DNA of 64,000 bases from assembly GCF_014199535.1 (NCBI RefSeq), contig NZ_JACHNV010000001.1, positions 744,001 to 808,000 of the forward strand, in the 5' to 3' direction. The notes under the pieces are model-generated. The model had not been told where the DNA came from. It was given only the letters and a program-made list of their open reading frames with translations, and did not search any database. Positions 1 to 64,000 of the stretch are shown in pieces (position 1 is the stretch's first letter; every line of letters starts with the position of its first letter). Position numbers and translations under genes: made by a program. The stretch comes from Hymenobacter latericoloratus. Its GTDB lineage: Bacteria; Bacteroidota; Bacteroidia; Cytophagales; Hymenobacteraceae.

Positions 1-2
1 GC

Positions 3-1412
3 CTTGCGCCCCAGACCGTAGCTGCCGACCCGAACGTTCGGTACACCAGTGAGTTGCGCAATAGCACTTACACCGTGCCCGAAGGGTTAAATTTCACGGC
101 TGCCGCTGCTTCCGTAACGCCGGCCGTAGTGCACGTCATGACGGAGTACGCCCCCAAGGCCAGCCAGGGCGGCGACATGTCGCGCATGGACCCCTTCCTG
201 CGCCAGTTCTTCGGGGAAGAGTTTGACCAGTACCAGGGTCGCGGCCGCCAGCAAGGGCCGCAGCAGGGTTCGGGCTCAGGCGTTATCATCGCCGCCAACG
301 GCTACATCGTGACCAACAACCACGTCATTGAGAAGGCCGACAAGATTGAAGTGGTGATGGACGACAAGCGCAAGTTCCAGGCGGAGCTGGTGGGCGCCGA
401 CCCTACCACCGACCTGGCCTTGTTGAAAGTGAAGGCTGATAACCTGCCCTTCGTGCGCTACGGCAACTCCGATAACGTGAAAGTAGGGGAGTGGGTACTG
501 GCCGTGGGTAACCCCTTCAACCTGAACTCTACGGTTACGGCCGGCATCATCTCGGCCAAGGGCCGCAACATCAACATTCTGCGCCGCGAGGACAACATGG
601 GCATCGAGTCGTTCCTGCAGACGGACGCGGTGGTGAACCCCGGCAACTCGGGCGGGGCCCTGGTAAACCTCAACGGCGACCTGGTGGGGATTAACTCGGC
701 TATTGCCTCGCACACCGGCTCCTTCGAGGGCTACTCGTTTGCCGTGCCCAGCTCCATCGTGAGCAAAGTAGTGGATGACCTGCTGAAGTACAAGACGGTG
801 CAGCGGGCTCTGCTGGGCGTCCAGATTCGGGAGGTAGATGCTACCCTGGCTTCGGAGAAAAAGCTGAAAAGCCTGAATGGCGTGTACGTAATGAGCCTGG
901 GCAAAAACAGCTCCGCCGCCGACGCAGGCTTGCAGGAAGGCGACATCATCACGGAAATCAACGGGGTGAAGGTGAACACCTCCTCGCAGCTGCAGGAGCA
1001 GGTGGCCCGCTTCCGTCCCGGCGACAAAATCAAGGTGACGTATCTGCGCGGCAGCGACTCGCGGGTGGCCACGGCTACCCTGCGTAACGCCACCGGCACC
1101 ACTGACATTGTGCGGGACGAAGTAGCAACGCTGAAGTACGAAGGCGCTACTCTGGCGCCGGTGAGCCGCCAGGAGCTCAACAAGCTCGGCATTGACGGCG
1201 GAGCCAAGATTAACGGCATCAAAGGCTCGAACTTCCGCGAAACCGGCATTGCCGATGGCTTCATCATCACCCGCATCGACAAGAACAAGGTGACCAAGCC
1301 CCAGGACGTGCAGCGCTACCTCGAAGCCGCCAAAGAAACCGATGGCGCCCTGGTAGAAGGCGTGTACCCCGACGGCCGCAAAGCTTACTACCCCATTGGG
1401 CAGGCGCAGTAA
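3..1412 (+). CDS. HtrA/Deg-family periplasmic serine protease, 5' truncated by the window edge
   Basis: The reading frame is open from base 3, so the start and presumably the signal peptide lie left of the window. The visible part is a trypsin-like domain with a full catalytic triad: His in TNNHVIEKAD (codon at 321), Asp in DPTTDLALLKV (411) and Ser in GNSGGAL (648). Two PDZ-like segments follow: roughly 810-1100, with a clear SAADAGLQEGDIITEING motif, and a more divergent one to the C-terminus. Known role of the family: degradation and chaperoning of misfolded envelope proteins. A strong hairpin terminator follows directly. The TTG at 54 is not a credible start because the upstream codons continue the protein. 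Family assignment is secure; DegP versus DegQ/DegS type cannot be decided. Confidence 0.93.
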   Translation, partial: LAPQTVAADPNVRYTSELRNSTYTVPEGLNFTAAAASVTPAVVHVMTEYAPKASQGGDMSRMDPFLRQFFGEEFDQYQGRGRQQGPQQGSGSGVIIAANGYIVTNNHVIEKADKIEVVMDDKRKFQAELVGADPTTDLALLKVKADNLPFVRYGNSDNVKVGEWVLAVGNPFNLNSTVTAGIISAKGRNINILRREDNMGIESFLQTDAVVNPGNSGGALVNLNGDLVGINSAIASHTGSFEGYSFAVPSSIVSKVVDDLLKYKTVQRALLGVQIREVDATLASEKKLKSLNGVYVMSLGKNSSAADAGLQEGDIITEINGVKVNTSSQLQEQVARFRPGDKIKVTYLRGSDSRVATATLRNATGTTDIVRDEVATLKYEGATLAPVSRQELNKLGIDGGAKINGIKGSNFRETGIADGFIITRIDKNKVTKPQDVQRYLEAAKETDGALVEGVYPDGRKAYYPIGQAQ

Positions 1413-1423
1413 GCTTGCCTGAG

Positions 1424-1478
1424 CTACAAAACAGAAGCGCCCCCCGCTACTTTAGCGGGGGGCGCTTCTGTTTTGTAG
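1424..1478. terminator. Perfect 26-bp hairpin, bidirectional terminator
   Basis: Two 26-base arms are exactly complementary with a 3-base loop (CTT). The arms begin with CTACAAAACAGAAG and are GC-rich near the loop, and each strand ends in a T-rich arm. It lies between the convergent htrA-like gene and the minus-strand gene ending at 1491, so it probably terminates both. Confidence 0.85.
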
Positions 1479-1490
1479 CCGGCTGGTTTG

Positions 1491-1898
1491 CTACCCCAGC
1501 AGCCACTGCAAAGCGGGGCCTTCTTCAATGAACAGGCGCATGTGGTAGGTGCGCTCCGGAGCCAGTCCAAAGTTCAGGTACTGCTCCTGCGTCGGGTCGG
1601 CCTTGTAAATTTCCAGCCGCGCCGGTGAGCACAGCACCGCCAGGCGCAGGGGCTGGGGCGCCAGTTGGGCCGCCGCGCCGGGGTAGAACTCGTGGGTAGT
1701 CCACTGCCCGATTTCCGGGTCGAGCTCATTGCGGCGGCGTACATCCAGCAACCAGCGGCTCAGGTGGTGGTGGGTGGCGGCCGCCAGAATGGCTTGGTAA
1801 TCAGCCCGCAGCTGGGCCGAAGACGCCTGCATGGGCCAGCGGGCTACCAGAACCCCCAGATCGGGGCGGCTAGTGATGGTGCAGACAGTATCCGACAT
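1491..1898 (-). CDS. Small STAS-like protein, paralogue A
   Basis: A 135-residue cytosolic protein without signal peptide or membrane segment. Features include an N-terminal ITSRPDLGVLVARW strand, a central RWLLDVRRRNELD motif, a CSPARLEIY segment and a C-terminal MRLFIEEGPALQWLLG. The alternating strand/helix pattern and the WLLDVRRR strand resemble SpoIIAA/STAS-like folds, but this is only a fold-level impression. It is a clear paralogue of the next gene (1980-2432), sharing LxVLVxRW, DVRRR, SPxRLE and a final MR(L/I)F-E---QWLL. I do not recognise a specific function. The two paralogues are on the same strand, 81 bp apart, and may be co-transcribed. Confidence 0.7.
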   Translation of the reverse strand: MSDTVCTITSRPDLGVLVARWPMQASSAQLRADYQAILAAATHHHLSRWLLDVRRRNELDPEIGQWTTHEFYPGAAAQLAPQPLRLAVLCSPARLEIYKADPTQEQYLNFGLAPERTYHMRLFIEEGPALQWLLG

Positions 1899-1979
1899 AG
1901 CGTGAAGATACGCAGCGGCCTGGGAATCAGATTTCGCGAGCCGGTTGGGGGTAGGTCGCTGCTTTGGCGGTTTGCGGCC

Positions 1980-2432
1980 CTAGGCCGGCAAAGCGAAAGG
2001 CGTGCCCACCGTCTCCGACAGCAGCCACTGCATCACGTCAGATTCGTTCAGGAAAATGCGCATCAGGTAGGGTTGGGCTGAATCCTGGCTGCGGGTAATG
2101 GCCGCGTGCTGCACGGTAGACTCGGCCAGAATGGTTTCCAGCCGGGTGGGAGAAATGAGGTAGCCTACCCGCAGCAGGGCGGGCTGCAGGCGTAGGGCTG
2201 CCGCGGGCAGGAACGTGTCCGACATCCAGGCGGAGCGCTCGGCGTTAACGGTCACACGCCGGCGCACGTCCACGACCCAGTGCGCAATGCCGTGGTGTTG
2301 GGCCAGCTCCAGCGCGGCCTGGCAGCCGGTCTGCAGTTCGGGTAATGTAGTATCGCGCAGCCAGCGTAGAACCAGCACCTGCAAATCGGGGCGGTGCGTG
2401 AGCTGAAGGTAGTCGGAATAAGAAGCAAACAT
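1980..2432 (-). CDS. Small STAS-like protein, paralogue B
   Basis: About 150 residues from the ATG at 2432 (MFASYSDYLQLTHRPDL). That start aligns with the N-terminus of the downstream paralogue; longer upstream extensions are basic, low-complexity and not conserved in the partner. It shares LQVLVLRW, HWVVDVRRR, ISPTRLETI and a terminal LMRIFLNESDVMQWLL with the protein at 1491-1898. No catalytic motif was seen and no function can be assigned. It is divergent from the aldehyde dehydrogenase gene at 2646, across a 213-bp gap holding a possible TAnnTTTG box at 2455-2462. Confidence 0.65.
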   Translation of the reverse strand: MFASYSDYLQLTHRPDLQVLVLRWLRDTTLPELQTGCQAALELAQHHGIAHWVVDVRRRVTVNAERSAWMSDTFLPAAALRLQPALLRVGYLISPTRLETILAESTVQHAAITRSQDSAQPYLMRIFLNESDVMQWLLSETVGTPFALPA

Positions 2433-2454
2433 CAAAAGCAGAAGTAACGCGCCC

Positions 2455-2462
2455 CAAAAATA
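2455..2462 (-). promoter_or_regulatory. Possible -7 box (TATTTTTG) for the STAS-like pair
   Basis: On the minus strand this reads TATTTTTG, a full match to the Bacteroidota TAnnTTTG element, 22 bases before the ATG at 2432. I do not see a good TTG/TTTG at the expected -33 spacing, so the call is tentative. Confidence 0.35.
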
Positions 2463-2645
2463 TGTGCTTCGCCCGTAACAGAGCAGCTGGCGTCGGCGGG
2501 GCAGCCCATGCTGAGCCGCCCTGCCGACGCCAGCGCGGCGGGCGTATTCGTTTTTATAGCTTGCTTTGCAGATGGCAGCCTGCGGGTACGCCGCGCCGCC
2601 CAGGCGCTTAGTTGAAGCTGTTCTCCCACCCAACCTAACTTTTCC

Positions 2646-4244
2646 ATGAAACAAGCCCTCGAAGAAGCCACCGCCACCGGTACCGATGTGCAGGAGCACG
2701 ACCCCCACGGCATTCAGCAAGTGTTGCAGGAGCTGGGCGTAGAGGCCCATAACGCCGCCTGGAGCACCGGCCTGCAGTGGGGCGGCGCTTCAGGCGGCAG
2801 CGTGCGCGCCATCCACTCGCCTACCGATGGCCGCCTGATTGGCACCGTCGCTATGGCTACCCCCCAGGACTACGACAACGTGGTAGCGCAGGCCCAGCAG
2901 GCCTTCCAGGCGTGGCGGCTGGTGCCGGCCCCCAAGCGCGGCGACATCGTGCGCCAGATTGGCAACAAGCTGCGCGAAAACAAGGAGCCCCTGGGCAAGC
3001 TGGTAAGCTACGAAATGGGGAAGATTCTGCAGGAAGGCCTCGGCGAAGTGCAGGAAATGATTGACATCTGCGACTTCGCGGTGGGCCTCTCGCGCCAGCT
3101 CACCGGCTACACCATGCACTCAGAGCGGCCGGCCCACCGCATGTACGAGCAGTACCACCCGCTGGGGGTAGTGGGCATCATTTCGGCCTTCAACTTCCCG
3201 GTGGCCGTGTGGAGCTGGAATGCCATGCTGGCCGCCATCTGCGGCGACGTGTGCATCTGGAAACCCTCCGAGAAAACCCCGCTGGTAGCCGTGGCCGTGC
3301 AGCACATCCTGCGCGACGTGCTCCGGGAAAACGAGCTGCCGGAAGGCATTTTCAACCTGGTTATCGGGGATGCGGAAATTGGCGCCGCCATGGCCGCCGA
3401 CCCGCGCGTACCGCTGGTGTCAGCTACGGGCAGCACCCGCATGGGCAAGAAGGTAGGTGAGGTGGTGGGCGGCCGCCTGGGCCGGGCCCTGCTGGAGCTG
3501 GGCGGCAACAACGCCATCATCCTCACGGAACATGCCGACCTGGACATGGCCATGCGCGCCGTGGTGTTTGGGGCGGTAGGCACGGCCGGGCAGCGCTGCA
3601 CCACCACCCGCCGCCTCATCATCCACGATTCGATTTACGAGGACGTGAAGGCGCGCCTGCTGAAAATCTATCCTAACTTGCCCATCGGCCACCCCCTGCA
3701 GGAAGGCAACCTGGTAGGCCCCCTGATTGACAAAACGGCCGTGGAAGCCTTCACGCATGCCCTGGACGCTGTGCAGCAGGAGGGCGGCACGCTGCTCATG
3801 GGGGGCGAAGTGCTGACCGGGGCGGGTTACGAAACCGGCACTTACGTGACGCCCGCCCTGGTAGAAGCCCGCAATGAATACCACACGGTGCAGGAGGAAA
3901 CCTTCGCGCCCATTCTCTACCTCATCCGGTACAGCGGGGGGGTAGAGGAAGCCATTGCCCTGCAGAACGGGGTGCGCCAGGGCCTCTCTTCCAGCATCTT
4001 CTCCCTGAATATGCGCGAAACCGAAACCTACCTCAGCCACGCCGGCTCCGACTGCGGCATTGCCAACGTGAACATCGGCACGAGCGGGGCCGAAATCGGG
4101 GGGGCCTTCGGGGGCGAAAAGGAAACCGGCGGCGGCCGCGAGTCCGGCTCCGACGCCTGGCGCATCTACATGCGGCGCCAAACCAATACCATCAACTTCA
4201 GCACCCAGCTGCCCCTGGCCCAGGGAATTACGTTTGACGTGTAA
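2646..4244 (+). CDS. amaB: ALDH7-family aldehyde dehydrogenase (probable L-aminoadipate-semialdehyde / piperideine-6-carboxylate dehydrogenase)
   Basis: 532 residues, slightly longer than typical ALDH7 proteins because of an N-terminal extension of about 25 residues. Family hallmarks are the general-base Glu in LLELGGNN (E284), the nucleophile in GTAGQRCTTTRR (C318) and the ALDH7-type C-terminal signature FGGEKETGGGRESGSDAW. The family oxidises alpha-aminoadipate semialdehyde to alpha-aminoadipate with NAD(P)+ in lysine degradation (antiquitin/AmaB/Pcd group). No other lysine-catabolic gene is adjacent, so the substrate rests on family resemblance. The ATG at 2646 follows a 213-bp divergent intergenic region, and a hairpin terminator follows at 4263. 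Confidence 0.88.
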   Translation: MKQALEEATATGTDVQEHDPHGIQQVLQELGVEAHNAAWSTGLQWGGASGGSVRAIHSPTDGRLIGTVAMATPQDYDNVVAQAQQAFQAWRLVPAPKRGDIVRQIGNKLRENKEPLGKLVSYEMGKILQEGLGEVQEMIDICDFAVGLSRQLTGYTMHSERPAHRMYEQYHPLGVVGIISAFNFPVAVWSWNAMLAAICGDVCIWKPSEKTPLVAVAVQHILRDVLRENELPEGIFNLVIGDAEIGAAMAADPRVPLVSATGSTRMGKKVGEVVGGRLGRALLELGGNNAIILTEHADLDMAMRAVVFGAVGTAGQRCTTTRRLIIHDSIYEDVKARLLKIYPNLPIGHPLQEGNLVGPLIDKTAVEAFTHALDAVQQEGGTLLMGGEVLTGAGYETGTYVTPALVEARNEYHTVQEETFAPILYLIRYSGGVEEAIALQNGVRQGLSSSIFSLNMRETETYLSHAGSDCGIANVNIGTSGAEIGGAFGGEKETGGGRESGSDAWRIYMRRQTNTINFSTQLPLAQGITFDV

Positions 4245-4262
4245 AACGCCCGGGAAAAAGCA

Positions 4263-4297
4263 AAAGGCCCGTTCGGTATCCTACCAGGCGGGCCTTT
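4263..4297 (+). terminator. Hairpin terminator after the aldehyde dehydrogenase gene
   Basis: AAAGGCCCG pairs with CGGGCCTTT around a 17-base loop, 19 bp after the stop codon. A-rich sequence flanks the left arm, so it may also act on the minus-strand lipoprotein gene that ends at 4325. Confidence 0.7.
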
Positions 4298-4324
4298 GTG
4301 TTAGTGCAAGGCAGCCAGCGGCGG

Positions 4325-4852
4325 CTACATCCCTACCTTAAAGTCGCCGTGGCCTTTGTAGTACAGGGTGTTATCAGAGTTGTAAAAGACATAGTACAGT
4401 CGGTACACCCCTTTGTCAGCAAACTTACTGGTAGGCAGTTCCAGCAAAAGCTGGCTTCCGTAGCGGCCACCGACTGCGGCGGGCACATCAAGCCGGTTCA
4501 GGACTTTGTACTTCTTATCAACGAAGACGAGGTGCAGGCGGGCACTAGTCAGGGCAGTACGGTACAGCAGCGTAGCTTGCCCGCCGGCCTCCACTGGGTT
4601 AGGGAAAAAGCCCAGATCAAAGACGTTACCGGCCGGCTGGCTGTTTACCTTGACCTTCAGGTCGTCGGCGAAAAGCTTGACTTCCTGTTTATTCCACTTA
4701 CCGTCCAGGGTCCAGTCCGATTTATCGGCGTAGCCCATCGGAACATTCTGGTGGTCGCGGTAGCTAACGCCCTCGTCGGGCCCAAAGTCAATTTTATTAT
4801 TACACGATCCGGCCAGCAGGGCTACCCAAAGCAGGAGTATATATTTTCTCAT
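4325..4852 (-). CDS. Putative lipoprotein of unknown function
   Basis: 175 residues. The N-terminus MRKYILLLWVALLAGSCNNK is a classic lipoprotein signal: basic start, hydrophobic core and an LAGSC lipobox with Cys at about residue 17. The mature part is rich in beta-strand-like segments (for example NVFDLGFFPNPVEAGGQATLLYR and VYRLYYVFYNSDNTLYYKGHGDFKV) and may form an Ig-like or beta-sandwich fold. No known domain is recognised. It is the correct strand here: the opposite-strand reading of the same interval has no such features. It lies upstream of, and divergent from, the ECF sigma gene. Confidence 0.8.
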   Translation of the reverse strand: MRKYILLLWVALLAGSCNNKIDFGPDEGVSYRDHQNVPMGYADKSDWTLDGKWNKQEVKLFADDLKVKVNSQPAGNVFDLGFFPNPVEAGGQATLLYRTALTSARLHLVFVDKKYKVLNRLDVPAAVGGRYGSQLLLELPTSKFADKGVYRLYYVFYNSDNTLYYKGHGDFKVGM

Positions 4853-5036
4853 AAACCGGGGAATGAAATGAAGCCATTAAAAGTACTAGAAGTGGCCGGA
4901 ATGACAACCTGGTGCAACCCCGCCCGGGGCCGGCTGTCTTTCACCTGCTTACCTGATAGCACGAGCCTTTTTGCCCGGAAAGTTGGATATTTACGATTCT
5001 CTCGTTTCCGGACCCCCGCCAACCCAGCAGCAACCT

Positions 5037-5600
5037 ATGGAGGCATTTGCGTACACTGACATCAACGCCCCGCTAGTCGAGCGGTGCCGCTTAGGCGACC
5101 GGCGCGCCCAGGCCGAAATCTACAAGCGCTACTCCAAGGCCATGTTCAACGCCTCCCTGCGCATTACCGGCGACTTTGCCGAGGCCGAGGACGTGTTGCA
5201 GGAGTCGTTTCTGAGCGCCTTCCGGGAGCTGCACAGCTACAAAGGCGACTCGTCTTTCGGCTCCTGGCTGAAGCGCATCGTTATCAACAAAAGCATTAAC
5301 TGCCTGCGCAACCGGCGCCTGCAGCTGGTGCCCCTGGCCGACCAGCACGACGGCGCCGCCCCCGACTCCGACGACCATGGCCCCGATATGGAGGAGCTGG
5401 GCTGGCGTGCCGATGTAGTGCGCCGCTGCGTGCAGGAGCTGCCCGATGGCTACCGGGTAGTCCTCTCGCTGTACCTGCTGGAGGGCTACGACCACGCCGA
5501 AATTGCCGGTATTCTCAACATCACGGAATCCACTTCGAAGTCGCAGTACAGCCGGGCCCGGAAAAAGCTCCTGGAGCTGGCCCGCCAGCACGGCCTGTAA
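5037..5600 (+). CDS. ECF-type RNA polymerase sigma factor
   Basis: 187 residues from the ATG at 5037; a TTG 66 bases upstream would add a Pro-rich tail not typical of the family. Region sigma-2 is visible in AEDVLQESFLSAFREL with the downstream SFGSWLKRIVINKSINCLR. Region sigma-4 is visible in LPDGYRVVLSLYLLEGYDHAEIAGIL followed by SKSQYSRARKKL, the helix-turn-helix that contacts the -35 region. It directs RNA polymerase to a small regulon, probably including its own operon. A single-TM protein (5717) and a DUF4097-type protein (6482) follow on the same strand, an arrangement frequent for Bacteroidota ECF/anti-sigma systems. Confidence 0.92.
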   Translation: MEAFAYTDINAPLVERCRLGDRRAQAEIYKRYSKAMFNASLRITGDFAEAEDVLQESFLSAFRELHSYKGDSSFGSWLKRIVINKSINCLRNRRLQLVPLADQHDGAAPDSDDHGPDMEELGWRADVVRRCVQELPDGYRVVLSLYLLEGYDHAEIAGILNITESTSKSQYSRARKKLLELARQHGL

Positions 5601-5716
5601 AACGCGCGACCTGATTTACCCTCCCTCCCCGACGACGACCTGCTGCCCCCGTTGCGCTGGCCCACCCAACCCCGACCCGCGCGCCGCTCCTGGCAGCCTG
5701 CCCATTACTACCGCAC

Positions 5717-6478
5717 ATGAACGAGAAGAAAACCGGACTGGAAGCCTTTGTTGAGCGCCACCGCGCCGACTTCGATGTGTTCGAGCCGCGCCCAACTCTC
5801 TGGGACGACCTTGAACTGGAGCTGACTGCGCCCAAAGCCGCTGAAGAGGAAGCTCCTCTGCGCATACTCCCCCTGCACATTACCCCCGAAAATACGCCGG
5901 TGGCACCGGCAGTAGCGGCGGCCCAGCCGTTGGCTACCGCTGATTCTGCTGTGCGCTCCGCCCGCCCCTATGGCATTGCTGCCGCCGTAGCGGCTTTGTT
6001 GATGGTTGGTACCTGGTTCTGGCAGCACCAGTCGGACGCTACCCGCTGGACGCGCACGGAGCAGGTAGCCGTAACCGGGCCGGCGGCCCCTGAGGAGGTA
6101 GGGCAGCCCCTGCTGGCCGCTACCCCGGCCGCGGCCGGCCCGGAGCAGCGCCTGGCCGGCGCCGTGCAGCGCATGGAGGCCTACTATGCCACCCAGATTG
6201 CCGAGCGCCAGCGGGAACTGCAAGCCCTGGACAAAGAAACCCCTGCCACGGCCCCACGGTCGGACTGGCAGCAGGAGCTGCGCGGCCTAGACTCCACGTA
6301 TCAGCAGCTCCGGACGGAGCTGTACCGCAATCCGGAGCCTGAGGTAGTGCTGGATGCCATGGACCGCAACCTGCAGATCCGGCTGGATTTGCTGAACCAG
6401 CAGCTGCGCACCCGCGAGCAGATCAAGGATTATCACTCCCAACCTTACATGGTGGCCGAGGGTCGCCGCAAGCCCTAA
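5717..6478 (+). CDS. Single-pass membrane protein, probable anti-sigma factor of the upstream ECF sigma
   Basis: 253 residues. The N-terminal cytosolic part (about 1-80) begins LEAFVERHRADFDVFEPRPTLWDDLE, a pattern seen in Bacteroidota proteins downstream of ECF sigma genes. One transmembrane helix lies at about 86-102 (IAAAVAALLMVGTWFW). The rest is an extracytoplasmic, largely helical, charged domain (about 140-250) with repeated Q/E/R/L heptad-like stretches. No zinc-binding HxxxCxxC motif is present, so it is not a ZAS-type anti-sigma factor. Gene position is the main reason for the anti-sigma proposal. The ATG of the next gene follows this stop by only 3 bases, so the two are translationally close. 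Confidence 0.65.
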   Translation: MNEKKTGLEAFVERHRADFDVFEPRPTLWDDLELELTAPKAAEEEAPLRILPLHITPENTPVAPAVAAAQPLATADSAVRSARPYGIAAAVAALLMVGTWFWQHQSDATRWTRTEQVAVTGPAAPEEVGQPLLAATPAAAGPEQRLAGAVQRMEAYYATQIAERQRELQALDKETPATAPRSDWQQELRGLDSTYQQLRTELYRNPEPEVVLDAMDRNLQIRLDLLNQQLRTREQIKDYHSQPYMVAEGRRKP

Positions 6479-6481
6479 GCC

Positions 6482-7720
6482 ATGCCCCGCACGTTGCTTT
6501 CTGTTGGAGGGGTAGGGCCGCTGCTGCTGGCCGCCGTACTGGTGGCCGGCGTCCGCACTGCGGGCTACGGCCAGCAAACGGTAGCCCCCGCTGAGGCAGA
6601 GCTGCACTATTATCAGCCCACAGCCGCCCCCCTGGCGCCGGGGAGCGGCTCGGCGCCGGATGCGCGCCAGGGCGGTGGGCAAGGCCCGCAGGAAGAAGCG
6701 CAGCCGACGCCCGCCGTGGAAAAAGTGCGCAAAATCAGCCGCACGTTTCCGGCCAGCGCCACCAAGCTCTACTCCCTCGATACCCGCTACGGCCGGGTGC
6801 AGGTAAACGTGTGGAACCGGGCCGAGATTCGCACCGACGTGGACATTATCACCCGCGCCGAAACCGAGGAAAAGGCCCAGCAGCTCCAGGACATGATTCA
6901 GGTGCAGCTACAGGACCAGGACCCCGCCACCGGGGGCATTGTGGCCCGCTCGCGCTTTGGCGCCATGCCCCGCGAATGCTGGAGCCGCACCAAGCTTTAC
7001 GAAGTAAACTATACCGTGTGGGTGCCCAAAAATACGCCCCTGGCCCTGCACAACACCTTCGGCGAAATCAGCCTGACCAGCGACCTGACCGGGGCTACCG
7101 AGCTGGCCATTGAGTACGGCACCCTGCGCACGGCCCGGCTGGAAGGCCCCCGCAACTCGGTGCGCGTGTGCAATGCCCAGTGCACCGTGCCCTACGCCGG
7201 CCGCGCCACCGTGGATGCCTCCTACTCCAAGCTGCGCCTGACGGAAGGTGGCACCGTGGAGCTGCGCAACAACTATTCGGATATTGACATCGGCTCGGTG
7301 CAGGACCTGACGGTGCACAGCAAGTACGGCGACGTGGCCCTGGGCACCGTGCGCAACCTGCGGGGCAGCTCCGGCTACTCCCGTTTCAGCATCGATAAGC
7401 TCAGCAACCAGCTGGACATGAAGCTGCAGTACTGCCCCACCTTCGAGGTGCGCAGCACCGGCAAAAATTTCCGGCAGATCAACGTGGATGGCGGCTACAG
7501 CACCATTCTGCTTAATTTCCCCGACGGGGCCGGCTTTAACTTCGATGTAAATACCGAGCACGGCAAGCTGCTGGTCGATAAGCGCCTGGTGAAGGTAGAT
7601 TCAGAGGAAAGCAGCCCTTCTTCCAGCGACATGCAGGGTACTTTCGGGGCCGTGCAGACGCGTAACCTTGGCAATGTGAACATCAAAGTGCGCTACGGCA
7701 ACGTGAGCTTTAAACGGTAA
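6482..7720 (+). CDS. Exported DUF4097-like beta-repeat protein
   Basis: 412 residues. An N-terminal hydrophobic signal (about 1-30, ending near GYGQQ) is followed by a low-complexity Pro/Gly/Gln linker. From about residue 80 comes a long run of short beta-strands with repeating patterns such as FPASATKLYSLDTRYGRVQVNVW, SYSKLRLTEGGTVELRNNYSDIDIG and VHSKYGDVALGTV. These resemble the right-handed beta-solenoid of DUF4097/DUF2807-type putative adhesins. It is the third gene of the ECF operon, likely a regulated envelope target or ligand-sensing output. A strong terminator follows at 7744. Its function is unknown. Confidence 0.75.
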   Translation: MPRTLLSVGGVGPLLLAAVLVAGVRTAGYGQQTVAPAEAELHYYQPTAAPLAPGSGSAPDARQGGGQGPQEEAQPTPAVEKVRKISRTFPASATKLYSLDTRYGRVQVNVWNRAEIRTDVDIITRAETEEKAQQLQDMIQVQLQDQDPATGGIVARSRFGAMPRECWSRTKLYEVNYTVWVPKNTPLALHNTFGEISLTSDLTGATELAIEYGTLRTARLEGPRNSVRVCNAQCTVPYAGRATVDASYSKLRLTEGGTVELRNNYSDIDIGSVQDLTVHSKYGDVALGTVRNLRGSSGYSRFSIDKLSNQLDMKLQYCPTFEVRSTGKNFRQINVDGGYSTILLNFPDGAGFNFDVNTEHGKLLVDKRLVKVDSEESSPSSSDMQGTFGAVQTRNLGNVNIKVRYGNVSFKR

Positions 7721-7743
7721 GCAGCCCCGCCCTGCTAAGCAGC

Positions 7744-7788
7744 AAGCCGGCCGGGCAGCAACCAGCAGTTGCTGCCCGGCCGGCTTTT
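7744..7788 (+). terminator. 19-bp hairpin with T-rich tail, end of the ECF operon
   Basis: AAGCCGGCCGGGCAGCAAC pairs perfectly with its complement at 7768-7786 around a 5-base loop, followed by TTATCTGTTTATTT. This is a canonical intrinsic terminator 24 bp after the DUF4097-like gene. Confidence 0.88.
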
Positions 7789-7806
7789 ATCTGTTTATTT
7801 GCCCAT

Positions 7807-8352
7807 ATGCGCTTCTTTTTGCTCGCGGCGCTGCTGGCTTTTCAGGCCACGGCAGCCGCTGCCCAATCCTTGCCTACTGGTATGCCCCCTGCTCCTGGTT
7901 TCGCGCCCTCGTCCTCGCTCCGCACGTACGCCCTCCGCCTGAAACCGGGCCAGGACGTGCGCCGCGAGCTGCTGGCTTTTGCCGAGCAGCACCAGCTGCG
8001 GGCGGCGGCCGTGCTTACCTGCGTTGGCAGTCTGACTACGGCTACCCTACGGCTGGCCAATCAGGAGGGGCCTACCCGGTACCAGGGGCACTTCGAAATT
8101 GTATCCCTGGTAGGTACCCTCTCCGTCAATGGCAGCCATCTGCACCTGGCCATTGCCGATTCCACCGGCCGCACCCTGGGCGGGCATTTGCTAGATGGCA
8201 ACGTTATTTATACCACGGCCGAGCTGGTTATCGGGGAAATGCCGGAGTTAGACTTTCGGCGGGAACCCGACGCTACCTATGGGTATCAGGAGCTGGTGGT
8301 TTATCCGGGTAAGAATAAAAAGTCTAAGTCAATGGCGAAAAAACACAAATAA
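7807..8352 (+). CDS. Exported PPC/DUF296-domain protein
   Basis: 181 residues with a signal peptide (MRFFLLAALLAFQATAAAAQ, cleavage near residue 20). Residues about 35-160 match the plant-and-prokaryote-conserved (PPC/DUF296) fold: LRLKPGQDVRRELLAFAEQH, VLTCVGSLTTATLRLA, GHFEIVSLVGTLS, a metal-site-like HLHLAIAD and GGHLLDGNVIYTTAELVIGE. The C-terminus is a basic tail (KNKKSKSMAKKHK). PPC proteins known from bacteria are normally cytosolic trimers and plant members bind DNA, so the signal peptide is noteworthy. It starts 87 bp after the previous stop and has a terminator on its 5' side, so it is its own unit. Molecular function is unknown. Confidence 0.82.
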   Translation: MRFFLLAALLAFQATAAAAQSLPTGMPPAPGFAPSSSLRTYALRLKPGQDVRRELLAFAEQHQLRAAAVLTCVGSLTTATLRLANQEGPTRYQGHFEIVSLVGTLSVNGSHLHLAIADSTGRTLGGHLLDGNVIYTTAELVIGEMPELDFRREPDATYGYQELVVYPGKNKKSKSMAKKHK

Positions 8353-8504
8353 AAAGTGAGTAAGCGGGTATCCGGCTAAAGATGAGCTGGAAATAGTGCT
8401 GAATGCTTTTCGGCCCGCCGGAAAGCGGTTATACTTGTAGAACTATCTGCTAGTCACCGCAGAGTGCGGAAGGGCTGGTGAAGTATTTTAGTTGTTACCA
8501 TTTG

Positions 8505-11500
8505 ATGCGAATTCTACCGTATAGCACCCTGCTAGGCCTGTGTGCCGGGGTGGCTACCCCCCTGTTGGGCCAGCAGCAGCCCGCCACCCTGGTTACCTCC
8601 CGACAAGCACTATCCGAGGGCATTGCCCTGCACGACAAAGGCGACTATGCCGGGGCCATCCGCCAGTATCTGCTGGTGCCTTCCTCTGACTCCGGCTACG
8701 TGCAGGTGCAGGGCGAGCTGGCATTGTCTTACTCCGAAAACAAGCAGTATAAGGAAGCCATTGAGGTTAGCCAGCGGGCCATTGCCCTGCACCTGCACGA
8801 CGCGCAGCCCTATTACGTTCTGGCCGAGGCGGAGGAGGCCCTGCACCACGAGGAAGCTACCTTCCGGGCGTATGCCGAGGGTCTGAAGCGGTTTCCGTAC
8901 AGCCAGCGGCTGTGGTTTAACCAGGGCGTGAGCTATGACTTGGTGAAGCAGCGGCCCGCCGCCCTGGCCAGTTGGCAGCGCAGCCTGGAACTAGCGCCCC
9001 ACCACCCCAACACGCATTACCAGCTAGCCTGGCTGGCCCTGGAGCAGGGCCAGACGGCCCGCGCCCTTATCAGCCTGCTCACGTTCCTGGCCCTCAGCCC
9101 CGACGGCGAAAACAGCCAGCAGGCCCTGATTCTGGCCGAGCGCATTGCCACCAACGTGCAGGAGGTGGAGGAAAAGGACCGCGAGAAACCCTTCGTGCCC
9201 AATGAGGCCTTTCAGGAGCTGGACCTGCTGATTACCTCAAAAGTTGCCCTGCAGAAAGGCTACCAGTCGAAGGTGAAATTCGATGCAGCCATTGTCAAGC
9301 AGGCGCAGTTGCTGGTGGAGAAGTTTCCGGCTGCCGGCCCCCACGAGCAGGACCTGTGGCTGCGCGCCTACGGCCCCATGGTGGAGGCCCTGCGCCGCAA
9401 CGACAACCTCACGTCCTTCACCTACCTCATCCTCCTATCGGCCGAGGATAAAAAGGCTGCCCAATGGGTGAAAAGCAACAAAAGCAAGGTGGAGCGCATG
9501 AGCCAGGAAGTAGCCGGGGCCCTGTTGCAGCTGCGCGCTCAGCAGCCTGTAGCCGACGCGGCTACCCCCACCGCGCGGCGCAGCGCCTGGTTTCATGAAG
9601 GCAAGCTGCAGGGCATCGGGGCGGGCGAGGTGAAGGACGGCAATCTAACCGGACTGCACGGCCCCTGGCTGATTATTGACCAGGCCGGAGCCATTTCCGA
9701 GGCCGGCAGCTTTACGGAGGCCGGCAAGCGCACTGGCCTCTGGCGCGAGTACCACCCCAACGGCCGGGTGGCCAAGGAAATGAACTACGACACCGAAGGC
9801 CGCTACGAGGGCCGCTACGTGGAGTACTTCGACAATGGGGCCCTTTCGGTGGAAGGTACCTACAAAGCCGGCCAGATTGTGGGGCAGGCCAAGCTCTACC
9901 ACTACTGCGGCGAAGTCCGCGAGGTGCGCCCTTACCAGAATAACGACGTTACGGGCGAGGTAATAAGCTACTACCCCAACGGCAAGCTCTACCGCAAAGC
10001 CATCTACCGGGCCGACAAGCGGGAAGGCGCCTCGGCCGACTTCTACCCCGACGGCACCCCGGAAGTAACCGCCACCTACGCCGCCGATAAGCGCCAGGGG
10101 CCTTTCCAGGTGTTCTACCCCGATAAAACCCTGGAGCGCAAGGGGGGCTACGACCAGGACGAGCTCCACGGCGACTATCAGGATTTCCACCCCAACGGCA
10201 AGCTGGCCTCCACCGGGCGCTACGAGCACGGTAAGCAGGTAGGCCGCTGGCAGGTGTTCTACGCTTCGGGCAAGCCCAGCGAGGAAAGAAACTATGACGC
10301 TGCCACCGGCGAGCTGCACGGCGTGTTCAAAGACTACGACGGGCAGGGCCAGCTGATTACAGAGCTGCTCTACGACCAGGGCCGCGTCACGAAAGTCACC
10401 TCCGTGGATGCCAATGGCAAAGCCCTGGCCCAGACAGCGGTGGCCAAGAAGGGCAAAACCGAAGTGAAAGGATTGCACCTGAACGGGGCTACCCGTTTCA
10501 CGGGCACCTACGTGGATGGCCGCCAGAACGGGGAGTGGCGCTGGTTTCGGCGCGATGGGAGCCTGAGCCTGGTGCGCCGCTACCAGGCCGGCCAGCAGCA
10601 AGGCGCCGAGGAAATCTACGCCAGCACGGGCCGCGTGCAGCAGCGCACGCACTACCAGGATGGGCAGCTGCAGGGCCTCTACGAGCACTTTTACGACCAC
10701 GGGCAATTGCAGCGCACCGGCTTTTACCAGGCCGGCCAGCAGCAAGGCACCTGGCGGCAGTACTACCCCACCGGGCAGCTCAGCGAAGAGTACAACCTAC
10801 TCGACAACGACCTGCACGGCTGGACGCGCAGCTACACCCCCGGCGGCCACATTACGGAGGAGCGGTGGATGCAGTACGACCGGCCCCTGGTGGTTACTTC
10901 CTTTGACTCCACCGGTCGTGTGCTGGACCGCTTCGACGTTCAGCCCACTACCAAATCCCTGACCTTGCACTATGCCAATGGCAAGCCCCGCTCGGAAAGC
11001 GGCTGGCTCTGCTACGCCTACCAGGGCCCCGACAAATGGCTTTACCCCAACGGCAAGCCTGAGCTGACGGTGGAGCTGGACCGCGGCAACCGCCAGGGAC
11101 CGTACCGCACGTACCATCCGCTCACGGGCAACCTCGCGGAGGAAGGCGCTTACCGCCAAGGTAAGCGCGAGGGTGAGTGGAAAGGCTACTACGCCTCGGG
11201 AGCCCTGCGTTTCAAGGGCAGCTACCGCACCGGTGAGCAGGAGGGAGAGTGGCAGTACTACACGGAGAAAGGAGGCACGGAAATTCTGCTGAACTATGCC
11301 AATGGGGAGCTGGACGGCCCCTGTCGCACCTATAACCTGCAGGGTGAGCTGCTGCTGGAAAAAGTGTACGCCAACGGCGAGCTGCTGGGCTTCCGCGGCC
11401 CCGGTCCCGATGGTAAGCCTGCCGGGGAGCTGAAACCGGCCGGTCCCATCTCGACTACCTTCGCCAACGGCAAGCCCGCCGCCACCGAAACCTACCAGAA

Positions 11501-11816
11501 AGGCCGCCTGACGGGCACCCGCACCTACTACTACAGCTCGGGCCAGGTATTCCGCCGCTCCCAGAACACGCCCGACGGGCAGCTGACGGGCCTGCTGACT
11601 ACCTACTACCCCAACGGCAAACCGTGGGAGGAGGAAAACTATGCCTTCGACCAGCTGCACGGCCGCAGCCGCTACTACCGCCCCGATGGCACCCTGGAGC
11701 GCGAGGAAACCTACCGCTGCGGCGAAAAAGCCGGCCCTACCGTGTATTACGACGCCCAAGGCAAGCCTCTGCGCACCGATGTGTACTGGAATACCCGTGT
11801 GTATGAAACCCGCTAA
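8505..11816 (+). CDS. Giant exported TPR + YwqK/MORN_2-repeat protein
   Basis: 1103 residues from the ATG at 8505, which gives a good signal peptide (MRILPYSTLLGLCAGVATPLLG); a GTG 27 bases upstream is the alternative. Residues about 35-230 are TPR-like (for example GDYAGAIRQYLLVPSSD, QYKEAIEVSQRAIALHLHD, LPNTHYQ-type helices). From about residue 370 to the end there are many MORN_2/YwqK-like repeats of about 23 residues with the pattern Y-x-N/P-G-K followed by G-x-W/Y (PNGKLYRKAIYRADKREG, PNGKLASTGRYEHGKQVG, PTGQLSEEYNLLDNDLHG). Such repeats are annotated as YwqK antitoxin repeats, but here they form an envelope scaffold with no toxin nearby. The next gene starts 14 bp before this stop codon, so the two are coupled. 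Confidence 0.85.
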   Translation: MRILPYSTLLGLCAGVATPLLGQQQPATLVTSRQALSEGIALHDKGDYAGAIRQYLLVPSSDSGYVQVQGELALSYSENKQYKEAIEVSQRAIALHLHDAQPYYVLAEAEEALHHEEATFRAYAEGLKRFPYSQRLWFNQGVSYDLVKQRPAALASWQRSLELAPHHPNTHYQLAWLALEQGQTARALISLLTFLALSPDGENSQQALILAERIATNVQEVEEKDREKPFVPNEAFQELDLLITSKVALQKGYQSKVKFDAAIVKQAQLLVEKFPAAGPHEQDLWLRAYGPMVEALRRNDNLTSFTYLILLSAEDKKAAQWVKSNKSKVERMSQEVAGALLQLRAQQPVADAATPTARRSAWFHEGKLQGIGAGEVKDGNLTGLHGPWLIIDQAGAISEAGSFTEAGKRTGLWREYHPNGRVAKEMNYDTEGRYEGRYVEYFDNGALSVEGTYKAGQIVGQAKLYHYCGEVREVRPYQNNDVTGEVISYYPNGKLYRKAIYRADKREGASADFYPDGTPEVTATYAADKRQGPFQVFYPDKTLERKGGYDQDELHGDYQDFHPNGKLASTGRYEHGKQVGRWQVFYASGKPSEERNYDAATGELHGVFKDYDGQGQLITELLYDQGRVTKVTSVDANGKALAQTAVAKKGKTEVKGLHLNGATRFTGTYVDGRQNGEWRWFRRDGSLSLVRRYQAGQQQGAEEIYASTGRVQQRTHYQDGQLQGLYEHFYDHGQLQRTGFYQAGQQQGTWRQYYPTGQLSEEYNLLDNDLHGWTRSYTPGGHITEERWMQYDRPLVVTSFDSTGRVLDRFDVQPTTKSLTLHYANGKPRSESGWLCYAYQGPDKWLYPNGKPELTVELDRGNRQGPYRTYHPLTGNLAEEGAYRQGKREGEWKGYYASGALRFKGSYRTGEQEGEWQYYTEKGGTEILLNYANGELDGPCRTYNLQGELLLEKVYANGELLGFRGPGPDGKPAGELKPAGPISTTFANGKPAATETYQKGRLTGTRTYYYSSGQVFRRSQNTPDGQLTGLLTTYYPNGKPWEEENYAFDQLHGRSRYYRPDGTLEREETYRCGEKAGPTVYYDAQGKPLRTDVYWNTRVYETR

Positions 11817-13758
11817 CCTCTACCGGCAGTTGGGCGGGCTGGCCCTGGCCCTGCTGCTGGCCCTGAGCGCCCAGGCCCAGCAGCCCTTGCAGTTGCTGCA
11901 GCAGCTCAAGCAGCAGTACCCCACCGAGCCGGCCGTGTACCTCGACTACCGCCAGGACGTGACGGTGGAAGTAAAGGGCGACTCGGTGCAGGTGCTGGCC
12001 CGCCACCGCTACGACATGCTGCACCTAGGCAGCCAGTCGGCCATGTACGCGCCGGATCAGGTGTACACTTCCCACTTCAACCGCCTGCAGAAGCTGGAGG
12101 CCCGCACCCTGCTACCCGCCACCAACGACTACAAGCCCATCAAAGTCACCGAGTTTAAGGACAAGTTTGACATTCGGCCCGGCGTGTTCTTTGATGACGC
12201 CCGGATTGTCAGCTTCACCTACCCGGCCGTGGCCCCCGGCGCGCGCACCGTCTGCGACTACACCATCCGGCAGCCCGACGCGCGGTTCGTATCGCCCTTC
12301 TACTTCGCCAGCTACGTGCCCATTCGCCACGCCGAGCTGGTCATTACCGCCCCGCGCGGGGTGCGCATCAACGCCAAGCAGTTCCACATTCCGGAGGGCC
12401 TGGTAACGTACACCCGCCAGGAAAAGGGCAGCAACGTCATCTACCGCTGGACGGCCGAAAACCTGCCGGCCGCGCCCCGCGAGGCAGATGCGCCCGAGGC
12501 TGCCTACTACCTGCCTCACCTGGCTTACTTCCTGGAAGAAGCTACCGTAAACGGCCAGCCCCGCGCCCTGCTGGGCGGCGTCAAGGAGTTGTACAGTCTG
12601 TACTCGGGCTTCGTTAGTGGCCTTGATAAGCAGGAGAACCCCGCCCTGCGCCGGGTCGTCGATTCGCTGACGGCCGGGGCGCGCACCGAGCCCGAGCGGG
12701 TGGCGCGCATCTACTACTGGGTGCAGGACCACGTACGCTACATTGCCTTCGAAAACGGCCTGCGCGGCTTTATTCCGCACGATGCGGGCCGGGTGTACGC
12801 CAACCGCTACGGCGACTGTAAGGACATGGCCAACCTGCTGCACGAGATGCTGCGCATGACCGGCGCCAAAGCCTACCGCACCTGGATTGGCACCCGCGAC
12901 CTACCCTACCACTACGCCGAGCTGGCTACGCCCGGCGTGGACAACCACATGATTACTACCTACGAGCCCCGCCCCGGCGAGTACGTGTTCCTCGACGCCA
13001 CCAGCAAGTACACGCCCTACGGCATGCCCTCCTGGATGATTCAGGGCAAGGATGCGCTGCTGGCGCTGGATGGCACTACCTGCAAAGTGGTTAGTGTGCC
13101 CGTAATGGAGCGCCAGCGCAACCGCACCGTGGATAGCTCGGTGGTAGTGCTGGATGGCACGACGGGTTTGCGCGGCTCCGGCCGCCTGGCCCTGGGCGGC
13201 TACACCAAAGTGCGCCAGGCCTATGCTCTCGATGGGCTGAACCAGGCCGAGGAAGCCAAGCTGGTGAAAGGCCTGCTGGAGCGGGGCAACAACAAGTTTT
13301 TCGTGGATAAATACGCCGTGCAGCACCTCGACGCCCGCGACCAGCCCCTGGTAGTGGATTACCAGTACCGCCTGCAGGACTACGTGCAGCGCCTCGATGA
13401 CGAGGTGTACGTGAACCTAAACCTGGACCAGACCTACGCCACCGACCGCCTCGACCCGTCCAAGCGCCGCCTGGCCCGCACCAACGACTACTACCACACC
13501 ACCCGCACCCGCACCGAGTTTGAGGTGCCCACCGGCTACGAGGTAACCTACCTGCCCGCCAGCACCCAGGGCCAGGCCGCGGTGCTGGGCTTCTCTATTC
13601 GCTACGAGCGCCAGGGCAACAAAATCATTCAGGAGAAGGAGCTGTACGTGAACTACCTGCTGCTGGAGCCCGCGCAGTTCGGGCAGTGGAACGGGGTAGT
13701 GGACAAGCTCAACGCTGCCTACCGCGACGCCATCATTCTCAAGCGCAAAAAAGCCTAG
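11803..13758 (+). CDS. DUF3857 / transglutaminase-like exported protein with an intact catalytic triad
   Basis: 651 residues. The ATG at 11803 overlaps the previous stop by 14 bp and opens a signal peptide (LGGLALALLLALSAQAQ). Residues about 50-250 form a DUF3857-type beta domain. The transglutaminase core follows with Cys339 in NRYGDCKDMANLLHEML, His382 in VDNHMITTY and Asp398 in VFLDATS, a complete Cys-His-Asp triad. A C-terminal beta-rich DUF3858-like part ends with a YRDAIILKRKK motif. The substrate is unknown; family members are envelope proteins that may cross-link or cleave amide bonds. It lies between the YwqK-repeat protein and a Cys-less paralogue, suggesting a three-protein envelope assembly. 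Confidence 0.87.
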   Translation: MKPANLYRQLGGLALALLLALSAQAQQPLQLLQQLKQQYPTEPAVYLDYRQDVTVEVKGDSVQVLARHRYDMLHLGSQSAMYAPDQVYTSHFNRLQKLEARTLLPATNDYKPIKVTEFKDKFDIRPGVFFDDARIVSFTYPAVAPGARTVCDYTIRQPDARFVSPFYFASYVPIRHAELVITAPRGVRINAKQFHIPEGLVTYTRQEKGSNVIYRWTAENLPAAPREADAPEAAYYLPHLAYFLEEATVNGQPRALLGGVKELYSLYSGFVSGLDKQENPALRRVVDSLTAGARTEPERVARIYYWVQDHVRYIAFENGLRGFIPHDAGRVYANRYGDCKDMANLLHEMLRMTGAKAYRTWIGTRDLPYHYAELATPGVDNHMITTYEPRPGEYVFLDATSKYTPYGMPSWMIQGKDALLALDGTTCKVVSVPVMERQRNRTVDSSVVVLDGTTGLRGSGRLALGGYTKVRQAYALDGLNQAEEAKLVKGLLERGNNKFFVDKYAVQHLDARDQPLVVDYQYRLQDYVQRLDDEVYVNLNLDQTYATDRLDPSKRRLARTNDYYHTTRTRTEFEVPTGYEVTYLPASTQGQAAVLGFSIRYERQGNKIIQEKELYVNYLLLEPAQFGQWNGVVDKLNAAYRDAIILKRKKA

Positions 13759-13854
13759 CCTTCCGGCGCGCTGCAGGCCCGCGCCTACGGCGGCTTACCT
13801 ACCTAACCTTCGCTTCATCAGCCTGCTTACCGGGCGTTTATCCTCACGTATTTC

Positions 13855-15843
13855 GTGTCTTTACCTACTCTTCGCGGCTGCGCGGGCCTGATGGCCGGGG
13901 CCCTACTCACTCTGCCGGCCGGCGTGCGCGCCCAAACGGCTGCGCCCGGCCTGCCCGCCACGCTCAGCTACGCCTCTTACAACTGGGAAGCCCGCCGCAA
14001 ACCCATGGCCGTTACCGCCGCTGAGGGCCAGCAGCCCGCCGTGGTACTGCGCGATTTTCGGGTGGAGGAATTTGCCGCCGATGCCCGCGACCAGCTGCAC
14101 CTCTACTCCCTCGACCACCGCATTGTGCGCGTAAATTCCTCCGACGGTATTGAGCGCTTCAACAAAATTTACCTGCCCGTGCAGGATGGCGGCCGCATCG
14201 TGTCCCTGAAGGCCCGCACCATCAGCCCCCGCGGCGAGATTGTGGAGGTGCCCGAAGGCAACATGAAGGAGCTGAAGGACGAGGACGGCGGCCGTGGCTA
14301 CAAGGTGTTTGCGGTGGAAGGCGTGGAGAAGGGCAGCGAGATTGAGTACCTGTTCACGCGGGAGCGGCCCATCAGCTACTTCGGGCGCATTTACGTGCAG
14401 GAAGAAGTGCCGGTGCGCGAAATGCAGGTGGAGCTGATTTCGCCCGAGGCCCTGACCTTTGAAATGCGCCGCTACCCCGGCGGCCTCGTCCGCGACACGG
14501 TGCTGCAGCAGAAACACGTTATCCGTCTGCTGGGGAAGGATGTGCCGGCCCTGCGCGAGGAAGGATTCGCCCAGGCCCAGGCCAACCGCCAGCGCCTGGA
14601 GTACAAACTGGCTTACAGCGCCGCCCGCGGGCAGCAGCGCCTGTTCACCTGGGCCGAGGCCAGCCAGTTTATCTACGGCCGCAATTATAAGCTGGACAAG
14701 GATGAGCTGAAAGCCCTGGATAAGTTGGTAAAGCAGATGAATCTGCCCGCTCCGGTTTCGGTGGCCGCCCTCGAAAGCTACGTGAAGACCAACTTCCGCG
14801 TAGCCCCCGAGGCCGACCTGAGCCTGACCAGCATCATCACCTCGCGCACGGCTTCCGAGCCCGGCTTTACGCGTCTGTTCGCGGCCCTGCTCACGCGCTT
14901 CAACATCGCCCACGAGCTGGTGCTGACCTCCGACCGCACCGAAGTAGCCTTCGATGAGGCGTTTGACACCTGGAACTCGCTGGATCATTCGGTTTTCTAC
15001 TTTCCGGCCACCAAGCAGTGGCTGGCCCCCAGCCGCCCCGATTACCGCCTGCCTCTGATTCCGGCGGAGTGGACCGCCAACAAGGGCCTGTTTATTCGTG
15101 GCGTGAAGCTGGGTACCACCGAAACCGCCGTGGGCCGCATCGGCGACATTCCGACCCTGACGGCCGACCAGAGCCCCAGCGACCTGGACATTGCCGTGCA
15201 GTTCGCGCCGGGCCTCGACAAGAGCATTGTTACGATCAAGGAAACCTACGGGGGCTACCACGCCCAGGAGATTCAGCCGTTCTACCCCCTGATTCCGGAC
15301 GATAAGCGCCCCGAAGTGCTGCAGGGCCTAGTGAAGTCAAGCGTACCGGATGCTACTTTTCAGAAAGTAACGGTTACCAACGCCGAGGTAGGCCTGAACC
15401 CGCTGGAAAAGCCCTTCATTGTAGATGCTACCGTGGAATCGGTGGCCCTGCTGGACCGGGCGGGCCCCAAGTACCTGTTCAAAGTGGGCACGCTGCTGGG
15501 GCCGCAGTCAGAGCTGTACCAGAGCGAGGAGCGGCAGTTTGATGTGGAGAACGGTTTCAACCGCCGCTACAACCGTACCATCACGTTTGAGGTGCCGGCC
15601 GGCTACCAGGTGCGCAACCTGCAGGATCTGAACTTCAACGTGGCAGCCGGCCCCACGGCAGCCGGCCCCGAGTTCCTGTTCAAATCAAGCTACCAGCAGC
15701 AGGGCCAGAAAGTAACCGTCACCATTCAGGAGTACTACCGCCAGATCCGGTGGCCCAAGCAGGACTTCGAGGCCTTCCGGGGGGTAGTAAATGCCGCCGC
15801 CAACTTCAACAAAGTGGTGCTGGTGCTGGAAAAGAAAGGGTAA
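13855..15843 (+). CDS. DUF3857 / degenerate transglutaminase-like exported protein
   Basis: 662 residues from the GTG at 13855, which gives a short signal peptide (CAGLMAGALLTLPAGVRAQ). It has the same architecture as the previous gene: an N-terminal DUF3857 beta domain, a transglutaminase-like core at about 300-390 and a beta-rich C-terminus ending FNKVVLVLEKKG. In the core, the segment where GDCKDMA would lie reads SRTASEPGFTRLFAALL, so the nucleophilic Cys is absent. The FLDAT position reads WLAPSRPDY, so the Asp is missing too; a His remains in LDHSVFYF. It is probably non-catalytic, perhaps a binding partner of the active paralogue. It lies 96 bp downstream of it and a terminator follows. 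Confidence 0.83.
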   Translation: MSLPTLRGCAGLMAGALLTLPAGVRAQTAAPGLPATLSYASYNWEARRKPMAVTAAEGQQPAVVLRDFRVEEFAADARDQLHLYSLDHRIVRVNSSDGIERFNKIYLPVQDGGRIVSLKARTISPRGEIVEVPEGNMKELKDEDGGRGYKVFAVEGVEKGSEIEYLFTRERPISYFGRIYVQEEVPVREMQVELISPEALTFEMRRYPGGLVRDTVLQQKHVIRLLGKDVPALREEGFAQAQANRQRLEYKLAYSAARGQQRLFTWAEASQFIYGRNYKLDKDELKALDKLVKQMNLPAPVSVAALESYVKTNFRVAPEADLSLTSIITSRTASEPGFTRLFAALLTRFNIAHELVLTSDRTEVAFDEAFDTWNSLDHSVFYFPATKQWLAPSRPDYRLPLIPAEWTANKGLFIRGVKLGTTETAVGRIGDIPTLTADQSPSDLDIAVQFAPGLDKSIVTIKETYGGYHAQEIQPFYPLIPDDKRPEVLQGLVKSSVPDATFQKVTVTNAEVGLNPLEKPFIVDATVESVALLDRAGPKYLFKVGTLLGPQSELYQSEERQFDVENGFNRRYNRTITFEVPAGYQVRNLQDLNFNVAAGPTAAGPEFLFKSSYQQQGQKVTVTIQEYYRQIRWPKQDFEAFRGVVNAAANFNKVVLVLEKKG

Positions 15844-15873
15844 CCCCCGGGCCACCTACCCCCCTCCCTTGGT

Positions 15874-15910
15874 AATCCGGGGCGCTGAGCTGGGCTCAGC
15901 GCCCCGGATT
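15874..15910 (+). terminator. 17-bp perfect hairpin after the DUF3857 genes
   Basis: AATCCGGGGCGCTGAGC and its exact complement flank a 3-base TGG loop; CTTGTTTT follows the right arm. It probably ends the transcript of the YwqK/transglutaminase cluster. Confidence 0.85.
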
Positions 15911-15941
15911 CTTGTTTTCTGCTGAATCCCTATCTTCCGGT

Positions 15942-16457
15942 ATGAGCCAGGCCCTTGTCCCAACCACTTCTTCGGCGGCCGCCCGCATGGAGAAATTCCG
16001 CCGCGACATCAGTAATCCGCTGAAGCTGCGCTTATTCATGCTGCGGCGTCTGCCTATGGCCTACCTGGCCGGGCTGCGCGTAGCCGCCCTCAGGCCCGAA
16101 GCGGCTACCGTAACGGTACGCTATAAATACCTGACGCAAAACCCTTTCCGTAGCATCTACTTTGCCTGCCTGAGCATGGCGGCCGAAATGGCTAGCGGCC
16201 TGCTGGCCATGATGCACGTACAAAGCGGCCCGCCGGTTTCCATGTTGGTCGTAAGTCTGGAAGCCGATTTTACCAAGAAGGCCGTCGGGCTCATTCGCTT
16301 CACCAGTCAGGATGGCGCCGCCATTGGCCAGGCCATAGCCGAAAGCCGCGCCACCGGCGAAGGCCGCACCGTAGTGTGCACCAGCACCGGCCTGGACCAA
16401 GCCGGCGACGTAGTAGCTACCTTCCGCATCACCTGGTCGTTTCGGGCGAAGAGGTGA
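15942..16457 (+). CDS. DUF4442 hotdog-fold thioesterase-like protein
   Basis: 171 residues from the ATG at 15942; a TTG at 15912 inside the preceding terminator tail is unlikely. Recognisable elements are NPLKLRLFMLRRLPMAYLAGLRV, VRYKYLTQNPFRSIYFACLSMAAEMASGL and the strands VVSLEADFTKKAVGLIRFTSQDG and TGLDQAGDVVATFRITWSF. The order strand - long helix - four strands fits a hotdog fold of the DUF4442 (YiiD-like, PaaI-related) group, which probably hydrolyses acyl-CoA thioesters. A TATCTTCC box lies four bases before the ATG, implying a very short leader. Its 3' side is an unusual inverted-repeat element. Confidence 0.8.
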   Translation: MSQALVPTTSSAAARMEKFRRDISNPLKLRLFMLRRLPMAYLAGLRVAALRPEAATVTVRYKYLTQNPFRSIYFACLSMAAEMASGLLAMMHVQSGPPVSMLVVSLEADFTKKAVGLIRFTSQDGAAIGQAIAESRATGEGRTVVCTSTGLDQAGDVVATFRITWSFRAKR

Positions 16458-16593
16458 GGAGGTGAAAAGTGAATGGTGAATGGTGACAGGTGATAGGGGG
16501 AAAATGAGAAACGAACGGCCTGGTAGGCTTACTCAGGAAGCTTACCTGTCACCTGTCACTATTCACCTTCCACCTTTCACCTTCTCACCCCTC
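16451..16593. repeat. Long imperfect inverted repeat of GGTGAA-type words filling a convergent intergenic gap
   Basis: The left arm (about 16451-16495) is a degenerate run of short words such as GGTGAA, GTGAATGGTGAATGG and TGACAGGTGA. The right arm (about 16543-16593) is its imperfect reverse complement (ACCTGTCACCTGTCAC, TATTCACC, TTTCACC). About 45 nonrepetitive bases separate them. It occupies the whole gap between the convergent DUF4442 and cyclase genes and overlaps both stop codons. It could fold as a bidirectional terminator or be a dispersed noncoding repeat. No coding potential. Confidence 0.7.
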
Positions 16594-18147
16594 CCGCAGG
16601 CTTTCTTTGGTGATGACATCCACGAGACCGTCTTCGCTGACCACAATGGCCAGGCAGGGGTAGGGTGAGCTTTCCACGTAGCGGATGGCGGAATTGTAGC
16701 GGGCGCCGCGGGTGCTGGTGCCGTGCCCGGAAGCTTTGCCGTCGAGAATCACGCCGATAGAATAGCAGTAGCTTTCCGGGTCCAGCAGCACGGCGCCATC
16801 AATGGCTGTAACCAGGCGCGTGATGAGGGGAGTAAGCGGCACCGGTTCAATAAGGGTGCATTGCAACTTGAGGCGGTCGGCTTCGGCCAAAGCTTCGGTG
16901 GTAATAACCAGCAGGGTGCCGTGCTTTTGGCGGCTGGCTTCCACTACTACATCCCAGAGCCGCTCTACCTTGGCCGCGTCGGTGAGCTGGAAGGTGTGCT
17001 TCAGGTCGCGGCGGAAGCGGGCCCGGTGCAGGCGGGTGCGCGGCAGACTGGGCAGGCCGTAGTGGGCCCGCATAAGAACCTGGTTGCCGTGCTGAAACTC
17101 CCAGGCGTAGTGATTCACGAAGCTGATGACAAACAAATCCTCGCGGCTGGCGTCGTAGGAGCCCACCTGTTTGCCCAGGGCGTACACGTTTTCGCCGTCG
17201 GCCAGCAGGCTCACCTCGGGCGTTGTCATTTCCAGCAGCTTACGCACGGCCCGGTAATCGGTGAGGGGGGTAGGGCAGGTGAGGGCAAAAATTTCCGTGA
17301 GGTTGGGGTGGCCCCGCCGGGCCAGCAGCACTTTGCCTACCCCCTCGGCACCCTCGTAGCGCAGGGAGGAAATGGTATTGCAGGTGGCAAACAGCTTGGC
17401 CGCGGCCGGGTTGGTGCCCAGGTCCTGGGCCGGCGTATCCATGAACAGCTTGCCCGCCGAACGGATAATCTCGTCGGTGTCGCGGGGGCGCACCAGTAGG
17501 CCGGAGCCGGGCTCGGGCTCCGTCAGCGACTTAAGGCATTCCTCGTGAAAGCGCAGGACCGCCGACATCAGCAGGGAGTGGGACAGGGGCCGCCCGTCGG
17601 TATAGTAGCGGTTTTTCTGGAGGGTAGGATACGCCTGCATGGCCTTGCGGCTAAGGCGCAGCACCGGCACCACCGAGTGCTGGCTGATAGCCACCGGGGC
17701 GCCCGCAAAGTACACGTGCCGCGAGCCGGTGGCCACTTCCTCCAGCACTTCCTGCACGGCCTGGCGCAGGGCAATGGCGGTTTTTTTGCGCTCAAACATT
17801 TCCTCGCTCATCAGCTCCCGGTCGGGCGAGTTCCAGGGGTGCAGGTACTGGTAGTAGCGGCCACGGGCCTGCGCCTCCCTGAATGCTTCCGTATCGAGGC
17901 CGCAATCTACGGGCTCCAGGCATACGGGCACCGCCTCGGGTACCGTATCCGCATCGGTGGGCAAAGCCAGCAGCAGCACGTAAGGAGCCAGGTCTTCATC
18001 GAGGGCATCGAAAATGCCCTGGGCCACCGCCTGAGCGGCCTGCCGAAACCGGGTCTGATAGGGCCAGATAGAGTAGCTGGCTGGCAGGGGTAGGGGGGTG
18101 CCAAAGGCAACGGGTGGGGCGGAAACGAGCGGCAGAGGGGAAAGCAT
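16585..18147 (-). CDS. Diadenylate-cyclase (DisA_N/DAC) domain protein with a large N-terminal region
   Basis: 520 residues, cytosolic, no TM helix. The C-terminal part (about 405-515) is DAC-like: D450-G451-A452 in TAIDGAVLLD, then HGTSTRGARYNSA (R480, R483) and LAIVVSEDGLVDVI, resembling the DGA, GTRHR and VVSEE motifs of enzymes that make c-di-AMP from two ATP. The RHR triplet is replaced by RGAR. The N-terminal 400 residues may be one of the sensor regions found fused to DAC domains in Bacteroidota, but I could not identify it by motif. No c-di-AMP phosphodiesterase or receptor is nearby. A possible TACTTTTC promoter box lies at 18229-18236 upstream. Confidence 0.82.
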   Translation of the reverse strand: MLSPLPLVSAPPVAFGTPLPLPASYSIWPYQTRFRQAAQAVAQGIFDALDEDLAPYVLLLALPTDADTVPEAVPVCLEPVDCGLDTEAFREAQARGRYYQYLHPWNSPDRELMSEEMFERKKTAIALRQAVQEVLEEVATGSRHVYFAGAPVAISQHSVVPVLRLSRKAMQAYPTLQKNRYYTDGRPLSHSLLMSAVLRFHEECLKSLTEPEPGSGLLVRPRDTDEIIRSAGKLFMDTPAQDLGTNPAAAKLFATCNTISSLRYEGAEGVGKVLLARRGHPNLTEIFALTCPTPLTDYRAVRKLLEMTTPEVSLLADGENVYALGKQVGSYDASREDLFVISFVNHYAWEFQHGNQVLMRAHYGLPSLPRTRLHRARFRRDLKHTFQLTDAAKVERLWDVVVEASRQKHGTLLVITTEALAEADRLKLQCTLIEPVPLTPLITRLVTAIDGAVLLDPESYCYSIGVILDGKASGHGTSTRGARYNSAIRYVESSPYPCLAIVVSEDGLVDVITKESLREG

Positions 18148-18228
18148 AGCGAAAGAAAAAAGGTCAGACCGGAAGCGGGACCAGACCCGGACTCATCAGC
18201 CCCGGTAAACGGACTGACGCACACAAGG

Positions 18229-18236
18229 GAAAAGTA
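18229..18236 (-). promoter_or_regulatory. Possible -7 box (TACTTTTC) for the cyclase-domain gene
   Basis: On the minus strand it reads TACTTTTC, one base from TAnnTTTG, 81 bases before the ATG at 18147. No convincing -33 element was seen. The rest of the 247-bp gap 18148-18394 holds no recognisable gene or RNA. Confidence 0.3.
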
Positions 18237-18394
18237 CTTGACAAGAGCCGGAAAACGGACGCGGCGTTGCCCGCAAAACGAGCAAATGGCACCACATCGT
18301 TTACCAACGCTATTCAGATGAGTTGCTGGTTGCAGCTATGCTACACTAACCGCGAAACCGCCAAAAAGCTTTCTACTGGCCGCACAGGTCCGCG

Positions 18395-19183
18395 CTAGAG
18401 CGTAAATACCACCGGCAGCACCATTTTCTGGCGCATGGGCTGACCCTGATAAGTGGCGGGCTGCCACTTGGGGGCGGCCTTTATCAACCGGATGGCCTCC
18501 TCATCGAGCCCCGACCCCAGGCGTTTAACGGGCTTAATATCGGTGAGGGAGCCGTCTTTATCCACCACAAACTCCATCATCACGCGGCCTTGTACTTTAC
18601 GCTGCCGGGCCAGGGCGGGGTACTTCTGGTTTTGCTGAATCCACTCGAAAAACGCCTCGGTGCCGCCCACCGGCCGGGCCGGCGAATCGGGTTTTACCAG
18701 CTGGGTTGTGGGGGCAGAGCCGGCCGGAGCGGGGCTGCCCGCGGCCGGGGTGGCGCCCGTTTCGCCCGGAATCTGGAAGCTGATGGGCACCGATACGCGC
18801 TGGCGGACTACACCCCCGCGGTGCTGGGCCGGCGTCCAGCGCGGGCCGCCCTTAATCAGCCGGATGGCCTCGGCATCCAGGGCCGGGTTAACGGGCTGTG
18901 CCACTGCCACGTTGGAGATGGAGCCGGTTTTTTCCACTACAAAGGTTACCGTAACCGTGCCCTGCACCCCGGCCTGCAACGCTTCGGTGGGGTATTGCTG
19001 CTTGTCGGCCAGGTACTGAGCGTAGGCCTCCAGGCCGCCCACCGGCACGGCGGGCTGCGCCACGGCATCATAGATTTCGGAGGCGGCGGGCTGCTTGGGG
19101 TATTTCAGCTTCTGCTGGGCCAGGGCCGGAGCCGTGACCCCTAGCAGGCCGGACAGCAGGAAAAGGCGGAAAGCGTGTTTCAT
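18395..19183 (-). CDS. Exported protein with two tandem TonB C-terminal domains
   Basis: 262 residues from the ATG at 19183. The signal peptide (MKHAFRLFLLSGLLGVTAPALAQ) appears cleavable; no permanent membrane anchor or Pro-rich spanning segment is visible. Two TonB_C domains follow, at about 45-140 (YPTEALQAGVQGTVTVTFVVEKTGSI ... LIKGGPRWTPA) and about 175-262 (YPALARQRKVQGRVMMEFVVDKDGSL ... LIKAAPKWQPA), joined by a Pro/Ala/Gly linker. Classical TonB has one such domain on an N-terminal anchor with ExbBD; neither is here. It is probably a soluble periplasmic TonB-like protein that binds partner proteins rather than transducing energy. Confidence 0.88.
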   Translation of the reverse strand: MKHAFRLFLLSGLLGVTAPALAQQKLKYPKQPAASEIYDAVAQPAVPVGGLEAYAQYLADKQQYPTEALQAGVQGTVTVTFVVEKTGSISNVAVAQPVNPALDAEAIRLIKGGPRWTPAQHRGGVVRQRVSVPISFQIPGETGATPAAGSPAPAGSAPTTQLVKPDSPARPVGGTEAFFEWIQQNQKYPALARQRKVQGRVMMEFVVDKDGSLTDIKPVKRLGSGLDEEAIRLIKAAPKWQPATYQGQPMRQKMVLPVVFTL

Positions 19184-19280
19184 AGAGAAGAGAAAGCAGG
19201 AGAGAAGCCAGGGCTGGCGCAACAACCGCACCAGCCCCCGGTGGAGTTTCCGGTTTTCTACGAAAAGTGCCGGTTTTCGG

Positions 19281-19288
19281 TAGCTTTG
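19281..19288 (+). promoter_or_regulatory. TAnnTTTG box (TAGCTTTG) six bases from a start codon
   Basis: A perfect TAnnTTTG match ends 5 bases before the ATG at 19294. A weak TTTC 22 bp upstream could serve as the -33 element. If it is used, the transcript would start almost on the ATG (leaderless). Confidence 0.5.
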
Positions 19289-19293
19289 GCCCG

Positions 19294-19728
19294 ATGGCCT
19301 CTGACGCAACTTCCGCCGCCCATAACTCCGCCCGCGCCCCCGAGCCGGTGGGCCTGTATCCGCACGCCCGGCGCGCGGGCAACCTGCTGTTTCTCTCGGG
19401 GGTAGGGCCGCGCCAGCGGGGGCAGCAGCAAGTGCCCGGCGTAGAGCTAAGCGACGACGGCAGCATCCGGAGCTACGACTTCGAAAGCCAGTGCCACGCC
19501 GTGTTTCAGAACGTGCGCTACATCCTGGAAGAAGCCGGGGCACGCTGGGAAGACCTGGTGGACGTGACTGTGTTTCTGACCAACATGCAGGCCGACTTTC
19601 CAACTTACAACCGCCTCTACGCCGAGTATTTCCAGACCAACCAGCCTTGCCGCACTACCGTGGAAGTGAACTGCCTGCCCACACCCATTGCCATTGAGCT
19701 GAAGTGCATAGCGGTGGTGGCGGGGTAG
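19294..19728 (+). CDS. RidA/YjgF-family deaminase, 2-aminomuconate deaminase-like
   Basis: 144 residues from the ATG at 19294, chosen over upstream extensions because a promoter-like TAGCTTTG ends just before it. Characteristic segments are PVGLYPHARRAGNLLFLSGVGPR, YDFESQCHAVFQNVRYILEEAGARWEDLVDVTVFLTNM, the invariant Arg in CRTTVEVNCLP and TPIAIELKCIAVVAG. The YPHAR and LFLSGVGPR motifs fit the subgroup acting on 2-aminomuconate in kynurenine/nitrobenzoate degradation; general RidA proteins hydrolyse reactive enamines/imines. No kynurenine-pathway gene is in the window, so the specific substrate is an inference. It is a single gene divergent from the TonB-C gene. Confidence 0.85.
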   Translation: MASDATSAAHNSARAPEPVGLYPHARRAGNLLFLSGVGPRQRGQQQVPGVELSDDGSIRSYDFESQCHAVFQNVRYILEEAGARWEDLVDVTVFLTNMQADFPTYNRLYAEYFQTNQPCRTTVEVNCLPTPIAIELKCIAVVAG

Positions 19729-19877
19729 GAATCCGAGGAGCTTCGGTAGTTGAGAAGTATAATGTAAGGTGAATACCCCCTTCGTAGCAGGCTGCCGGCT
19801 TTGATGGTATCGGTCGGGGGGCCGCTGCGGCACCTGCGAAAGCGGTAGTCCTACCTCCCCTGGGGCTGCGTACCTTC

Positions 19878-21752
19878 GTGGCCTCACCAGATGCTGCCGC
19901 TGTGCCCGATTCCGCCACTTTTCGCCCGCTTACTGTTCCGCCCGCTGAGTTGTTCCAGGAAAATCTCGCGCACTACACCGGGCGCGAAAACTACTTTGCC
20001 GGCCGGCATCGGGTGGTAGCCCTGGTGCGGCTGCTGGTATTCGGGGGGGCGGCGGCCGGCGCCTGGGCCTTGTTCAGCCAGGGGCAGATTGCGGCCGGGT
20101 TTGGGGTGATAGGAGTGGCCTACCTGGTGTTTCTGGGGCTGGTGCGCTGGCACACGCGGGTGGGCTACCAGCGGGAACACCAGCGCCTGTTGGCCCAGCT
20201 TAACCAAGACGAGCTGACGCGGCTGGAAGGCCAGCTCGCGGGCTTCGACCCCGGCCTGCGCTACCTCGACACCCAACACGCCTACGCCGCCGACCTCGAT
20301 GTATTCGGCTCGCACTCCCTGTTTCAGCTCCTGAACCGCAGCACTTCCCGCCTGGGGCAAGACTGGCTGGCGGGTTGGCTGCTGGCCCCCGGCCCGGTGG
20401 CGGCGGTGCAGGAGCGACAGCAGGCCGCTGCCGAGCTGGCGCCCGATGTGGCCTGGCAGCAGGAGTGGCAGGCCCGCGCCCGCCACTACCCCCGGCAGGA
20501 GTCGGACCCGCGTGGGTTTGCGGCCTGGCTGCGGCTGCCCGATTTTTTTGCTGGAAAAGGCTGGCTGCTGCCCCTTATGGCCTTGCTGCCCGTGGTGGGG
20601 GTAGGGGCTATTGTGGCTGCCCTGAATGGCTACGGCACCTGGCCCTTGGTGGTGCTGCTGCTAACCAGCGCCCTGAACGCCCGGTTTAGTGTGCTCCGGG
20701 CCGAGTACTACCAGCACGTAACTGCCATGCGCGACGCCCTGCGCGCCGCCCACGACCAGCTGGCTTTGTTTGAGGCCGGCCAGTGGCAAAGTCCGGCTCT
20801 GCGCCGCCTGCACCGCACCTTGCATGCTACCGGCGGGGTAGCCGCCGCCCGCCTGCTGGAGCAGCTTGCCGGGGTAGCGGGCTGGTTTTCGGCCCGCCAG
20901 AACCCGGCCGTGGCGGGGCTGCTCAACACCGTACTGCTCTGGGATTTGTGGGGCATGTGGCAGCTGGAGCGCTGGAAACGTCGTCTGCCCGATGGCCTGG
21001 AACCTTTGCTGGAAGCCGCTGCCGAGCTGGATGCCCTGGTAAGTTTGGCGGCCTTCCGGGCGGCCAACCCCACCTTTGTGCAGCCCGCCCTGACGGAAAC
21101 CCCGCTTACCGTGGTGGCCGAAGCCATGGGCCACCCGCTGCTGTTTGGCGGCACCGGGGTGCGCAACACGTTCCGGACGGAAGGCGCGGGCCAGACGGTA
21201 GTAGTGACCGGCTCGAATATGGCGGGCAAGAGCACTTTTCTGCGCACGGTGGGCCTGAACCTGGTGCTGGCCCAGGCCGGCGCCGTGGTGCCCGCCGCCG
21301 CGTTTGCCTGCGGCCCGGCCCAGGTGTACACGGCCATGCGCACCAACGATAATCTGGCCGAAAGCACGTCCTCTTTCTACGCCGAGCTGAAGCGCCTGCG
21401 CCTGCTGCTGGACCTGACTACCCCCGAGGCCACGGCCAGCGCCTTGCCTGTGTTCTACCTGCTCGATGAGATTCTGAAGGGCACCAACTCCCAGGACCGC
21501 CACCGCGGGGCCCGCGCCCTGGTGCACCAGCTGCGCCAGCGCGCCGCCAGTGGCCTTATCAGTACCCACGACCTGGAGCTGGCGGCCCTGGAGCAGGAGC
21601 TGCCGGAACAGGTGCGCAACGTGAGCTTCAACAGCTTCCTGAACCCCGACGGTACCCTGCACTTCGATTACCACCTCACCCCCGGCGTGTGCCGCTCCTT
21701 TAACGCCAGCCAGCTTATGCGCCTGATGGGCATTGTACTCAGCGACGAATAA
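19878..21752 (+). CDS. Membrane-associated MutS-family ATPase
   Basis: 624 residues. Start uncertain: GTG at 19878 or GTG at 19902, with no in-frame ATG nearby. Residues about 45-85 and 215-260 contain two pairs of hydrophobic helices (VVALVRLLVFGGAAAGAWALF, FGVIGVAYLVFLGLV, WLLPLMALLPVVGVGAIVAAL, WPLVVLLLTSAL). A lever-like helical region follows, then a MutS-type ATPase with Walker A GSNMAGKST (about residue 445), signature STSSFYAEL, Walker B FYLLDEIL (about 525) and ISTHDLEL. There is no mismatch-recognition domain. This matches the membrane MutS-like group seen in Bacteroidota rather than repair MutS. Function is unknown. Confidence 0.87.
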   Translation: MASPDAAAVPDSATFRPLTVPPAELFQENLAHYTGRENYFAGRHRVVALVRLLVFGGAAAGAWALFSQGQIAAGFGVIGVAYLVFLGLVRWHTRVGYQREHQRLLAQLNQDELTRLEGQLAGFDPGLRYLDTQHAYAADLDVFGSHSLFQLLNRSTSRLGQDWLAGWLLAPGPVAAVQERQQAAAELAPDVAWQQEWQARARHYPRQESDPRGFAAWLRLPDFFAGKGWLLPLMALLPVVGVGAIVAALNGYGTWPLVVLLLTSALNARFSVLRAEYYQHVTAMRDALRAAHDQLALFEAGQWQSPALRRLHRTLHATGGVAAARLLEQLAGVAGWFSARQNPAVAGLLNTVLLWDLWGMWQLERWKRRLPDGLEPLLEAAAELDALVSLAAFRAANPTFVQPALTETPLTVVAEAMGHPLLFGGTGVRNTFRTEGAGQTVVVTGSNMAGKSTFLRTVGLNLVLAQAGAVVPAAAFACGPAQVYTAMRTNDNLAESTSSFYAELKRLRLLLDLTTPEATASALPVFYLLDEILKGTNSQDRHRGARALVHQLRQRAASGLISTHDLELAALEQELPEQVRNVSFNSFLNPDGTLHFDYHLTPGVCRSFNASQLMRLMGIVLSDE

Positions 21753-21894
21753 ACATTCTGGCTTAAACGGCCATAAGGTAACTGTTGAACTCAGGGAATG
21801 CGTAGAACATAGGGGCATTCAGCATTAATACGAGGTTAATGTTGGGCGCCTACCTTGTCCGTCTTACCTCCCGTAGCCTCTTAACGCTCCCTGC

Positions 21895-22863
21895 GTGTAT
21901 ATCCGCGAAAACCTCCGCCTGCACATTATCTGGAAACTAGGCTGGAAATCTGTCACGATTTTCACTGTGTACAGCCTTCTGGTCTGCCTTGTTTACGGTC
22001 CGTTGGGATTTCACTCCGTGGCCATTCCGTGGCAGCCCGTAGCTACCCTGGGTACGGCCGTGGCCTTCTACATCGGCTTCAAAAACAACGGCTCCTACGA
22101 CCGTTTCTGGGAAGGCAGGCAGCTGTGGGGCGGCATCGTGAACAGCAGCCGCACCACTGCCGTCCAGATTCTGGAGTTTATTACCTCCGTGGTGGATGCG
22201 CCCGGTATCGAGGCCCCCGCCGCTTCGGCCGAGGAGCTAACCCGCCGCCACCGCCGCATGGTGTACCGCCAGATTGCCTGGTGCAACGCCTTGCGTATTC
22301 ATCTGCGCCGCCAGCCCGAGCAGTGGGATACCGCCGTGGCTCCCTTTCTGGAAGAAGAAGAGTCGGAGCGGCTGCGCCAGATGGCCAACCCGCCGGCCCA
22401 GCTGGTCCGGCAGCAGGCCGCCGAGCTGCGCGTGCTGCGCGAAGAGCGCGGCCTGCTCAACGATTTTCAGCACGTGACCATGATGAACACCCTGGAAGTC
22501 CTCTACAACCTGCAAGGGGGCTGCGAGCGAATCAAGAACACGCCTTTCCCGCGCCAGTACGCCTTTTTCAGCATGGTGTTCGTGTACCTGTTCACGGCCA
22601 CCATGCCCCTGGGGCTGGTAACGGAGTTTGCCAAAATGGGACCCGACCACATCTGGCTCACGGTGCCTTTCTCCGTGATGGTATCGTGGGTGTTTGCCAC
22701 CATTGAAACGGTGGGCCACAACAGCGAGAACCCCTTCGAAAACAACATGAACGATGTGTCCATGACGGCCATCTGCCGCTCCATTGAGATTGACCTGCGC
22801 CAGATGCTCGGCGAAACCGAGGTGCCGTCTAAGCTGGAGCCGATAGAAGATATTTTGTACTAA
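21895..22863 (+). CDS. Bestrophin-family (RFP-TM/UPF0187) anion channel-like protein
   Basis: 322 residues from the GTG at 21895 (MYIRENLRLHIIWKLGWKS, a typical N-terminus for the family). Family features are the first TM pair (TIFTVYSLLVCLVYGPLGF and PVATLGTAVAFYIGFKNNGSYDRFWEGRQLWGG), with the conserved GFKNN-SYDRFWEGR motif near the pore. A second TM region (YAFFSMVFVYLFTATMPLGLV, IWLTVPFSVMVSWVFATIE) is followed by ENPFE and DISMTAICRSIEIDLRQML-like motifs. Bacterial bestrophins form pentameric channels. It lies 142 bp after the MutS-like gene. A 9-bp hairpin (22875-22900) follows the stop. Confidence 0.9.
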   Translation: MYIRENLRLHIIWKLGWKSVTIFTVYSLLVCLVYGPLGFHSVAIPWQPVATLGTAVAFYIGFKNNGSYDRFWEGRQLWGGIVNSSRTTAVQILEFITSVVDAPGIEAPAASAEELTRRHRRMVYRQIAWCNALRIHLRRQPEQWDTAVAPFLEEEESERLRQMANPPAQLVRQQAAELRVLREERGLLNDFQHVTMMNTLEVLYNLQGGCERIKNTPFPRQYAFFSMVFVYLFTATMPLGLVTEFAKMGPDHIWLTVPFSVMVSWVFATIETVGHNSENPFENNMNDVSMTAICRSIEIDLRQMLGETEVPSKLEPIEDILY

Positions 22864-22874
22864 GGCTGCCGGTG

Positions 22875-22900
22875 CCCCTGCCTTTAGCTTCAGGCAGGGG
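22875..22900 (+). terminator. Possible hairpin terminator after the bestrophin-like gene
   Basis: CCCCTGCCT pairs with AGGCAGGGG around an 8-base loop, 11 bp after the stop codon. No U-tract follows, so it is weaker than the other hairpins here. Confidence 0.45.
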
Positions 22901-23023
22901 GTAGGCCACCCCAGGTCCTTCCGGAATGACATGGTTTTATTTCCTCCAACCTTAACCTGCGCAGAGGGCCCGGCGTACCCCATCAGGACACTTTCATTCT
23001 GACCCTGACTTCTCCCCGCCGCT

Positions 23024-24577
23024 ATGCCTACGCCCAACCCTGCCCAAACTTCCGGCACGACCGTTTCCTCGTGGTTTGCTACCGCCGCGCCGCTACCCTC
23101 CTTCCCACCCCTGACCAGCAACCTCACCACCGATGTGGTGGTAGTGGGCGGGGGCATTGCCGGCCTGACCACGGCCTACCTGCTGGGGCTGGAAGGAAAG
23201 CAGGTGGTGCTGCTGGAAGATGGCGAGCTGACCAGCGGCGAAACCGGCCGCACGACGGCCCACCTCAGCTTTGCCCTCGATGACCGGTACACCACCTTGG
23301 AAGAGCTGTTCGGCAAAGACGGCGCCCGCCTGGCCGCCGACAGCCACCGCGCCGCCGTGGACCGCATTGAGCGGATTGTACAGCAGGAGCAGATTGACTG
23401 CGACTTTACCCGCCTGCCCGGCTACCTGTTCCTGCCCCAGAGCGGCTCCCCCCAGGAGCTGGACGACGAGCTGAAAGCCGCCCACCGGGCGGGCCTCGTG
23501 GACGTGCAGCGCCTGCCCGACGCCAACGCCCAGGGCTTCCGGACCGGCGAATGCCTGGTGTTTCCAAACCAAGGCCAGTTTCATATTCTGAAGTACCTGA
23601 GCGGCCTGGCCCAGGCCATAGAGCGGCAGGGCGGCCGCATCTTCACCCGCACCCACGTAGCGGAGGTACACGGCGGCCCCGGGGCCCGGGTGGTAACCGA
23701 CGGCGGCCAGGAAGTGCGCGCCCAGGCCGTGGTAGTGGCCACCAACACCCCCTTCAACGACCGGGTAGTGATGCACACCAAGCAGCATCCCTACCGCACC
23801 TACGTTATCGGGGTTCGGGTACCCAAGGGCTCCGTCACGAAGGCCCTGTACTGGGACACCGCCGACCCCTACCACTACGTCCGGCTGCAGGAGGTGGACA
23901 ACGCCGGGTACGACCTGCTGATTGTGGGCGGCGAGGACCACAAAACCGGCCAGGAGCCCGACCCCGAAGAACACCTGCGCTGCCTGGAGTTCTGGACCAA
24001 AGCCCACTTCCCTACGGCCGGCCCGGTGGAGTACCGCTGGTCGGGGCAGGTGATGGAGCCAGTGGACGGGCTGGGCTACGCCGGCCGCAACCCCCTCGAC
24101 GATGAGAATGTGTACATCATCACCGGCGACTCGGGCCACGGCATGACCCACGGCACCCTCGGCCCTATCATCATCACCGACCTGATTCTGGGCCGCGAGA
24201 ATCCCTGGACCCAACTCTACGACCCCGGCCGCGTGACCATGAAGTTTGAGTCGGTGAAGGAGTACGTGAAGGAAAACGTGCAAGTCGCCGCCGACTACGC
24301 CGAGCTGCTGACCGGCGGCGACGCCAAGACGAGCGAAGAAGTAACTCCCGGCACCGGCGCCATTATTGGCCGGGGCCCCCTGAAAGTGGCCGTGTACAAA
24401 GATCCCCAGGGCCAGGTGCACGAGTGCTCGGCCGTATGCCCGCACCTGGGCTGCATTGTGCACTGGAATGGGCTGGAAAACAGCTGGGACTGCCCCTGCC
24501 ACGGCTCCCGCTTCGATGCCTACGGCAAGCTCATGGCCGGCCCCGCCAACACCAATTTGCCGCCCGTGACGGAGTAA
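23024..24577 (+). CDS. FAD-dependent oxidoreductase fused to a C-terminal Rieske [2Fe-2S] domain
   Basis: 517 residues. An N-terminal Rossmann motif VVVVGGGIAGLTTAYLL (about 37-53) with a following acidic LLEDG opens a DadA/DAO-like FAD domain. Near its end the FAD-contact segment reads NVYIITGDSGHGMTHGTLGP. The C-terminal 75 residues form a Rieske domain with both cluster motifs, CPHLGC (about 472-477) and CPCHGSRFD (about 490-498), giving two Cys and two His ligands. Such fusions are known in Bacteroidota and other bacteria; substrate and electron partner are unknown. It starts 160 bp after the previous gene and a GC-rich hairpin follows. Confidence 0.92.
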   Translation: MPTPNPAQTSGTTVSSWFATAAPLPSFPPLTSNLTTDVVVVGGGIAGLTTAYLLGLEGKQVVLLEDGELTSGETGRTTAHLSFALDDRYTTLEELFGKDGARLAADSHRAAVDRIERIVQQEQIDCDFTRLPGYLFLPQSGSPQELDDELKAAHRAGLVDVQRLPDANAQGFRTGECLVFPNQGQFHILKYLSGLAQAIERQGGRIFTRTHVAEVHGGPGARVVTDGGQEVRAQAVVVATNTPFNDRVVMHTKQHPYRTYVIGVRVPKGSVTKALYWDTADPYHYVRLQEVDNAGYDLLIVGGEDHKTGQEPDPEEHLRCLEFWTKAHFPTAGPVEYRWSGQVMEPVDGLGYAGRNPLDDENVYIITGDSGHGMTHGTLGPIIITDLILGRENPWTQLYDPGRVTMKFESVKEYVKENVQVAADYAELLTGGDAKTSEEVTPGTGAIIGRGPLKVAVYKDPQGQVHECSAVCPHLGCIVHWNGLENSWDCPCHGSRFDAYGKLMAGPANTNLPPVTE

Positions 24578-24586
24578 GGAGCGGGC

Positions 24587-24650
24587 CTCGCCCCCGCCCG
24601 ACACCGGTACAACTTCCGTTGAACAGACGCGGATGTCGGGCGGGGGCGAG
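24587..24650. repeat. 17-bp perfect inverted repeat, possible terminator
   Basis: CTCGCCCCCGCCCGACA and its exact complement lie 30 bases apart, 9 bp after the stop of the FAD-Rieske gene. The arms contain GGCGGGGGC, which also occurs in the larger palindrome at 57999-58067. There is no U-tract. The rest of the 213-bp gap holds two TACCTTTC promoter-like boxes before the next gene. Confidence 0.6.
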
Positions 24651-24770
24651 CCCCCGCGCCCTACCGTTACCTTCCTTGCGTCGTCGGGGCGGGTCCAGAT
24701 AAAGGGCCATTCACCTGAGCGCTGCCTACCTTTCGCCCCCGAACCGAAGCTGGTACGTAGAAGCCAGCTC

Positions 24771-24778
24771 TACCTTTC
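24771..24778 (+). promoter_or_regulatory. Promoter-like box TACCTTTC before the FUSC gene
   Basis: One base from TAnnTTTG, 12 bases before the ATG at 24791. A second identical word lies at 24726-24733. Tentative. Confidence 0.35.
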
Positions 24779-24790
24779 GGTGCTGTTATC

Positions 24791-26914
24791 ATGAACGAAC
24801 GGGTCCGTTCCTTTCAATACTTCTTTACCAGTCAGGAATTCTCGGATGGTCTGCGGACCACGCTTTCCATTTTGCTGCCCGGTCTGGTACTGGGGCTGCT
24901 GGGCCACCTCACGGAAGGCCTGACCGTGTCACTGGGGGCCGTGTGCGTCAGCCTCACGGATACGCCGGGCCCCATGGTGCACAAGCGCAACGCCATGCTG
25001 GCCGCCACCTGCCTGACGGGGCTGATGGCCGTGGTGACGGGCTTTCTGCACCCCTACCCCTGGCTGCTGGGGCTGGAAATTGTGGTGTGCAGCTTCGTGT
25101 TTACCATGCTGCTGGTGTACGGCAACCGGGCCGGTGCCGTGGGCACGGCCGGGCTGCTGGTTATTATCCTGATGCTGGACAAGCCCCTGAAACCGGCCGA
25201 GGTGCTGCCCTACGCGGGCATGGTGGTAGCCGGGGGCTTGTGGTACCTGAGCCTGACCATGCTGCTGTACACGCTGCGCCCCTACCGCCCGGCCCAGCAG
25301 GCCCTCGGCGACTGTATCCGGACTATTGCCGATTTTCTGCGCCTGAAGGCCGAATTTTACCGCACCGGCACCAACCTGGAGGCCGACTACCGCCGCCTGG
25401 TAAGCCAGCAGGTAACCGTGAGCGAAAAGCAGGACGCCGTGCGCGAGCTGCTGTTCAAAACCCGCCAGACCATCAAAGAATCGACGGGCACCGGCCGCCG
25501 GCTGGTGCTCACGTTCGTGGATGTGGTGGACCTCTACGAGCAGATTACCATTACCTACCACGACTACGCGGCCCTGCACCAGCGCTTCGAGGCTACCGGC
25601 GTGCTCGACCTGATAGCCCGCGAAATTGAGGAGCACGCCGCCGAGCTGGAAAACATCGGCTTCGCCATTCAGGCCAACCACGGCTACACGGCCCGGCGCA
25701 ACCTGCTGGCGGGCCTGGAAAAACTGAAGGCCCGCATTGATGCCCTCGACGACCCCGCCCGGCCCGGCTACACCCTCATGCTCAAGAAAATTCTGGTGAA
25801 CCTGCGCAACCTCAGCCAGCGCCTTCAGGATATTCTGGCCTACTTCGATGCCAACGCCCCAGCTCCTTCCGGGCGGGAGTTGGAGTTCGGGCGCTTTGTG
25901 GGCCACCAGAGCTTCGATCTGAAGCAGCTGCGCGACCACCTGACGCTGCAGTCCGGCATTTTCCGCCACTCCATGCGCATGTTCGTGGCTTGCTCGGTGG
26001 GGCTGCTGGTGACGCAGGTTTTGTCGGGCCACCACAGCTACTGGGTTATCATGACGATTACCTACATGCTCAAGCCCGCCTTCAGCCTCACCAAAGAGCG
26101 CAATGTGCAGCGCGTGCTGGGTACGCTGGGCGGCGGCGCCCTTGGAGCCGTGGTGCTCTGGCTGATTCCGGACCACCGCGTTTTGCTGGGGCTGATGGTG
26201 CTCTTCATGCTGATTTCCTACAGTCTGGTGCGCATCAACTACCTCGTCACGGTCACCTTCATGACGCCCTTCATCCTGATTCTGTTCAGCTTTCTGGGCC
26301 TGGGCTACGTGCAGGTGGTGGAGGAGCGGGTGTTTGATACGGTGCTGGGCTGCCTGATTGCTTTTTCCACTGGTTACCTGCTGTTTCCCAACTGGGAATC
26401 GGGACAGCTGCATGACTACCTGAAGGCCGTGTTGCGCGCCAACCTGCACTACCTGCGCACCCTGCAGGAAACCCTCACCGGCTCGCCGGTGGCCTTGCTC
26501 GACTACAAGCTGGCCCGCAAGGAGGTGTACGTCAGCTCGGCCAACCTGGGCGCCGCGTTCCAGCGCATGATGTCGGAGCCGCGGGGCAAGCAGCACCGGC
26601 CCACCGAAGTGCACGAGTTTGTGGTGCTCAACCACATTCTGTCCTCCAACGTGGCGGCCATTACCTCCGCCGTGCTGGCCGGCGAGCTGGAGCCCCGCCT
26701 ACCCCTGGCCAGTCTGAAAGCCCTGCGCCAGGCCCAGCAGGCCCTGCACCGCAGCCTTCGCCGCCTCGATCCGCAGGAGCCCGAAGCCGCTTCTACCGAG
26801 CCCGCCGTGCCTACCCCGCCGGCCGTGCCCGATGCCCAGCTCATTGAGCAGCTGGAATTCATTCAGAAAGTCAGCGGCGACATCAATAAGGTGATGGAAG
26901 CGGTGCTGAAGTAG
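24791..26914 (+). CDS. FUSC-family (YccS/YhfK-like) inner-membrane protein
   Basis: 707 residues with the typical duplicated layout: an N-terminal TM bundle (about 25-165), a helical cytosolic domain (about 170-385) and a second TM bundle (about 395-525). The second bundle contains SYWVIMTITYMLKPAFSLTKERNVQRVLGTLGGG, the conserved FUSC motif also found in YccS and AaeB-type effluxers, and a cytosolic tail follows. The C-terminus (about 655-707) has a Pro/Ala/Glu linker and a final helix. YccS-type proteins are proposed transporters, but the substrate is unknown. It is a single gene; the following 258 bp before the MFS gene hold no recognisable feature except a promoter-like box at 27133. Confidence 0.88.
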   Translation: MNERVRSFQYFFTSQEFSDGLRTTLSILLPGLVLGLLGHLTEGLTVSLGAVCVSLTDTPGPMVHKRNAMLAATCLTGLMAVVTGFLHPYPWLLGLEIVVCSFVFTMLLVYGNRAGAVGTAGLLVIILMLDKPLKPAEVLPYAGMVVAGGLWYLSLTMLLYTLRPYRPAQQALGDCIRTIADFLRLKAEFYRTGTNLEADYRRLVSQQVTVSEKQDAVRELLFKTRQTIKESTGTGRRLVLTFVDVVDLYEQITITYHDYAALHQRFEATGVLDLIAREIEEHAAELENIGFAIQANHGYTARRNLLAGLEKLKARIDALDDPARPGYTLMLKKILVNLRNLSQRLQDILAYFDANAPAPSGRELEFGRFVGHQSFDLKQLRDHLTLQSGIFRHSMRMFVACSVGLLVTQVLSGHHSYWVIMTITYMLKPAFSLTKERNVQRVLGTLGGGALGAVVLWLIPDHRVLLGLMVLFMLISYSLVRINYLVTVTFMTPFILILFSFLGLGYVQVVEERVFDTVLGCLIAFSTGYLLFPNWESGQLHDYLKAVLRANLHYLRTLQETLTGSPVALLDYKLARKEVYVSSANLGAAFQRMMSEPRGKQHRPTEVHEFVVLNHILSSNVAAITSAVLAGELEPRLPLASLKALRQAQQALHRSLRRLDPQEPEAASTEPAVPTPPAVPDAQLIEQLEFIQKVSGDINKVMEAVLK

Positions 26915-27132
26915 GGTGGTAGCGCCCCGGTCCGGCGCCGCGGGTTGGCCCTCTTCCCCCGAGCTCATCGGCTACCTGGGGTTGCCGCCCCGGCCCAACG
27001 GCGCCGCCACCCGACCGGTCAGCTGCGTGCTGATTTCCGCGCGGAAGGGTTCAGCCGGCAGTCAGGGGTAGGCAGATAGGCCCATCGGGCAGGAGGCGCG
27101 GGCGTGAGGGTAGCAACTCGCCAGGATTTGCT

Positions 27133-27140
27133 TAGTTTCG
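27133..27140 (+). promoter_or_regulatory. Promoter-like box TAGTTTCG before the MFS gene
   Basis: One mismatch to TAnnTTTG (C for the last T). It supports transcription starting about 30 bases before the GTG at 27174. Tentative; no clear -33 partner. Confidence 0.3.
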
Positions 27141-27173
27141 GGGCCTATCCTGTTCACTATCAGCTTGCCGCCC

Positions 27174-28466
27174 GTGTCTCATCTTGTCCTGCGCGAAAGT
27201 ACCGGCCTGCGGTACTTCACCTTCTTCTACCTCTATGTAATGCAGGGCATTCCGGCGGGCTTCGGGCTGACGGCCGTGGTAAACTACCTGATCGGGCGGG
27301 GACTGGATTCGGCCACGGTAGCTTCCTTTTCGGCGGCCGTGGGGCTGCCCTGGACCCTGCAGTTCGTGTGGGGCCCCCTCATTGACAAGTACCAGGAGTC
27401 CATTATTGGGCAGCGCAAGCACTGGGTGCTGCTCACGCAGTTGCTGGCGGCCGTGGCCTCGTTGGTACTGCTGCTGGTGCGCAACCCCGCCAGCCAGCTC
27501 CGGCTGCTGCTGCTGGCCTTTGTGGTGCACAGCGTGTTTGCCTCCGTGCAGGACGCCAGCGTGGATGCCATTGCCATTGCGGTGGTTCCGGAGCCGGAGC
27601 GGGGTAGGGTGAATGCCTTTATGCGCGGGGGCTTTCTGCTGGGCTCTTCGCTGGGGGCGGCGGGGCTATCGTGGATGCTGCACCGCTACGGGTTTTTTCA
27701 GGCGGCGCTGGCGCAGTCGGGGGCGCTACTGGCTTTCACGGTGCTCACGTTTTTTATTCGCCTGGAGCGCACTGATCGGCTGGTGCCGCGCTTCGGGGCC
27801 CTACCCCCCGGCGCGCGCCGCAACGCCGATAATCCGCCGGTGGCCTGGCTGTTCCGGGAGCTGTACCGCGCCATTACGGAGCCGCGCACGCTGCGGCTGT
27901 TTGGAATTATTGCGCTGGCCTACCTCTGCTTTGGGGTATTTGGCTGGGCTTATTCCTACCACCTGATTCATGAGCTGCACTGGCCCGATAGTGACGTGTC
28001 GGTTCTGCAGGGCAGCTGGGGTAGTGCGGCTACGCTGTGCCTGATTGTAGCCGGCGGCGTGCTGGCCGACCGCCTCGGGGCGGCCCGGCTGCAGCGCTGG
28101 GTGATGCTAGGGCTGGGTTGTTTTCTGGTGGTGTTCTGCGGGTTGAGCTTCTGGTGGCATTACCGGCCGGTGGCTACCCTGGGGTTGCTGGTCTGGAACC
28201 TGGCCGACCCCAGCCTGAGCGTGGCGGCCCTGCCCCTGCTCATGGCCCTGTGCCGTCCGCGCATCGAAGGCTCGCAGTTTACTACCTACATGGCGCTGGT
28301 GAACCTGTGCGGGGTCAGCGGCTCCTACGTAACGGGTTGGGCCCTGAAGGTGGTATCGGCGCCGGGGCTGGGGCTGGGGTGTGGGGTAGTGGTGCTGGGC
28401 CTCTGGGCCGTGCTGCGCCGCCAGGCGCGGCCCGCACGGCCCGCTGAGCTGAGGGCGGCTTCCTAG
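27174..28466 (+). CDS. AmpG-like major facilitator superfamily permease
   Basis: 430 residues from the GTG at 27174 (MSHLVLRESTGLRYFTFFYL); a TTG nine bases upstream is the alternative. There are about 12 hydrophobic segments. MQGIPAGF, GLPWTLQFVWGPLIDKYQ and SVFASVQDASVDAIAI are typical of the AmpG/PAT subgroup, which imports peptidoglycan-derived muropeptides or related substrates. No beta-lactamase or muropeptide-recycling gene is adjacent, so the substrate is inferred from the family only. The stop codon overlaps the stop of the convergent kinase gene (shared CTAG at 28463-28466). Confidence 0.84.
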   Translation: MSHLVLRESTGLRYFTFFYLYVMQGIPAGFGLTAVVNYLIGRGLDSATVASFSAAVGLPWTLQFVWGPLIDKYQESIIGQRKHWVLLTQLLAAVASLVLLLVRNPASQLRLLLLAFVVHSVFASVQDASVDAIAIAVVPEPERGRVNAFMRGGFLLGSSLGAAGLSWMLHRYGFFQAALAQSGALLAFTVLTFFIRLERTDRLVPRFGALPPGARRNADNPPVAWLFRELYRAITEPRTLRLFGIIALAYLCFGVFGWAYSYHLIHELHWPDSDVSVLQGSWGSAATLCLIVAGGVLADRLGAARLQRWVMLGLGCFLVVFCGLSFWWHYRPVATLGLLVWNLADPSLSVAALPLLMALCRPRIEGSQFTTYMALVNLCGVSGSYVTGWALKVVSAPGLGLGCGVVVLGLWAVLRRQARPARPAELRAAS

Positions 28467-30394
28467 CAAGGCACTTGTACGGTGATGCAGGTACCCCCGG
28501 CCGTGCTGTCCACGCTCAGTTGCCCGCGTAGGTAATCAACGCGGGCCTGCACCCCGCGCAGGCCAATGCCTTTGGCCGTTTTGCTTTGGTCGAAGCCCCG
28601 GCCGTTGTCCTGCACCCGAATGTGCAGGGCGGCGGGCAAGCGCTGCAGCTCCACTTGCACCGTGGTGGCGCCGGCATGCCGCACGGCGTTGTTGAGCAGC
28701 TCGGCCGCAATGCGGTAGGCTACCTGCTGCAGGGCAGCCGGCAGCTCATCGAGGGTTTCGGGAGCGTGCAGGTGTACAGTGGGGCCGCCGTAGAGGTTGA
28801 GCAGCTCGGCGAGGGTAGCCAGTGCCTCGCGCAGACTGCCCGCACCCGGCTCGGCCGGCAGCAGGGTGTGGCTGAAAGTGCGCACTTCGTCGGTGAGGTG
28901 GCGCAGCAGCAGCTCGGTCTGGTGGCCGGCGGCGGCGGCTTCCGGTGAGGCTGCCAGAGCCTGGCGCAACGCCGGTCCCTGCCAGGCAAAGTGCAGGGCG
29001 GCTAAATTGGGCCCAATGGCATCGTGCAGCTCCCGGGCCAGCTGCCTGCGCTCTTCTTCCTGGGCCGCAATCAGGCGGGCGCCCTGGGCGTTGCGCTGGT
29101 GCAACTGCCGGATGCGCAGGCGGGCATTCTGGCGCAGGGTGTGGCGGAAACGGCCCGTCAGCAGTGCGCTCAGCACCAGCAGCTCCAGAAACAGGCCCCA
29201 GGCCAGGGGGTTCGGGTAAATAGGGTTGAAGCTGCTTAGGCCCACATGGTTGCTCCAGAAAACAGCAAAGCCCGTGAAGAAGAACAGATAGGTAAGGGCA
29301 TAGTACGCCGCCAGGTTTCGGCGGGGCCGGGAGCGGGCCACCAGCAGCAGCGCAGCCCACCCGTACGCAAACAGGCTGAGCAAGAGCACCTCGCGCCCGA
29401 TATTCAGCACCTGCAGGAAGGCCAGACTATGCCGTACGGCCCACGGGGCCAGCGCCGCGTACAGCCCCACAAACCCCACGGCCCCCAACGCCAGTAGGCT
29501 GCCGGCCCGGTGCAGCCGGGGCCAGCCGCGGCGCAGGCGCACAAACAGCTGCATAATCCGGATGCCCGTTGCGGCGGCCAGCACCATGAAATTAAACTGC
29601 CCCACCGTCCAGAGCAGCTGGTAGGGCGCCGTGGGCAGCACCAGGGCATCCAGCCCGTCCTCCATCATCAGGAACACCGTCACGCACACCACGTAGGCCA
29701 CGTACCACACATGAATTCTGTCGCGCAGGAAGGCAAACAGCACCAGGTTGAACAGGGCGCTACCCAGGTAAAAACCCAGCAGCCAGACCCAGTGCCGCTC
29801 AAACGGAAAGGTCATCTCCCAGGCCAGGAAGTGTTCCGCGGTTTCAATGTAGGTAGGCAGATAGAGGGCACCGGCGTGCAGATCGATGCGCAGGTAGAGC
29901 ACGGCTGTTTCCTGGGGCTCCAGCGCAAACGGGAAACTCAGGGAGCGAGCCGGGTAGGCCCGCTCGGCGGCCGGCACCCAGGAGCTGGCCGCCCCCAGCT
30001 GCCGGAAAGTGGCTTCGCCCGGACGCCGACAGTACAACGCGGCGCTATCGGTGAAGTTGAAAATGCTCCACAGAAAGCGCAGGCGCAGCGTATCGGTGTT
30101 GCGCACCACCAGCCGCAGCCACACCCGCTCGTGGCGCAGGCCCAGGTTCAGGGTTTTGTGCCAGGGCCCGGCCCGAAACTTGCCGGCCCGCCACTGGGCT
30201 TCCACCTGCTCCGGGTTAACCGGCTCCGTAAACGGCTCGGTGTAGTAGCGGCAGGCCTCCGAAAGGTGGGCGCCCTTCGGGTCCTTGAGCAGCAGCGTAT
30301 CGCGCAGGGGGCCGGGTGGGGCCGCGGCCTGGCTTGGCCGGGGAAGGAGCAACCAGCAACTCAGGAGCAGAATGGGCAGAAGACGGAGCCACAT
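28463..30394 (-). CDS. 7TMR-DISM-type sensor histidine kinase (HisKA_3 / NarL family), orphan
   Basis: 643 residues. A signal peptide (LRLLPILLLSCWLLLPRPSQA) is followed by a periplasmic 7TMR-DISM extracellular 2-like beta domain (about 35-190), then seven TM helices (about 200-400). The coiled dimerisation helix carries the phospho-acceptor His in EEERRQLARELHDAIGPNL, typical of HisKA_3. The HATPase_c domain has ELLNNAVRHAG (N box), DNGRGF (G1) and GIGLRGVQARV (G2). HisKA_3 kinases normally pair with a LuxR/NarL-type regulator, and none is adjacent. Its start is next to a short AT-rich stretch (30425-30470) that probably contains the promoter. Confidence 0.92.
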   Translation of the reverse strand: MWLRLLPILLLSCWLLLPRPSQAAAPPGPLRDTLLLKDPKGAHLSEACRYYTEPFTEPVNPEQVEAQWRAGKFRAGPWHKTLNLGLRHERVWLRLVVRNTDTLRLRFLWSIFNFTDSAALYCRRPGEATFRQLGAASSWVPAAERAYPARSLSFPFALEPQETAVLYLRIDLHAGALYLPTYIETAEHFLAWEMTFPFERHWVWLLGFYLGSALFNLVLFAFLRDRIHVWYVAYVVCVTVFLMMEDGLDALVLPTAPYQLLWTVGQFNFMVLAAATGIRIMQLFVRLRRGWPRLHRAGSLLALGAVGFVGLYAALAPWAVRHSLAFLQVLNIGREVLLLSLFAYGWAALLLVARSRPRRNLAAYYALTYLFFFTGFAVFWSNHVGLSSFNPIYPNPLAWGLFLELLVLSALLTGRFRHTLRQNARLRIRQLHQRNAQGARLIAAQEEERRQLARELHDAIGPNLAALHFAWQGPALRQALAASPEAAAAGHQTELLLRHLTDEVRTFSHTLLPAEPGAGSLREALATLAELLNLYGGPTVHLHAPETLDELPAALQQVAYRIAAELLNNAVRHAGATTVQVELQRLPAALHIRVQDNGRGFDQSKTAKGIGLRGVQARVDYLRGQLSVDSTAGGTCITVQVPC

Positions 30395-30596
30395 GGGAGG
30401 AGAGCCAAGGGAGGATCTGTCTTCGTAAGTAACTACTTTTTATAGCAAAATAAATATGTTTTAATAGTTGCTAAGCCGCCCCCCCCGGTTCCGGTCCCTG
30501 CATAACCCGGCGTGCTTCCGGCTGGCTGCTGATTTCCTGGAGTTTCAGCGCTTCGGGGCCAAAGATGCGGTAACGAACGAGCGCCGGCCGGGGCGC

Positions 30597-31733
30597 TTAG
30601 TAGTAGGTATAGCGGTACTCGTAGCGCACCACGGAATGGCCATTGTCCTGGGTTTCGGTGAGGAGCAGGCCCTTGGCAGAATACGTTTTGGTGGTAACCA
30701 GGTGCAGGTTCGGTCGGGCCGGTATCCCAGCCGGTGCCGGCGGAAAACCGGCCTGAATTTCTTCGCGCACCAGCTGGCCCCGGTGGTCGTACTGGTACAG
30801 CCTCCGGCTGGTAGTAGCGGAAACGGTGGTAAGGGTGCCGTACTGGCCCTGGGTGCTGACGGGGGCTGGCTCAGACGGCCACTGGCGGTTTTCAGTTGTA
30901 ATGAGCTGGCCCCGTGCGTCGTACCCAAAGAGGGTGGTGGGTTGGTAGCGGCCCTTGGGGCGGAAGCCCGGCCGAGCCGGCCGGGGCTGCGGAACCGGCT
31001 CAAAAGATACCTCGCCGCTTTCGGTCAACGCTTTCTGTTTATAAATGAAATACAGCGCTTCGTGCACCCGCGCCTGGCCGGTTGCGTCGTACCCGAACAA
31101 GTCGAGGCGGGTGGTATCGGGGCCGGCCGTGTACTTCCTCGACACGAGGCGGGTCAGGGTGTAACCCTGGCGCACTTGGGGCTGATGCAGCTCCGCCGTG
31201 CCCACCAGCGTATCGGCGTGGTAGCGGTGCGTAACGGAGCTGTACAAGTGGTTAGGTGCCTCCGAGAGGTCGTGGTATGCAGTGTAGGTGTTGTGTACGG
31301 GGTCCATCACCTCCCGAACCTGGTAGGGGTAGCCGGGGGAAGGCAACTGCACAAGCTCAACCAAGCGGTTGCGGGCATCATAGCGGCGCAAGGCGCGGGT
31401 CCGGAAAGTGGGGTCGTACGTCAGGACCTTGTTGCCGCGGCGGTCCAGCTCTACGTATTCCACTGAATCTATTTCGCCGGTCTTTTCCTGCATCTGAAGC
31501 TTGGTGATACTCCGGACCTTGTTGCGGGCATACGCCGTGCGCGCCAGCGAGTCGGGCCGGCTGATGCCCCAATTGCCGCTGGGCACCAGGGCTATCAGCG
31601 GCAGCTGGAAAGGCACCGACATGGTTATCGTTTCCGTTTGGCTGGTGTCCGCCAGGATGGTTTGCTGGCCCTGGCTGGTAAGAGCAGGTAGGCAGAGGAT
31701 ACTACCGGCGAGGTATCGGAAAGAGAAAGGCAT
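30597..31733 (-). CDS. Exported protein with YD/RHS-like repeats, function unknown
   Basis: 378 residues. A signal peptide (FRYLAGSILCLPALTSQGQ) precedes a region with repeated short motifs of the YD type: RRYDARNRLVELVQ, LFGYDARGQLITTENR, YQYDHRGQLVREEI, plus YSAKGLLLTETQD. These resemble isolated RHS/YD repeats, which form beta-strands in shell-like or wall-associated proteins, but there are too few for a complete RHS cocoon and no C-terminal toxin. I do not recognise a family. The gene is transcribed alone; its neighbour, the S9 peptidase, is on the same strand and separated by a terminator at 31791. Confidence 0.72.
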   Translation of the reverse strand: MPFSFRYLAGSILCLPALTSQGQQTILADTSQTETITMSVPFQLPLIALVPSGNWGISRPDSLARTAYARNKVRSITKLQMQEKTGEIDSVEYVELDRRGNKVLTYDPTFRTRALRRYDARNRLVELVQLPSPGYPYQVREVMDPVHNTYTAYHDLSEAPNHLYSSVTHRYHADTLVGTAELHQPQVRQGYTLTRLVSRKYTAGPDTTRLDLFGYDATGQARVHEALYFIYKQKALTESGEVSFEPVPQPRPARPGFRPKGRYQPTTLFGYDARGQLITTENRQWPSEPAPVSTQGQYGTLTTVSATTSRRLYQYDHRGQLVREEIQAGFPPAPAGIPARPNLHLVTTKTYSAKGLLLTETQDNGHSVVRYEYRYTYY

Positions 31734-31790
31734 AGCGCGTAAGAATAAAGTAGCGGGCTAAAAGTAGGGCTTTTGAGGTCAGTGCGCAAA

Positions 31791-31821
31791 AAAGCCTACC
31801 CAGGCGGGCTGGGTAGGCTTT
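31791..31821 (-). terminator. Hairpin terminator after the S9 peptidase gene
   Basis: AAAGCCTACCCA and its complement flank a 7-base loop; on the minus strand the right arm runs into TTTTTTGCG. It lies 22 bp beyond the peptidase stop codon. Confidence 0.85.
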
Positions 31822-31842
31822 GTTATCAGGAAGGGGGTAGGG

Positions 31843-33900
31843 CTACTTAGCCGCCTGACCCTCGGGTTTCAGGGTGCGGGCCAGCCACTCAAAGAACACC
31901 CGGTTCCAGAGCACCGAGTTCTGGGGCTTCGAAATCCAATGGCCTTCGTTGGGGAAGTACAGAAAACGGCTCGGGATGCCGCGCAGCTGGGCCGTGCCAA
32001 AGGCCTGCATGCCCTGGTCCTCGGGTACCCGGAAGTCCTTGCCGCCGTGAATCACGAGCAGGGGCGTGTCCCAGTTTTTGGCGAAGAGCTGGGGGTTGAA
32101 ATCGGTGTAGCTTTTGTGGAGGGTAGCATCCCAGGGTGCGCCGCCCATGTCGTGCTTGGCGAAGAACACTTCCTCGGTGCTGGGGTACCAGCTGGTGAGG
32201 TTGTAGAGGCCGGCGTGGGCAATAAAGGTCTTGAAGCGGCCTTCGTGCTTGCCCGCCAGCTGGTACACCGAGTAGCCGCCGTAGGAAGCGCCCACGCAGC
32301 CCCGGCGGTCCTTGTCCACGTAGGGCTCCTGGCTTATGGCGTCAATGGCCGAGAGGTAGTCGCGGATGGGCTGCCCACCCCAGTCGCCCGAAATGCTGTT
32401 GTTCCACTCCGTGCCGAAGCCCGGCAGGCCGCGGCGGTTCGGGGCCACTACAATGTAGCCGCCTGCGGCCAGCAGCTGGAAATTCCAGCGGTACGAGAAG
32501 CTCTGGGTGATGGGGCTTTGCGGCCCACCCTGGCAATACAATAGGGTAGGGTACTTTTTGCTTGGGTCGAAGTCAGGTGGGTAGATAACGTACACCTGCA
32601 TCTGCTTGCCATCAGTGGTGCGTACCCAGCGGGCTTCGGTTTTGCCGGTTTTCACGCCCGCCAGTTCCTGCTCATTGATGCGGGTAAGCGGGGTTTCGCG
32701 GCCGGTTTTCAGGTCGAGACGCACCAGGTCGGCGGGCTGGGCCTGGGTGGTTTTATTGGCAATGGCTACATCTGGGCCGGCCAGCTCGAAGGAGTTGTAG
32801 TTCTGAGCGCCTTTGGTCAGCTGCTTCAGCTTGCCGCCCTTGCTCGGAATGGAAAACAGCTGCTCGGTGCCTTCCAGCACGCTCAGAAAGTAGAGGGTCT
32901 TGCCATCGGGGCTCCAGCGAATGTTGGCCGCCGACTGCTCCGAGCCTTTCGTAATATCCTCGCGCTTCCGGGTCTTGAAGTCATACACCACAATGCCGTT
33001 ACGGTCCGACTCGAAGCCGGGAGTAGCCATGCTCAGCCACGCTACCTTGGTGCCATCGGGCGAGAAAACGGGCTCCACGTCGTAGCCGCCCAGCCCCTCC
33101 GAGAGGTTCTGGGTGTTGCCCTCCCGGATGTCGTAGAGGTAGATATCGGAGTTGGTGCTTTCGGCCTCGGCCTTGCCGTAGAGCTTGCGCGAGGTGTAGG
33201 CCAGCCGGTAGCCGTCGGGCGAAAACGCCAGCTGCTCGGAGCCGCCCAGCGGGGCCAGGGGCGCGTCAAACCGCTCACCGGGCATCACATCCTTGCCGTA
33301 ACCGGTGGGCCGGCCATCGTCGCCGAGGGGCTGAAAGAAGACGTGGCTCGACTTATAGTCGTCCCACACGTTCCAGTGGCGGTAGTTCAAATCGTCGATG
33401 ATGCGGGCGTCGGCCTTGGGCAGATCGGGGTACCAGTCCTGCACGGCTTTGCCGGTTTTCACGTCCTGGGTGTACAGAATGAACTTGCCGGTGGGCGCGT
33501 ACTTCAGGTTGGCCAGGCCCTCGTCGGGAAACTCGCTCAGCTTTTGCTTGCCCGAGCCATCGGCGTTCATCACGTAAAGCTGCTCCGTGCCGCCTTCCCC
33601 GGAAAGAAAGGTCAGCTTGCCATCGGGCCGCCAGTTCAGGGTGCTTTCCGAACCCGGCGTGTTCGTGAGCTGCCGGGCCGGGCCGCCCGCTACCGGCACC
33701 ACCCAGATATCGGCCTGGCTTTTGTTTTCACTGAGGTTGTAGCGCGTCACGGTGTAGGCCACCGTTTTGCGGTCCGGCGACACCTGCATTTCGCCCAGGC
33801 GGCCCAGCTTCCAGAGCAGCTCGGGGGTATACACAGTGCTTGGTTGAGCGGCGGCGGCCAGCGGCAACAACGCCAGCGCCGTCAGGAAAGGTCTTTTCAT
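31843..33900 (-). CDS. S9-family exported peptidase (acylaminoacyl/dipeptidyl peptidase type)
   Basis: 685 residues with a signal peptide (MKRPFLTALALLPLAAAAQ). The N-terminal half is a WD40/TolB-like beta-propeller with repeated SPDG/RPDGK/SPDGTKVAW motifs. The C-terminal alpha/beta hydrolase domain carries the Ser nucleophile in VGASYGGYS, the Asp in HGGKDFRVP and the His in NEGHWI. This is the prolyl-oligopeptidase (S9C-like) architecture used for di-, tri- or N-acyl peptide cleavage in the periplasm. Exact specificity (DPP5 versus acylaminoacyl peptidase) is not decided. It is divergent from the LysR gene at 34024 across 123 bp, and a terminator follows. Confidence 0.92.
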   Translation of the reverse strand: MKRPFLTALALLPLAAAAQPSTVYTPELLWKLGRLGEMQVSPDRKTVAYTVTRYNLSENKSQADIWVVPVAGGPARQLTNTPGSESTLNWRPDGKLTFLSGEGGTEQLYVMNADGSGKQKLSEFPDEGLANLKYAPTGKFILYTQDVKTGKAVQDWYPDLPKADARIIDDLNYRHWNVWDDYKSSHVFFQPLGDDGRPTGYGKDVMPGERFDAPLAPLGGSEQLAFSPDGYRLAYTSRKLYGKAEAESTNSDIYLYDIREGNTQNLSEGLGGYDVEPVFSPDGTKVAWLSMATPGFESDRNGIVVYDFKTRKREDITKGSEQSAANIRWSPDGKTLYFLSVLEGTEQLFSIPSKGGKLKQLTKGAQNYNSFELAGPDVAIANKTTQAQPADLVRLDLKTGRETPLTRINEQELAGVKTGKTEARWVRTTDGKQMQVYVIYPPDFDPSKKYPTLLYCQGGPQSPITQSFSYRWNFQLLAAGGYIVVAPNRRGLPGFGTEWNNSISGDWGGQPIRDYLSAIDAISQEPYVDKDRRGCVGASYGGYSVYQLAGKHEGRFKTFIAHAGLYNLTSWYPSTEEVFFAKHDMGGAPWDATLHKSYTDFNPQLFAKNWDTPLLVIHGGKDFRVPEDQGMQAFGTAQLRGIPSRFLYFPNEGHWISKPQNSVLWNRVFFEWLARTLKPEGQAAK

Positions 33901-34023
33901 GGGGTGGATTCAGGGAAACAAAGGAAAGAAGCAAGGTAGGCAGAAGCAGGTTTGCATCAGCGGAAGGGGGTAGGCCGGCGGGGCTGCTCTTGCCCTGTTC
34001 GCCCACCCCCGTACCTTGCATCT

Positions 34024-34926
34024 ATGCCCGATTTTCGTTTGCGCGTTTTTCAGTCGGTGGCCCGGCACCTGAGCTTTACCAAGGCTGCGCAGGAGCTTTA
34101 CATCACCCAGCCCGCCATTACCAAGCACATCCGGGAGCTGGAGCGCACCTACGGGCAGCGCCTGTTTGAGCGGCGCGGCAACCGCGTGAGCCTCACCCAG
34201 GCCGGCACCCTGCTCCTGGCCCACGCCGACGAAGTAGCTCAGCTGCACCAGCAGCTCACGGAGCAGCTGCACAACCTGCACGGCGAAGCGGCCGGCCGTC
34301 TGCGCCTGGGCGCCAGCACCACCCTTACCCAGTACGTGCTACCTGGTATTCTGCCCGGCTTCCAGAAACGCTACCCCCAGGTAGAGCTGACCCTGCTCAA
34401 TGGCAACTCCGAGCAAATTGCCGAGGCCATCCTGAGCGGCCAGCTCGACCTCGGTTTCGTGGAGGGCCGCTCCAAAAGCCGCGACCTGCACTACGAGCCC
34501 CTGCTGGCCGATGAGCTGGTGGCGGTGCGCAAGGCCACCCCAGCCGGTGTGCCCCCCGAGCCCATGCCCCTAGCCGAGGTCGTGGCCCATCCGCTGGTGC
34601 TGCGGGAGCGGGGCTCGGGCACCCTGGAGGTGCTGGAATTTGCCCTGCGTGAGCGAAAAATCAAGCTTACCGACCTGCGCGTAGCCTTCTACTTCGACAA
34701 CACCGAAGCCATCAAATCCTACCTCGAAGCCGCGCCCGAAGCCCTGGGGTTTGTGTCGAGGCGGGCCCTGGCGCGGGAGCTGGAGGCGGGTTTGCTGGAG
34801 ATAGTGCCCATCCGGGACCTGCAGCTGCCGCGCAGCTTCGAGGCGCTGTGGGTGCAGGGCCAGCCCCTGTCCAGGGCGGCCGAGCGTTTTTTGCGCTACG
34901 CGCATCAGCAATATAACTTTAAGTAA
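34024..34926 (+). CDS. LysR-family transcriptional regulator
   Basis: 300 residues from the ATG at 34024, the correct length for the family. An N-terminal winged HTH (FRLRVFQSVARHLSFTKAAQELYITQPAITKHIRELE, about 4-38) is followed by LFERRGNRVSLTQAG. The C-terminal periplasmic-binding-like effector domain spans about 90-295 (RLRLGASTTLTQYVLPGILP, LDLGFVEG). The gene lies directly upstream of a YeiH-type membrane protein on the same strand; in many bacteria a LysR regulator (YeiE/CbbR-like group) sits next to YeiH. A possible operator lies between them at 34933-34950. A TACCTTGC box before the ATG may be its promoter. Confidence 0.92.
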   Translation: MPDFRLRVFQSVARHLSFTKAAQELYITQPAITKHIRELERTYGQRLFERRGNRVSLTQAGTLLLAHADEVAQLHQQLTEQLHNLHGEAAGRLRLGASTTLTQYVLPGILPGFQKRYPQVELTLLNGNSEQIAEAILSGQLDLGFVEGRSKSRDLHYEPLLADELVAVRKATPAGVPPEPMPLAEVVAHPLVLRERGSGTLEVLEFALRERKIKLTDLRVAFYFDNTEAIKSYLEAAPEALGFVSRRALARELEAGLLEIVPIRDLQLPRSFEALWVQGQPLSRAAERFLRYAHQQYNFK

Positions 34927-34932
34927 TACTAG

Positions 34933-34950
34933 ATAACCATTTGGGATTAT
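34933..34950. promoter_or_regulatory. Possible LysR operator ATAA-N10-TTAT
   Basis: ATAA and TTAT flank 10 bases as an imperfect dyad of the ATAA-Nx-TTAT/T-N11-A type favoured by LysR regulators of the CbbR/CysB group. It lies 20 bp upstream of the TACTTTTG box before the YeiH gene and just after the LysR stop codon. Inference from position and symmetry only. Confidence 0.35.
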
Positions 34951-34970
34951 CATGGGGGTAGGGGCTCCCG

Positions 34971-34978
34971 TACTTTTG
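34971..34978 (+). promoter_or_regulatory. TAnnTTTG box (TACTTTTG) before the YeiH gene
   Basis: A perfect -7 match, 22 bases before the ATG at 35001. It suggests that the exporter gene can be transcribed separately from the upstream LysR gene. Confidence 0.5.
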
Positions 34979-35000
34979 GCCAGCAGTACCCGCCCCGCCT

Positions 35001-36053
35001 ATGAAAGTTACCCGCCCCTTCACCCACACCTCTGCTTTCGTTGATGCCCCCGCGCCGCATCCGCAGGCCTTGCACACCCCGCCTACTGTAGCGCCGGCCG
35101 GTGCTACCCCCGGTTTGGCGGCCAACCGCTCCGGGCACTTGCCTCAGGTGGTATTCGTCGTTTTGCTGGGTATCTGCCTTACGCCCTGGGCTTCGCCGCC
35201 AGTGGCTTTGGCGCTGGGCCTGGTGCTGGCTCAAACGGTGGGCAACCCGTTTCTGGCGCAAACCCGCAAGCTCACGGCCAAGCTGCTGCAGTACTCCGTT
35301 ATCGGGCTGGGCTTTGGAATGAACGCGCAGGCCGCCGTGCAGGCGGGCCAGCAAGGGCTGTTGTTTACGGCGGCTTCCATTGCCGGCACTCTCGGGCTGG
35401 GCTACGTGGCCGGCCGCTGGCTGGGGCTGGGCCGCCACATCACCCACCTGATTTCCTGCGGCACGGCCATCTGCGGAGGCTCGGCCATTGCGGCGGTGGG
35501 GCCGGTGCTGCGGGCCAAGGAAGAGGAAATGTCGGTGGCGCTGGCTACGGTATTTGTGCTCAATGCTCTGGCTTTGTTTGCGTTTCCGGTGGTAGGGCAC
35601 GCGCTCAGCCTGAGCCAGAACCAGTTCGGCCTGTGGTGCGCCATTGCCATTCATGATACCAGCTCCGTGGTAGGCGCTGCCGCCGCCTACGGCGAGCAGG
35701 CCCTGCAGGTAGCCACCACCGTGAAGCTGGCCCGCGCCCTCTGGATTGTTCCGGTGGCGCTCGGCACCGCCCTGGTATTTCGGCAGAAGGATGTAAAAGT
35801 CAAGATTCCTTACTTCATACTGGGCTTTATCGGGGCCATGCTCCTGAATACCTACGTGCCGGCTACGCACGTAGTAGCGCCCTACCTGGTGCAGCTGGCA
35901 AAGCTGGGCCTCACGGTTACCCTGTTCTTTATTGGGGCGGGCCTATCCATGCGGGCGGTGAAAGCCGTAGGGCCGAAGCCGTTTATCCTGGGCACCGGAC
36001 TGTGGCTAGTGGTTTCCCTGGTTTCGCTCTACGCCATTCTGCATAGCCTGTAA
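35001..36053 (+). CDS. YeiH-family (PSE/UPF0324) putative sulfate-type exporter
   Basis: 350 residues with about ten TM helices after a Pro/Ala-rich N-terminus. Family motifs are LLQYSVIGLGFGMN, the glycine-rich SCGTAICGGSAIAAVGPVLRAKEEEMSVALATVFVLN, GLWCAIAIHDTSSVVGAAAAYG and TLFFIGAGLS. The YeiH group is described as a putative sulfate/sulfite exporter and is often paired with a LysR regulator, as here. A perfect -7 box (34971) and a possible LysR dyad (34933) precede it. A 27-bp hairpin terminator follows. Confidence 0.9.
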   Translation: MKVTRPFTHTSAFVDAPAPHPQALHTPPTVAPAGATPGLAANRSGHLPQVVFVVLLGICLTPWASPPVALALGLVLAQTVGNPFLAQTRKLTAKLLQYSVIGLGFGMNAQAAVQAGQQGLLFTAASIAGTLGLGYVAGRWLGLGRHITHLISCGTAICGGSAIAAVGPVLRAKEEEMSVALATVFVLNALALFAFPVVGHALSLSQNQFGLWCAIAIHDTSSVVGAAAAYGEQALQVATTVKLARALWIVPVALGTALVFRQKDVKVKIPYFILGFIGAMLLNTYVPATHVVAPYLVQLAKLGLTVTLFFIGAGLSMRAVKAVGPKPFILGTGLWLVVSLVSLYAILHSL

Positions 36054-36056
36054 GCG

Positions 36057-36131
36057 CCCTACCCCTTTCAGCAAGTAAAAGCCTCGATTCTGCTTAGGAA
36101 CCGGGGCTTTTACTTGCTGGAAGGGGTAGGG
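36057..36131. terminator. Long hairpin, probable bidirectional terminator
   Basis: The arms 36057-36083 and 36105-36131 pair over 27 positions with a single T/G mismatch around a 21-base loop. The left arm contains CCCTACCCC and the right arm GGGGTAGGG, so the strand-skewed nonamer of this window is built into the stem. It separates the convergent exporter gene (ends 36053) and the small minus-strand gene (ends 36139). Confidence 0.78.
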
Positions 36132-36138
36132 GCAGCGG

Positions 36139-36324
36139 TTACTCGCCGGCCTTTTTGCGGCCCGAGCCGCTTTTCTTGCCGCCACCATCTTGCTTATTTA
36201 CGGTGGCCCAGGCGCGCTTCTCGGCTTCTTCTTCCGAGAGGCCGCGCTTCTCGTAGCTTTCTTCAATGTGTTCAGCCTGCCGCTTTTGCTTGTCGGTGTA
36301 GGCCGATTTATCTCCCTGTGGCAT
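36139..36324 (-). CDS. Small conserved hydrophilic protein (annotated elsewhere as plasmid-stabilisation type)
   Basis: 61 residues. The sequence has MPQGDKSAYTDKQKRQAEH, EESYEKRGLSEEEAEKRAWATVNK and a basic Gly/Ser/Lys tail (GGGKKSGSGRKKAGE). I recall highly similar short proteins in many bacteria, sometimes called plasmid stabilization proteins, though no toxin or partition function is shown. The helix-rich core plus basic tail suggests nucleic-acid binding, which is inference. It is a single gene, convergent with the exporter. Confidence 0.75.
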   Translation of the reverse strand: MPQGDKSAYTDKQKRQAEHIEESYEKRGLSEEEAEKRAWATVNKQDGGGKKSGSGRKKAGE

Positions 36325-36436
36325 AATGCAAGTGTGTTGAGGGTGAACGAATTAGGCTTCGTGCCTGAACCCGGTTTACGGGGGTCTTCTCAGGTAGTTA
36401 TGCCGAGCTTACGCCCCGCAGTTGGCCGCTCCTGCC

Positions 36437-36444
36437 TATCTTCG
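36437..36444 (+). promoter_or_regulatory. Promoter-like box TATCTTCG
   Basis: One mismatch to TAnnTTTG, 27 bases before the ATG at 36472. Tentative. Confidence 0.35.
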
Positions 36445-36471
36445 CCCCTCGTTCATCAGTCCTCTCCCGCC

Positions 36472-36717
36472 ATGCGTCAGCTCGCCATCATTCCGCACCC
36501 CGATGTCAAGATTACTCTCTTCAGCTGGAACGGTAAGTACCTGATTAAGCTGGAAAAAGGTCCTTTCGAGCAAACCTATAAGGTGAGTGAGCTGGACCTG
36601 ACCGGGGAGGAAGATATTCACCTGCTCCTGGACCAGGAATTTGTGCAGGCAGCGGTGCAGCGGTTCGTGGGCATGCAGCAGGATCTGCAGGCGGCCTTCG
36701 ACCGGCACGGTATCTGA
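36472..36717 (+). CDS. Small conserved hypothetical protein
   Basis: 81 residues from the ATG at 36472; longer readings upstream overlap the opposite-strand gene at 36139 and look nonbiological. Segments: MRQLAIIPHPDVKITLFSWNG, KYLIKLEKGPFEQTYKVSELDL and LDQEFVQAAVQRFVGMQQDLQAAF. A short beta-sheet followed by a C-terminal amphipathic helix is likely. No signal peptide or TM helix. No recognised domain. It may be co-transcribed with the next gene 47 bp downstream. Confidence 0.68.
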   Translation: MRQLAIIPHPDVKITLFSWNGKYLIKLEKGPFEQTYKVSELDLTGEEDIHLLLDQEFVQAAVQRFVGMQQDLQAAFDRHGI

Positions 36718-36764
36718 TAACGCCGCGCTCTGACCTCGTTTTTCCGTTTTTCTACTCCGTCTAT

Positions 36765-37490
36765 ATGAAACGATTTTTCGGTCTCGGGCTGGTGCTGGCC
36801 GCTTTTTGTGCGCCCCTGGCCGTGCGGGCCCAGCTCTACGACGCCCGCACGAGCAGCGTCAACTACGACAAGCACGAGCGGGACGCCGTGAAAGTGCAGG
36901 TAGAAGGCACCGCCCAGTGGACCCGCGACTTCTGGCAGGCCTGGCTGAAGGACACCTATAATATCAAGCTGAAAGGCTCCGGCGTGTTTGGAGTGGGCAA
37001 AAAGGACGTGCTGGAAGCCAGGCAGGTGCCCATGTCCAGCGTAACGGGCAAGCTGCTCGATTTGTATTCCACCGTCACCTCGCCGGCCGATACCGTTTCG
37101 GAGTTGTCGGTGTGGGCGGGGGTAGGGCCCGATTCATTTCTGTCGGCTTCGGGCACGCCCTCCGAGTTCAGCTCCCTGCGCACCATTACCCAGAACTTCG
37201 CCGCCGCCGCCCGCCTGAAAGCCTACCGCGAGCAGATTGCCGAAGCCGAAAAGCAGCTGGCGACGGCCGAGAAAGACAAGGAAAAGCTGGAAAAGGAGCG
37301 GGCCAGCCTGGCCGCCAACACCAAAGCGAACCTGGAGAAAATAGAGCAGTTGAAAAAGCAGAACGCCGACAACAAGCTAAAGGCCGCCGAAGACTCCGTC
37401 AAGCTCCTCGACAACGCTCGGCTTACCGAATTGCGTAAAGCGCAGGTAGAGCGCCGCCGCGCCCGCCTCACCAACCTCGACCGGAAGTAG
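36765..37490 (+). CDS. Exported coiled-coil protein, function unknown
   Basis: 241 residues. A signal peptide (FFGLGLVLAAFCAPLAVRAQ) is followed by an N-terminal globular part, about 25-140 (EGTAQWTRDFWQAWLKDTYNIKLKG, PADTVSELSVWAGVGPDSFLS). A long coiled coil spans about 150-235, rich in Glu/Lys/Ala/Leu (AEKQLATAEKDKEKLEKERASLA) and ending VERRRARLTNLDRK. No catalytic motif was seen. It is 29 bp upstream of the SHOCT protein, so the two are probably one transcript. Confidence 0.72.
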   Translation: MKRFFGLGLVLAAFCAPLAVRAQLYDARTSSVNYDKHERDAVKVQVEGTAQWTRDFWQAWLKDTYNIKLKGSGVFGVGKKDVLEARQVPMSSVTGKLLDLYSTVTSPADTVSELSVWAGVGPDSFLSASGTPSEFSSLRTITQNFAAAARLKAYREQIAEAEKQLATAEKDKEKLEKERASLAANTKANLEKIEQLKKQNADNKLKAAEDSVKLLDNARLTELRKAQVERRRARLTNLDRK

Positions 37491-37519
37491 CCCGCGCCGC
37501 CTTTCGGCAGCTTTTAGCC

Positions 37520-38719
37520 ATGGAAAAAGACCCCTCTCCCCTCGACACCCTCCGGCAACTCAACGAGTGGCTGGAAAAAGGCCTCATCACGCCCCAAGAG
37601 TTCGACACGCTAAAGAAAAAGCTGCTTTTTGCTGATGCCGCGCCCGCACCGGCCGCCGTGGAGCCACCGGCGCCGCCTGTAGCGCCGACTCCCGTAGCGC
37701 CAACGCCCGTTCCACCGGCGGCGCCTACCCCTCCGGCTTCGGCCCACTTCCCCACGCCCCCGGCCACTACCAGCGGCCCCATTGAGGACCCCTTGCTGCC
37801 CCCGGTCACGTCGCGCCCCCTGCATACGCCCTACGTGGCCGAGCCGCCCGCGCCACCCGTAGCTACGCCGGGCCTTACGCATCCGCTGGAAGCCGGCCGG
37901 CCCGGCTCTTCGCCCTCCCGCGAGGATGCCTTCGTGCCCTCTAACCAGCCAGTAGGTGAGGAGCCACTAGAGGAAGTGGTAGAGGACGAGCCCTACGTGG
38001 CCCCGCCCAAAAGCCCGCTCGGCACCATTCTTATTGTGGGGGGCATTGTGGCCCTGCTGGCGCTGGTGGCCTACCTGATGTGGGGCAACCAAAGCTCCGA
38101 GCGGCTCACCAGCACTACTCTGACCGCCGCCGATTCGGTGGCCGCTACCCCGGAAGTCGGGCCGCAGTCGGAGCAGATTGAGCTGCCACCCGCCGCCGCT
38201 CCCGAAACCGTGCGTGTTGCTCCCGCCGTGCCGCCCGTTGTTGTCCCCACCGATACGGCCAGTCCCGCTACTACTGCCCCAGCAGAAGAGGCTGCCCCTG
38301 CCGCCCCGGCCGTAGATGAAAGCACCGCCCAAGCGCGCATTGAAAGCGTGCTGCAGAGCTACTACTCCGATTTGCAGGCGGCGCCCTTTTCGGCGGCTTC
38401 CTACTTTGCGCCCCGGGTAGAGCGGTTTTACCTGCAGCAGAACACCACGCCGGCCGCCATTACAGCCGAGCTGGAAAAGTCGCACTTCCCTGAGTTTTTG
38501 GAGGGGCAAACCACCATTGAGCCCGGTAGCCTGAAGGTGAGCCCCCCGGTAGCCGACGGCTCGCGGGTGGTTACGTTTATCGAAAAGAGCACCGCGCTGC
38601 GCCAGTCGCTGCAAAAGCGGCAGCAAACCACGGCCCAGGTGCGGGTCCGCTTCGACAAGAACTTCAAAATGGTGTACCTACGCCAGGAGCGCCTGCTGGA
38701 AAACACGTTTAGCGAGTAG
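37520..38719 (+). CDS. SHOCT-domain single-pass membrane protein
   Basis: 399 residues. An N-terminal SHOCT motif (about 5-35: PLDTLRQLNEWLEKGLITPQEFDTLKKKLL) is followed by a very Pro/Ala-rich linker of about 130 residues. One TM helix lies at about 170-190 (LGTILIVGGIVALLALVAYLMW). After a second Pro/Thr/Ala linker comes a C-terminal alpha+beta domain from about 270 (ARIESVLQSYYSDLQAAPFSAASYFAPRVERFY ... RVRFDKNFKMVYLRQERLL), which looks NTF2-like. SHOCT segments are short oligomerisation/membrane-proximal motifs. Likely role: envelope-associated sensor or scaffold, not determined. Base composition is skewed to C in the linkers. Confidence 0.78.
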   Translation: MEKDPSPLDTLRQLNEWLEKGLITPQEFDTLKKKLLFADAAPAPAAVEPPAPPVAPTPVAPTPVPPAAPTPPASAHFPTPPATTSGPIEDPLLPPVTSRPLHTPYVAEPPAPPVATPGLTHPLEAGRPGSSPSREDAFVPSNQPVGEEPLEEVVEDEPYVAPPKSPLGTILIVGGIVALLALVAYLMWGNQSSERLTSTTLTAADSVAATPEVGPQSEQIELPPAAAPETVRVAPAVPPVVVPTDTASPATTAPAEEAAPAAPAVDESTAQARIESVLQSYYSDLQAAPFSAASYFAPRVERFYLQQNTTPAAITAELEKSHFPEFLEGQTTIEPGSLKVSPPVADGSRVVTFIEKSTALRQSLQKRQQTTAQVRVRFDKNFKMVYLRQERLLENTFSE

Positions 38720-38831
38720 GCCTCAAGCCGGTAGCGGTTCTACTCCGGCTCCCTGGTGCATCACTCACGCGCGCTGCCTGCAACCGGTGGTGCGCGTTGG
38801 TGTTTATTACCGTCGATTTCCTTTTAGCTGA

Positions 38832-39881
38832 ATGCATACCCCCCTATTTCGTTTACCTCTGCTGGGAGCCTTGTTGGCGCTGGGCTCTTGCCTCACTGTT
38901 ATCAAGCCCGGCAAAGACTTCGCGCGCGTGGCTACCCCGGAAGCGCCCGACTACCGCATGGAGGACAACTGGGCCGCCCTGCCTGACCGGCGCGACTCGG
39001 CCGATGCCGTGCCGCGCCACACCCGGCTGCGCAACCAGCAGCGCGACGCCCCCGTGGATGTGTTTTTCGTGCACCCTACGACCTACTACGGCCGGACCCA
39101 GTGGAACGCCAGCCTCACCGACGCGCGCGTAAATCATCTGACCGATGCCAGCACCATCCGGAAGCAGGCTTCCGCCTTTAACAGCACGGGCCGCATTTAC
39201 GCCCCCCGCTACCGGCAGGCTACGCTGTTTTCCTTTTTTGATGAACACAGCACGAATGGCCAAGAGGCGCTGGCCGTGGCGTACAGCGACGTAAAAACGG
39301 CGTTTCAGTACTACCTCGACCACTACAACCAAGGTCGGCCCATCGTCATTGCCAGTCACAGCCAAGGCACCCACCACGCCACGCGGCTGCTGCGCGAGTT
39401 CTTCGACCAGGACCCGAAGTTGCGCCGACAGCTGGTAGCGGCCTACCTCATCGGCTTCAAGGTGCAGCCCGAGCAGTTCCAGGTGCTGCGCCCCTGCGAC
39501 GACTCGACCCAAACGGGCTGCTACGTAGGCTGGAACACCGTGGAGTGGGGGCAGGAGTATCCGCCTTTCCAGGGAGGCGTGGCCGTAAATCCGCTCACCT
39601 GGACGCGCGACACAGCTACTGCCCCGGCCCGCCTCAACCTGGGCGGCGTGCCCTACAGCTTCGATGGAGTAGATAAACGCGTGGTAGATGCCAAGGTGCA
39701 CAACGGCCTCGTCTGGATTCATCCTACCACCCGCCCCGGCTACCCCCGCTTCCTGCTGCCCGGCCGCCCCGAGCTGCGCCACTCCTTCCACATCGCCGAC
39801 TACTCCTTGTTCTACTACAACATCCGCCAGAATGCCGAGGCCCGCGTCCGGTCCTACCGCATGCTCATGCACGGGGGGTAG
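38832..39881 (+). CDS. DUF3089-family lipoprotein, alpha/beta hydrolase
   Basis: 349 residues. The N-terminal lipobox LALGSC (Cys at about residue 20) predicts a lipoprotein. The body fits DUF3089: VDVFFVHPTTYYGRTQWNASL, RIYAPRYRQATLFSFFD, GRPIVIASHSQGTHHATRLLREF with a Ser nucleophile in SHSQG, GWNTVEWG and a late histidine-containing RHSFHIADYSLFYYNIR. The fold is lipase/esterase-like; the substrate is unknown. It precedes a bidirectional terminator shared with the convergent Roadblock gene. Confidence 0.87.
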   Translation: MHTPLFRLPLLGALLALGSCLTVIKPGKDFARVATPEAPDYRMEDNWAALPDRRDSADAVPRHTRLRNQQRDAPVDVFFVHPTTYYGRTQWNASLTDARVNHLTDASTIRKQASAFNSTGRIYAPRYRQATLFSFFDEHSTNGQEALAVAYSDVKTAFQYYLDHYNQGRPIVIASHSQGTHHATRLLREFFDQDPKLRRQLVAAYLIGFKVQPEQFQVLRPCDDSTQTGCYVGWNTVEWGQEYPPFQGGVAVNPLTWTRDTATAPARLNLGGVPYSFDGVDKRVVDAKVHNGLVWIHPTTRPGYPRFLLPGRPELRHSFHIADYSLFYYNIRQNAEARVRSYRMLMHGG

Positions 39882-39932
39882 GCTCTTGTGTACTGCGTAG
39901 CAGCGCAGTTAGTATGTATATAAAGTAAAAAA

Positions 39933-39958
39933 CCCCACTAGTTTGGATACTAGCGGGG
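39933..39958. terminator. Bidirectional hairpin terminator
   Basis: CCCC-A-CTAGT pairs with ACTAG-C-GGGG around a TTGGAT loop; runs of T follow on the plus strand and of T on the minus strand (A-run to the left). It separates the convergent DUF3089 and Roadblock genes. Confidence 0.8.
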
Positions 39959-39982
39959 CTTTTTGCTGGTAAAGGCGGTTGC

Positions 39983-40351
39983 TTAGTTCAGGGCAGCCGT
40001 CTGGCCTTTCAGGATCTGGCGAGCCATGGCCAGGTTCGTGTCGCGGGAGTTTACGGCCAGGTAAATGAACTTGTCGCCGGTAGGGGAGAGCTTCAGCAGG
40101 TGCAGCTGGTCGGTCAGGGTCAGCAGGATGTCCTGGATGGTCTGGTCCAGCTTCAGAGCCGAAATAGCTTTCAGCTTCTGCTTTACTACCTCCGTGTTGT
40201 AAGCAGCGGCCGTTTCGGCGTCGAAGGCGGGCGTGTTGGAGTGGTGGGCCAGGGGCATGCCAGTTTCCGTTTCCACTACGGCTACGGCTACCAGAGAAGG
40301 TAGCTCCTTAAGAATGTTCTGAACAGCTTGTGCGGGCGTAAGAGTAGCCAT
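39983..40351 (-). CDS. Roadblock/LC7-type small protein, paralogue A
   Basis: 122 residues, cytosolic. LKELPSLVAVAVVETETGMPLAHHS, an alpha-helical middle and LHLLKLSPTGDKFIYLAVNSRDTNLAMARQIL give the alpha/beta order of the Roadblock/LC7 fold: beta-hairpin, long helix, two strands, C-terminal helix. Bacterial members such as MglB act as GTPase-interacting proteins. There is no Ras-like/MglA GTPase in the window, so the partner is unknown. It sits 55 bp downstream of a paralogue. Its upstream gap has a direct repeat of TTAACACAC on the minus strand. Confidence 0.78.
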   Translation of the reverse strand: MATLTPAQAVQNILKELPSLVAVAVVETETGMPLAHHSNTPAFDAETAAAYNTEVVKQKLKAISALKLDQTIQDILLTLTDQLHLLKLSPTGDKFIYLAVNSRDTNLAMARQILKGQTAALN

Positions 40352-40405
40352 GAGAAGGTGTGTTAAAAAAGTGTGTTAAAGCAGATAAAGAATGCAATGA
40401 TTCAC

Positions 40406-40828
40406 TTAGGCGGCACAGCGCCGCATTACTTCCCGAACCAAGGCCATGTTGGTATCGGCACTGCGCACGGCCACGTAGCATAGCCACCGCTGGTTGGCGG
40501 TAGTTCGGAGGCAGTGCAACTGGTCTTCCAGCAGCACCACCAAGTCCGTGAGTTGCTGATTTTCCAGCCAGGGCGCCAAAAGCATCCGGTGCGTAGTGCG
40601 AATCAGCTCCGCATTCCGGCTGCTAATTTTATAAAGGTCGAAGCTGGACTGGGTTGTGTACGCAACCAGGGTTTTGCCGGAGCTAATGTCTACCACAGCC
40701 GCCGCAATCAACTCAGGAAGCTCACCGAGCACGGAGCGGATAATGGTTTCGGCCTGCTCACGCTCGGGGCCCGTAGCATCTCCCGTAATTTTCTTCACCG
40801 CAACTTTGTGCAGAAAAGGAAGTCTCAT
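40406..40828 (-). CDS. Roadblock/LC7-type small protein, paralogue B
   Basis: 140 residues. LGELPELIAAAVVDISSGKTLVAYT, LVVLLEDQLHCLRTTANQRWLCYVAVRSADTNMALVREVM align with the Roadblock protein at 39983-40351 (same ELP, VVxxxxG, DQLHxL, SxDTNxAxxR). It has an extra basic N-terminus (MRLPFLHKVAVKKITGD). Two adjacent paralogues suggest hetero-oligomerisation, which is inference. No GTPase is nearby. It is upstream of the other paralogue on the same strand and 152 bp from the next gene. Confidence 0.75.
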   Translation of the reverse strand: MRLPFLHKVAVKKITGDATGPEREQAETIIRSVLGELPELIAAAVVDISSGKTLVAYTTQSSFDLYKISSRNAELIRTTHRMLLAPWLENQQLTDLVVLLEDQLHCLRTTANQRWLCYVAVRSADTNMALVREVMRRCAA

Positions 40829-40980
40829 AAAATAGCTACTGGGGTAGCAAAAGTGCAGTAGCCAGTGCCGGAGGCAGAAAGAGCTACCGCGCTATCTGCG
40901 GTAAAAAGTGCCGTATTCGGCAAAGCGGACTAGGTGTGTAGGAAAGCGAAGCAGGAAAGCCAACAGGCTTCGGCAAGTGG

Positions 40981-41694
40981 TTAGAAGAACAGCCAGCGTT
41001 TTTTGGCGGGCTTCATGTTCTGGGCGTTAGGCAGCAGGGTAACGTTTTCAGTCCGGCTGGTTTTCACCTTCAGCTCCTCCTCCTTATACCCGGCGTAGGC
41101 GTACTGCAGGGTAGCAGCCTCATGGGTAGCGGCGGGAACGCGCAACGTGTAATTGCCATTGGCGTCAGTGCTTACCCCCCGCCGGGTACCTTTCTGCCAT
41201 ACCGTGGCACCTACCAGCGGCCGGCCGTTTTCGTCGAGGATGCGGCCCCGCACGGAAACGGTGCGGTAGGCACTAGCTGCTCCGGCCTCGGCTGGCAACT
41301 CCAGCACATCCGTCATGCCAACGGGGGTATTGTCGGTGGGGGTGTTTTCAGTGGGGGTGTTTTCAGTGGGCAGGTTGGTGCCGGCAAATACGGCGGCGCT
41401 CATCAGGGCGCCAACTGCTACCATACCAGCGGCCCGGCGACGGAAACGCTCGGGCTCCGTCCGGATCAGGTCAAACTGCCGCTGCACCCAGCCCACCGGC
41501 TTTACCGTGTGGCCCTTACTGCGCAGCTCATAAAACCGGCTCAGGGTTTCATCAGCGGTGTCTTTGTTGCTTTTCAGGTAAGCGTCCACCAACTCAGTAT
41601 TCGCACTGGATAAGTCGCCCCGCAAATAAGCGTCGCGGTAAGCCGGTAGCAGTTCCCCGGTGGCAGGATGGAAAGGTAGAGCGCTGAGTTTCAT
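40981..41694 (-). CDS. Single-pass membrane protein with a carboxypeptidase-regulatory-like domain
   Basis: 237 residues. A cytosolic N-terminus (about 1-85, helical, LVDAYLKSNKDTADETLSRFYELRSKG) resembles anti-sigma-like N-termini but has no zinc motif. One TM helix lies at about 87-106 (RAAGMVAVGALMSAAVFAGT), then a short Pro/Thr/Asn repeat (TPTENTPTENTPTDNTP) encoded by 15-bp tandem units. The C-terminal CarboxypepD_reg-like (CNA-B/Ig-like) domain spans about 145-225 (VRGRILDENGRPLVGATVWQKGTRRGVSTDANGNYTL). The architecture suggests an envelope signalling or anchoring protein. No sigma factor is adjacent. A 400-bp AT-rich region lies upstream. Confidence 0.72.
   Translation of the reverse strand: MKLSALPFHPATGELLPAYRDAYLRGDLSSANTELVDAYLKSNKDTADETLSRFYELRSKGHTVKPVGWVQRQFDLIRTEPERFRRRAAGMVAVGALMSAAVFAGTNLPTENTPTENTPTDNTPVGMTDVLELPAEAGAASAYRTVSVRGRILDENGRPLVGATVWQKGTRRGVSTDANGNYTLRVPAATHEAATLQYAYAGYKEEELKVKTSRTENVTLLPNAQNMKPAKKRWLFF
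41321..41370. repeat. 15-bp tandem repeat inside a coding region
   Basis: Two exact copies of GTGGGGGTGTTTTCA (41336-41350 and 41351-41365), preceded by a degenerate copy and followed by a partial one. On the minus strand they encode repeated ENTPT units in the linker of the membrane protein at 40981-41694. Slippage-prone; may vary in number between strains. Confidence 0.8.
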
Positions 41695-42097
41695 ATTGGG
41701 AAATTTGGTGAATGGTAGTGCACAAACATTCTTCGCCAGAGAACAAAGGTGTTAAAGAACTCCCTTGTGTAATTGGATTAGTGCAATTAACGTTGCGCGT
41801 TTTCGATGAAATTAGCATTAACTGGGGTTGAATTATATAAATAGCCGGTTGAATATATATATTCCCATAATAAGAAAATGCTATAATATAGTAATAATTA
41901 TATTATTTATTTATTAAGTGATACCATGTTATGGATTTAATATATATATATGCTAATAAATGAGAAATTGAGATGAGAAATATTGGCAGCGTCCTATTAC
42001 GGTTGAGCTTCTTTGGGGGATATTTAACTGCATAAAACAAAAAAGCTCACCGGCACGCCGGTGAGCTTTCTGCAAAACAGAAGGAATTCAAATTAGC
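41695..42097. other. 403-bp intergenic region with an extremely AT-rich core
   Basis: No ORF of plausible length lies in this gap. The core (about 41836-41985) is almost entirely A and T, with runs such as ATATATATA, TTATTTATTTATTAAG and TAATATATATATAT, in sharp contrast to the GC-rich surroundings. The left part is upstream of the membrane-protein gene and probably contains its promoter. The right end contains the terminator of the tsf operon (42042-42069). I saw no DnaA box, tRNA or IS end. Confidence 0.75.
42042..42069 (-). terminator. Terminator of the rplM-rpsI-rpsB-tsf operon
   Basis: AAAGCTCACCGG and its complement form a 12-13 bp stem with a tiny loop; on the minus strand TTTTTTGTTTTA follows. 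It lies 29 bp beyond the tsf stop codon. Confidence 0.9.
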
Positions 42098-42937
42098 CTA
42101 GCCTACGATGGCCACGCGTTTGAAGTCCGAAATGGTGAGACCCTTCTGGGTCTTGTCAAGCAGCTGAGAAATGGTCACCGAGTTGTCCTTCACGAACTCT
42201 TGGTTGAGCAGGGTATTCTCTTTGTAGAATTTGTTCAGCTTGCCTTGCGCAATCTTCTCCAGCATAGCTTCCGGCTTGCCTTCGGCGCGCGCCTGGTCTT
42301 TACCGATTTCGATTTCACGCTCGATGGTAGCAGCATCCACGCCGTCTTTGTCGAGGGCAACGGGCTTCATGGCTACAATCTGCATAGCTACGTCGCGGCC
42401 TACCGAGGCTACGTCGGCGCCGCCTACGTTCTTCAGGGCTACCAGTACGCCTTTCTTGTTATCCGAGTGGATGTAAGAGGCTACGCGCTCGGCCGTTACG
42501 TTTTCGTAAGCAACCACGTCTAGCTTCTCACCAATTTTGCCCATCAGGTCGGTGATGTGCTCCTGCAGGGAGCGGCCATCTTCCTGAGCGGCGGCCAGCA
42601 ACTCTTCTTTCGAAGCAGCGTTGGTTTTCACGGCCGTAGCCAAGATCTGCTGCGCGAGGTTTTTGAAGTCTTCTACTTTCGCAACGGGCTCCGTTTCGCA
42701 GGCCAGGGCAATCAGCTTGCCGTTGGTGCCATCTTCGCTAACGGCGGCCAGCACGAGGCCTTCCGAAGTAGTGTTTTCCGAACGCTTGTCGGCAATTTTC
42801 TGGCCTTGCTTACGCAGGATGTCGCGAGCGGCTTCGAAGTCGCCGTTCGCTTCGGTCAGAGCTTTTTTGCAATCCATCATGCCCGCACCGGTCATGGTGC
42901 GCAGCTTGTTCACGTCTGCGGCGGTAATTGCTGCCAT
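42098..42937 (-). CDS. tsf: Elongation factor Ts
   Basis: 279 residues, the usual length. The N-terminal UBA-like segment (VNKLRTMTGAGMMDCKKALTEANGDFEAARDILRKQG) and the core with TDLMGKIGEKLDVVAYE and MQIVAMKPVALDKDGVDAATIERE are diagnostic. The C-terminus ends QLLDKTQKGLTISDFKRVAIVG. EF-Ts is the nucleotide-exchange factor for EF-Tu. It is the last gene of the ribosomal operon, 142 bp downstream of rpsB with a hairpin in between (43020-43061), and is followed by a terminator. Confidence 0.98.
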   Translation of the reverse strand: MAAITAADVNKLRTMTGAGMMDCKKALTEANGDFEAARDILRKQGQKIADKRSENTTSEGLVLAAVSEDGTNGKLIALACETEPVAKVEDFKNLAQQILATAVKTNAASKEELLAAAQEDGRSLQEHITDLMGKIGEKLDVVAYENVTAERVASYIHSDNKKGVLVALKNVGGADVASVGRDVAMQIVAMKPVALDKDGVDAATIEREIEIGKDQARAEGKPEAMLEKIAQGKLNKFYKENTLLNQEFVKDNSVTISQLLDKTQKGLTISDFKRVAIVG

Positions 42938-43019
42938 TGTTGTGAGTTATATGAGGTTGAGAGGGTTTTCTGAGTTGCGCTACTGCCTTTGTCGCCAGGG
43001 CGGGGGTAGTAGTTATAGA

Positions 43020-43061
43020 AAAAGGGAACACCGGAGCCGAGTGCTTCGCATGTTCCCTTTT
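43020..43061 (-). terminator. Hairpin between rpsB and tsf, possible partial terminator
   Basis: AAAAGGGAACA pairs with TGTTCCCTTTT around a 20-base loop; on the minus strand T-rich sequence follows. It lies in the 142-bp rpsB-tsf gap and may reduce read-through into tsf or mark processing. No clear new promoter was found before tsf. Confidence 0.65.
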
Positions 43062-43079
43062 CCTTAGAGGGCAGCTAGC

Positions 43080-43847
43080 CTATTCGTCGGCGTTCTGCTT
43101 CTCCTGAATGCCTTCTTCTTCGGCTTGCTTCTTGTCGGCATCTTCTTTGTCGACTTTCCGCTCCGACAGACCATCTTCGATAGCCTTACCCATTACGCTT
43201 ACAATCAGCTGGATAGACTTCGAGGCGTCGTCGTTGGCCGGGATGGGGAACTGAACCAGCTCGGGGTTCGAGTTCGTGTCGCAGATAGCGAATACCGGAA
43301 TACCCAGTTTCTGCGCTTCTTTCACGGCAATGTGCTCGCGCTTCACGTCCACTACGAACAGCGCGGCGGGCAGGCGGCTCAGGTCGGCAATACCGCCCAG
43401 AACACGCTCCAGCTTCTCCCGCTCACGGGTCAGCATCAGACGCTCACGCTTAGCCAGGGCCGCGTACGCCGTGTTTTCCTTCACCATCTTGTCGATGGTG
43501 CTCATCTTCTTCAGCGACTTGCGAACGGTGGTGAAGTTGGTGAGCATGCCGCCCAGCCAACGGTCCGTTACGAAAGGCATTTTCAGGCGCTTCGCTTCTT
43601 CCGTTACAATTTCCTGCGCCTGCTTCTTGGTTGCTACGAACATCACCTTGCGGCCGCTCTTCGCAATGTTGCGGATGGCAGCAGCAGCCTGGTCCAGCGA
43701 AACCAGCGTTTTGTTCAGGTCGATAATATGGATGCCGTTCTTCTCCATGAAGATGTACGGCGCCATTTTCGGATCCCACTTGCGCGTAAGGTGACCAAAG
43801 TGGGCACCAGCGTCAAGCAGTTCTTTATAAGTGGTGGTCTGAGCCAT
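43080..43847 (-). CDS. rpsB: 30S ribosomal protein S2
   Basis: 255 residues including an acidic C-terminal extension ([21 protein letters not shown]) common in Bacteroidota. Diagnostic segments are [69 protein letters not shown] and [29 protein letters not shown]. It binds the 30S head/body junction with S1. It is in the operon order rplM-rpsI-rpsB-tsf, with only 21 bp between rpsI and rpsB. Confidence 0.98.
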
Positions 43848-43868
43848 GATAAGGGTTCCTCTGGAAGA

Positions 43869-44255
43869 TTAGCGTTTCGAGAACTGGAACGAACGACGAG
43901 CTTTGCGCTTACCGAATTTCTTACGTTCCACCATGCGCGGGTCGCGGGTCAGGAAGCCTTCTTTCTTCAGCGCGGGGCGAACCTCCGCGTTGTCGCCTAC
44001 GAGGGCTTTCGAGATGGCCAGACGGATAGCTTCGGCCTGAGCCGAAATGCCGCCACCGCGCACGTTTACCTTAATGTCGTACTGACCGACTTGCTCGATC
44101 GTCGCCAGAGGCTGGTTCACGATGTTTTCCAGGAGTTCGTTGGCGAAGTACGCCTTGATGTCCCGGCCGTTGATAGTGATATTCCCTTGCCCGGCCTGCA
44201 TGTAGATGCGGGCCACCGAGGTTTTTCTTCTACCAGAGGTATTGGAGATTTCCAT
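43869..44255 (-). CDS. rpsI: 30S ribosomal protein S9
   Basis: 128 residues. GRRKTSVARIYMQAGQGNITINGRD, the middle VRGGGISAQAEAIRLAISKAL, DPRMVERKKFGKRKARRSFQFSKR and the basic C-terminal tail ending KR (which reaches the P-site tRNA) identify S9. It lies 35 bp downstream of rplM and 21 bp upstream of rpsB in the same transcript. Confidence 0.98.
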   Translation of the reverse strand: MEISNTSGRRKTSVARIYMQAGQGNITINGRDIKAYFANELLENIVNQPLATIEQVGQYDIKVNVRGGGISAQAEAIRLAISKALVGDNAEVRPALKKEGFLTRDPRMVERKKFGKRKARRSFQFSKR

Positions 44256-44290
44256 TAAGTGAAGAAGTTAAAGAGGGGCCGAAATTCGGC

Positions 44291-44743
44291 TTAGAGATTC
44301 GTCAGAGAAACAGCTTTGGGCTGCTGAGCTTCGTGGGGGTGGGTAGCGCCGGCATATACGAACAGGTTCCGGAATTGCTCTGCGCCCAGCTTGTTGCCTT
44401 GCAGCATACCCCGTACAGCGTGCTCAATCACGCGGGTCGAGTCCTTGGCTTTCTTGTCGCGCAGGTTGATGCGCTTCTGACCGCCGGGGTAGCCCGAGTG
44501 GGTGATGTAGATTTTGTCGGTCATCTTTTTGCCGGTCACGCGCAGGTTGTCGGCGTTGATGACGATGACGTTGTCGCCACAATCCGAGTTGGGCGTGAAG
44601 GAGGGCTTGTGCTTGCCACGCAGCATGTTGGCAATTTGGCTGGCCAGACGACCCAGGGTAGCGTCGGCGGCGTCAACCACAACCCAGCCCTTGTTGGCGT
44701 TGGCTTTGTTGACGGATACCGTCTTGAAGCTCAGATGATCCAT
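44291..44743 (-). CDS. rplM: 50S ribosomal protein L13
   Basis: 150 residues. [66 protein letters not shown] and [32 protein letters not shown] are diagnostic of L13, an early assembly protein of the large subunit. It is the first gene of the operon. A complete Bacteroidota promoter lies at 44808-44837 and a small hairpin in the leader at 44781-44795, so the leader may regulate the operon. Confidence 0.98.
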   Translation of the reverse strand: [150 protein letters not shown]

Positions 44744-44780
44744 TGGGGAGGAGGATAAGCGTTTGAAAATGAAGAAGAAG

Positions 44781-44795
44781 CCGAACAGGGTTCGG
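44781..44795 (-). ncRNA. Short leader hairpin upstream of rplM
   Basis: CCGAAC-AGG-GTTCGG forms a 6-bp stem with a 3-base loop in the transcribed leader of rplM, about 38 bases before the start codon. Ribosomal-protein leaders are known to regulate such operons. Whether this hairpin is one is a guess based on position. Confidence 0.3.
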
Positions 44796-44807
44796 GGAAA
44801 ACGGACA

Positions 44808-44837
44808 CAAAGTTACCGTCTTTCCCCGAATATTCAA
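44808..44837 (-). promoter_or_regulatory. Promoter of the rplM-rpsI-rpsB-tsf operon
   Basis: On the minus strand TTG (44835-44837) is followed after exactly 19 bases by TAACTTTG (44808-44815). This fits the Bacteroidota -33/-7 consensus (TTTG or TTG, then TAnnTTTG). Transcription would begin near 44801, giving a leader of about 58 bases. It is the best promoter match in the window. Confidence 0.78.
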
Positions 44838-44874
44838 GCCAGTGGCTAATTATTGTCTCTGAAACACTTGACCG

Positions 44875-46380
44875 ATGGCCTCCCCGCCGCCGCTGCGTAC
44901 TTTTACGCTACTTATGCTACCCCCTGCCTTCTCGCCGGCACCTGCTGGCCCGCTCCCCGCTAACCGCCGCGCCTACGCGCTGCTGCTTGCCCTGTTTCTG
45001 CTCTCGGTGCTCATGTGCTTTATTACCGAAGGTACCTACGACTCCGGCGACAGCATCAACCATTACCTCTTCGCTCGGTACGCTTTCGAGCATCCCATCA
45101 ATTTTCTGGAATCGTGGTCGAAACCGCTGGTGGTGGAGCTAATGGCTCTGCCGGCGCAGCTGGGCCTGCGGGCCGTAATGGTGCTGCAGTGCGTGCTGGT
45201 GGCCGCTGCGGCCTGGCTGGCGTATGGGGCGGCTCGTGCGCTGCGCCTGCCGTGGCCGTGGCTGGCTATTCTGTTTTGCTACGCCTCCCCGGATTATTTC
45301 CGCATCCAGTTCTCGGGCCTGACGGAGCCGACTTTCGCGTTGGTGCTGATGGCCGGGGTAGCCCTGGTGCTGCAAGGGCGGGTGAGCCTGGGGGCTGCCA
45401 TCGTGTCCTTTCTGCCATTCGCCCGGTCCGAAGGCTTTATTCTGCTGGGCTTATTTGGCTTGTATCTGCTGCTGAGCCGCCACTGGCGGGCCCTGCCGTG
45501 GCTGGGGTTGGGCTTTGTGGTGTATGGCGTGGCCGGGCTGTTTGTGTACCAGGATTTCCTGTGGGTGTTCACGCACAATGCCTACCCCACCCGAAATGAA
45601 AACTACGGCCATGGGCAGTGGCCGCACTTTATTTTGAGTTTGCCCGGCACTATTGGCTGGGTATTGTACGCGCTGTTCTGGATTGGCGGATTCCGGATGC
45701 TATGGGAATGGAGTAAGCCAACGGCACGGCTGCGGCCAGAGAAGTTCACGGCCGAGCTGCTGCTGGTGTACGGCAACGTGGTGGTATTTATCGGGGCCCA
45801 TACCATTTTCTGGACCTTCGGCATTTTTGGGTCCTTTGGCCTGACGCGGGTGTTGTGCTGCGTAGTGCCGTTAATAAGCCTGATTGCCCTGCGGGGGGTA
45901 GCAACGCTGGCCGGGTTGGCCCGCTCGGAGCAGGCGCGCCACCGCATCCGGGTAGTGCTGGCAGTGGCGGTGGTCGGTTTGGTGTTTAGTGGGATGCGGG
46001 CCGGGCTTCGGTGGGAGCGGGACTTTGGCAGAGCTTCCGACCAGATTCTGGCCGACGAAGCAGCCACGTGGGCACTACGCCAGGGGCGCCCGCCCCACGT
46101 AGTTTTTCAGCATCCTTACTTTGCCCTCCCCCTGCAGACCGACCCATTCGGTCCGCAGTACAGCCACATACCAGCCGTGCGTGAAAAAAGCTGGCCTCTG
46201 CCCGTTGGCACGCTGGTGTTCTGGGATGAATGGTACGCTGTGCTGGAAGGGCAGGTGCCCCTGAATGATCTGCGCAACGACCCACAGTATCGGCTGCGCT
46301 GGCAGCGGGCCATGCCCCGCAACCGCCGCAAACCCACCGCCGATTCGGTACGCATGGCCATCTTCGAGAAGGTTCAGTAG
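44875..46380 (+). CDS. Polytopic membrane protein, GT-C mannosyltransferase-like
   Basis: 501 residues with about ten hydrophobic helices up to about residue 385, then a soluble C-terminal tail (about 390-501, DDRASDQILADEAATWALRQG-like). Start at ATG 44875; ATG 44911 is an alternative. Near the first luminal loop it has TEGTYDSGDSINHYLFARYAFEHPINFLESWSKPL, including the D-x-D-like DSGDS motif and the HPINF-W-KP motif that I associate with GT-C/ArnT-like glycosyltransferases using lipid-linked sugars. Family assignment is by this pattern only. It is divergent from the ribosomal operon, with a terminator shared with the pseudouridine synthase gene. Confidence 0.72.
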   Translation: MASPPPLRTFTLLMLPPAFSPAPAGPLPANRRAYALLLALFLLSVLMCFITEGTYDSGDSINHYLFARYAFEHPINFLESWSKPLVVELMALPAQLGLRAVMVLQCVLVAAAAWLAYGAARALRLPWPWLAILFCYASPDYFRIQFSGLTEPTFALVLMAGVALVLQGRVSLGAAIVSFLPFARSEGFILLGLFGLYLLLSRHWRALPWLGLGFVVYGVAGLFVYQDFLWVFTHNAYPTRNENYGHGQWPHFILSLPGTIGWVLYALFWIGGFRMLWEWSKPTARLRPEKFTAELLLVYGNVVVFIGAHTIFWTFGIFGSFGLTRVLCCVVPLISLIALRGVATLAGLARSEQARHRIRVVLAVAVVGLVFSGMRAGLRWERDFGRASDQILADEAATWALRQGRPPHVVFQHPYFALPLQTDPFGPQYSHIPAVREKSWPLPVGTLVFWDEWYAVLEGQVPLNDLRNDPQYRLRWQRAMPRNRRKPTADSVRMAIFEKVQ

Positions 46381-46396
46381 CGACCGGGCTTACCAG

Positions 46397-46446
46397 CCAG
46401 CACAAAAAAGGACGACCTATGGGAAGGTCGTCCTTTTTTGTGCTGG
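46397..46446. terminator. Perfect 21-bp bidirectional terminator
   Basis: The two arms (46397-46417, 46426-46446) are exact complements around an 8-base loop; runs of A/T inside the arms give U-tracts on both strands. It separates the convergent GT-C-like and RluA genes. Confidence 0.9.
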
Positions 46447-46456
46447 GCTGGTGGGG

Positions 46457-47170
46457 CTACTGGTATTGCCGCAGCGTTTCTACCAATACCCGAAAATCCT
46501 TGGGGTAGGGGGCTTCAATGCTTACCTGCTCCCCGTTCATTTTGGCAAAGGTGAGCTGAGCCGCGTGCAAGGCAAAGCGCTTGATGAAGGGCTGCTCATC
46601 CTCGCCCTGCTTCATGTTGAACTTCCGCTTGAGCGACGACAAGTAAAAATCGTCGCCGCCGTACATACCGTCACCTACAATAGGAGCCTGCAGGTAGGCC
46701 AGGTGCAGCCGGATCTGGTGCATGCGGCCCGTGATGGGCTGGCACTCTACCAGGGTGTGGCGGGCAAAGGCCTCCAGGGTGCGGACCAGCGTCACGGCCG
46801 GCTTGCCTTTGTAGGCCAGGCGGGCTTTCCCCTTGGTGGTGGTTTCAATGCTGCGGTCCACGCGCAGGCCGTCGTACTGGTGCACGCCCCAGGCTACGGC
46901 ATGGTACACCTTTTTCACCTCGCGGTTCTCGAACTGCATGGCCAGGTGCCGGTAAGCCGCCGGGTTTTTGGCCAGGGCCAGCGCGCCGCTGGTTTCCTTA
47001 TCGAGGCGGTGGCAGGCCTGAATATCATCGTAGTGTTCCCGCGCCAGGCGCAGGATGTTGGGCGCCCCGCCAAACCGCTCGTCGAGGGTGGCCAGAAAGG
47101 GGGGCTTGTTGATGATGACGAAGTCCTCGTCCTCAAACAGAATCAGGTCGGTGAAATTGGGCAGCTTCAT
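46457..47170 (-). CDS. RluA-family pseudouridine synthase
   Basis: 237 residues from the ATG at 47170; a TTG four codons upstream is less likely because a TACCTTTG promoter box sits at 47180-47187. The catalytic-Asp motif HRLDKETSGALALAK is intact. Other family features are VINKPPFLATLDER, PITGRMHQIRLHLAYLQAPIVGD and RFALHAAQLTF. RluA-type enzymes isomerise uridine to pseudouridine in rRNA or tRNA (RluC/RluD/TruC subgroup undetermined). It lacks an S4 domain. It is immediately upstream (on the plus map) of the histidine kinase gene but reads away from it in the same direction. Confidence 0.92.
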   Translation of the reverse strand: MKLPNFTDLILFEDEDFVIINKPPFLATLDERFGGAPNILRLAREHYDDIQACHRLDKETSGALALAKNPAAYRHLAMQFENREVKKVYHAVAWGVHQYDGLRVDRSIETTTKGKARLAYKGKPAVTLVRTLEAFARHTLVECQPITGRMHQIRLHLAYLQAPIVGDGMYGGDDFYLSSLKRKFNMKQGEDEQPFIKRFALHAAQLTFAKMNGEQVSIEAPYPKDFRVLVETLRQYQ

Positions 47171-47179
47171 AAAGAGCTG

Positions 47180-47187
47180 CAAAGGTA
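47180..47187 (-). promoter_or_regulatory. TAnnTTTG box (TACCTTTG) next to the pseudouridine synthase start
   Basis: On the minus strand it is a perfect match ending 9 bases before the ATG at 47170. A transcript from here would have a leader of only a few bases. Confidence 0.5.
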
Positions 47188-47195
47188 CTTACTTC

Positions 47196-48278
47196 TTACG
47201 TGGCATCGGTAGCCGGGGCCACGGCAGCGGCACGGGGCCGGGGTAACTTAAACTCCAGGGTAGTACCCTGGCCTACCTCACTGCGGACCCGGATGGTGGA
47301 TTTGTGCGCTTCCACGATGTGCTTGCTGATGGCCAGTCCCAGCCCGGAGCCGCCCGCTTCCCTTGACTCGCGGGTGCGGCTCTTGTCAATGCGGTAGAAA
47401 CGCTCGAAAATCCGGCTCTGGTGCTGCTTCGGAATGCCCTCGCCGTCGTCCTGCACACTGATGCGCAGAGCTTTCCCGCTTTCCGCTAAAGCTACCGTTA
47501 CGTGGCCGTTCTCGCGGCCGTACTTGATGGCGTTGTCAATCAGGTTAATCAGCACCTGCCGGATGCGGTTACGGTCCGCCACCACCCACGCGCTATTGCC
47601 CGGCACAGGCGCCAGTTCCAGGGTAACGCGCCGGCGGGAGGCTTTCAGCTCCAGCTGCTCGAAAATGTCAAGCACCAGCCGGGCAATATCAAAGGGTTGG
47701 CGGCGCATGCGCACTACCCCCTTCTCCAGCTGAGAAATGGTTACAAGGTCCTGCACCAGTAAGTCCAGCGCGTCTAGGCTGGCGGCGGCTTTCTGCAGAA
47801 ATTTCTTGCGGGTGAATTCGTCGGTGTCGTCGTCATCCAGAATGGTGTGCACAAAGCCCTGCGCCGCGAAAATGGGTGTTTTTAGCTCGTGCGATACGTC
47901 GGCCAGAAACTCGCGGCGCAGCACCTGCAGGCGCTTCAGCTCATCAATTTCCTGCTGCTTGCGCTGGGCCATATCCAGAATTTCGTCGCGCATGCGCTTG
48001 AGCGGCTCCGGCCGGAACAGAAACTTGTTCGACATGCGCCGCAGCTCCTTGCGCTTGATGTGCTCCAGCCCCTCGTAGATGTTGTTGATTTCCCGAAAGA
48101 TCAGGGCCTCAAACATCAGGTACAGCAGCAGAAAACAAGCCGCCACTGTAATGCCCGCAGCCAGCACCCCTTCCCGCAGGGAGAGGGTAGGCGCTACCCA
48201 GGCTAGTGCGGTCAGGACGGCCGCTACCAGCAAGGACAGGATAATGGCAATGACGCGGGAGGAAACAGTAAACCGCAT
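47196..48278 (-). CDS. PhoR-like sensor histidine kinase
   Basis: 360 residues. Two TM helices (about 8-30 and 37-58) with almost no periplasmic loop are followed by a HAMP/linker helix. The HisKA domain has the phospho-acceptor His in FLADVSHELKTPIFAAQGF. The HATPase_c domain has LINLIDNAIKYG (N), DDGEGIPKQ (G1), IFERFYRIDKSRTRESREAGGSGLGLAISKHIVEAH (F/G2) and GTTLEFKLP. It is the cognate kinase of the response regulator at 48372, whose stop lies 93 bp upstream of this ATG. The gap between them is filled by an inverted-repeat element (48285-48370). Confidence 0.94.
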   Translation of the reverse strand: MRFTVSSRVIAIILSLLVAAVLTALAWVAPTLSLREGVLAAGITVAACFLLLYLMFEALIFREINNIYEGLEHIKRKELRRMSNKFLFRPEPLKRMRDEILDMAQRKQQEIDELKRLQVLRREFLADVSHELKTPIFAAQGFVHTILDDDDTDEFTRKKFLQKAAASLDALDLLVQDLVTISQLEKGVVRMRRQPFDIARLVLDIFEQLELKASRRRVTLELAPVPGNSAWVVADRNRIRQVLINLIDNAIKYGRENGHVTVALAESGKALRISVQDDGEGIPKQHQSRIFERFYRIDKSRTRESREAGGSGLGLAISKHIVEAHKSTIRVRSEVGQGTTLEFKLPRPRAAAVAPATDAT

Positions 48279-48284
48279 GGGAGG

Positions 48285-48370
48285 TAATTAGCAATTAATA
48301 GTTAGTGATGAGAAATTGCCTGACGCTGAAGCGGATAATTCCTCCCTACTAATTAGTAATTGCTAACTAA
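48285..48370. repeat. Imperfect inverted repeat of TTAGCAATTAAT-type words filling the regulator-kinase gap
   Basis: The left arm (about 48285-48317) reads AATTAGCAATTAATAGTTAG and onward. The right arm (about 48337-48370) is an imperfect reverse complement (ACTAATTAGTAATTGCTAA). It occupies essentially all of the 93 bp between the response-regulator stop and the kinase ATG. If both genes are co-transcribed the mRNA would form a hairpin here. Confidence 0.65.
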
Positions 48371-48371
48371 A

Positions 48372-49073
48372 TCAATTATCCGTGTTGAACTTGTAGCCTA
48401 CCCCCTTAATGGTCTGGATATGGTGGTCGCCTACCTTTTCGCGGACCTTGCGCACGTGCACGTCCACGGTACGGGCCAGCACAAACACGTCGTTGCCCCA
48501 GATGTTCTGCAGCAGCTCGTCGCGGCCGAATACTTTGTGGGGCGAGGCCGCCAGGAAGGCCAGCAGCTCAAATTCCTTTTTGGGCAGCGTGATTTTGCGG
48601 CCATCCTGGTACACCGCAAAGCCGGTGCGGTCAATCTTGAGGCCGTTGATTTCGATGCTGCTGATCTGGGTTTGCGGGTCTTTGTCGCGGCGCACGAAGG
48701 CGGCCAGGCGGCTAAGCAAGGCCCGGGGTTTGATGGGCTTGGCAATAAAGTCGTCGGCGCCGGCTTCAAAGGCGGCTACCTCCGAAAACTCCTCGGCCCG
48801 GGCCGTCAGGAAGATGATGTAGGTGTCTTTGAAGCGGGGTAGCTCCCGCAGCTGGCGGCAGGCGGCAATGCCATCGAGGTGGGGCATCATCACGTCCAGC
48901 AGAATGATGTCGGGGCCGAACTGCGGAGCAACTTCCAGGGCTTTGCGGCCGTCCGGGGCGCTGGCTACCTCGTAGCCTTCCTTGCGCAGATTATACTCCA
49001 GCAATTCCACGATGTCCGGATCATCATCAACTACCAAGATCTTGTAGGCGTTCGGGGCGACGGTTGGCTGCAC
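48372..49073 (-). CDS. PhoB/OmpR-like response regulator
   Basis: 233 residues from the GTG at 49073 (MQPTVAPNAYKILVVDDD), the usual length. A TAnnTTTG box at 49113-49120 sits 39 bases before it, which makes upstream ATG starts (for example 49304, giving a Pro/Ala-rich tail) unlikely. The receiver domain has DDD, the phospho-Asp in IILLDVMMPHLDG, the switch TAR and the Lys in DDFIAKPIKP. The C-terminal OmpR-type winged helix has LPKKEFELLAFLAASPHKVFGRDELLQNIWG and RTVDVHVRKVREKVG. It pairs with the kinase gene downstream (47196-48278), transcribed in the same direction. Confidence 0.93.
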   Translation of the reverse strand: MQPTVAPNAYKILVVDDDPDIVELLEYNLRKEGYEVASAPDGRKALEVAPQFGPDIILLDVMMPHLDGIAACRQLRELPRFKDTYIIFLTARAEEFSEVAAFEAGADDFIAKPIKPRALLSRLAAFVRRDKDPQTQISSIEINGLKIDRTGFAVYQDGRKITLPKKEFELLAFLAASPHKVFGRDELLQNIWGNDVFVLARTVDVHVRKVREKVGDHHIQTIKGVGYKFNTDN

Positions 49074-49112
49074 GGGGCGAGGTGGTTTGGGGTAAAACAG
49101 AATGCGCGAAGA

Positions 49113-49120
49113 CAAAAGTA
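49113..49120 (-). promoter_or_regulatory. TAnnTTTG box (TACTTTTG) before the response regulator gene
   Basis: Perfect -7 match on the minus strand, 39 bases before the GTG at 49073. No good -33 word is visible at the expected distance, so moderate confidence. Confidence 0.48.
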
Positions 49121-49347
49121 TGGCCGGCCGGCGGGCGCGGCGTATTACGTTTTCGTTACTGGCCGCCCTGGCCGAGGAGGGCGCGGGCAGCGGAATCGGC
49201 CAAACGTAATCAACCAGGGAGGGAGCGGGTTTAGCGCTGGCCGGCGCTGGGTGCCGGGGCGGAGGAAGAATAGAACGGCGGGAAGGAGCTAAGGTAGTGT
49301 GCATCAGGTAGGTGTGGTCGGGCGGAGGGAAAAGCAGGAAAAAAGAA

Positions 49348-49372
49348 AAGCGGCCCCCAACGGGAGCCGCTT
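49348..49372 (-). terminator. Terminator after the DUF3108 gene
   Basis: On the minus strand AAGCGGC pairs with GCCGCTT, extended by CCC/GGG across a mismatch; TTTTCTTTTTT follows. It lies 10 bp beyond the stop codon at 49383. Confidence 0.8.
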
Positions 49373-49382
49373 CGCGCAAGCA

Positions 49383-50213
49383 TCAGTTTGTTGCCACCAG
49401 ATTCAGTCGGTTTCGGAGGCCTTTGTATTTGAACATGTCCACCTTCACGGAGCCCACAAACATTTCCGCCTGAATCAAGACCGGTATTTTATTTCGGTCG
49501 TCGGAGAGATACACCGAAATGGCGTTTTCCCCTTTGAAAAGCTTGTTGCTGGGCATTTTCGGGACCAACCGAATGGCGCGGATGACGCCGGCCTTGGTTT
49601 CCACGGTTTCCCGGCCCTTGTATATCACGTCCATGGTAAAGACGTCTTCGTCGAAGAAGCCCTGCACCTTGATTACTTCGCCGGGGCGGCGCTGGTCGTA
49701 GTTGAGGGTGCGCAGGAAGTAGAAGCCGCTGACCAGATCCTGCACGTTGTTAGGCGTTTTGAAGGTGCCTTTCTTAACGTCGTTCTTGTCTTTTTTATGA
49801 CTTTCCACGTTGGCTACGTCCCGTACGTGGTCGAAGTCCACCGTTTCGCGCTTGCGGTAGCTTTTCTCCTCAATGTTGCGGAAGAAGCGCTGGGGCAGAA
49901 TACTGGTGGTGTCGATATAAGACCGCCACGTGTCCCGAATGCGCAGGAAATAGTCGAAGGAACCCAGGGTGCGCCCCGTTACGGTAGCGCGGTAGCAGGG
50001 GCGCTCATTTACTTTATGCACCGCATTATCTACCTCAATCGTCGCCTCGGCGGCGTTGATAAGCCCGTAGTGCACTTTATATTGGAGCACTTCGCCCCGC
50101 TCAAAGCTGGTGTTGGGAACAGTGCGGGTCGGCTCCGAAGACGGGCCAAAAGCCGTGAGTACCGCTGCCAGGGGCAGCGCGCATACAGGAAACAGGAGCC
50201 AGCGGCGAATCAT
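49383..50213 (-). CDS. DUF3108-domain exported protein
   Basis: 276 residues. A signal peptide (MIRRWLLFPVCALPLAAVLTAFG) precedes a DUF3108 domain: FERGEVLQYKVHYGLINAAEATIEV, RPCYRATVTGRTLGSFDYFLRIRDTWRSYID, LVSGFYFLRTLN and KGRETVETKAGVIRAIRLVPKM, ending in a short Lys/Arg-rich C-terminus. DUF3108 proteins are envelope proteins with an Ig/beta-barrel-like fold and no proven function. It is transcribed alone between recA and the two-component genes. Confidence 0.88.
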   Translation of the reverse strand: MIRRWLLFPVCALPLAAVLTAFGPSSEPTRTVPNTSFERGEVLQYKVHYGLINAAEATIEVDNAVHKVNERPCYRATVTGRTLGSFDYFLRIRDTWRSYIDTTSILPQRFFRNIEEKSYRKRETVDFDHVRDVANVESHKKDKNDVKKGTFKTPNNVQDLVSGFYFLRTLNYDQRRPGEVIKVQGFFDEDVFTMDVIYKGRETVETKAGVIRAIRLVPKMPSNKLFKGENAISVYLSDDRNKIPVLIQAEMFVGSVKVDMFKYKGLRNRLNLVATN

Positions 50214-50407
50214 GTAAGAGCGGCAAATAAAGGTGTAGCCGGTACCTTCTCAAATGCGGTGCCAGCAAAGATAATCGGATTCTGACAGGGCAGGAAATAC
50301 GCTGTACGAAAAGAAAGCCGCAGCTGCTGAAAGTGCAGAATATAGCACCACTGATAAGGTTTGGGGGTGGGTGAGGGGGTAGGAACTCAGGCGGAGGCAA
50401 GCCTATA

Positions 50408-50440
50408 AAAAAGCCCCGCTAATGAATAGCGGGGCTTTTT
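50408..50440 (-). terminator. recA terminator
   Basis: AAAAAGCCCCGCTA and its exact complement flank a 5-base loop, giving a U-tract on the minus strand, 30 bp beyond the recA stop. Confidence 0.9.
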
Positions 50441-50469
50441 CAGCATCAGATGAGCCGGTGTCTTACAGG

Positions 50470-51558
50470 TTACAGCTCTACGGTTTCGTCATCGTCCATG
50501 GAACGGTCCTCGGGAATAGCAGCCATGGCTTCTTCCGGGTCGCCTTTCACTTTGGCGCGAATCTGGGCTTCGATTTTGTCGGCCAGCTCGGGGTTGTCGA
50601 GCAGCACGGTTTTCACACCCTCGCGGCCCTGGCCCAGGCGGTTGCCATCGTAGGAGAACCAGGAGCCCGACTTGGCAATAATGCCCATGTCAACGCCCAG
50701 GTCGAGAATCTCGCCTACTTTGGAAATGCCTTCGTTGTAGATAATATCAAACTCAATCACCTTGAAGGGAGGCGCTACCTTGTTTTTCACCACCTTCACC
50801 TTGGTGCGGTTACCCGTCACGTTGTCCTTGTCTTCTTTGATCTGGCCGATCCGACGGATGTCGAGACGAACCGAAGCATAGAACTTCAGGGCGTTACCAC
50901 CGGTAGTGGTTTCGGGCGAGCCGAACATTACCCCGATTTTCTCCCGCAGCTGGTTGATGAAAATGCACAGGCAGTTGGTCTTGTTGATGGTGCCGGTGAG
51001 CTTACGCAGGGCCTGCGACATCAGGCGGGCGTGCAGACCCACCTTGGAGTCGCCCATGTCGCCTTCCAGCTCGCCTTTCGGTACCAGCGCGGCCACGGAG
51101 TCGATAACGATAATGTCGATGGCGCCGGAGGAAATCAGCTGATCGGCAATTTCCAGGGCTTGCTCCCCATTGTCGGGCTGAGCAATGAGCAGGTTCTCGG
51201 TGTCGATGCCCAGCTTTTTGGCGTACAGCGGGTCAAAGGCGTGTTCGGCGTCGATGAAGGCCGCAATGCCGCCTTTCTTCTGCGCTTCGGCAATAGCGTG
51301 CATGGTCAGCGTCGTCTTACCCGACGATTCCGGACCGTAAATCTCAACCACGCGGCCTTTAGGCAAACCGCCTACACCCAGGGCAATATCCAGACCCAGC
51401 GAGCCGGTGCTGATGACTTCTACGTCCATCACCTTGTTGTCGCTGAGCTTCATTACGGTGCCTTTGCCGTAGTTTTTGTCCAGCTTGTCCAGCGTGAGCT
51501 GGAGGGCTTTCATTTTCTCGGCGTTGGCGTTGACGGCCTTGTCAGTAGTTGCAGCCAT
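50470..51558 (-). CDS. recA: Recombinase RecA
   Basis: 362 residues. The Walker A motif [40 protein letters not shown], Walker [14 protein letters not shown], the L1/L2 DNA-binding loops ([48 protein letters not shown]) and an acidic C-terminus ([20 protein letters not shown]) identify RecA. It forms filaments on single-stranded DNA for homologous recombination and activates the SOS response where LexA exists. The 194-bp region to the divergent gene at 51753 should hold its promoter; I did not find a clear TAnnTTTG or SOS box there. Confidence 0.99.
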
Positions 51559-51752
51559 TATAGAGGAAGGGTTGTTTGGAAATGCTTAGGTTTGGTGAAT
51601 GTAGGCCTTTTCGCTCGGCTGCACAACGGCTTGCAAAGCGTGCCGGAACTACACTGCCGGGCCCTTTTCAGGTCGGCTAGTAGTAACGCACCTGGGCTAT
51701 ATTTTGTGCCCACAATGCTAAAAAAATTCGTTGAGTTTAGTAAGATTTTCCT

Positions 51753-52919
51753 GTGCTAAAAATTTTGGGAAATAGCTCATTCTGTACCTCTCTGATACTG
51801 ACGTTGGTAGGGTGGTTGGGTAGTACGGGGGTAGGGTTTGGGCAGCTGAACAACCGGGCATTTGTGTACCCGCTGCCGTTGGGCCCTGAATACGAGCACG
51901 AGCTGCGCCTGGATGTTCAGGGGTTCCTATTCAACAAGGACAACGAGTACTTCAACAAGATTGATCCGGGCCTAACTTATTTCGGGGCGCAGCTGGCGCC
52001 CCGGCTGGTGTACTTTCCCTCGGCTAACCTACGCCTCGAGGCCGGGGTTTTCCTGTGGAAAGACTATGGCACGCCCCGGCTCCGGCAGGTACGCCCCTTG
52101 TTTACCTTGAAGTACCAGAATGGTCCGCACCGCCTGCTGTTTGGCAACATCGAGGGCCATTTACACCACGGCTATATTGAACCGATGTTTGATTTTGAGC
52201 GGGTGATTACCAACCGGTTGGAGGAAGGAGTGCAGTATAAGCTGCAAACCCCGCGCACGGCCCTGGATGCCTGGGTAAACTGGCAGCGGCAGCAGTACCG
52301 GTTCAGCAACTTTCAGGAGGAAGTGGCCGGCGGCCTGAGTGTGGAGCACACGCTATTGGGAGATTCTGCGAAGTGGCTGCTGAAGCTACCCTTTCAGTTC
52401 ACCGCCACGCATACTGGTGGCCAGCTGGACACCATCGACAAGCCCCTGCAGACGCTGTTCAATGTGGCCACCGGGGTTCGGCTGCGTCGGGTGCTCCCCG
52501 GTAAATGGGTGCAGGCAGTTCACTTTGATGGCTACGGCACTTACTTTCACGACTACTCCTTTACTTATCTGCTGCCCTACAAACGAGGGACGGGCCTCTA
52601 CCTCAACGCCGGCCTGGACACGCGCCTTTCCGATGTGCAGCTAGCCTACTGGCAGGGCAGCCGGTATATTTCGCCCTTGGGAGGGCGGCTGTACCAGTCC
52701 GTGTCGGTTTCCACCGCCGACCCGGGCTACACCGAACAACAGAGGCAACTGCTGATTCTGCGGGTGCTGCGCGATTACCAGCTGCCGGGTAAGGTTATTC
52801 TGACCACCCGCTTCGAGCCCTTGTACGACCTGAATAATGGGCTGTTTGACTTCTCTTTTGCTCTTTATCTGAATTTCAACCAGAGCTTTTTGCTAACCAG
52901 GCTGAAAAACGCCGATTAA
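51753..52919 (+). CDS. Predicted outer-membrane beta-barrel protein of unknown family
   Basis: 388 residues from the GTG at 51753. A hydrophobic N-terminus (CTSLILTLVGWLGSTGVGFGQ) looks like a signal peptide. The rest is rich in alternating hydrophobic/aromatic strands of about 8-12 residues with Tyr/Phe/Trp girdle residues (HELRLDVQGFLFN, LTYFGAQLAPRLVYFP, FHDYSFTYLLPYKRGTGLYLNAG, LDTRLSDVQLAYWQGSRY) and ends in LYLNFNQSFLLTRLKNAD. I did not recognise a named family. It lies opposite recA across a 194-bp divergent region and has no obvious partner. Confidence 0.68.
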   Translation: MLKILGNSSFCTSLILTLVGWLGSTGVGFGQLNNRAFVYPLPLGPEYEHELRLDVQGFLFNKDNEYFNKIDPGLTYFGAQLAPRLVYFPSANLRLEAGVFLWKDYGTPRLRQVRPLFTLKYQNGPHRLLFGNIEGHLHHGYIEPMFDFERVITNRLEEGVQYKLQTPRTALDAWVNWQRQQYRFSNFQEEVAGGLSVEHTLLGDSAKWLLKLPFQFTATHTGGQLDTIDKPLQTLFNVATGVRLRRVLPGKWVQAVHFDGYGTYFHDYSFTYLLPYKRGTGLYLNAGLDTRLSDVQLAYWQGSRYISPLGGRLYQSVSVSTADPGYTEQQRQLLILRVLRDYQLPGKVILTTRFEPLYDLNNGLFDFSFALYLNFNQSFLLTRLKNAD

Positions 52920-52959
52920 GGTGGGAGCTGCCGACAAAAACAGGATCTTCTGCCGGTGC

Positions 52960-53541
52960 TTACTCTCGCCGACGGATGTAGTATAGAACAGCCTGCTCGG
53001 CGCTAAGAAAAGGGCGCAGTGGCCAAGGGCGCGGACGGGGCGGTAGGTGTTGGAAGCCCGTTGCTTCCGCCACGGCGCAGCTGCGGGGGTTATTGGCCCG
53101 GCACCGGATGAGCAGGCGGGAGGCATTCAGCGTGTTGAAGCCAAAGCCAACTACGGCCCCCAGCGCCTCGCGGGCGTAGCCCTGGCCCTCGGCGGTTTCG
53201 GCCAGGTAGTAGCCAATTTCCAGGGTCACGGGCGCCGACCAGTTAGGCTTCAGGCTGATGTCGCCGAGGTAGCGGCCAGTGGCCGTGTCCCAGATGCCCA
53301 GTACGTACAGGCGGCCCGAAACCCAATCCTGCCGAAACTGAGCCAGCACCTGCACGGCGTCAGCCGGGACCCTTACCGCACCCTCCCGCGCCGGAAAGGA
53401 AGGCTGGAGGCGAAGCCGGTTCAAGTCAATCAGCTGAAAGAAGTCGGCAGCATCGGAGGGCAGGTAGGGACGCAGGGTAAGCCGCGCCGACAGGATGGGC
53501 GCACCGGACGGGGAAGGCAGGGGCGGGGCAGCATCGTACAT
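52960..53541 (-). CDS. GNAT-family N-acetyltransferase (RimJ/RimL-like)
   Basis: 193 residues. LSARLTLRPYLPSDAADFFQLI, the acetyl-CoA-binding EIGYYLAETAEGQGYAREALGAVVGFGFN and the following RLLIRCRANNPRSCAVAEATGFQ are typical of the RimJ/RimL subgroup acetylating N-termini of proteins. It is convergent with the barrel gene (stop 52919) with only 40 bp between them and no clear hairpin there. The substrate is not known. Confidence 0.9.
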   Translation of the reverse strand: MYDAAPPLPSPSGAPILSARLTLRPYLPSDAADFFQLIDLNRLRLQPSFPAREGAVRVPADAVQVLAQFRQDWVSGRLYVLGIWDTATGRYLGDISLKPNWSAPVTLEIGYYLAETAEGQGYAREALGAVVGFGFNTLNASRLLIRCRANNPRSCAVAEATGFQHLPPRPRPWPLRPFLSAEQAVLYYIRRRE

Positions 53542-53732
53542 GATTTGGAGAATACGGCTGCAGGGAGTACGGCGGATGCGGTGACAATGGCCAAATCGGG
53601 GTCTGGGAGAAGCACGCGCAGAAACCCCGCCGCCCGTCAGCCGTTGAAAAGCACCATCTGGCTACTAGCGAAGCACTTGCCGGAGCTTAGATACCTGCTT
53701 TTATCCGTTCAACCTTCTTATCTACTCTCCTC

Positions 53733-54617
53733 ATGTCAGGCAGACTCACAAATAAAGTAGCCATTGTAACCGGCGGCGGCGCGGGCATTGGCGAGGCCAT
53801 CAGCAAGAAATTCGCCCGCGAAGGGGCCGCCGTGGTCGTGGTGGGCCTCGATAGTGACCCGGTACGGGAGGTGGTCGATGAAATTCTGGCTGAAGGCGGC
53901 CGGGCCATCGGCTACCTCGGCGACATCTCCCGCGAAGAAACCGCTAAAGCTTGCGTAAAAGCGGCTGTGGAGGAGTTCGGCAAGCTTGATATCCTGATCA
54001 ACAACGCCGGCGCTTTCCCTACCGTCTCCACCATCGACAAGTACCCCACGGAGGCCTTCGAGTACATGATCAAGAACAACATCTACTCGAACTTCATGAT
54101 GACGCGGGCTGCCATTCCGCACCTGCAGAAAAGCAAGGGTAATATTGTATCGGCCGGGTCGGAAGCCGGGCACATGGGCGAGCCGCAGAACACGCCGTAT
54201 GGCGGTACTAAAGGCTTCGTGCATGCCTTTCAGCGCGGGGTAGCCGTGGAGCAGGCCAAGTTTGGCGTGCGCTCCAATATTGTGGGCCCTGGCCCGATCG
54301 ACACGGCCTGGACCCACAAAGAAACGGGTCCTATGAACGCCAAAATGGAGAAGCTGACGGTGCAAGGCGTACCGCTGGGGCGGCGCGGCACTCCTGAAGA
54401 AGTAGCCAACGTGTACCTGTTCCTGGCTTCCGATGAGGCCAGCTATGTGACCGGTGCTACCTACTACGTGGATGGCGGCGTGACCATTTCCAAAGGCCCG
54501 CACGGCGACGAAGTGCCCAGCCACCTCAAGCAGGAACCTACCGGCGAGTTGAACCTGAAACACTCCAAAGACGGCAATACCAAAGTGCGCAAGGAAGCCC
54601 TGGCCTCCATGTCATGA
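53733..54617 (+). CDS. SDR-family oxidoreductase
   Basis: 294 residues. The NAD(P) motif VAIVTGGGAGIGEAI, NNAGAFPTV, the catalytic Ser in IVSAGSEAG and Tyr-x3-Lys in YGGTKGFVHAF, then RSNIVGPGPIDTAWT and a C-terminal GGRRGTPEEVANVYLFLASDEASYVTG-like motif and YVDGG identify a classical short-chain dehydrogenase of the FabG-like type. It has a C-terminal extension of about 45 residues (GPHGDEVPSHLKQEPTG onward) not found in FabG. The substrate is unknown. It is followed by a nested inverted-repeat region (54616-54820). Confidence 0.92.
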   Translation: MSGRLTNKVAIVTGGGAGIGEAISKKFAREGAAVVVVGLDSDPVREVVDEILAEGGRAIGYLGDISREETAKACVKAAVEEFGKLDILINNAGAFPTVSTIDKYPTEAFEYMIKNNIYSNFMMTRAAIPHLQKSKGNIVSAGSEAGHMGEPQNTPYGGTKGFVHAFQRGVAVEQAKFGVRSNIVGPGPIDTAWTHKETGPMNAKMEKLTVQGVPLGRRGTPEEVANVYLFLASDEASYVTGATYYVDGGVTISKGPHGDEVPSHLKQEPTGELNLKHSKDGNTKVRKEALASMS

Positions 54618-54820
54618 ATTGCGGATTGACGCGGATTTCACGGATTGTTGTTCGTGAAGTTAACTAGCCGTTCGTGTTAGCCTATAATATAAAAGGCAGA
54701 AACAAAGAAGCCGCTCCTACTTGGAGCGGCTTCTTTATTTTACAGGCTTCACGAATTTATGTGGGGTAGCAGGTTAAGCACACGACCGACATCCGCGAAA
54801 TCCTACCAATCCGCGATTCT
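54616..54820. repeat. Nested inverted repeats in a convergent gap, outer arms with GCGGATT words
   Basis: The outer arms 54616-54645 and 54791-54820 are imperfect reverse complements containing the words GCGGATT/CGCGGATT. A middle pair TTCGTGAAG (54651-54659) / CTTCACGAA (54747-54755) is nested inside, and the terminator 54704-54736 is nested inside that. The whole gap between the convergent SDR gene and the 54819 gene is thus a three-level palindrome. Functional meaning unknown. Confidence 0.62.
54704..54736. terminator. 14-bp terminator hairpin
   Basis: AAAGAAGCCGCTCC and its exact complement flank a 5-base loop, followed by ATTTTA. It is the innermost level of the nested palindrome and probably serves both the SDR gene and the convergent small gene. 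Confidence 0.88.
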
Positions 54821-55259
54821 ATTTTTGCAGGGCGGCACCTACGCCGGAGCGCGACTGAGGCGGGCTGCCCAGGGCGTGCTGGTTGCGCATCACGTTTACC
54901 TGACGGGCGGCTTCGTTGAAGTACTCCAGCCGGCGAATCAGCATTTCTTTGGTGAGGACGCGGCCTTCCGGCGTGCGCATTACCGATTTCTTGTCAGAGA
55001 GAATCTGCTGCATGAGTGCCTCCGTGCCGGCTTCATTCTGGCGGAATTGCGCGTAGAACTCGCGCAAACGGCCTAAAACGTCGTCGGTAGTCAGGCGGAA
55101 CTGGCCGCCGGCCTGGTTCAGCACCTCGCTCAGCACGTACACTTCCAAGGGCAGTGAAACGCCCAAAGCCGTGGGCTGGATGTTGAGGCCCGCTTCTAGG
55201 CCGCTGAGAATGATTTCGAGGTTGCGCTCAAATTGCTGGTAGTAACCGGCTGCTTCCAC
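54819..55259 (-). CDS. Conserved small helical protein, function unknown
   Basis: 146 residues from the GTG at 55259 (MEAAGYYQQFERNLEIILSGLEAGLNIQPTALG). The sequence is mainly helical with an amphipathic pattern (LPLEVYVLSEVLNQAGGQFRLTTDDVLGRLREFYAQFRQ, LMQQILSDKKSVMRTPEGRVLTKEMLIRRLEYFNEAARQ). No signal peptide or TM helix. I do not recognise a domain. It is located downstream (same strand) of the MoxR ATPase gene, 87 bp apart, so it may belong to the same transcript. Confidence 0.62.
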   Translation of the reverse strand: MEAAGYYQQFERNLEIILSGLEAGLNIQPTALGVSLPLEVYVLSEVLNQAGGQFRLTTDDVLGRLREFYAQFRQNEAGTEALMQQILSDKKSVMRTPEGRVLTKEMLIRRLEYFNEAARQVNVMRNQHALGSPPQSRSGVGAALQK

Positions 55260-55346
55260 TATTGAAAAGTTGAGTGTTGAGGTGTGGGTGTTGAACTCTA
55301 GGAGCGACAGCGCTGATGGGCTACGCTTTCCTGTATTGCAGCACCG

Positions 55347-56309
55347 CTAAAGAAGTTCTTTTACAATCTGGTCGATGCTGATGCCTTCGGCCTCGGCCTT
55401 GAAATTGCGCACCAAACGGTGCCGCAGAATCGGGAGAGCTACGGCTTTCACGTCCTCGATATCGGGCGAGTACTTGCCGTGCAGCAGAGCGTGGCACTTA
55501 GCCCCCACAATAAGGTGCTGCGAAGCCCGTGGGCCCGCGCCCCATTCCAGCAGCTGCGTAGCGCGGGCGGCTGCCCGGCCGGTATTGGGGCGGGTTTTGT
55601 GCACAAGGCTTACGGCATATTCCACCACGTTGTCGGCTACCGGTACCCGCCGCACCAACTGCTGATAGGCCTGGATTTCGGCGGCGTGCAGCACTTTGCT
55701 GACCGTGGTCTTGGTATCCGAGGTGGTGTTCTTGACAATCTGCAGTTCCGCCTCGTAGCTGGGGTAGCCCAGCTCGATGTTGAACATGAAGCGGTCGAGT
55801 TGCGCTTCGGGCAGGGGGTAGGTGCCTTCCTGCTCAATGGGGTTCTGAGTGGCCAGCACGAAGAACGGCCGCTGCAGGGGGTAACGCTTGCCCGCCACCG
55901 TTACGGCGTATTCCTGCATGCTTTCCAGCAGGGCGGCCTGGGTTTTAGGTGGAGTGCGGTTGATTTCGTCGGCCAGTACGATGTTGGCGAAGATGGGGCC
56001 CGGCACGAAGTGAAAGTCGCGCTGCTGGTTAAGCGTTTCCGAGCCTACGATGTCCGAGGGCATCAGGTCGGGGGTGAACTGGACGCGGTTAAAGGAAAGG
56101 TCCAGCGAGTCGGCAATGGTTTGAATGAGCAGGGTTTTGGCCAAGCCAGGTACCCCCACCAGCAGGCAGTGGCCCTGGGAAAAAACCGCCGTCAGGACCA
56201 GTTCCACTACCTCTTCCTGCCCGATAATTACCTTGCCGATTTCCTGGCGCAGCTTCTGGTAGGAACGGGCCAGCGCGTCGGCGGCTTCTTTATCGGAGGC
56301 AAATGTCAT
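55347..56309 (-). CDS. MoxR-family AAA+ ATPase
   Basis: 320 residues from the ATG at 56309 (MTFASDKEAADALARSYQKLRQEIGKVIIGQEEVVE). Walker A is VGVPGLAKT, Walker B NIVLADEINRTPPKTQAALLESMQEY, sensor 1 ATQNPIEQEGTYPLPEAQLDRF, then the sensor-2/lid region RASQHLIVGAKCHALL. MoxR ATPases act as chaperones for protein complexes with VWA-domain partners. No VWA or DUF58 gene lies downstream in this window; only the small helical protein at 54819. Its own promoter region precedes it across a 109-bp gap. Confidence 0.94.
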   Translation of the reverse strand: MTFASDKEAADALARSYQKLRQEIGKVIIGQEEVVELVLTAVFSQGHCLLVGVPGLAKTLLIQTIADSLDLSFNRVQFTPDLMPSDIVGSETLNQQRDFHFVPGPIFANIVLADEINRTPPKTQAALLESMQEYAVTVAGKRYPLQRPFFVLATQNPIEQEGTYPLPEAQLDRFMFNIELGYPSYEAELQIVKNTTSDTKTTVSKVLHAAEIQAYQQLVRRVPVADNVVEYAVSLVHKTRPNTGRAAARATQLLEWGAGPRASQHLIVGAKCHALLHGKYSPDIEDVKAVALPILRHRLVRNFKAEAEGISIDQIVKELL

Positions 56310-56418
56310 AGAAAGCAATCGGAAGGTTAAATACCAATACAGAGACGGGAGAAGCAAGACAATGTTGCGGCGCAACGGCCGGGCCAACATCCTGCTTCTC
56401 CCGCTCAGGGCTTCTGGA

Positions 56419-57807
56419 TTATAAGGTGGCGTTCAACAGCTGACAGCCAGAATACTCGGGGTCAACTTCGAGGTACACCGTGCCCCGATTCTGGGCAAAC
56501 CAGGCGTCGAGGGCTTTGTTTTTCTTTTCGTTGAGGGCAGCGGCGGCAATCTTCTGGTAGTCGTCGGTGAGGTTGGCCTGGTGGGGCGGCGTGTTCGACT
56601 TCAGCCACAGAATCCGCACGGCATCTTTGCCGTCATCGGTGCGGTAGGGCAGGGGGGGCGTGATGCTACCCACCTTCATCGTATCAATGGTGAAGAACAC
56701 GGCCGGATCGAGCTGGTCGAGGGGCAGGTAGGTGCTGCCGTCGCGGCGGTTCTGCAGCATGCCACCGTTGCCGCCGGTCAGCTTGTCGTCGGACTTGTCC
56801 TTGGCGGCTTTGGCGAAGGTCAGCGAGTCGCCCAGAATCTGGCGGCGCAGCTTGGCGAGCTGCTGAGCGGCTTCGTTGGTATCGGCCGTGCCGGTTTCGG
56901 GCTTGAGCAGAATGTGGCGGGTGCTGTACGAGTCGCCTTTGCGCTCAATCAGCTGAATCAGGTGGAAGCCGAACTGCGACTCCACAATGGGCGACAACCC
57001 ACCGGGCTCCAGGCGCAGAGCGGCGGCTTCGTACTCCGGCACCAGCTCGCGGCGCTTGAAGAAGCCGAGGTAGCCACCTTCCGCCGCCGAGCCAGGGTCC
57101 TGAGAGAACTGCTTGGCGAGGGTTGCGAAGTCTTCGCCGGCCACAATGCGGGCCCGCAGCTCATTGAGCTTGGCCTGGGCTTCCTGCTTGGCTTTGGAGT
57201 TAGTTTTGGCCAGCATCACAATCTGGCCCACTTCTACCTCGGTAGAATAGTAAGGCAGGCTGTCCTTGGGCATGCGCGAGAAAAACTGGCGCACCTCCCG
57301 CGGGGTCACGGACACTTTACCGGCAATCTGGTCCTGCATTTTCTGCTGCACCAGCTGCTCCTTTACCTGTATCCGCAGCTCTTCCTTCAGCTGTTTGAGA
57401 GGCTTGTTGTAGTATTCTTCCAGCTTTTTCTCCGAGCCAATCTGCTGCACGAAGTAAGCCATACGCCGGTCCAGCTCGCCCTTCACCTGGTTGTCCTCCA
57501 CCACCACGGAGTCGGTTTCGGCTTTGGCCAGGAGCAGCTTGTTCAGGGCCAGGCTCTGCAGAATGCGGCATTTGGTATCCGGGGGCAGCGGTTTGCCCTC
57601 GGCGCGGGCTTCTTCCTGGGCATAAATGGCATCCAGGTCGGAGCGCAGCACAATCTGGTTATCGACTTTGGCGATGATGCCATCAACGACGCGTTGCCCC
57701 ACCGGCCGGCCAATGCCGAGCTGGGCAACGCTGGCCGTAGCCGAAACAGCCACCAAGGCCGCACTGAGCAGCACCTGGCGGGCCGATACTTGCAAAAATT
57801 GAATCAT
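56419..57807 (-). CDS. SurA-type periplasmic peptidyl-prolyl isomerase/chaperone
   Basis: 462 residues with a signal peptide (VLLSAALVAVSATASVAQ). The N-terminal SurA_N-like region (about 40-180) has DGIIAKVDNQIVLRSDLDAIYAQ, LNKLLLAKAE and long helices. Two PpiC/parvulin domains follow, about 190-290 (VEVGQIVMLAKTNSKAKQEAQAKL, FSQDPGSAAEGGYLGFFKR, SQFGFHLIQLIERKG) and about 295-410 (TRHILLKPETG). SurA assists outer-membrane protein folding. It is downstream of the large PpiC lipoprotein gene on the same strand. Confidence 0.93.
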   Translation of the reverse strand: MIQFLQVSARQVLLSAALVAVSATASVAQLGIGRPVGQRVVDGIIAKVDNQIVLRSDLDAIYAQEEARAEGKPLPPDTKCRILQSLALNKLLLAKAETDSVVVEDNQVKGELDRRMAYFVQQIGSEKKLEEYYNKPLKQLKEELRIQVKEQLVQQKMQDQIAGKVSVTPREVRQFFSRMPKDSLPYYSTEVEVGQIVMLAKTNSKAKQEAQAKLNELRARIVAGEDFATLAKQFSQDPGSAAEGGYLGFFKRRELVPEYEAAALRLEPGGLSPIVESQFGFHLIQLIERKGDSYSTRHILLKPETGTADTNEAAQQLAKLRRQILGDSLTFAKAAKDKSDDKLTGGNGGMLQNRRDGSTYLPLDQLDPAVFFTIDTMKVGSITPPLPYRTDDGKDAVRILWLKSNTPPHQANLTDDYQKIAAAALNEKKNKALDAWFAQNRGTVYLEVDPEYSGCQLLNATL

Positions 57808-57998
57808 GGAGTAGTTCCGTAATGCCGGGGTGCTACACGAACACTACCCCGGCCAGACAGCAGGCAAAACGCCAAAAGCCGCCCGTAAATTTCATCATAA
57901 ATCCTTTCTCCGGCAAAAACAGCGAGTTATACCGCATAATGCCGCTGCTGCCCTGTAGAGCTACTTTCGGGGCATAGAGTTGCACCACCCTAAAACAA

Positions 57999-58067
57999 GT
58001 CAGGCGCGGAAGGCGGGGGCCTGCATGGCGACAACTGCCGCGCAGGCCCCCGCCTTCCGCGCCTGAC
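57999..58067. repeat. 26-bp perfect intergenic palindrome between two isomerase genes
   Basis: The arms 57999-58024 and 58042-58067 are exact reverse complements around a 17-base loop; the core word GGCGGGGGC is shared with the hairpin at 24587-24650. It lies 19 bp downstream of the PpiC lipoprotein stop and about 190 bp upstream of the SurA-type start. There is no U-tract; it may be a terminator-like stop or a repeat element. Confidence 0.75.
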
Positions 58068-58085
58068 AAATGGCGGGCTCCGGGC

Positions 58086-60386
58086 TTATTTAGTTACCAG
58101 CTTGTCCACTTCGGCCTGGTTCACCTTAACGGGGTACTTGGCGCGCAGCTGGCTCAGCCACTCCTTTTCCAGATAGTTCTGATAGTCGGAGGTAGCCTGG
58201 CCGCGGGCCTCGTTCAGAGATTTGGGGCCGGCCGGGAGCTGACCTTCAATCTGCACGAGGTAGTAGCGGCCATCCTGCTGGGTGGTGTAGGAGCCGGGGC
58301 CGCGGGTCAGGAACTGATCCAGGGCCTTGTTTTCGCCTTTCTGAAAAGTGCGCTGCTGTACCTGCACGGCCAGCGGGTTCTGGCTGTTCAGTGCTTCTTC
58401 CAGGGCGGCGGGATTGGTGGTGGTCAGCTCGAAGGCTACCTGGGCGGCGCTGGGCTTGGTATCGGCCACGGCGCGGATGGTGCCGGCGGCTATGCCTTTG
58501 CTGCCAATGTAGGCCACGGCGCGCTCGGCGCGGCGGCGGGCCAGTGCGGCCGATTCGCCCCGCTTTACACGGCCAATTACCCGCAGCGTCAGGCCAGTAT
58601 CCACGCTGATACGGGCGGCTAGCTCATCGAGAGCGGGCACGGTAGCCGGCAGCTCGGCGGAGTTGGTTCGGAAAGCTACCGGGCCCGGTACGCCGCTCCG
58701 CAGGGGGTAGCGCCCGGTTTTTTGCAGCTGCTGCGCCTGGGTCAGCAGCTCAGGGGTAGCCGCGCTGATAACGGTAGCCTGTACCCGGGGCTCCCACTGA
58801 TACTTGGCCTGGTTTTGCTGGAAAAACTGCCGGAGCCCTACCGTGTCCTCAATGGCCTTGCTCCACACTTTTTCATCCATGAGCTGGAACAGCAGAATCC
58901 CGTCGCGGTACTCTTTCACTAGCATGCGGTAGTCCTCGTACTTGGTTTCTAGATTGGCCTTTTCGTACTCGGTCAGGCTCTGGTCCACGTACTGGTCGTA
59001 GAGCTGCTGCATGGCAAAGCGGGCATCGGCGCCGGGGCGGGGCTTCTGGTTTTGCTGGGCAAACGCCAGGAAGTCAGCCACCAGGTAGGGCTTGCCACCA
59101 ATGGTAAACAACGTCTGAGCATCGCCGGCGGCCTTTTTGCCTTTGGTGGGGGTAGGCGCGGCCGAAGCTGTGTAAGTAAAGCGACCAGCTACCAAAGCGC
59201 TGTCAGCTTTGGAAAAAGCGTAGTCTTTGCCAGCCTGGTTTTCGGTGAAGTTGTTCTCGGTGCGCACACGCTTCAGGAAAGCCGTACGGTTCAGCTCCGA
59301 GCGGGAATCCTTGGCCACCTTGCTTTTCAGGGTGGGCTCCATGGCCTCGAAAGAAGGCACCGGCTGCTTTTCCAGCAGCTTGATAATGTGCCAGCCGTAG
59401 GGCGTCTGGACGGGTTGCGAAATCTCGCCGGGCTTCTGCAGCTTGAAGGCTACTTCCTCGAACGAAGGAATCATACGGCCGGTGCCGAAGGGCGGCAACT
59501 CGCCGCCGTTAGCCGCCGAGCCGGCATCTTCCGAAAATTGGGCTACCAGCTTCTCCCAGCTTTCGCCGCGGCGCGCCAGGCGGTTGTAGAGCTCATCCAC
59601 CTTTTTGCGGGCCGTAGCCGAGTCGGCGGCGGGCATGCCGGGCGTGGCCCGAATCATGAGGTGAGCCACCTTGATTTCGCCCTGGGCCGGGCGCACATCA
59701 TTGACCTTGATGATGTGGTAGCCGAAGCGCGTACGCACCGGCTGCGACACCTGGCCCGCGGGCGTAGCGTAGGCCACCGACTCGAACGGGTACACCATCT
59801 GCATGGCCGTGAAGTAGCCCAGCTTGCCCCCGTTTTCGCGGGCCGAAGGGTCCTCGGACAAGTCGCGGGCTACCCGGCTGAAGTCTTCACCGCTGGTTAC
59901 GCGCTGGCGCAGGGCCATAATTTTCTGGTAGGCGGCCAGGGTGTCTTTGGGGGCCGCGTCGGGCTGCACGCGCACCAGAATGTGGGCCGCGCTTACTTCC
60001 TTGCTCAGGCGGTCGTAGGCCTCGCGCACCAGTTTGTCGGTTACGCTTTTTTCGGTGAGGTAGGGCTGGGCCAGTTGCTGCTTATAGCCTTCCAGCTCCC
60101 GTCGGAACGCCTGGGTGGTATCGAGGCCGCGCTGCTCGGCCTCCAGCACCTTCAGCTTGAAATTGGTGTAGAGGTCAAGGTACTCCTGTACGCTGGCCTT
60201 GGTGCCATACTCCGGGGCCGAGCTGTTGTTTTTGCGGTAGACGTAGGCAAATTCTGAGGCAGGAACTTCCGTAGTGCCCAGCGTTTCGAGGGTAGGCGAT
60301 TGGGCCTTGGTAGTTGGTTTGGAGGCCTGGCACCCGGCCAGGAAAGCGGCCGCGGCGGTGCTGGCGAGCAGAATGCGTTTATGCAT
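58086..60386 (-). CDS. PpiC-type isomerase lipoprotein with an OmpA-like segment
   Basis: 766 residues from the ATG at 60386. The N-terminal lipobox AFLAGC (Cys at about residue 18) predicts a lipoprotein. Two PpiC-like domains lie at about 110-235 (SAAHILVRVQPDAA, LSEDPSARENGGKLGYFTAM, TRFGYHIIKVND) and about 235-340 (VAHLMIRATPG, TPYGWHIIKLLEKQ). At about 572-654 a segment aligns by eye with OmpA C-terminal domains: FRTNSAELPATVPALDELA, VIGRVKRGESAALARRRAERAVAYIGSKGI; the Asp of the usual GHTD is missing. It is upstream of the SurA-type gene on the same strand. Probable role: envelope protein folding or quality control near the peptidoglycan. Confidence 0.85.
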   Translation of the reverse strand: MHKRILLASTAAAAFLAGCQASKPTTKAQSPTLETLGTTEVPASEFAYVYRKNNSSAPEYGTKASVQEYLDLYTNFKLKVLEAEQRGLDTTQAFRRELEGYKQQLAQPYLTEKSVTDKLVREAYDRLSKEVSAAHILVRVQPDAAPKDTLAAYQKIMALRQRVTSGEDFSRVARDLSEDPSARENGGKLGYFTAMQMVYPFESVAYATPAGQVSQPVRTRFGYHIIKVNDVRPAQGEIKVAHLMIRATPGMPAADSATARKKVDELYNRLARRGESWEKLVAQFSEDAGSAANGGELPPFGTGRMIPSFEEVAFKLQKPGEISQPVQTPYGWHIIKLLEKQPVPSFEAMEPTLKSKVAKDSRSELNRTAFLKRVRTENNFTENQAGKDYAFSKADSALVAGRFTYTASAAPTPTKGKKAAGDAQTLFTIGGKPYLVADFLAFAQQNQKPRPGADARFAMQQLYDQYVDQSLTEYEKANLETKYEDYRMLVKEYRDGILLFQLMDEKVWSKAIEDTVGLRQFFQQNQAKYQWEPRVQATVISAATPELLTQAQQLQKTGRYPLRSGVPGPVAFRTNSAELPATVPALDELAARISVDTGLTLRVIGRVKRGESAALARRRAERAVAYIGSKGIAAGTIRAVADTKPSAAQVAFELTTTNPAALEEALNSQNPLAVQVQQRTFQKGENKALDQFLTRGPGSYTTQQDGRYYLVQIEGQLPAGPKSLNEARGQATSDYQNYLEKEWLSQLRAKYPVKVNQAEVDKLVTK

Positions 60387-60526
60387 ACAAAGAGTAAGAA
60401 TCGGCAAGGCGGGTACTGCGGCCGAAAACTAGTCCGGCCGCGGAGGCTACTGTTGCAATTTTACGGATTTTTTCGGGGAGCCGGGCGCGGGCTTCGGCTG
60501 CCGGAAGGCTCAACTATAATTACAAA

Positions 60527-60553
60527 AAAAGCACTCCCTGCAGGAGTGCTTTT
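60527..60553 (-). terminator. Terminator after the partner-switching operon
   Basis: AAAAGCACTCC and its complement flank a 5-base loop; on the minus strand TTTTTTTGTAATT follows. It lies 26 bp beyond the RsbW-like stop codon. Confidence 0.88.
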
Positions 60554-60578
60554 CTGGTGGCCAACTGCAAACGAGCAG

Positions 60579-60992
60579 CTAACCTATTTTCTTGTACAGC
60601 CGGCACAGGTTATGGCCTCCGTTGGTGGTGAACTCCACCCGGTCCATAATCCGGTTGACCAGCATCATGCCTACTCCGCCCTTCTTGCCAATGCGCACGT
60701 ACTCCTGCAAGTCGGGCTCGCGGTAGCTGGCCGGCGAGTAAGAAGTGAGGTTGGTATCCTCGATTTCAATGCCGAACTCCTTATTCAGGATCCGGGCCCG
60801 CACGTCCAGGAATTGGGATTCGTCTTCGCCGTTGCCGTGAATAATAAGATTGGCCACCACTTCATCCACGGCCAGCACAATTTGATTTACCAGCAGGTCG
60901 GTGAGGTGGTAGCGTAGTAAAAAGTCGCTCACGAAGTCGCGCACCACCTTAAGGTTGCGGCGTGTGCAGCTGATTCGGATTGCGTGTTCCAT
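60579..60992 (-). CDS. RsbW-like anti-sigma ATP-binding protein (HATPase)
   Basis: 137 residues from the ATG at 60992; a longer frame starting upstream would overlap the STAS gene and is not needed. HATPase_c motifs are VNQIVLAVDEVVANLIIHG (N box), IEIEDTN (G1-like) and KKGGVGMMLVNRIMDRVEF (G2-like lid). This is the SpoIIAB/RsbW type, a kinase that in partner switching phosphorylates the STAS protein and binds a sigma factor or other target. No SigB-like sigma gene is adjacent. It is third in the operon after the PP2C and STAS genes, 25 bp after the STAS stop. Confidence 0.9.
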   Translation of the reverse strand: MEHAIRISCTRRNLKVVRDFVSDFLLRYHLTDLLVNQIVLAVDEVVANLIIHGNGEDESQFLDVRARILNKEFGIEIEDTNLTSYSPASYREPDLQEYVRIGKKGGVGMMLVNRIMDRVEFTTNGGHNLCRLYKKIG

Positions 60993-61017
60993 TCCCCGCG
61001 GTTGCTCTCTGGAGCGA

Positions 61018-61347
61018 CTAAATAGCAGTGGCGTCGGCCTCCGATGGCACAATAGTCATCAGCGAGTCGAGGCCCAAAATCTCAAAGACGTTGTGGACTT
61101 TCTCCTGCATGTTGAAAAATACCAGCTTCACGCCCGCATCCTGAAAGCGCTGCAGGTGCGAGATAAAAACGCCCAGCCCAGCGGAAGAAATATAGTTGAG
61201 CTTCTGGCAGTTGACCAGTACTTTATGGTTGTGCAGAATTTCCGGCTTACTCAGCTCCGTATCCAGCACTACCGATGAGCTGGCGTCCAGCTCTCCGTCT
61301 AGGCTCAGGGTGAGAGTATTTTCGGTTGATTGTTGAGTTATTTTCAT
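61018..61347 (-). CDS. STAS-domain anti-sigma factor antagonist (RsbV/SpoIIAA-like)
   Basis: 109 residues. TLTLSLDGELDASSSVVLDTEL, KVLVNCQKLNYISSAGLGVFISHLQRF with the phosphorylatable Ser in SSAGLG, and VKLVFFNMQEKVHNVFEILGLDSLMTI are typical. In partner switching the dephosphorylated form releases the target from the anti-sigma kinase. It lies 14 bp downstream of the phosphatase and 25 bp upstream of the kinase-type gene, a complete three-component module. Confidence 0.94.
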   Translation of the reverse strand: MKITQQSTENTLTLSLDGELDASSSVVLDTELSKPEILHNHKVLVNCQKLNYISSAGLGVFISHLQRFQDAGVKLVFFNMQEKVHNVFEILGLDSLMTIVPSEADATAI

Positions 61348-61361
61348 ACCTCCGTGCTACG

Positions 61362-63458
61362 TTAAAGGCTGGGTTCGGGTTGGGACGCTTTGAATTTTAT
61401 GACCAGCAGGGTCTGATCGTCGTGCATGGGCTGGCCCCGGCTGAACTCGTTTAAGTCGGCCAGAATCTGCTCCTTTATTTCGTCGGCGTCCAGGTAGTAA
61501 GTGCGCTCCAGCATCTGCTTAAGGCGGTCTTCTCCGTACTCCTCCTGGTCGGCACCGCGGGCCTCCACAATTCCGTCGGTGTAAATCACCATCACGTCGC
61601 CGGGGTTGTAGTCGTAGAACTGGTTTTTGATGTGCTTCTCGTAGCCATCGTTCCGGATAATGCCCAGGCCCAGCCCCGCCGTATGGAAGTAGGACACTTC
61701 CTCCTTAATAGAGTGGTAGTAGAGAGTGTGGCAGTGCCCGGCGCGCGCAAATACAAAGCCCCCGTGCTCATAATCAATGATGTAGAGGGAGGCCGTGATG
61801 AAGGCCGCTTTTTCGAGGCAGCGGGCCAGGGCATTGTTGGCCTGAGCCATAAACTTGCTGGGCACCGGAAACTTTTCCCGCTCATTGCGAGCCAGCGGGT
61901 TTTCCTGCATCAGGGCGTGAAAAATCCCTTTCATCTGGGCCACGTGGAAAGCGGCCGTCACGCCCTTGCCCGAAACGTCGCCGATGAGTACGGCCAGGCG
62001 GCGGCCCGGCAGGTGCAGGAAATCGTAGAAGTCGCCGCCTACCTCGGTAGCGGCCAGGGCGTGCGAGCTGATTTCAAACCAGTTGTCAATGGGCAGGTTT
62101 TTGGGAATAAGGCTATCCTGCACTGCCGAAGCAATCTTGAGCTCGTCCTGTACGCGCTGGTTGTCCAACGAGGCCTGCACCAGCTGCAGATTTTCGATGC
62201 TCAGCACCGTTTGACTGGCGAAGGTTTGCAGAATGCTCAGGTTTTCCCGGTCGAAGCTCTGGCTGGGCTCCTTGAGCATGTACAGAGCCCCATACTGGCG
62301 CTTGCTGGAGCGCAAAGGCATCACAATCAGGGAGCCGAAGGGCAGACCCAGGCCCCGGAAGCCGCTGCTGTTCAGCAAGTCGTTGTTGAGGTATTCAATG
62401 TGGCCCAGGTTGTAATCGGCCAGCAGGTGGCAGATGGCCTGCGCCTGCTCGGGCAGGATGTGATGGTACTGGCCGGAGTACTCTTCATCAGAGGTAGTTT
62501 CCACCGACAACCAGGCAGCATCGGCATTCACCGTCTGCACCGATGAGTCGAAAAATACCTGGTACACCTCCTGCGGGTTTTGTCCGCGCTGGATAAGCTG
62601 CGTCAGGCGCTGCAGGTTAAGAATTTCCTCCCGCTTCTGCTCAAACACCCTGCCCGTAGGCATGTTGAAAACGGTTACCAGTAACCCCATGAGCGCATAG
62701 AACCCGGCAAAGAACGCATTCACCGTCAGGAAGCTGCGTTGGATAACCAGGGCCGGCAGCTTCGGGTAGTGCGGGGCGTGCAGGAAGTAAAAGATAAACG
62801 TGGCCATGGTTAGGATGACGGCCAGCTGCAACAGCACTGCCTCCAGCTTCTGCCGACGGCTGAGGTAGGCTACCCATTTCTGGTGGCTGCTGACATAAGC
62901 GCCAAAGACCGCCAGCACGCCCAGCAAGGCCGGGCCGAGGCCGTAGGGCAGCGTCCAGGTGAACAAACGCAGCAGCAGGGTAGCACCCAGGAGTGCTTCA
63001 AAGCAGAACCACAGCCGCCGTAGCTGATCCGAAGAGCGAAAGAGCACCAGGGAGCGCCACGCATAGTTGGTGCGCGCCAGCAGAATCACAAACAGCCCGA
63101 TATTGAGGGTATGCAGCACCGTGTGCGTGACGGAGCCAGCAGGCGGACGACCCACTACTAATTGTAGCAGCAGGTGCAGCCCTGCAAATGCCACCGCCAG
63201 CAGCACGGGGCCCAGCACCAAACGGCGCAGCAGCCCCACAAAGTCGAGGCCCCGCAGCCGGTCGGGGGTAGTGCTTTCCTCCGCAAAGACGGCCACCATG
63301 AACAGTGCCTGCAGGAGCAGCAGCAGCCAGCCAGGCACTTCAACATGAGGCCCGAACAGGTCCGGATGCGCGGACAGTAGCGTGCAAGCCAATAGCCCCA
63401 GCCAGCTCAGAATAGATAAGATTAGCAGAAGGGAGTTTCGCTTCCGGGCAAATAACAT
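61362..63458 (-). CDS. RsbU/SpoIIE-type PP2C phosphatase with membrane and GAF domains
   Basis: 698 residues. The N-terminal half has about seven TM helices (about 8-275). A GAF-like domain spans about 300-430 (QEVYQVFFDSSVQTVNADAAWLSVE, FGSLIVMPLRSSKRQYGALYMLKEP), then a coiled linker DELKIASAVQDSLIPKNLP. The PPM/SpoIIE domain has the metal-binding GGDFYDFL, DVSGKGV, VIYTDGIVEARG and a final DDQTLLVIK. It would dephosphorylate the STAS protein in response to a membrane or GAF-sensed signal. It is first gene of the operon; its upstream 191-bp gap contains the guaB terminator. Confidence 0.93.
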   Translation of the reverse strand: MLFARKRNSLLLILSILSWLGLLACTLLSAHPDLFGPHVEVPGWLLLLLQALFMVAVFAEESTTPDRLRGLDFVGLLRRLVLGPVLLAVAFAGLHLLLQLVVGRPPAGSVTHTVLHTLNIGLFVILLARTNYAWRSLVLFRSSDQLRRLWFCFEALLGATLLLRLFTWTLPYGLGPALLGVLAVFGAYVSSHQKWVAYLSRRQKLEAVLLQLAVILTMATFIFYFLHAPHYPKLPALVIQRSFLTVNAFFAGFYALMGLLVTVFNMPTGRVFEQKREEILNLQRLTQLIQRGQNPQEVYQVFFDSSVQTVNADAAWLSVETTSDEEYSGQYHHILPEQAQAICHLLADYNLGHIEYLNNDLLNSSGFRGLGLPFGSLIVMPLRSSKRQYGALYMLKEPSQSFDRENLSILQTFASQTVLSIENLQLVQASLDNQRVQDELKIASAVQDSLIPKNLPIDNWFEISSHALAATEVGGDFYDFLHLPGRRLAVLIGDVSGKGVTAAFHVAQMKGIFHALMQENPLARNEREKFPVPSKFMAQANNALARCLEKAAFITASLYIIDYEHGGFVFARAGHCHTLYYHSIKEEVSYFHTAGLGLGIIRNDGYEKHIKNQFYDYNPGDVMVIYTDGIVEARGADQEEYGEDRLKQMLERTYYLDADEIKEQILADLNEFSRGQPMHDDQTLLVIKFKASQPEPSL

Positions 63459-63585
63459 GCAAGTGCGGGTACTAGGTAAGCAGGGGCCGGGGGTAGGGCA
63501 AATGAATGGGCAAGATACGCGGCAGACCGGAAAAATGTCCCTGAGTTCGGTATTTACAGCGGGAGGCTATGTACGTAAGAACAAA

Positions 63586-63618
63586 AAAAGCCGACGACTG
63601 GAAGAGTCGTCGGCTTTT
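63586..63618 (-). terminator. guaB terminator
   Basis: AAAAGCCGACGACT and its complement flank a 5-base loop, giving a U-tract on the minus strand, 32 bp beyond the guaB stop codon. Confidence 0.9.
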
Positions 63619-63649
63619 GGGGGCGTGCCCTACGGGGCAAGAAGCCGCA

Positions 63650-64000
<351 letters not shown>

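Follow-up and report, generated by a model that had tools for sequence, protein, structure and literature searches.

The window analyzed here is a stretch of 64 000 nucleotides of Hymenobacter latericoloratus DNA in which three consecutive genes, here called A, B and C, raise the question of whether their products work as one unit in the cell envelope. The first-pass annotation proposed that a repeat scaffold (A), an enzyme (B) and a pseudo-enzyme (C) form an undescribed exported assembly. This inventory has held, including, within the open-access library searched, the lack of a previous description; the notion of the trio as the core has not, since the constant core consists of B and C. Neither result that it named as refuting was obtained: other genera keep the gene order, and the predicted structure of C together with 78 relatives shows no conserved substitute Cys. 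No open-access literature on the A, B and C combination or on its identifiers was found, and the articles that combine MORN_2 with Bacteroidetes concern, by their titles, planarians, Fusobacterium and microbiota. The sole mention of DUF3857, a domain of both B and C, that was found in open-access full text is, in the available excerpt of one article, a gene named as a neighbor of lolA (PMC6341742).

Layout of the locus and build of protein A

The features of the locus are collected in Table 1. All three reading frames are present in the window and co-directional, and Pfam bears out the domains first assigned to them (TPR and MORN_2 in A and DUF3857 in B). Protein A is built from a signal-like N-terminus, TPR units and then ∼715 residues of MORN_2 repeats; the signal peptides of A, B and C represent by-eye readings of hydrophobic N-termini. 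A belongs to the MORN_2 family (PF07661; 162.7 bits against a cut-off of 29.6 bits) and scores 43.9 bits with TPR_2, the outer limits of its TPR region being set by TPR_Slam and TPR_9 stretches that both lie below their cut-offs. In the alignment of A, invariant glycines extend from G372 to G1086, many at a spacing of 24 residues, and the orthologs from other genera are intact and of similar length (stop-to-stop reading frames of 1078–1191 amino acids). The cargo of type 9 secretion is recognizable by a C-terminal sorting-domain profile in NCBIfam; at E ≤ 0.1 none of the three proteins matches such a profile.

The YwqK antitoxin of a toxin–antitoxin pair is a small cytoplasmic MORN_2 protein encoded beside a toxin gene. 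Protein A shares the repeat family of YwqK-type proteins but is not such an antitoxin, given its length of 1103 residues, its signal-like N-terminus, its TPR half and its fixed enzyme neighbors; moreover, no toxin family was found by Pfam or NCBIfam in B, C or the scanned neighbors. YwqK features, in the available parts of the Bacillus subtilis literature, in work on LXG toxins and toxin–antitoxin systems (PMC8321402; PMC6562991).

In the window, the start codon of B lies inside the end of A, giving an overlap of 14 bp. Among 15 further loci the overlap is 14 bp in eight and 20 bp in two, and gaps of 10–416 bp separate the genes in the other five, the value of 416 bp belonging to a locus with a broken B. 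Because the overlap recurs, the translational coupling of A and B that had been suggested is plausible here and in close relatives. The spacing between B and C in the window is 96 bp. Upstream of A, a stretch resembling TATACTTGTAGAACTATC, which may represent a Bacteroidota −7 box (consensus TAnnTTTG), was found in 10 aligned sequences of the 17 with A, these ten being hand-picked and mostly from close relatives.

Table 1. Positions of the genes, regions and codons of the A–B–C locus in the window.
Feature	Position	Strand	Basis and remarks
Promoter-like element TATACTTGTAGAACTATC	8430..8447	+	Precedes gene A by ∼75 bp
Gene A, 1103-aa putatively exported TPR and MORN_2 repeat protein	8505..11816	+	ORF (ATG at 8505, stop ending at 11816), Pfam, orthologs
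TPR region of A, about residues 36–207	8610..9125	+	Pfam TPR_2, TPR_1 and TPR_17 above cut-offs
MORN_2 repeat region of A, about residues 372–1086	9618..11762	+	MORN_2 profile, invariant glycines
Gene B, 651-aa putatively exported DUF3857–transglutaminase-core protein, intact triad	11803..13758	+	ORF (ATG at 11803), Pfam, alignment, model
Codon of catalytic Cys339 of B	12817..12819	+	Cys in 71/71 B proteins
Codon of catalytic His382 of B	12946..12948	+	His in 71/71 B proteins
Codon of catalytic Asp398 of B	12994..12996	+	Asp in 71/71 B proteins
Gene C, 662-aa putatively exported pseudo-transglutaminase, B fold	13855..15843	+	ORF (GTG at 13855), Pfam, model, alignment, dN/dS
Codons of Glu335–Pro336 of C, place of lost Cys	14857..14862	+	Cys 0/78 in either column
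Codon of His378 of C, place of catalytic His	14986..14988	+	His 23/78, Asn 25, Glu 13, Asp 13
Codon of Ala391 of C, place of lost Asp	15025..15027	+	Ala 63/78, Asp 1/78

An intact triad in B and its loss in C

Protein B carries DUF3857 (PF12969; 52.9 bits against a curated cut-off of 24.6 bits) and scores 36.9 bits with Transglut_core (PF01841; cut-off 23 bits), which, together with its Cys–His–Asp triad, places it in the transglutaminase-like superfamily. As first annotated, the triad is complete (Cys339, His382 and Asp398), and all three residues are kept in each of the 71 B proteins; judged from its sequence, B is presumably catalytically active. Of the proteins encoded at 80 loci, 71 B and 78 C passed a length filter and form the basis of the triad counts. 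Conserved columns were derived from sequences of over 600 amino acids (23 of 27 B rows and 23 of 26 C rows), and the alignments A1, A2 and A3 contained 20 of 26, 20 of 27 and 16 of 17 sequences, respectively, near-duplicates and broken sequences being excluded.

Protein C likewise carries DUF3857 (43.0 bits, above the cut-off of 24.6 bits). However, window C has no match to PF01841 at E ≤ 0.1, though one ortholog (L152) reaches 24.5 bits, barely above the cut-off of 23 bits. The Cys and Asp reported missing are indeed absent, with Glu335/Pro336 and Ala391 at the aligned places; the former placement follows from the profile alignment of the two proteins and from their models, in which helix 335–348 of C corresponds to helix 339–352 of B. 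Across the 78 C proteins the triad is lost, Cys being present at its place in none, Asp in one and His in 23; His378 is still there in window C but is not conserved in the family. C proteins have conserved residues of their own instead, namely R361 (76/78), F366 (70/78), D367 (77/78) and F370 (76/78). A shifted or substitute active site was sought among conserved columns and among the Cys columns of the 78 sequences, and no conserved substitute emerged: Cys stays below half of the sequences in every column, and column 333 is a Cys in one protein of the 78.

The predicted structures of B (pLDDT 88.1) and C (pLDDT 89.7) both match 3kd4 best (B, Z 21.1, 483 aligned residues, 4.1 Å; C, Z 19.9, 469 aligned residues, 4.1 Å). 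This entry, BDI_1141 of Parabacteroides distasonis, bears the PDB title 'putative protease' and has the same overall fold as B and C; it has YGTPLEI where B has YGDCKDM in the B-profile alignment, and itself lacks the Cys there. Sharing this fold without the triad, C is a pseudo-enzyme of the transglutaminase fold. After 3kd4, the B core most resembles LapG (4fgo; Z 11.6, 133 aligned residues, 3.5 Å); PNGase (Z 11.4) and, at Z of about 9–10 over some 157 residues, the animal transglutaminases TG2, TG3 and factor XIII match it as well. Erythrocyte protein 4.2 (7uzs) also matches the core fold of B (Z 9.7); it is a dead transglutaminase that serves as a structural protein and is thus a precedent for C. 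The animal enzymes, however, have a different N-domain, whereas B and C combine DUF3857 with an exported bacterial setting, and here an active and a dead member are encoded by two genes that are inherited as a pair. Single-sequence searches of the PDB with B and C gave one weak match each, a match to an aldolase being taken as chance, and a PDB sequence search with the C profile gave none. The VIA-align lists for B and C show the quoted families only, and absence from them proves nothing.

The first-pass annotation called C a paralog of B. A recent tandem duplication of B is, however, rejected: in the window genome a search with B (E ≤ 1e-5) finds three other DUF3857 genes and not C, a search with C finds only C itself, and the two proteins match at the profile level with 17% identity. 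Nor is C a decaying pseudogene, as indicated by dN/dS and by open frames in most orthologs. A, B and C are under purifying selection; dN/dS is 0.035–0.30 for C and 0.026–0.29 for B, values that are rough because some dS are near 1. Broken frames do occur, affecting B in G003, C in G028 and both genes in G010 and G022. In G003 and G010 the matches in neighboring genes are split as well, pointing to sequencing errors; in G022 and G028, where A is missing too, real decay is possible.

Conservation of gene order and joint occurrence

In a scan of a genome collection, relatives of C were found encoded in 479 stretches (E ≤ 1e-3), some of which may not be C orthologs. In the best 80 of these 479 matches, A, B and C are adjacent in this order in 33 of 42 Hymenobacter loci and in 25 of 38 loci of other Bacteroidota, so that the order is kept in other genera, and A is absent from nine of the 80 loci with enough upstream sequence. 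Copies of A that are fragmented (L077), split (L114) or cut by a contig end (L110 and L117) were counted as present. Many Bacteroidota thus carry A, B and C as neighbors.

Of 59 related genomes, 25 have both B (E ≤ 1e-70) and C (E ≤ 1e-5), and the other 34 have neither at these levels. The two genes are adjacent in 23 of the 25 and unlinked in G046 and G056; three genomes in which no B lies beside C have B elsewhere at E ≤ 1e-230. A (E ≤ 1e-100) was found in 17 of the 59, all inside the 25 with B and C, and close orthologs of A were not seen without these two. A is missing despite adjacent B and C in six of the 25, and three genomes within the genus have B and C but no A. The constant core is therefore B and C, A is accessory and, with A missing in several lineages, a three-part machine is not universal. 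Within the genus, genomes either carry the A–B–C block at one particular site or lack it; among the testable genomes without B and C, 16 of 17 show just a short gap there.

In a sample of 296 genomes of the phylum, 18 encode B at E ≤ 1e-100, with a close C adjacent in ten and a diverged C′ adjacent in six; in G046 B and C are both present but apart, and in G345 B lies at a contig end with C′ on another contig. Three genomes (G091, G306 and G315) give weak C-profile matches (E of 1e-11 to 1e-20) with no strong B; these matches may represent different DUF3857 genes. When the flanking ORFs of the 38 loci outside Hymenobacter were clustered, no fourth constant partner emerged, the families occurring in at most nine loci, mostly of one syntenic group; with no fourth gene recurring beside the trio outside that group, the context names no pathway. 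Distance-matrix correlations over 55 loci were 0.979 for B–C, 0.977 for A–C and 0.964 for A–B; such values, obtained with no control gene, are expected from shared descent and were not counted as support.

Possible roles of the three products

That related species keep or lose B and C together suggests that the locus encodes a machine of the cell envelope not described before, and that its genes are not neighbors by chance. We put at about even the chance that A–B–C is a conserved operon for an exported complex with B as a thiol enzyme, C as its pseudo-enzyme partner and A as a client, adaptor or scaffold, the three of which may form one physical assembly. The complex would probably be periplasmic. 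In it, B would be an active thiol enzyme of the papain/transglutaminase fold (a protease, amidase or transamidase) acting on envelope proteins or peptides. C, a long-established pseudo-enzyme with the same three-domain build, would pair with B and might stabilize it, gate its cleft or supply a substrate-binding site. A, a TPR and MORN_2 rod of nearly fixed length, would be a dedicated client, adaptor or scaffold of B and C. Most likely, C is an obligatory non-catalytic partner of B, and A is an optional client or scaffold.

It is rather unlikely, though worth serious consideration, that B and C are envelope proteins of related fold that act independently and share no more than a transcript, C binding its own ligand through the R361–F366–D367–F370 patch and making no contact with B. 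The residues conserved specifically in C, the genomes that encode B and C apart and the low identity of the two proteins would fit this; however, their matched presence in 25 genomes and joint absence from 34, even where they are unlinked, is difficult to account for unless they have a task in common. A mere neighborhood kept by vertical descent with no functional link is highly improbable. The whole region from a sigma factor to TonB is largely syntenic within the genus and eight or nine outgroup loci share flanking genes, but outside the genus the other neighbors of the window are not beside B and C and change between groups, and within it the genes are present or absent together except in the three genomes without A.

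Two further proposals concern the reaction of B. As a transglutaminase, it might cross-link the Gln-rich A to itself or to the cell wall, with C as an exosite, in line with the matches to TG2, TG3 and factor XIII and with the 78 Gln and 56 Lys of A. This seems improbable: the invariant Gln/Lys columns of A are few (Q266, Q268, K273 and Q347 in 16 sequences) and all outside the repeats, LapG and PNGase match B as well or slightly better, and B and C persist in loci without A. LapG is itself a periplasmic bacterial thiol enzyme, a single small domain that works with LapD and LapA, and LapG-type proteases have a calcium site and cleave a retained adhesin. We give a low probability to B being a periplasmic protease of the LapG kind whose task is to trim a surface protein, with C as a regulatory decoy and A as the retained or anchored substrate; 4fgo is the best match of the B core after 3kd4, but PNGase and others lie within 1 Z of it and are effectively tied, and B has no match at E ≤ 0.1 to the Pfam family that exists for LapG.

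The reading of C as the non-catalytic partner of B may extend beyond this locus. The window genome has a second DUF3857 cluster (L062:4967-11270, minus strand) in which one GDCK-motif protein adjoins two Cys-less ones, recalling the B–C pair, the proteins being 24–25% identical to B where they match. We tentatively entertain, as a possibility short of an even chance, that the DUF3857 proteins of Bacteroidota are obligate active/dead pairs, with C or C′ as the required partner subunit of a transamidase or protease in the periplasm that acts on a dedicated repeat-rod protein, an envelope machine with no described counterpart, and with the second cluster following the same principle.

The open-access library searched has next to nothing on DUF3857, yet the stretches encoding relatives of C are numerous. 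If B and C act together, this would offer a possible function for DUF3857 and a possible bacterial case of an enzyme bound to its dead relative, and a natural on/off test would be provided by the species of a single genus, some of which carry the block at this site while others lack it.

Catalytic residues and predicted folds of B and C

The three consecutive genes of the first-pass annotation are here called A (a TPR and MORN_2 repeat protein), B (a DUF3857–transglutaminase-core protein with Cys339, His382 and Asp398) and C (a protein of the same fold), and ORF reading together with Pfam matches confirmed that all three are real and correctly placed in this 5.04 Mb genome. The NCBIfam scan assigned no family to B or C and detected no type 9 secretion sorting domain in A, B or C.

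Genes of the A–B–C block and its surroundings (positions in the window)
Feature	Position	Strand	Description
Sigma-70 region	4971-7720	+	ECF-like sigma-70 family factor followed by two genes with no significant Pfam match; precede the block in the genus
Upstream flanking gene	6482-7720		
PCC-domain gene	7807-8352	+	114.6 bits; signal-like N-terminus
A	8505-11816	+	ATG start; 1103 residues; signal-like N-terminus, TPR part, long MORN_2 repeat part
B	11803-13758	+	ATG start within the last codons of A; DUF3857 and transglutaminase core
C	13855-15843	+	GTG start; sole Pfam match DUF3857
Downstream flanking gene	15912-16457		
DAC gene	16585-18147	-	DACNG-DACNH-DAC protein; Pfam 223, 101 and 40 bits

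Profiles built from 20 C and 20 B proteins aligned over 613 columns with 99.6% probability and 17% identity, placing Cys339 of B at Pro336 of C, while in the predicted structures Cys339 starts helix 339-352, the matching helix 335-348 of C giving Glu335 or Pro336. Residues were counted in all sufficiently long proteins (71 B and 78 C) from 80 named loci. Cys, His and Asp were all kept in 71 of 71 B proteins. The earlier claim that C lacks the catalytic Cys and Asp holds for nearly all the C proteins counted, with Cys in 0 of 78 at Glu335 or Pro336 and Asp in one of 78. Twenty-three of the 78 have His at the catalytic-His place, and in no column did a substitute Cys reach half of the proteins. 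C has a conserved set of its own, namely Arg361 (76/78), Phe366 (70/78), Asp367 (77/78) and Phe370 (76/78). Comparing the window with five relatives gave dN/dS of 0.18-0.30 for C and 0.14-0.29 for B; four further pairs gave 0.035-0.17 for C and 0.026-0.18 for B. C is thus under purifying selection similar to that on B.

The AlphaFold2 models (pLDDT 88.1 for B and 89.7 for C) both had as top match PDB entry 3kd4 (BDI_1141 of Parabacteroides distasonis, titled 'putative protease'), which covers most of B (Z 21.1, rmsd 4.1, 483 aligned) and most of C (Z 19.9, rmsd 4.1, 469 aligned). The core of B further matched LapG, PNGase, transglutaminases and protein 4.2, a known dead transglutaminase; none of these was among the matches listed for C, an absence that carries no weight. 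The N-domain of the C model (residues 58-261) is similar to the M1 aminopeptidase N-domain and to the oligosaccharyltransferase subunits 8agb_E and 6ezn_A, with Z about 9-12. Aligned with the B profile, 3kd4 carries YGTPLEI in place of the B motif YGDCKDM, so that this solved DUF3857-type structure is also Cys-less; judged by sequence, it joins protein 4.2 among the known dead transglutaminases. A second DUF3857 cluster in the same genome, L062:4967-11270 (-), contig C2 about 52966-59269, has the same active/dead pattern as the block, with one of its three DUF3857 genes carrying GDCK (Asp position Glu, by eye) and two Cys-less.

Co-occurrence and gene order

C was present in 25 of 59 related genomes, and B at E<=1e-70 was found in exactly these 25; B matches of any strength extended to 44 genomes, the 19 extra being weaker, other DUF3857-type genes. 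A at E<=1e-100 occurred in 17 of the 59, every one within the 25 (at most 12 candidates scored per genome). The three genes lay together in 17 of the 25, B and C were adjacent without A in six (G015, G022, G028, G039, G051, G058) and apart in two (G046, G056).

The phylum sample comprised 296 genomes, no more than four candidates being scored in each. It gave 21 genomes with a match to the C profile, 11 of them at E<=1e-80, and 107 with a match to the B profile, 18 of them at E<=1e-100. These 18 strong-B genomes were the same as 18 of the 21 C-profile genomes; G091, G306 and G315 gave weak C matches with no strong B. The arrangement was A–B–C in seven of the 18, B–C without A in three, B followed by a diverged C relative (C') with no A within the 17-18 kb fetched in six, B and C apart in one, and B at a contig end with C' on another contig in one. 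The seven C' proteins have 719-741 aa, and no Cys was seen at the B motif place in six that were aligned, the alignment being uncertain there.

Gene order across Bacteroidota, a check proposed in the first-pass annotation, was surveyed in the best 80 of 479 C matches in a named genome collection, among which Hymenobacter species are the closest named relatives of C; these loci (42 Hymenobacter and 38 other) are a biased sample of close relatives that overlaps the genome samples. The order proved to be widely kept, A–B–C being adjacent in 33 of the 42 (including L077, with A in fragments only) and 25 of the 38 (three with A split or cut). The other Hymenobacter loci comprised two with A–B, then 2.7-3.0 kb, then C; one at a contig edge with 8.2 kb between B and C; four B–C without A; one B–C at a contig edge; and one C alone at a contig edge. 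The remaining 13 elsewhere comprised five B–C without A, four B–C at contig edges, three C without nearby B and one C at a contig edge. A check of four loci where C stood without B showed B elsewhere in three of the genomes (E<=1e-230, in one case with an internal stop); the fourth genome, a fragmented draft, had only weak matches and, on a small contig, a 74-residue terminal piece of B. Each 2.7-3.0 kb insert holds a single long exported-looking gene, L090:6595-8517 (-) and L094:5965-8889 (+).

The block site and variation of A

B and C are absent from 18 of 37 genus genomes, and in 17 of these 18 the two flanking genes lie on one contig. Their spacing, by subtraction of coordinates, is 0.35-1.8 kb in 16 of the 17, compared with 8.2 kb with the block; the sole exception, G029, has 9.0 kb, the PCC gene and the upstream flank being separated by about 8.5 kb of other DNA (L167, G029:C1:3827944-3836977). 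In nine fetched sites negative for B and C, tblastn found no A, B or C; the PCC-domain gene adjoins a DUF4442 gene in eight. The two genes after the sigma-70 factor are also present at block-less sites, and the PCC-domain gene lies upstream of A at some genus loci and downstream of C at others. Of 18 same-genus loci fetched, 17 have the DAC gene near the block; its protein scored 448.7 bits, under the cut-off of 630, with the NCBIfam anti-phage model NF053872. Outside the genus, no other window neighbours were found beside B–C.

One outgroup group has A in L109, L124 and L132 but lacks it, and it alone, between the same neighbours in L116 and L130, where B follows gaps of 235 and 222 bp, respectively; A therefore behaves as an add-on to B–C. 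Across 33 Hymenobacter, A changes faster (mean p-distance 0.51, compared with 0.34 for B and 0.39 for C), and even in distant genera its length is nearly fixed (ORFs of 1078-1191 aa from stop to stop at the 56 loci with A >1000 aa), which despite the faster change fits a rod of defined size. Between the close relatives L041 and L044, dN is 0.284 for A, 0.015 for B and 0.026 for C, and dS 1.31, 0.45 and 0.58, respectively; the divergence spans the whole length of A and suggests that A may have been replaced or recombined between them.

Proposed working of the block

DUF3857, the transglutaminase core, TPR and MORN_2 are already known families. A search of the open-access library turned up neither the three-gene unit nor the rule of a dead partner for this B. 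The block combines a putative enzyme, its presumed pseudo-enzyme partner and a repeat protein, and no account of such a setting was found there. B, which is predicted to be exported, keeps its thiol-enzyme site intact and is a putative enzyme; C, found wherever a close B was, matches it in predicted build but would not share its chemistry. A may be a rod of defined size, serving as client, adaptor or scaffold of B–C. The most likely and economical reading is a B–C pair, for which we infer both binding and location, in which C would stabilise, gate or target B.
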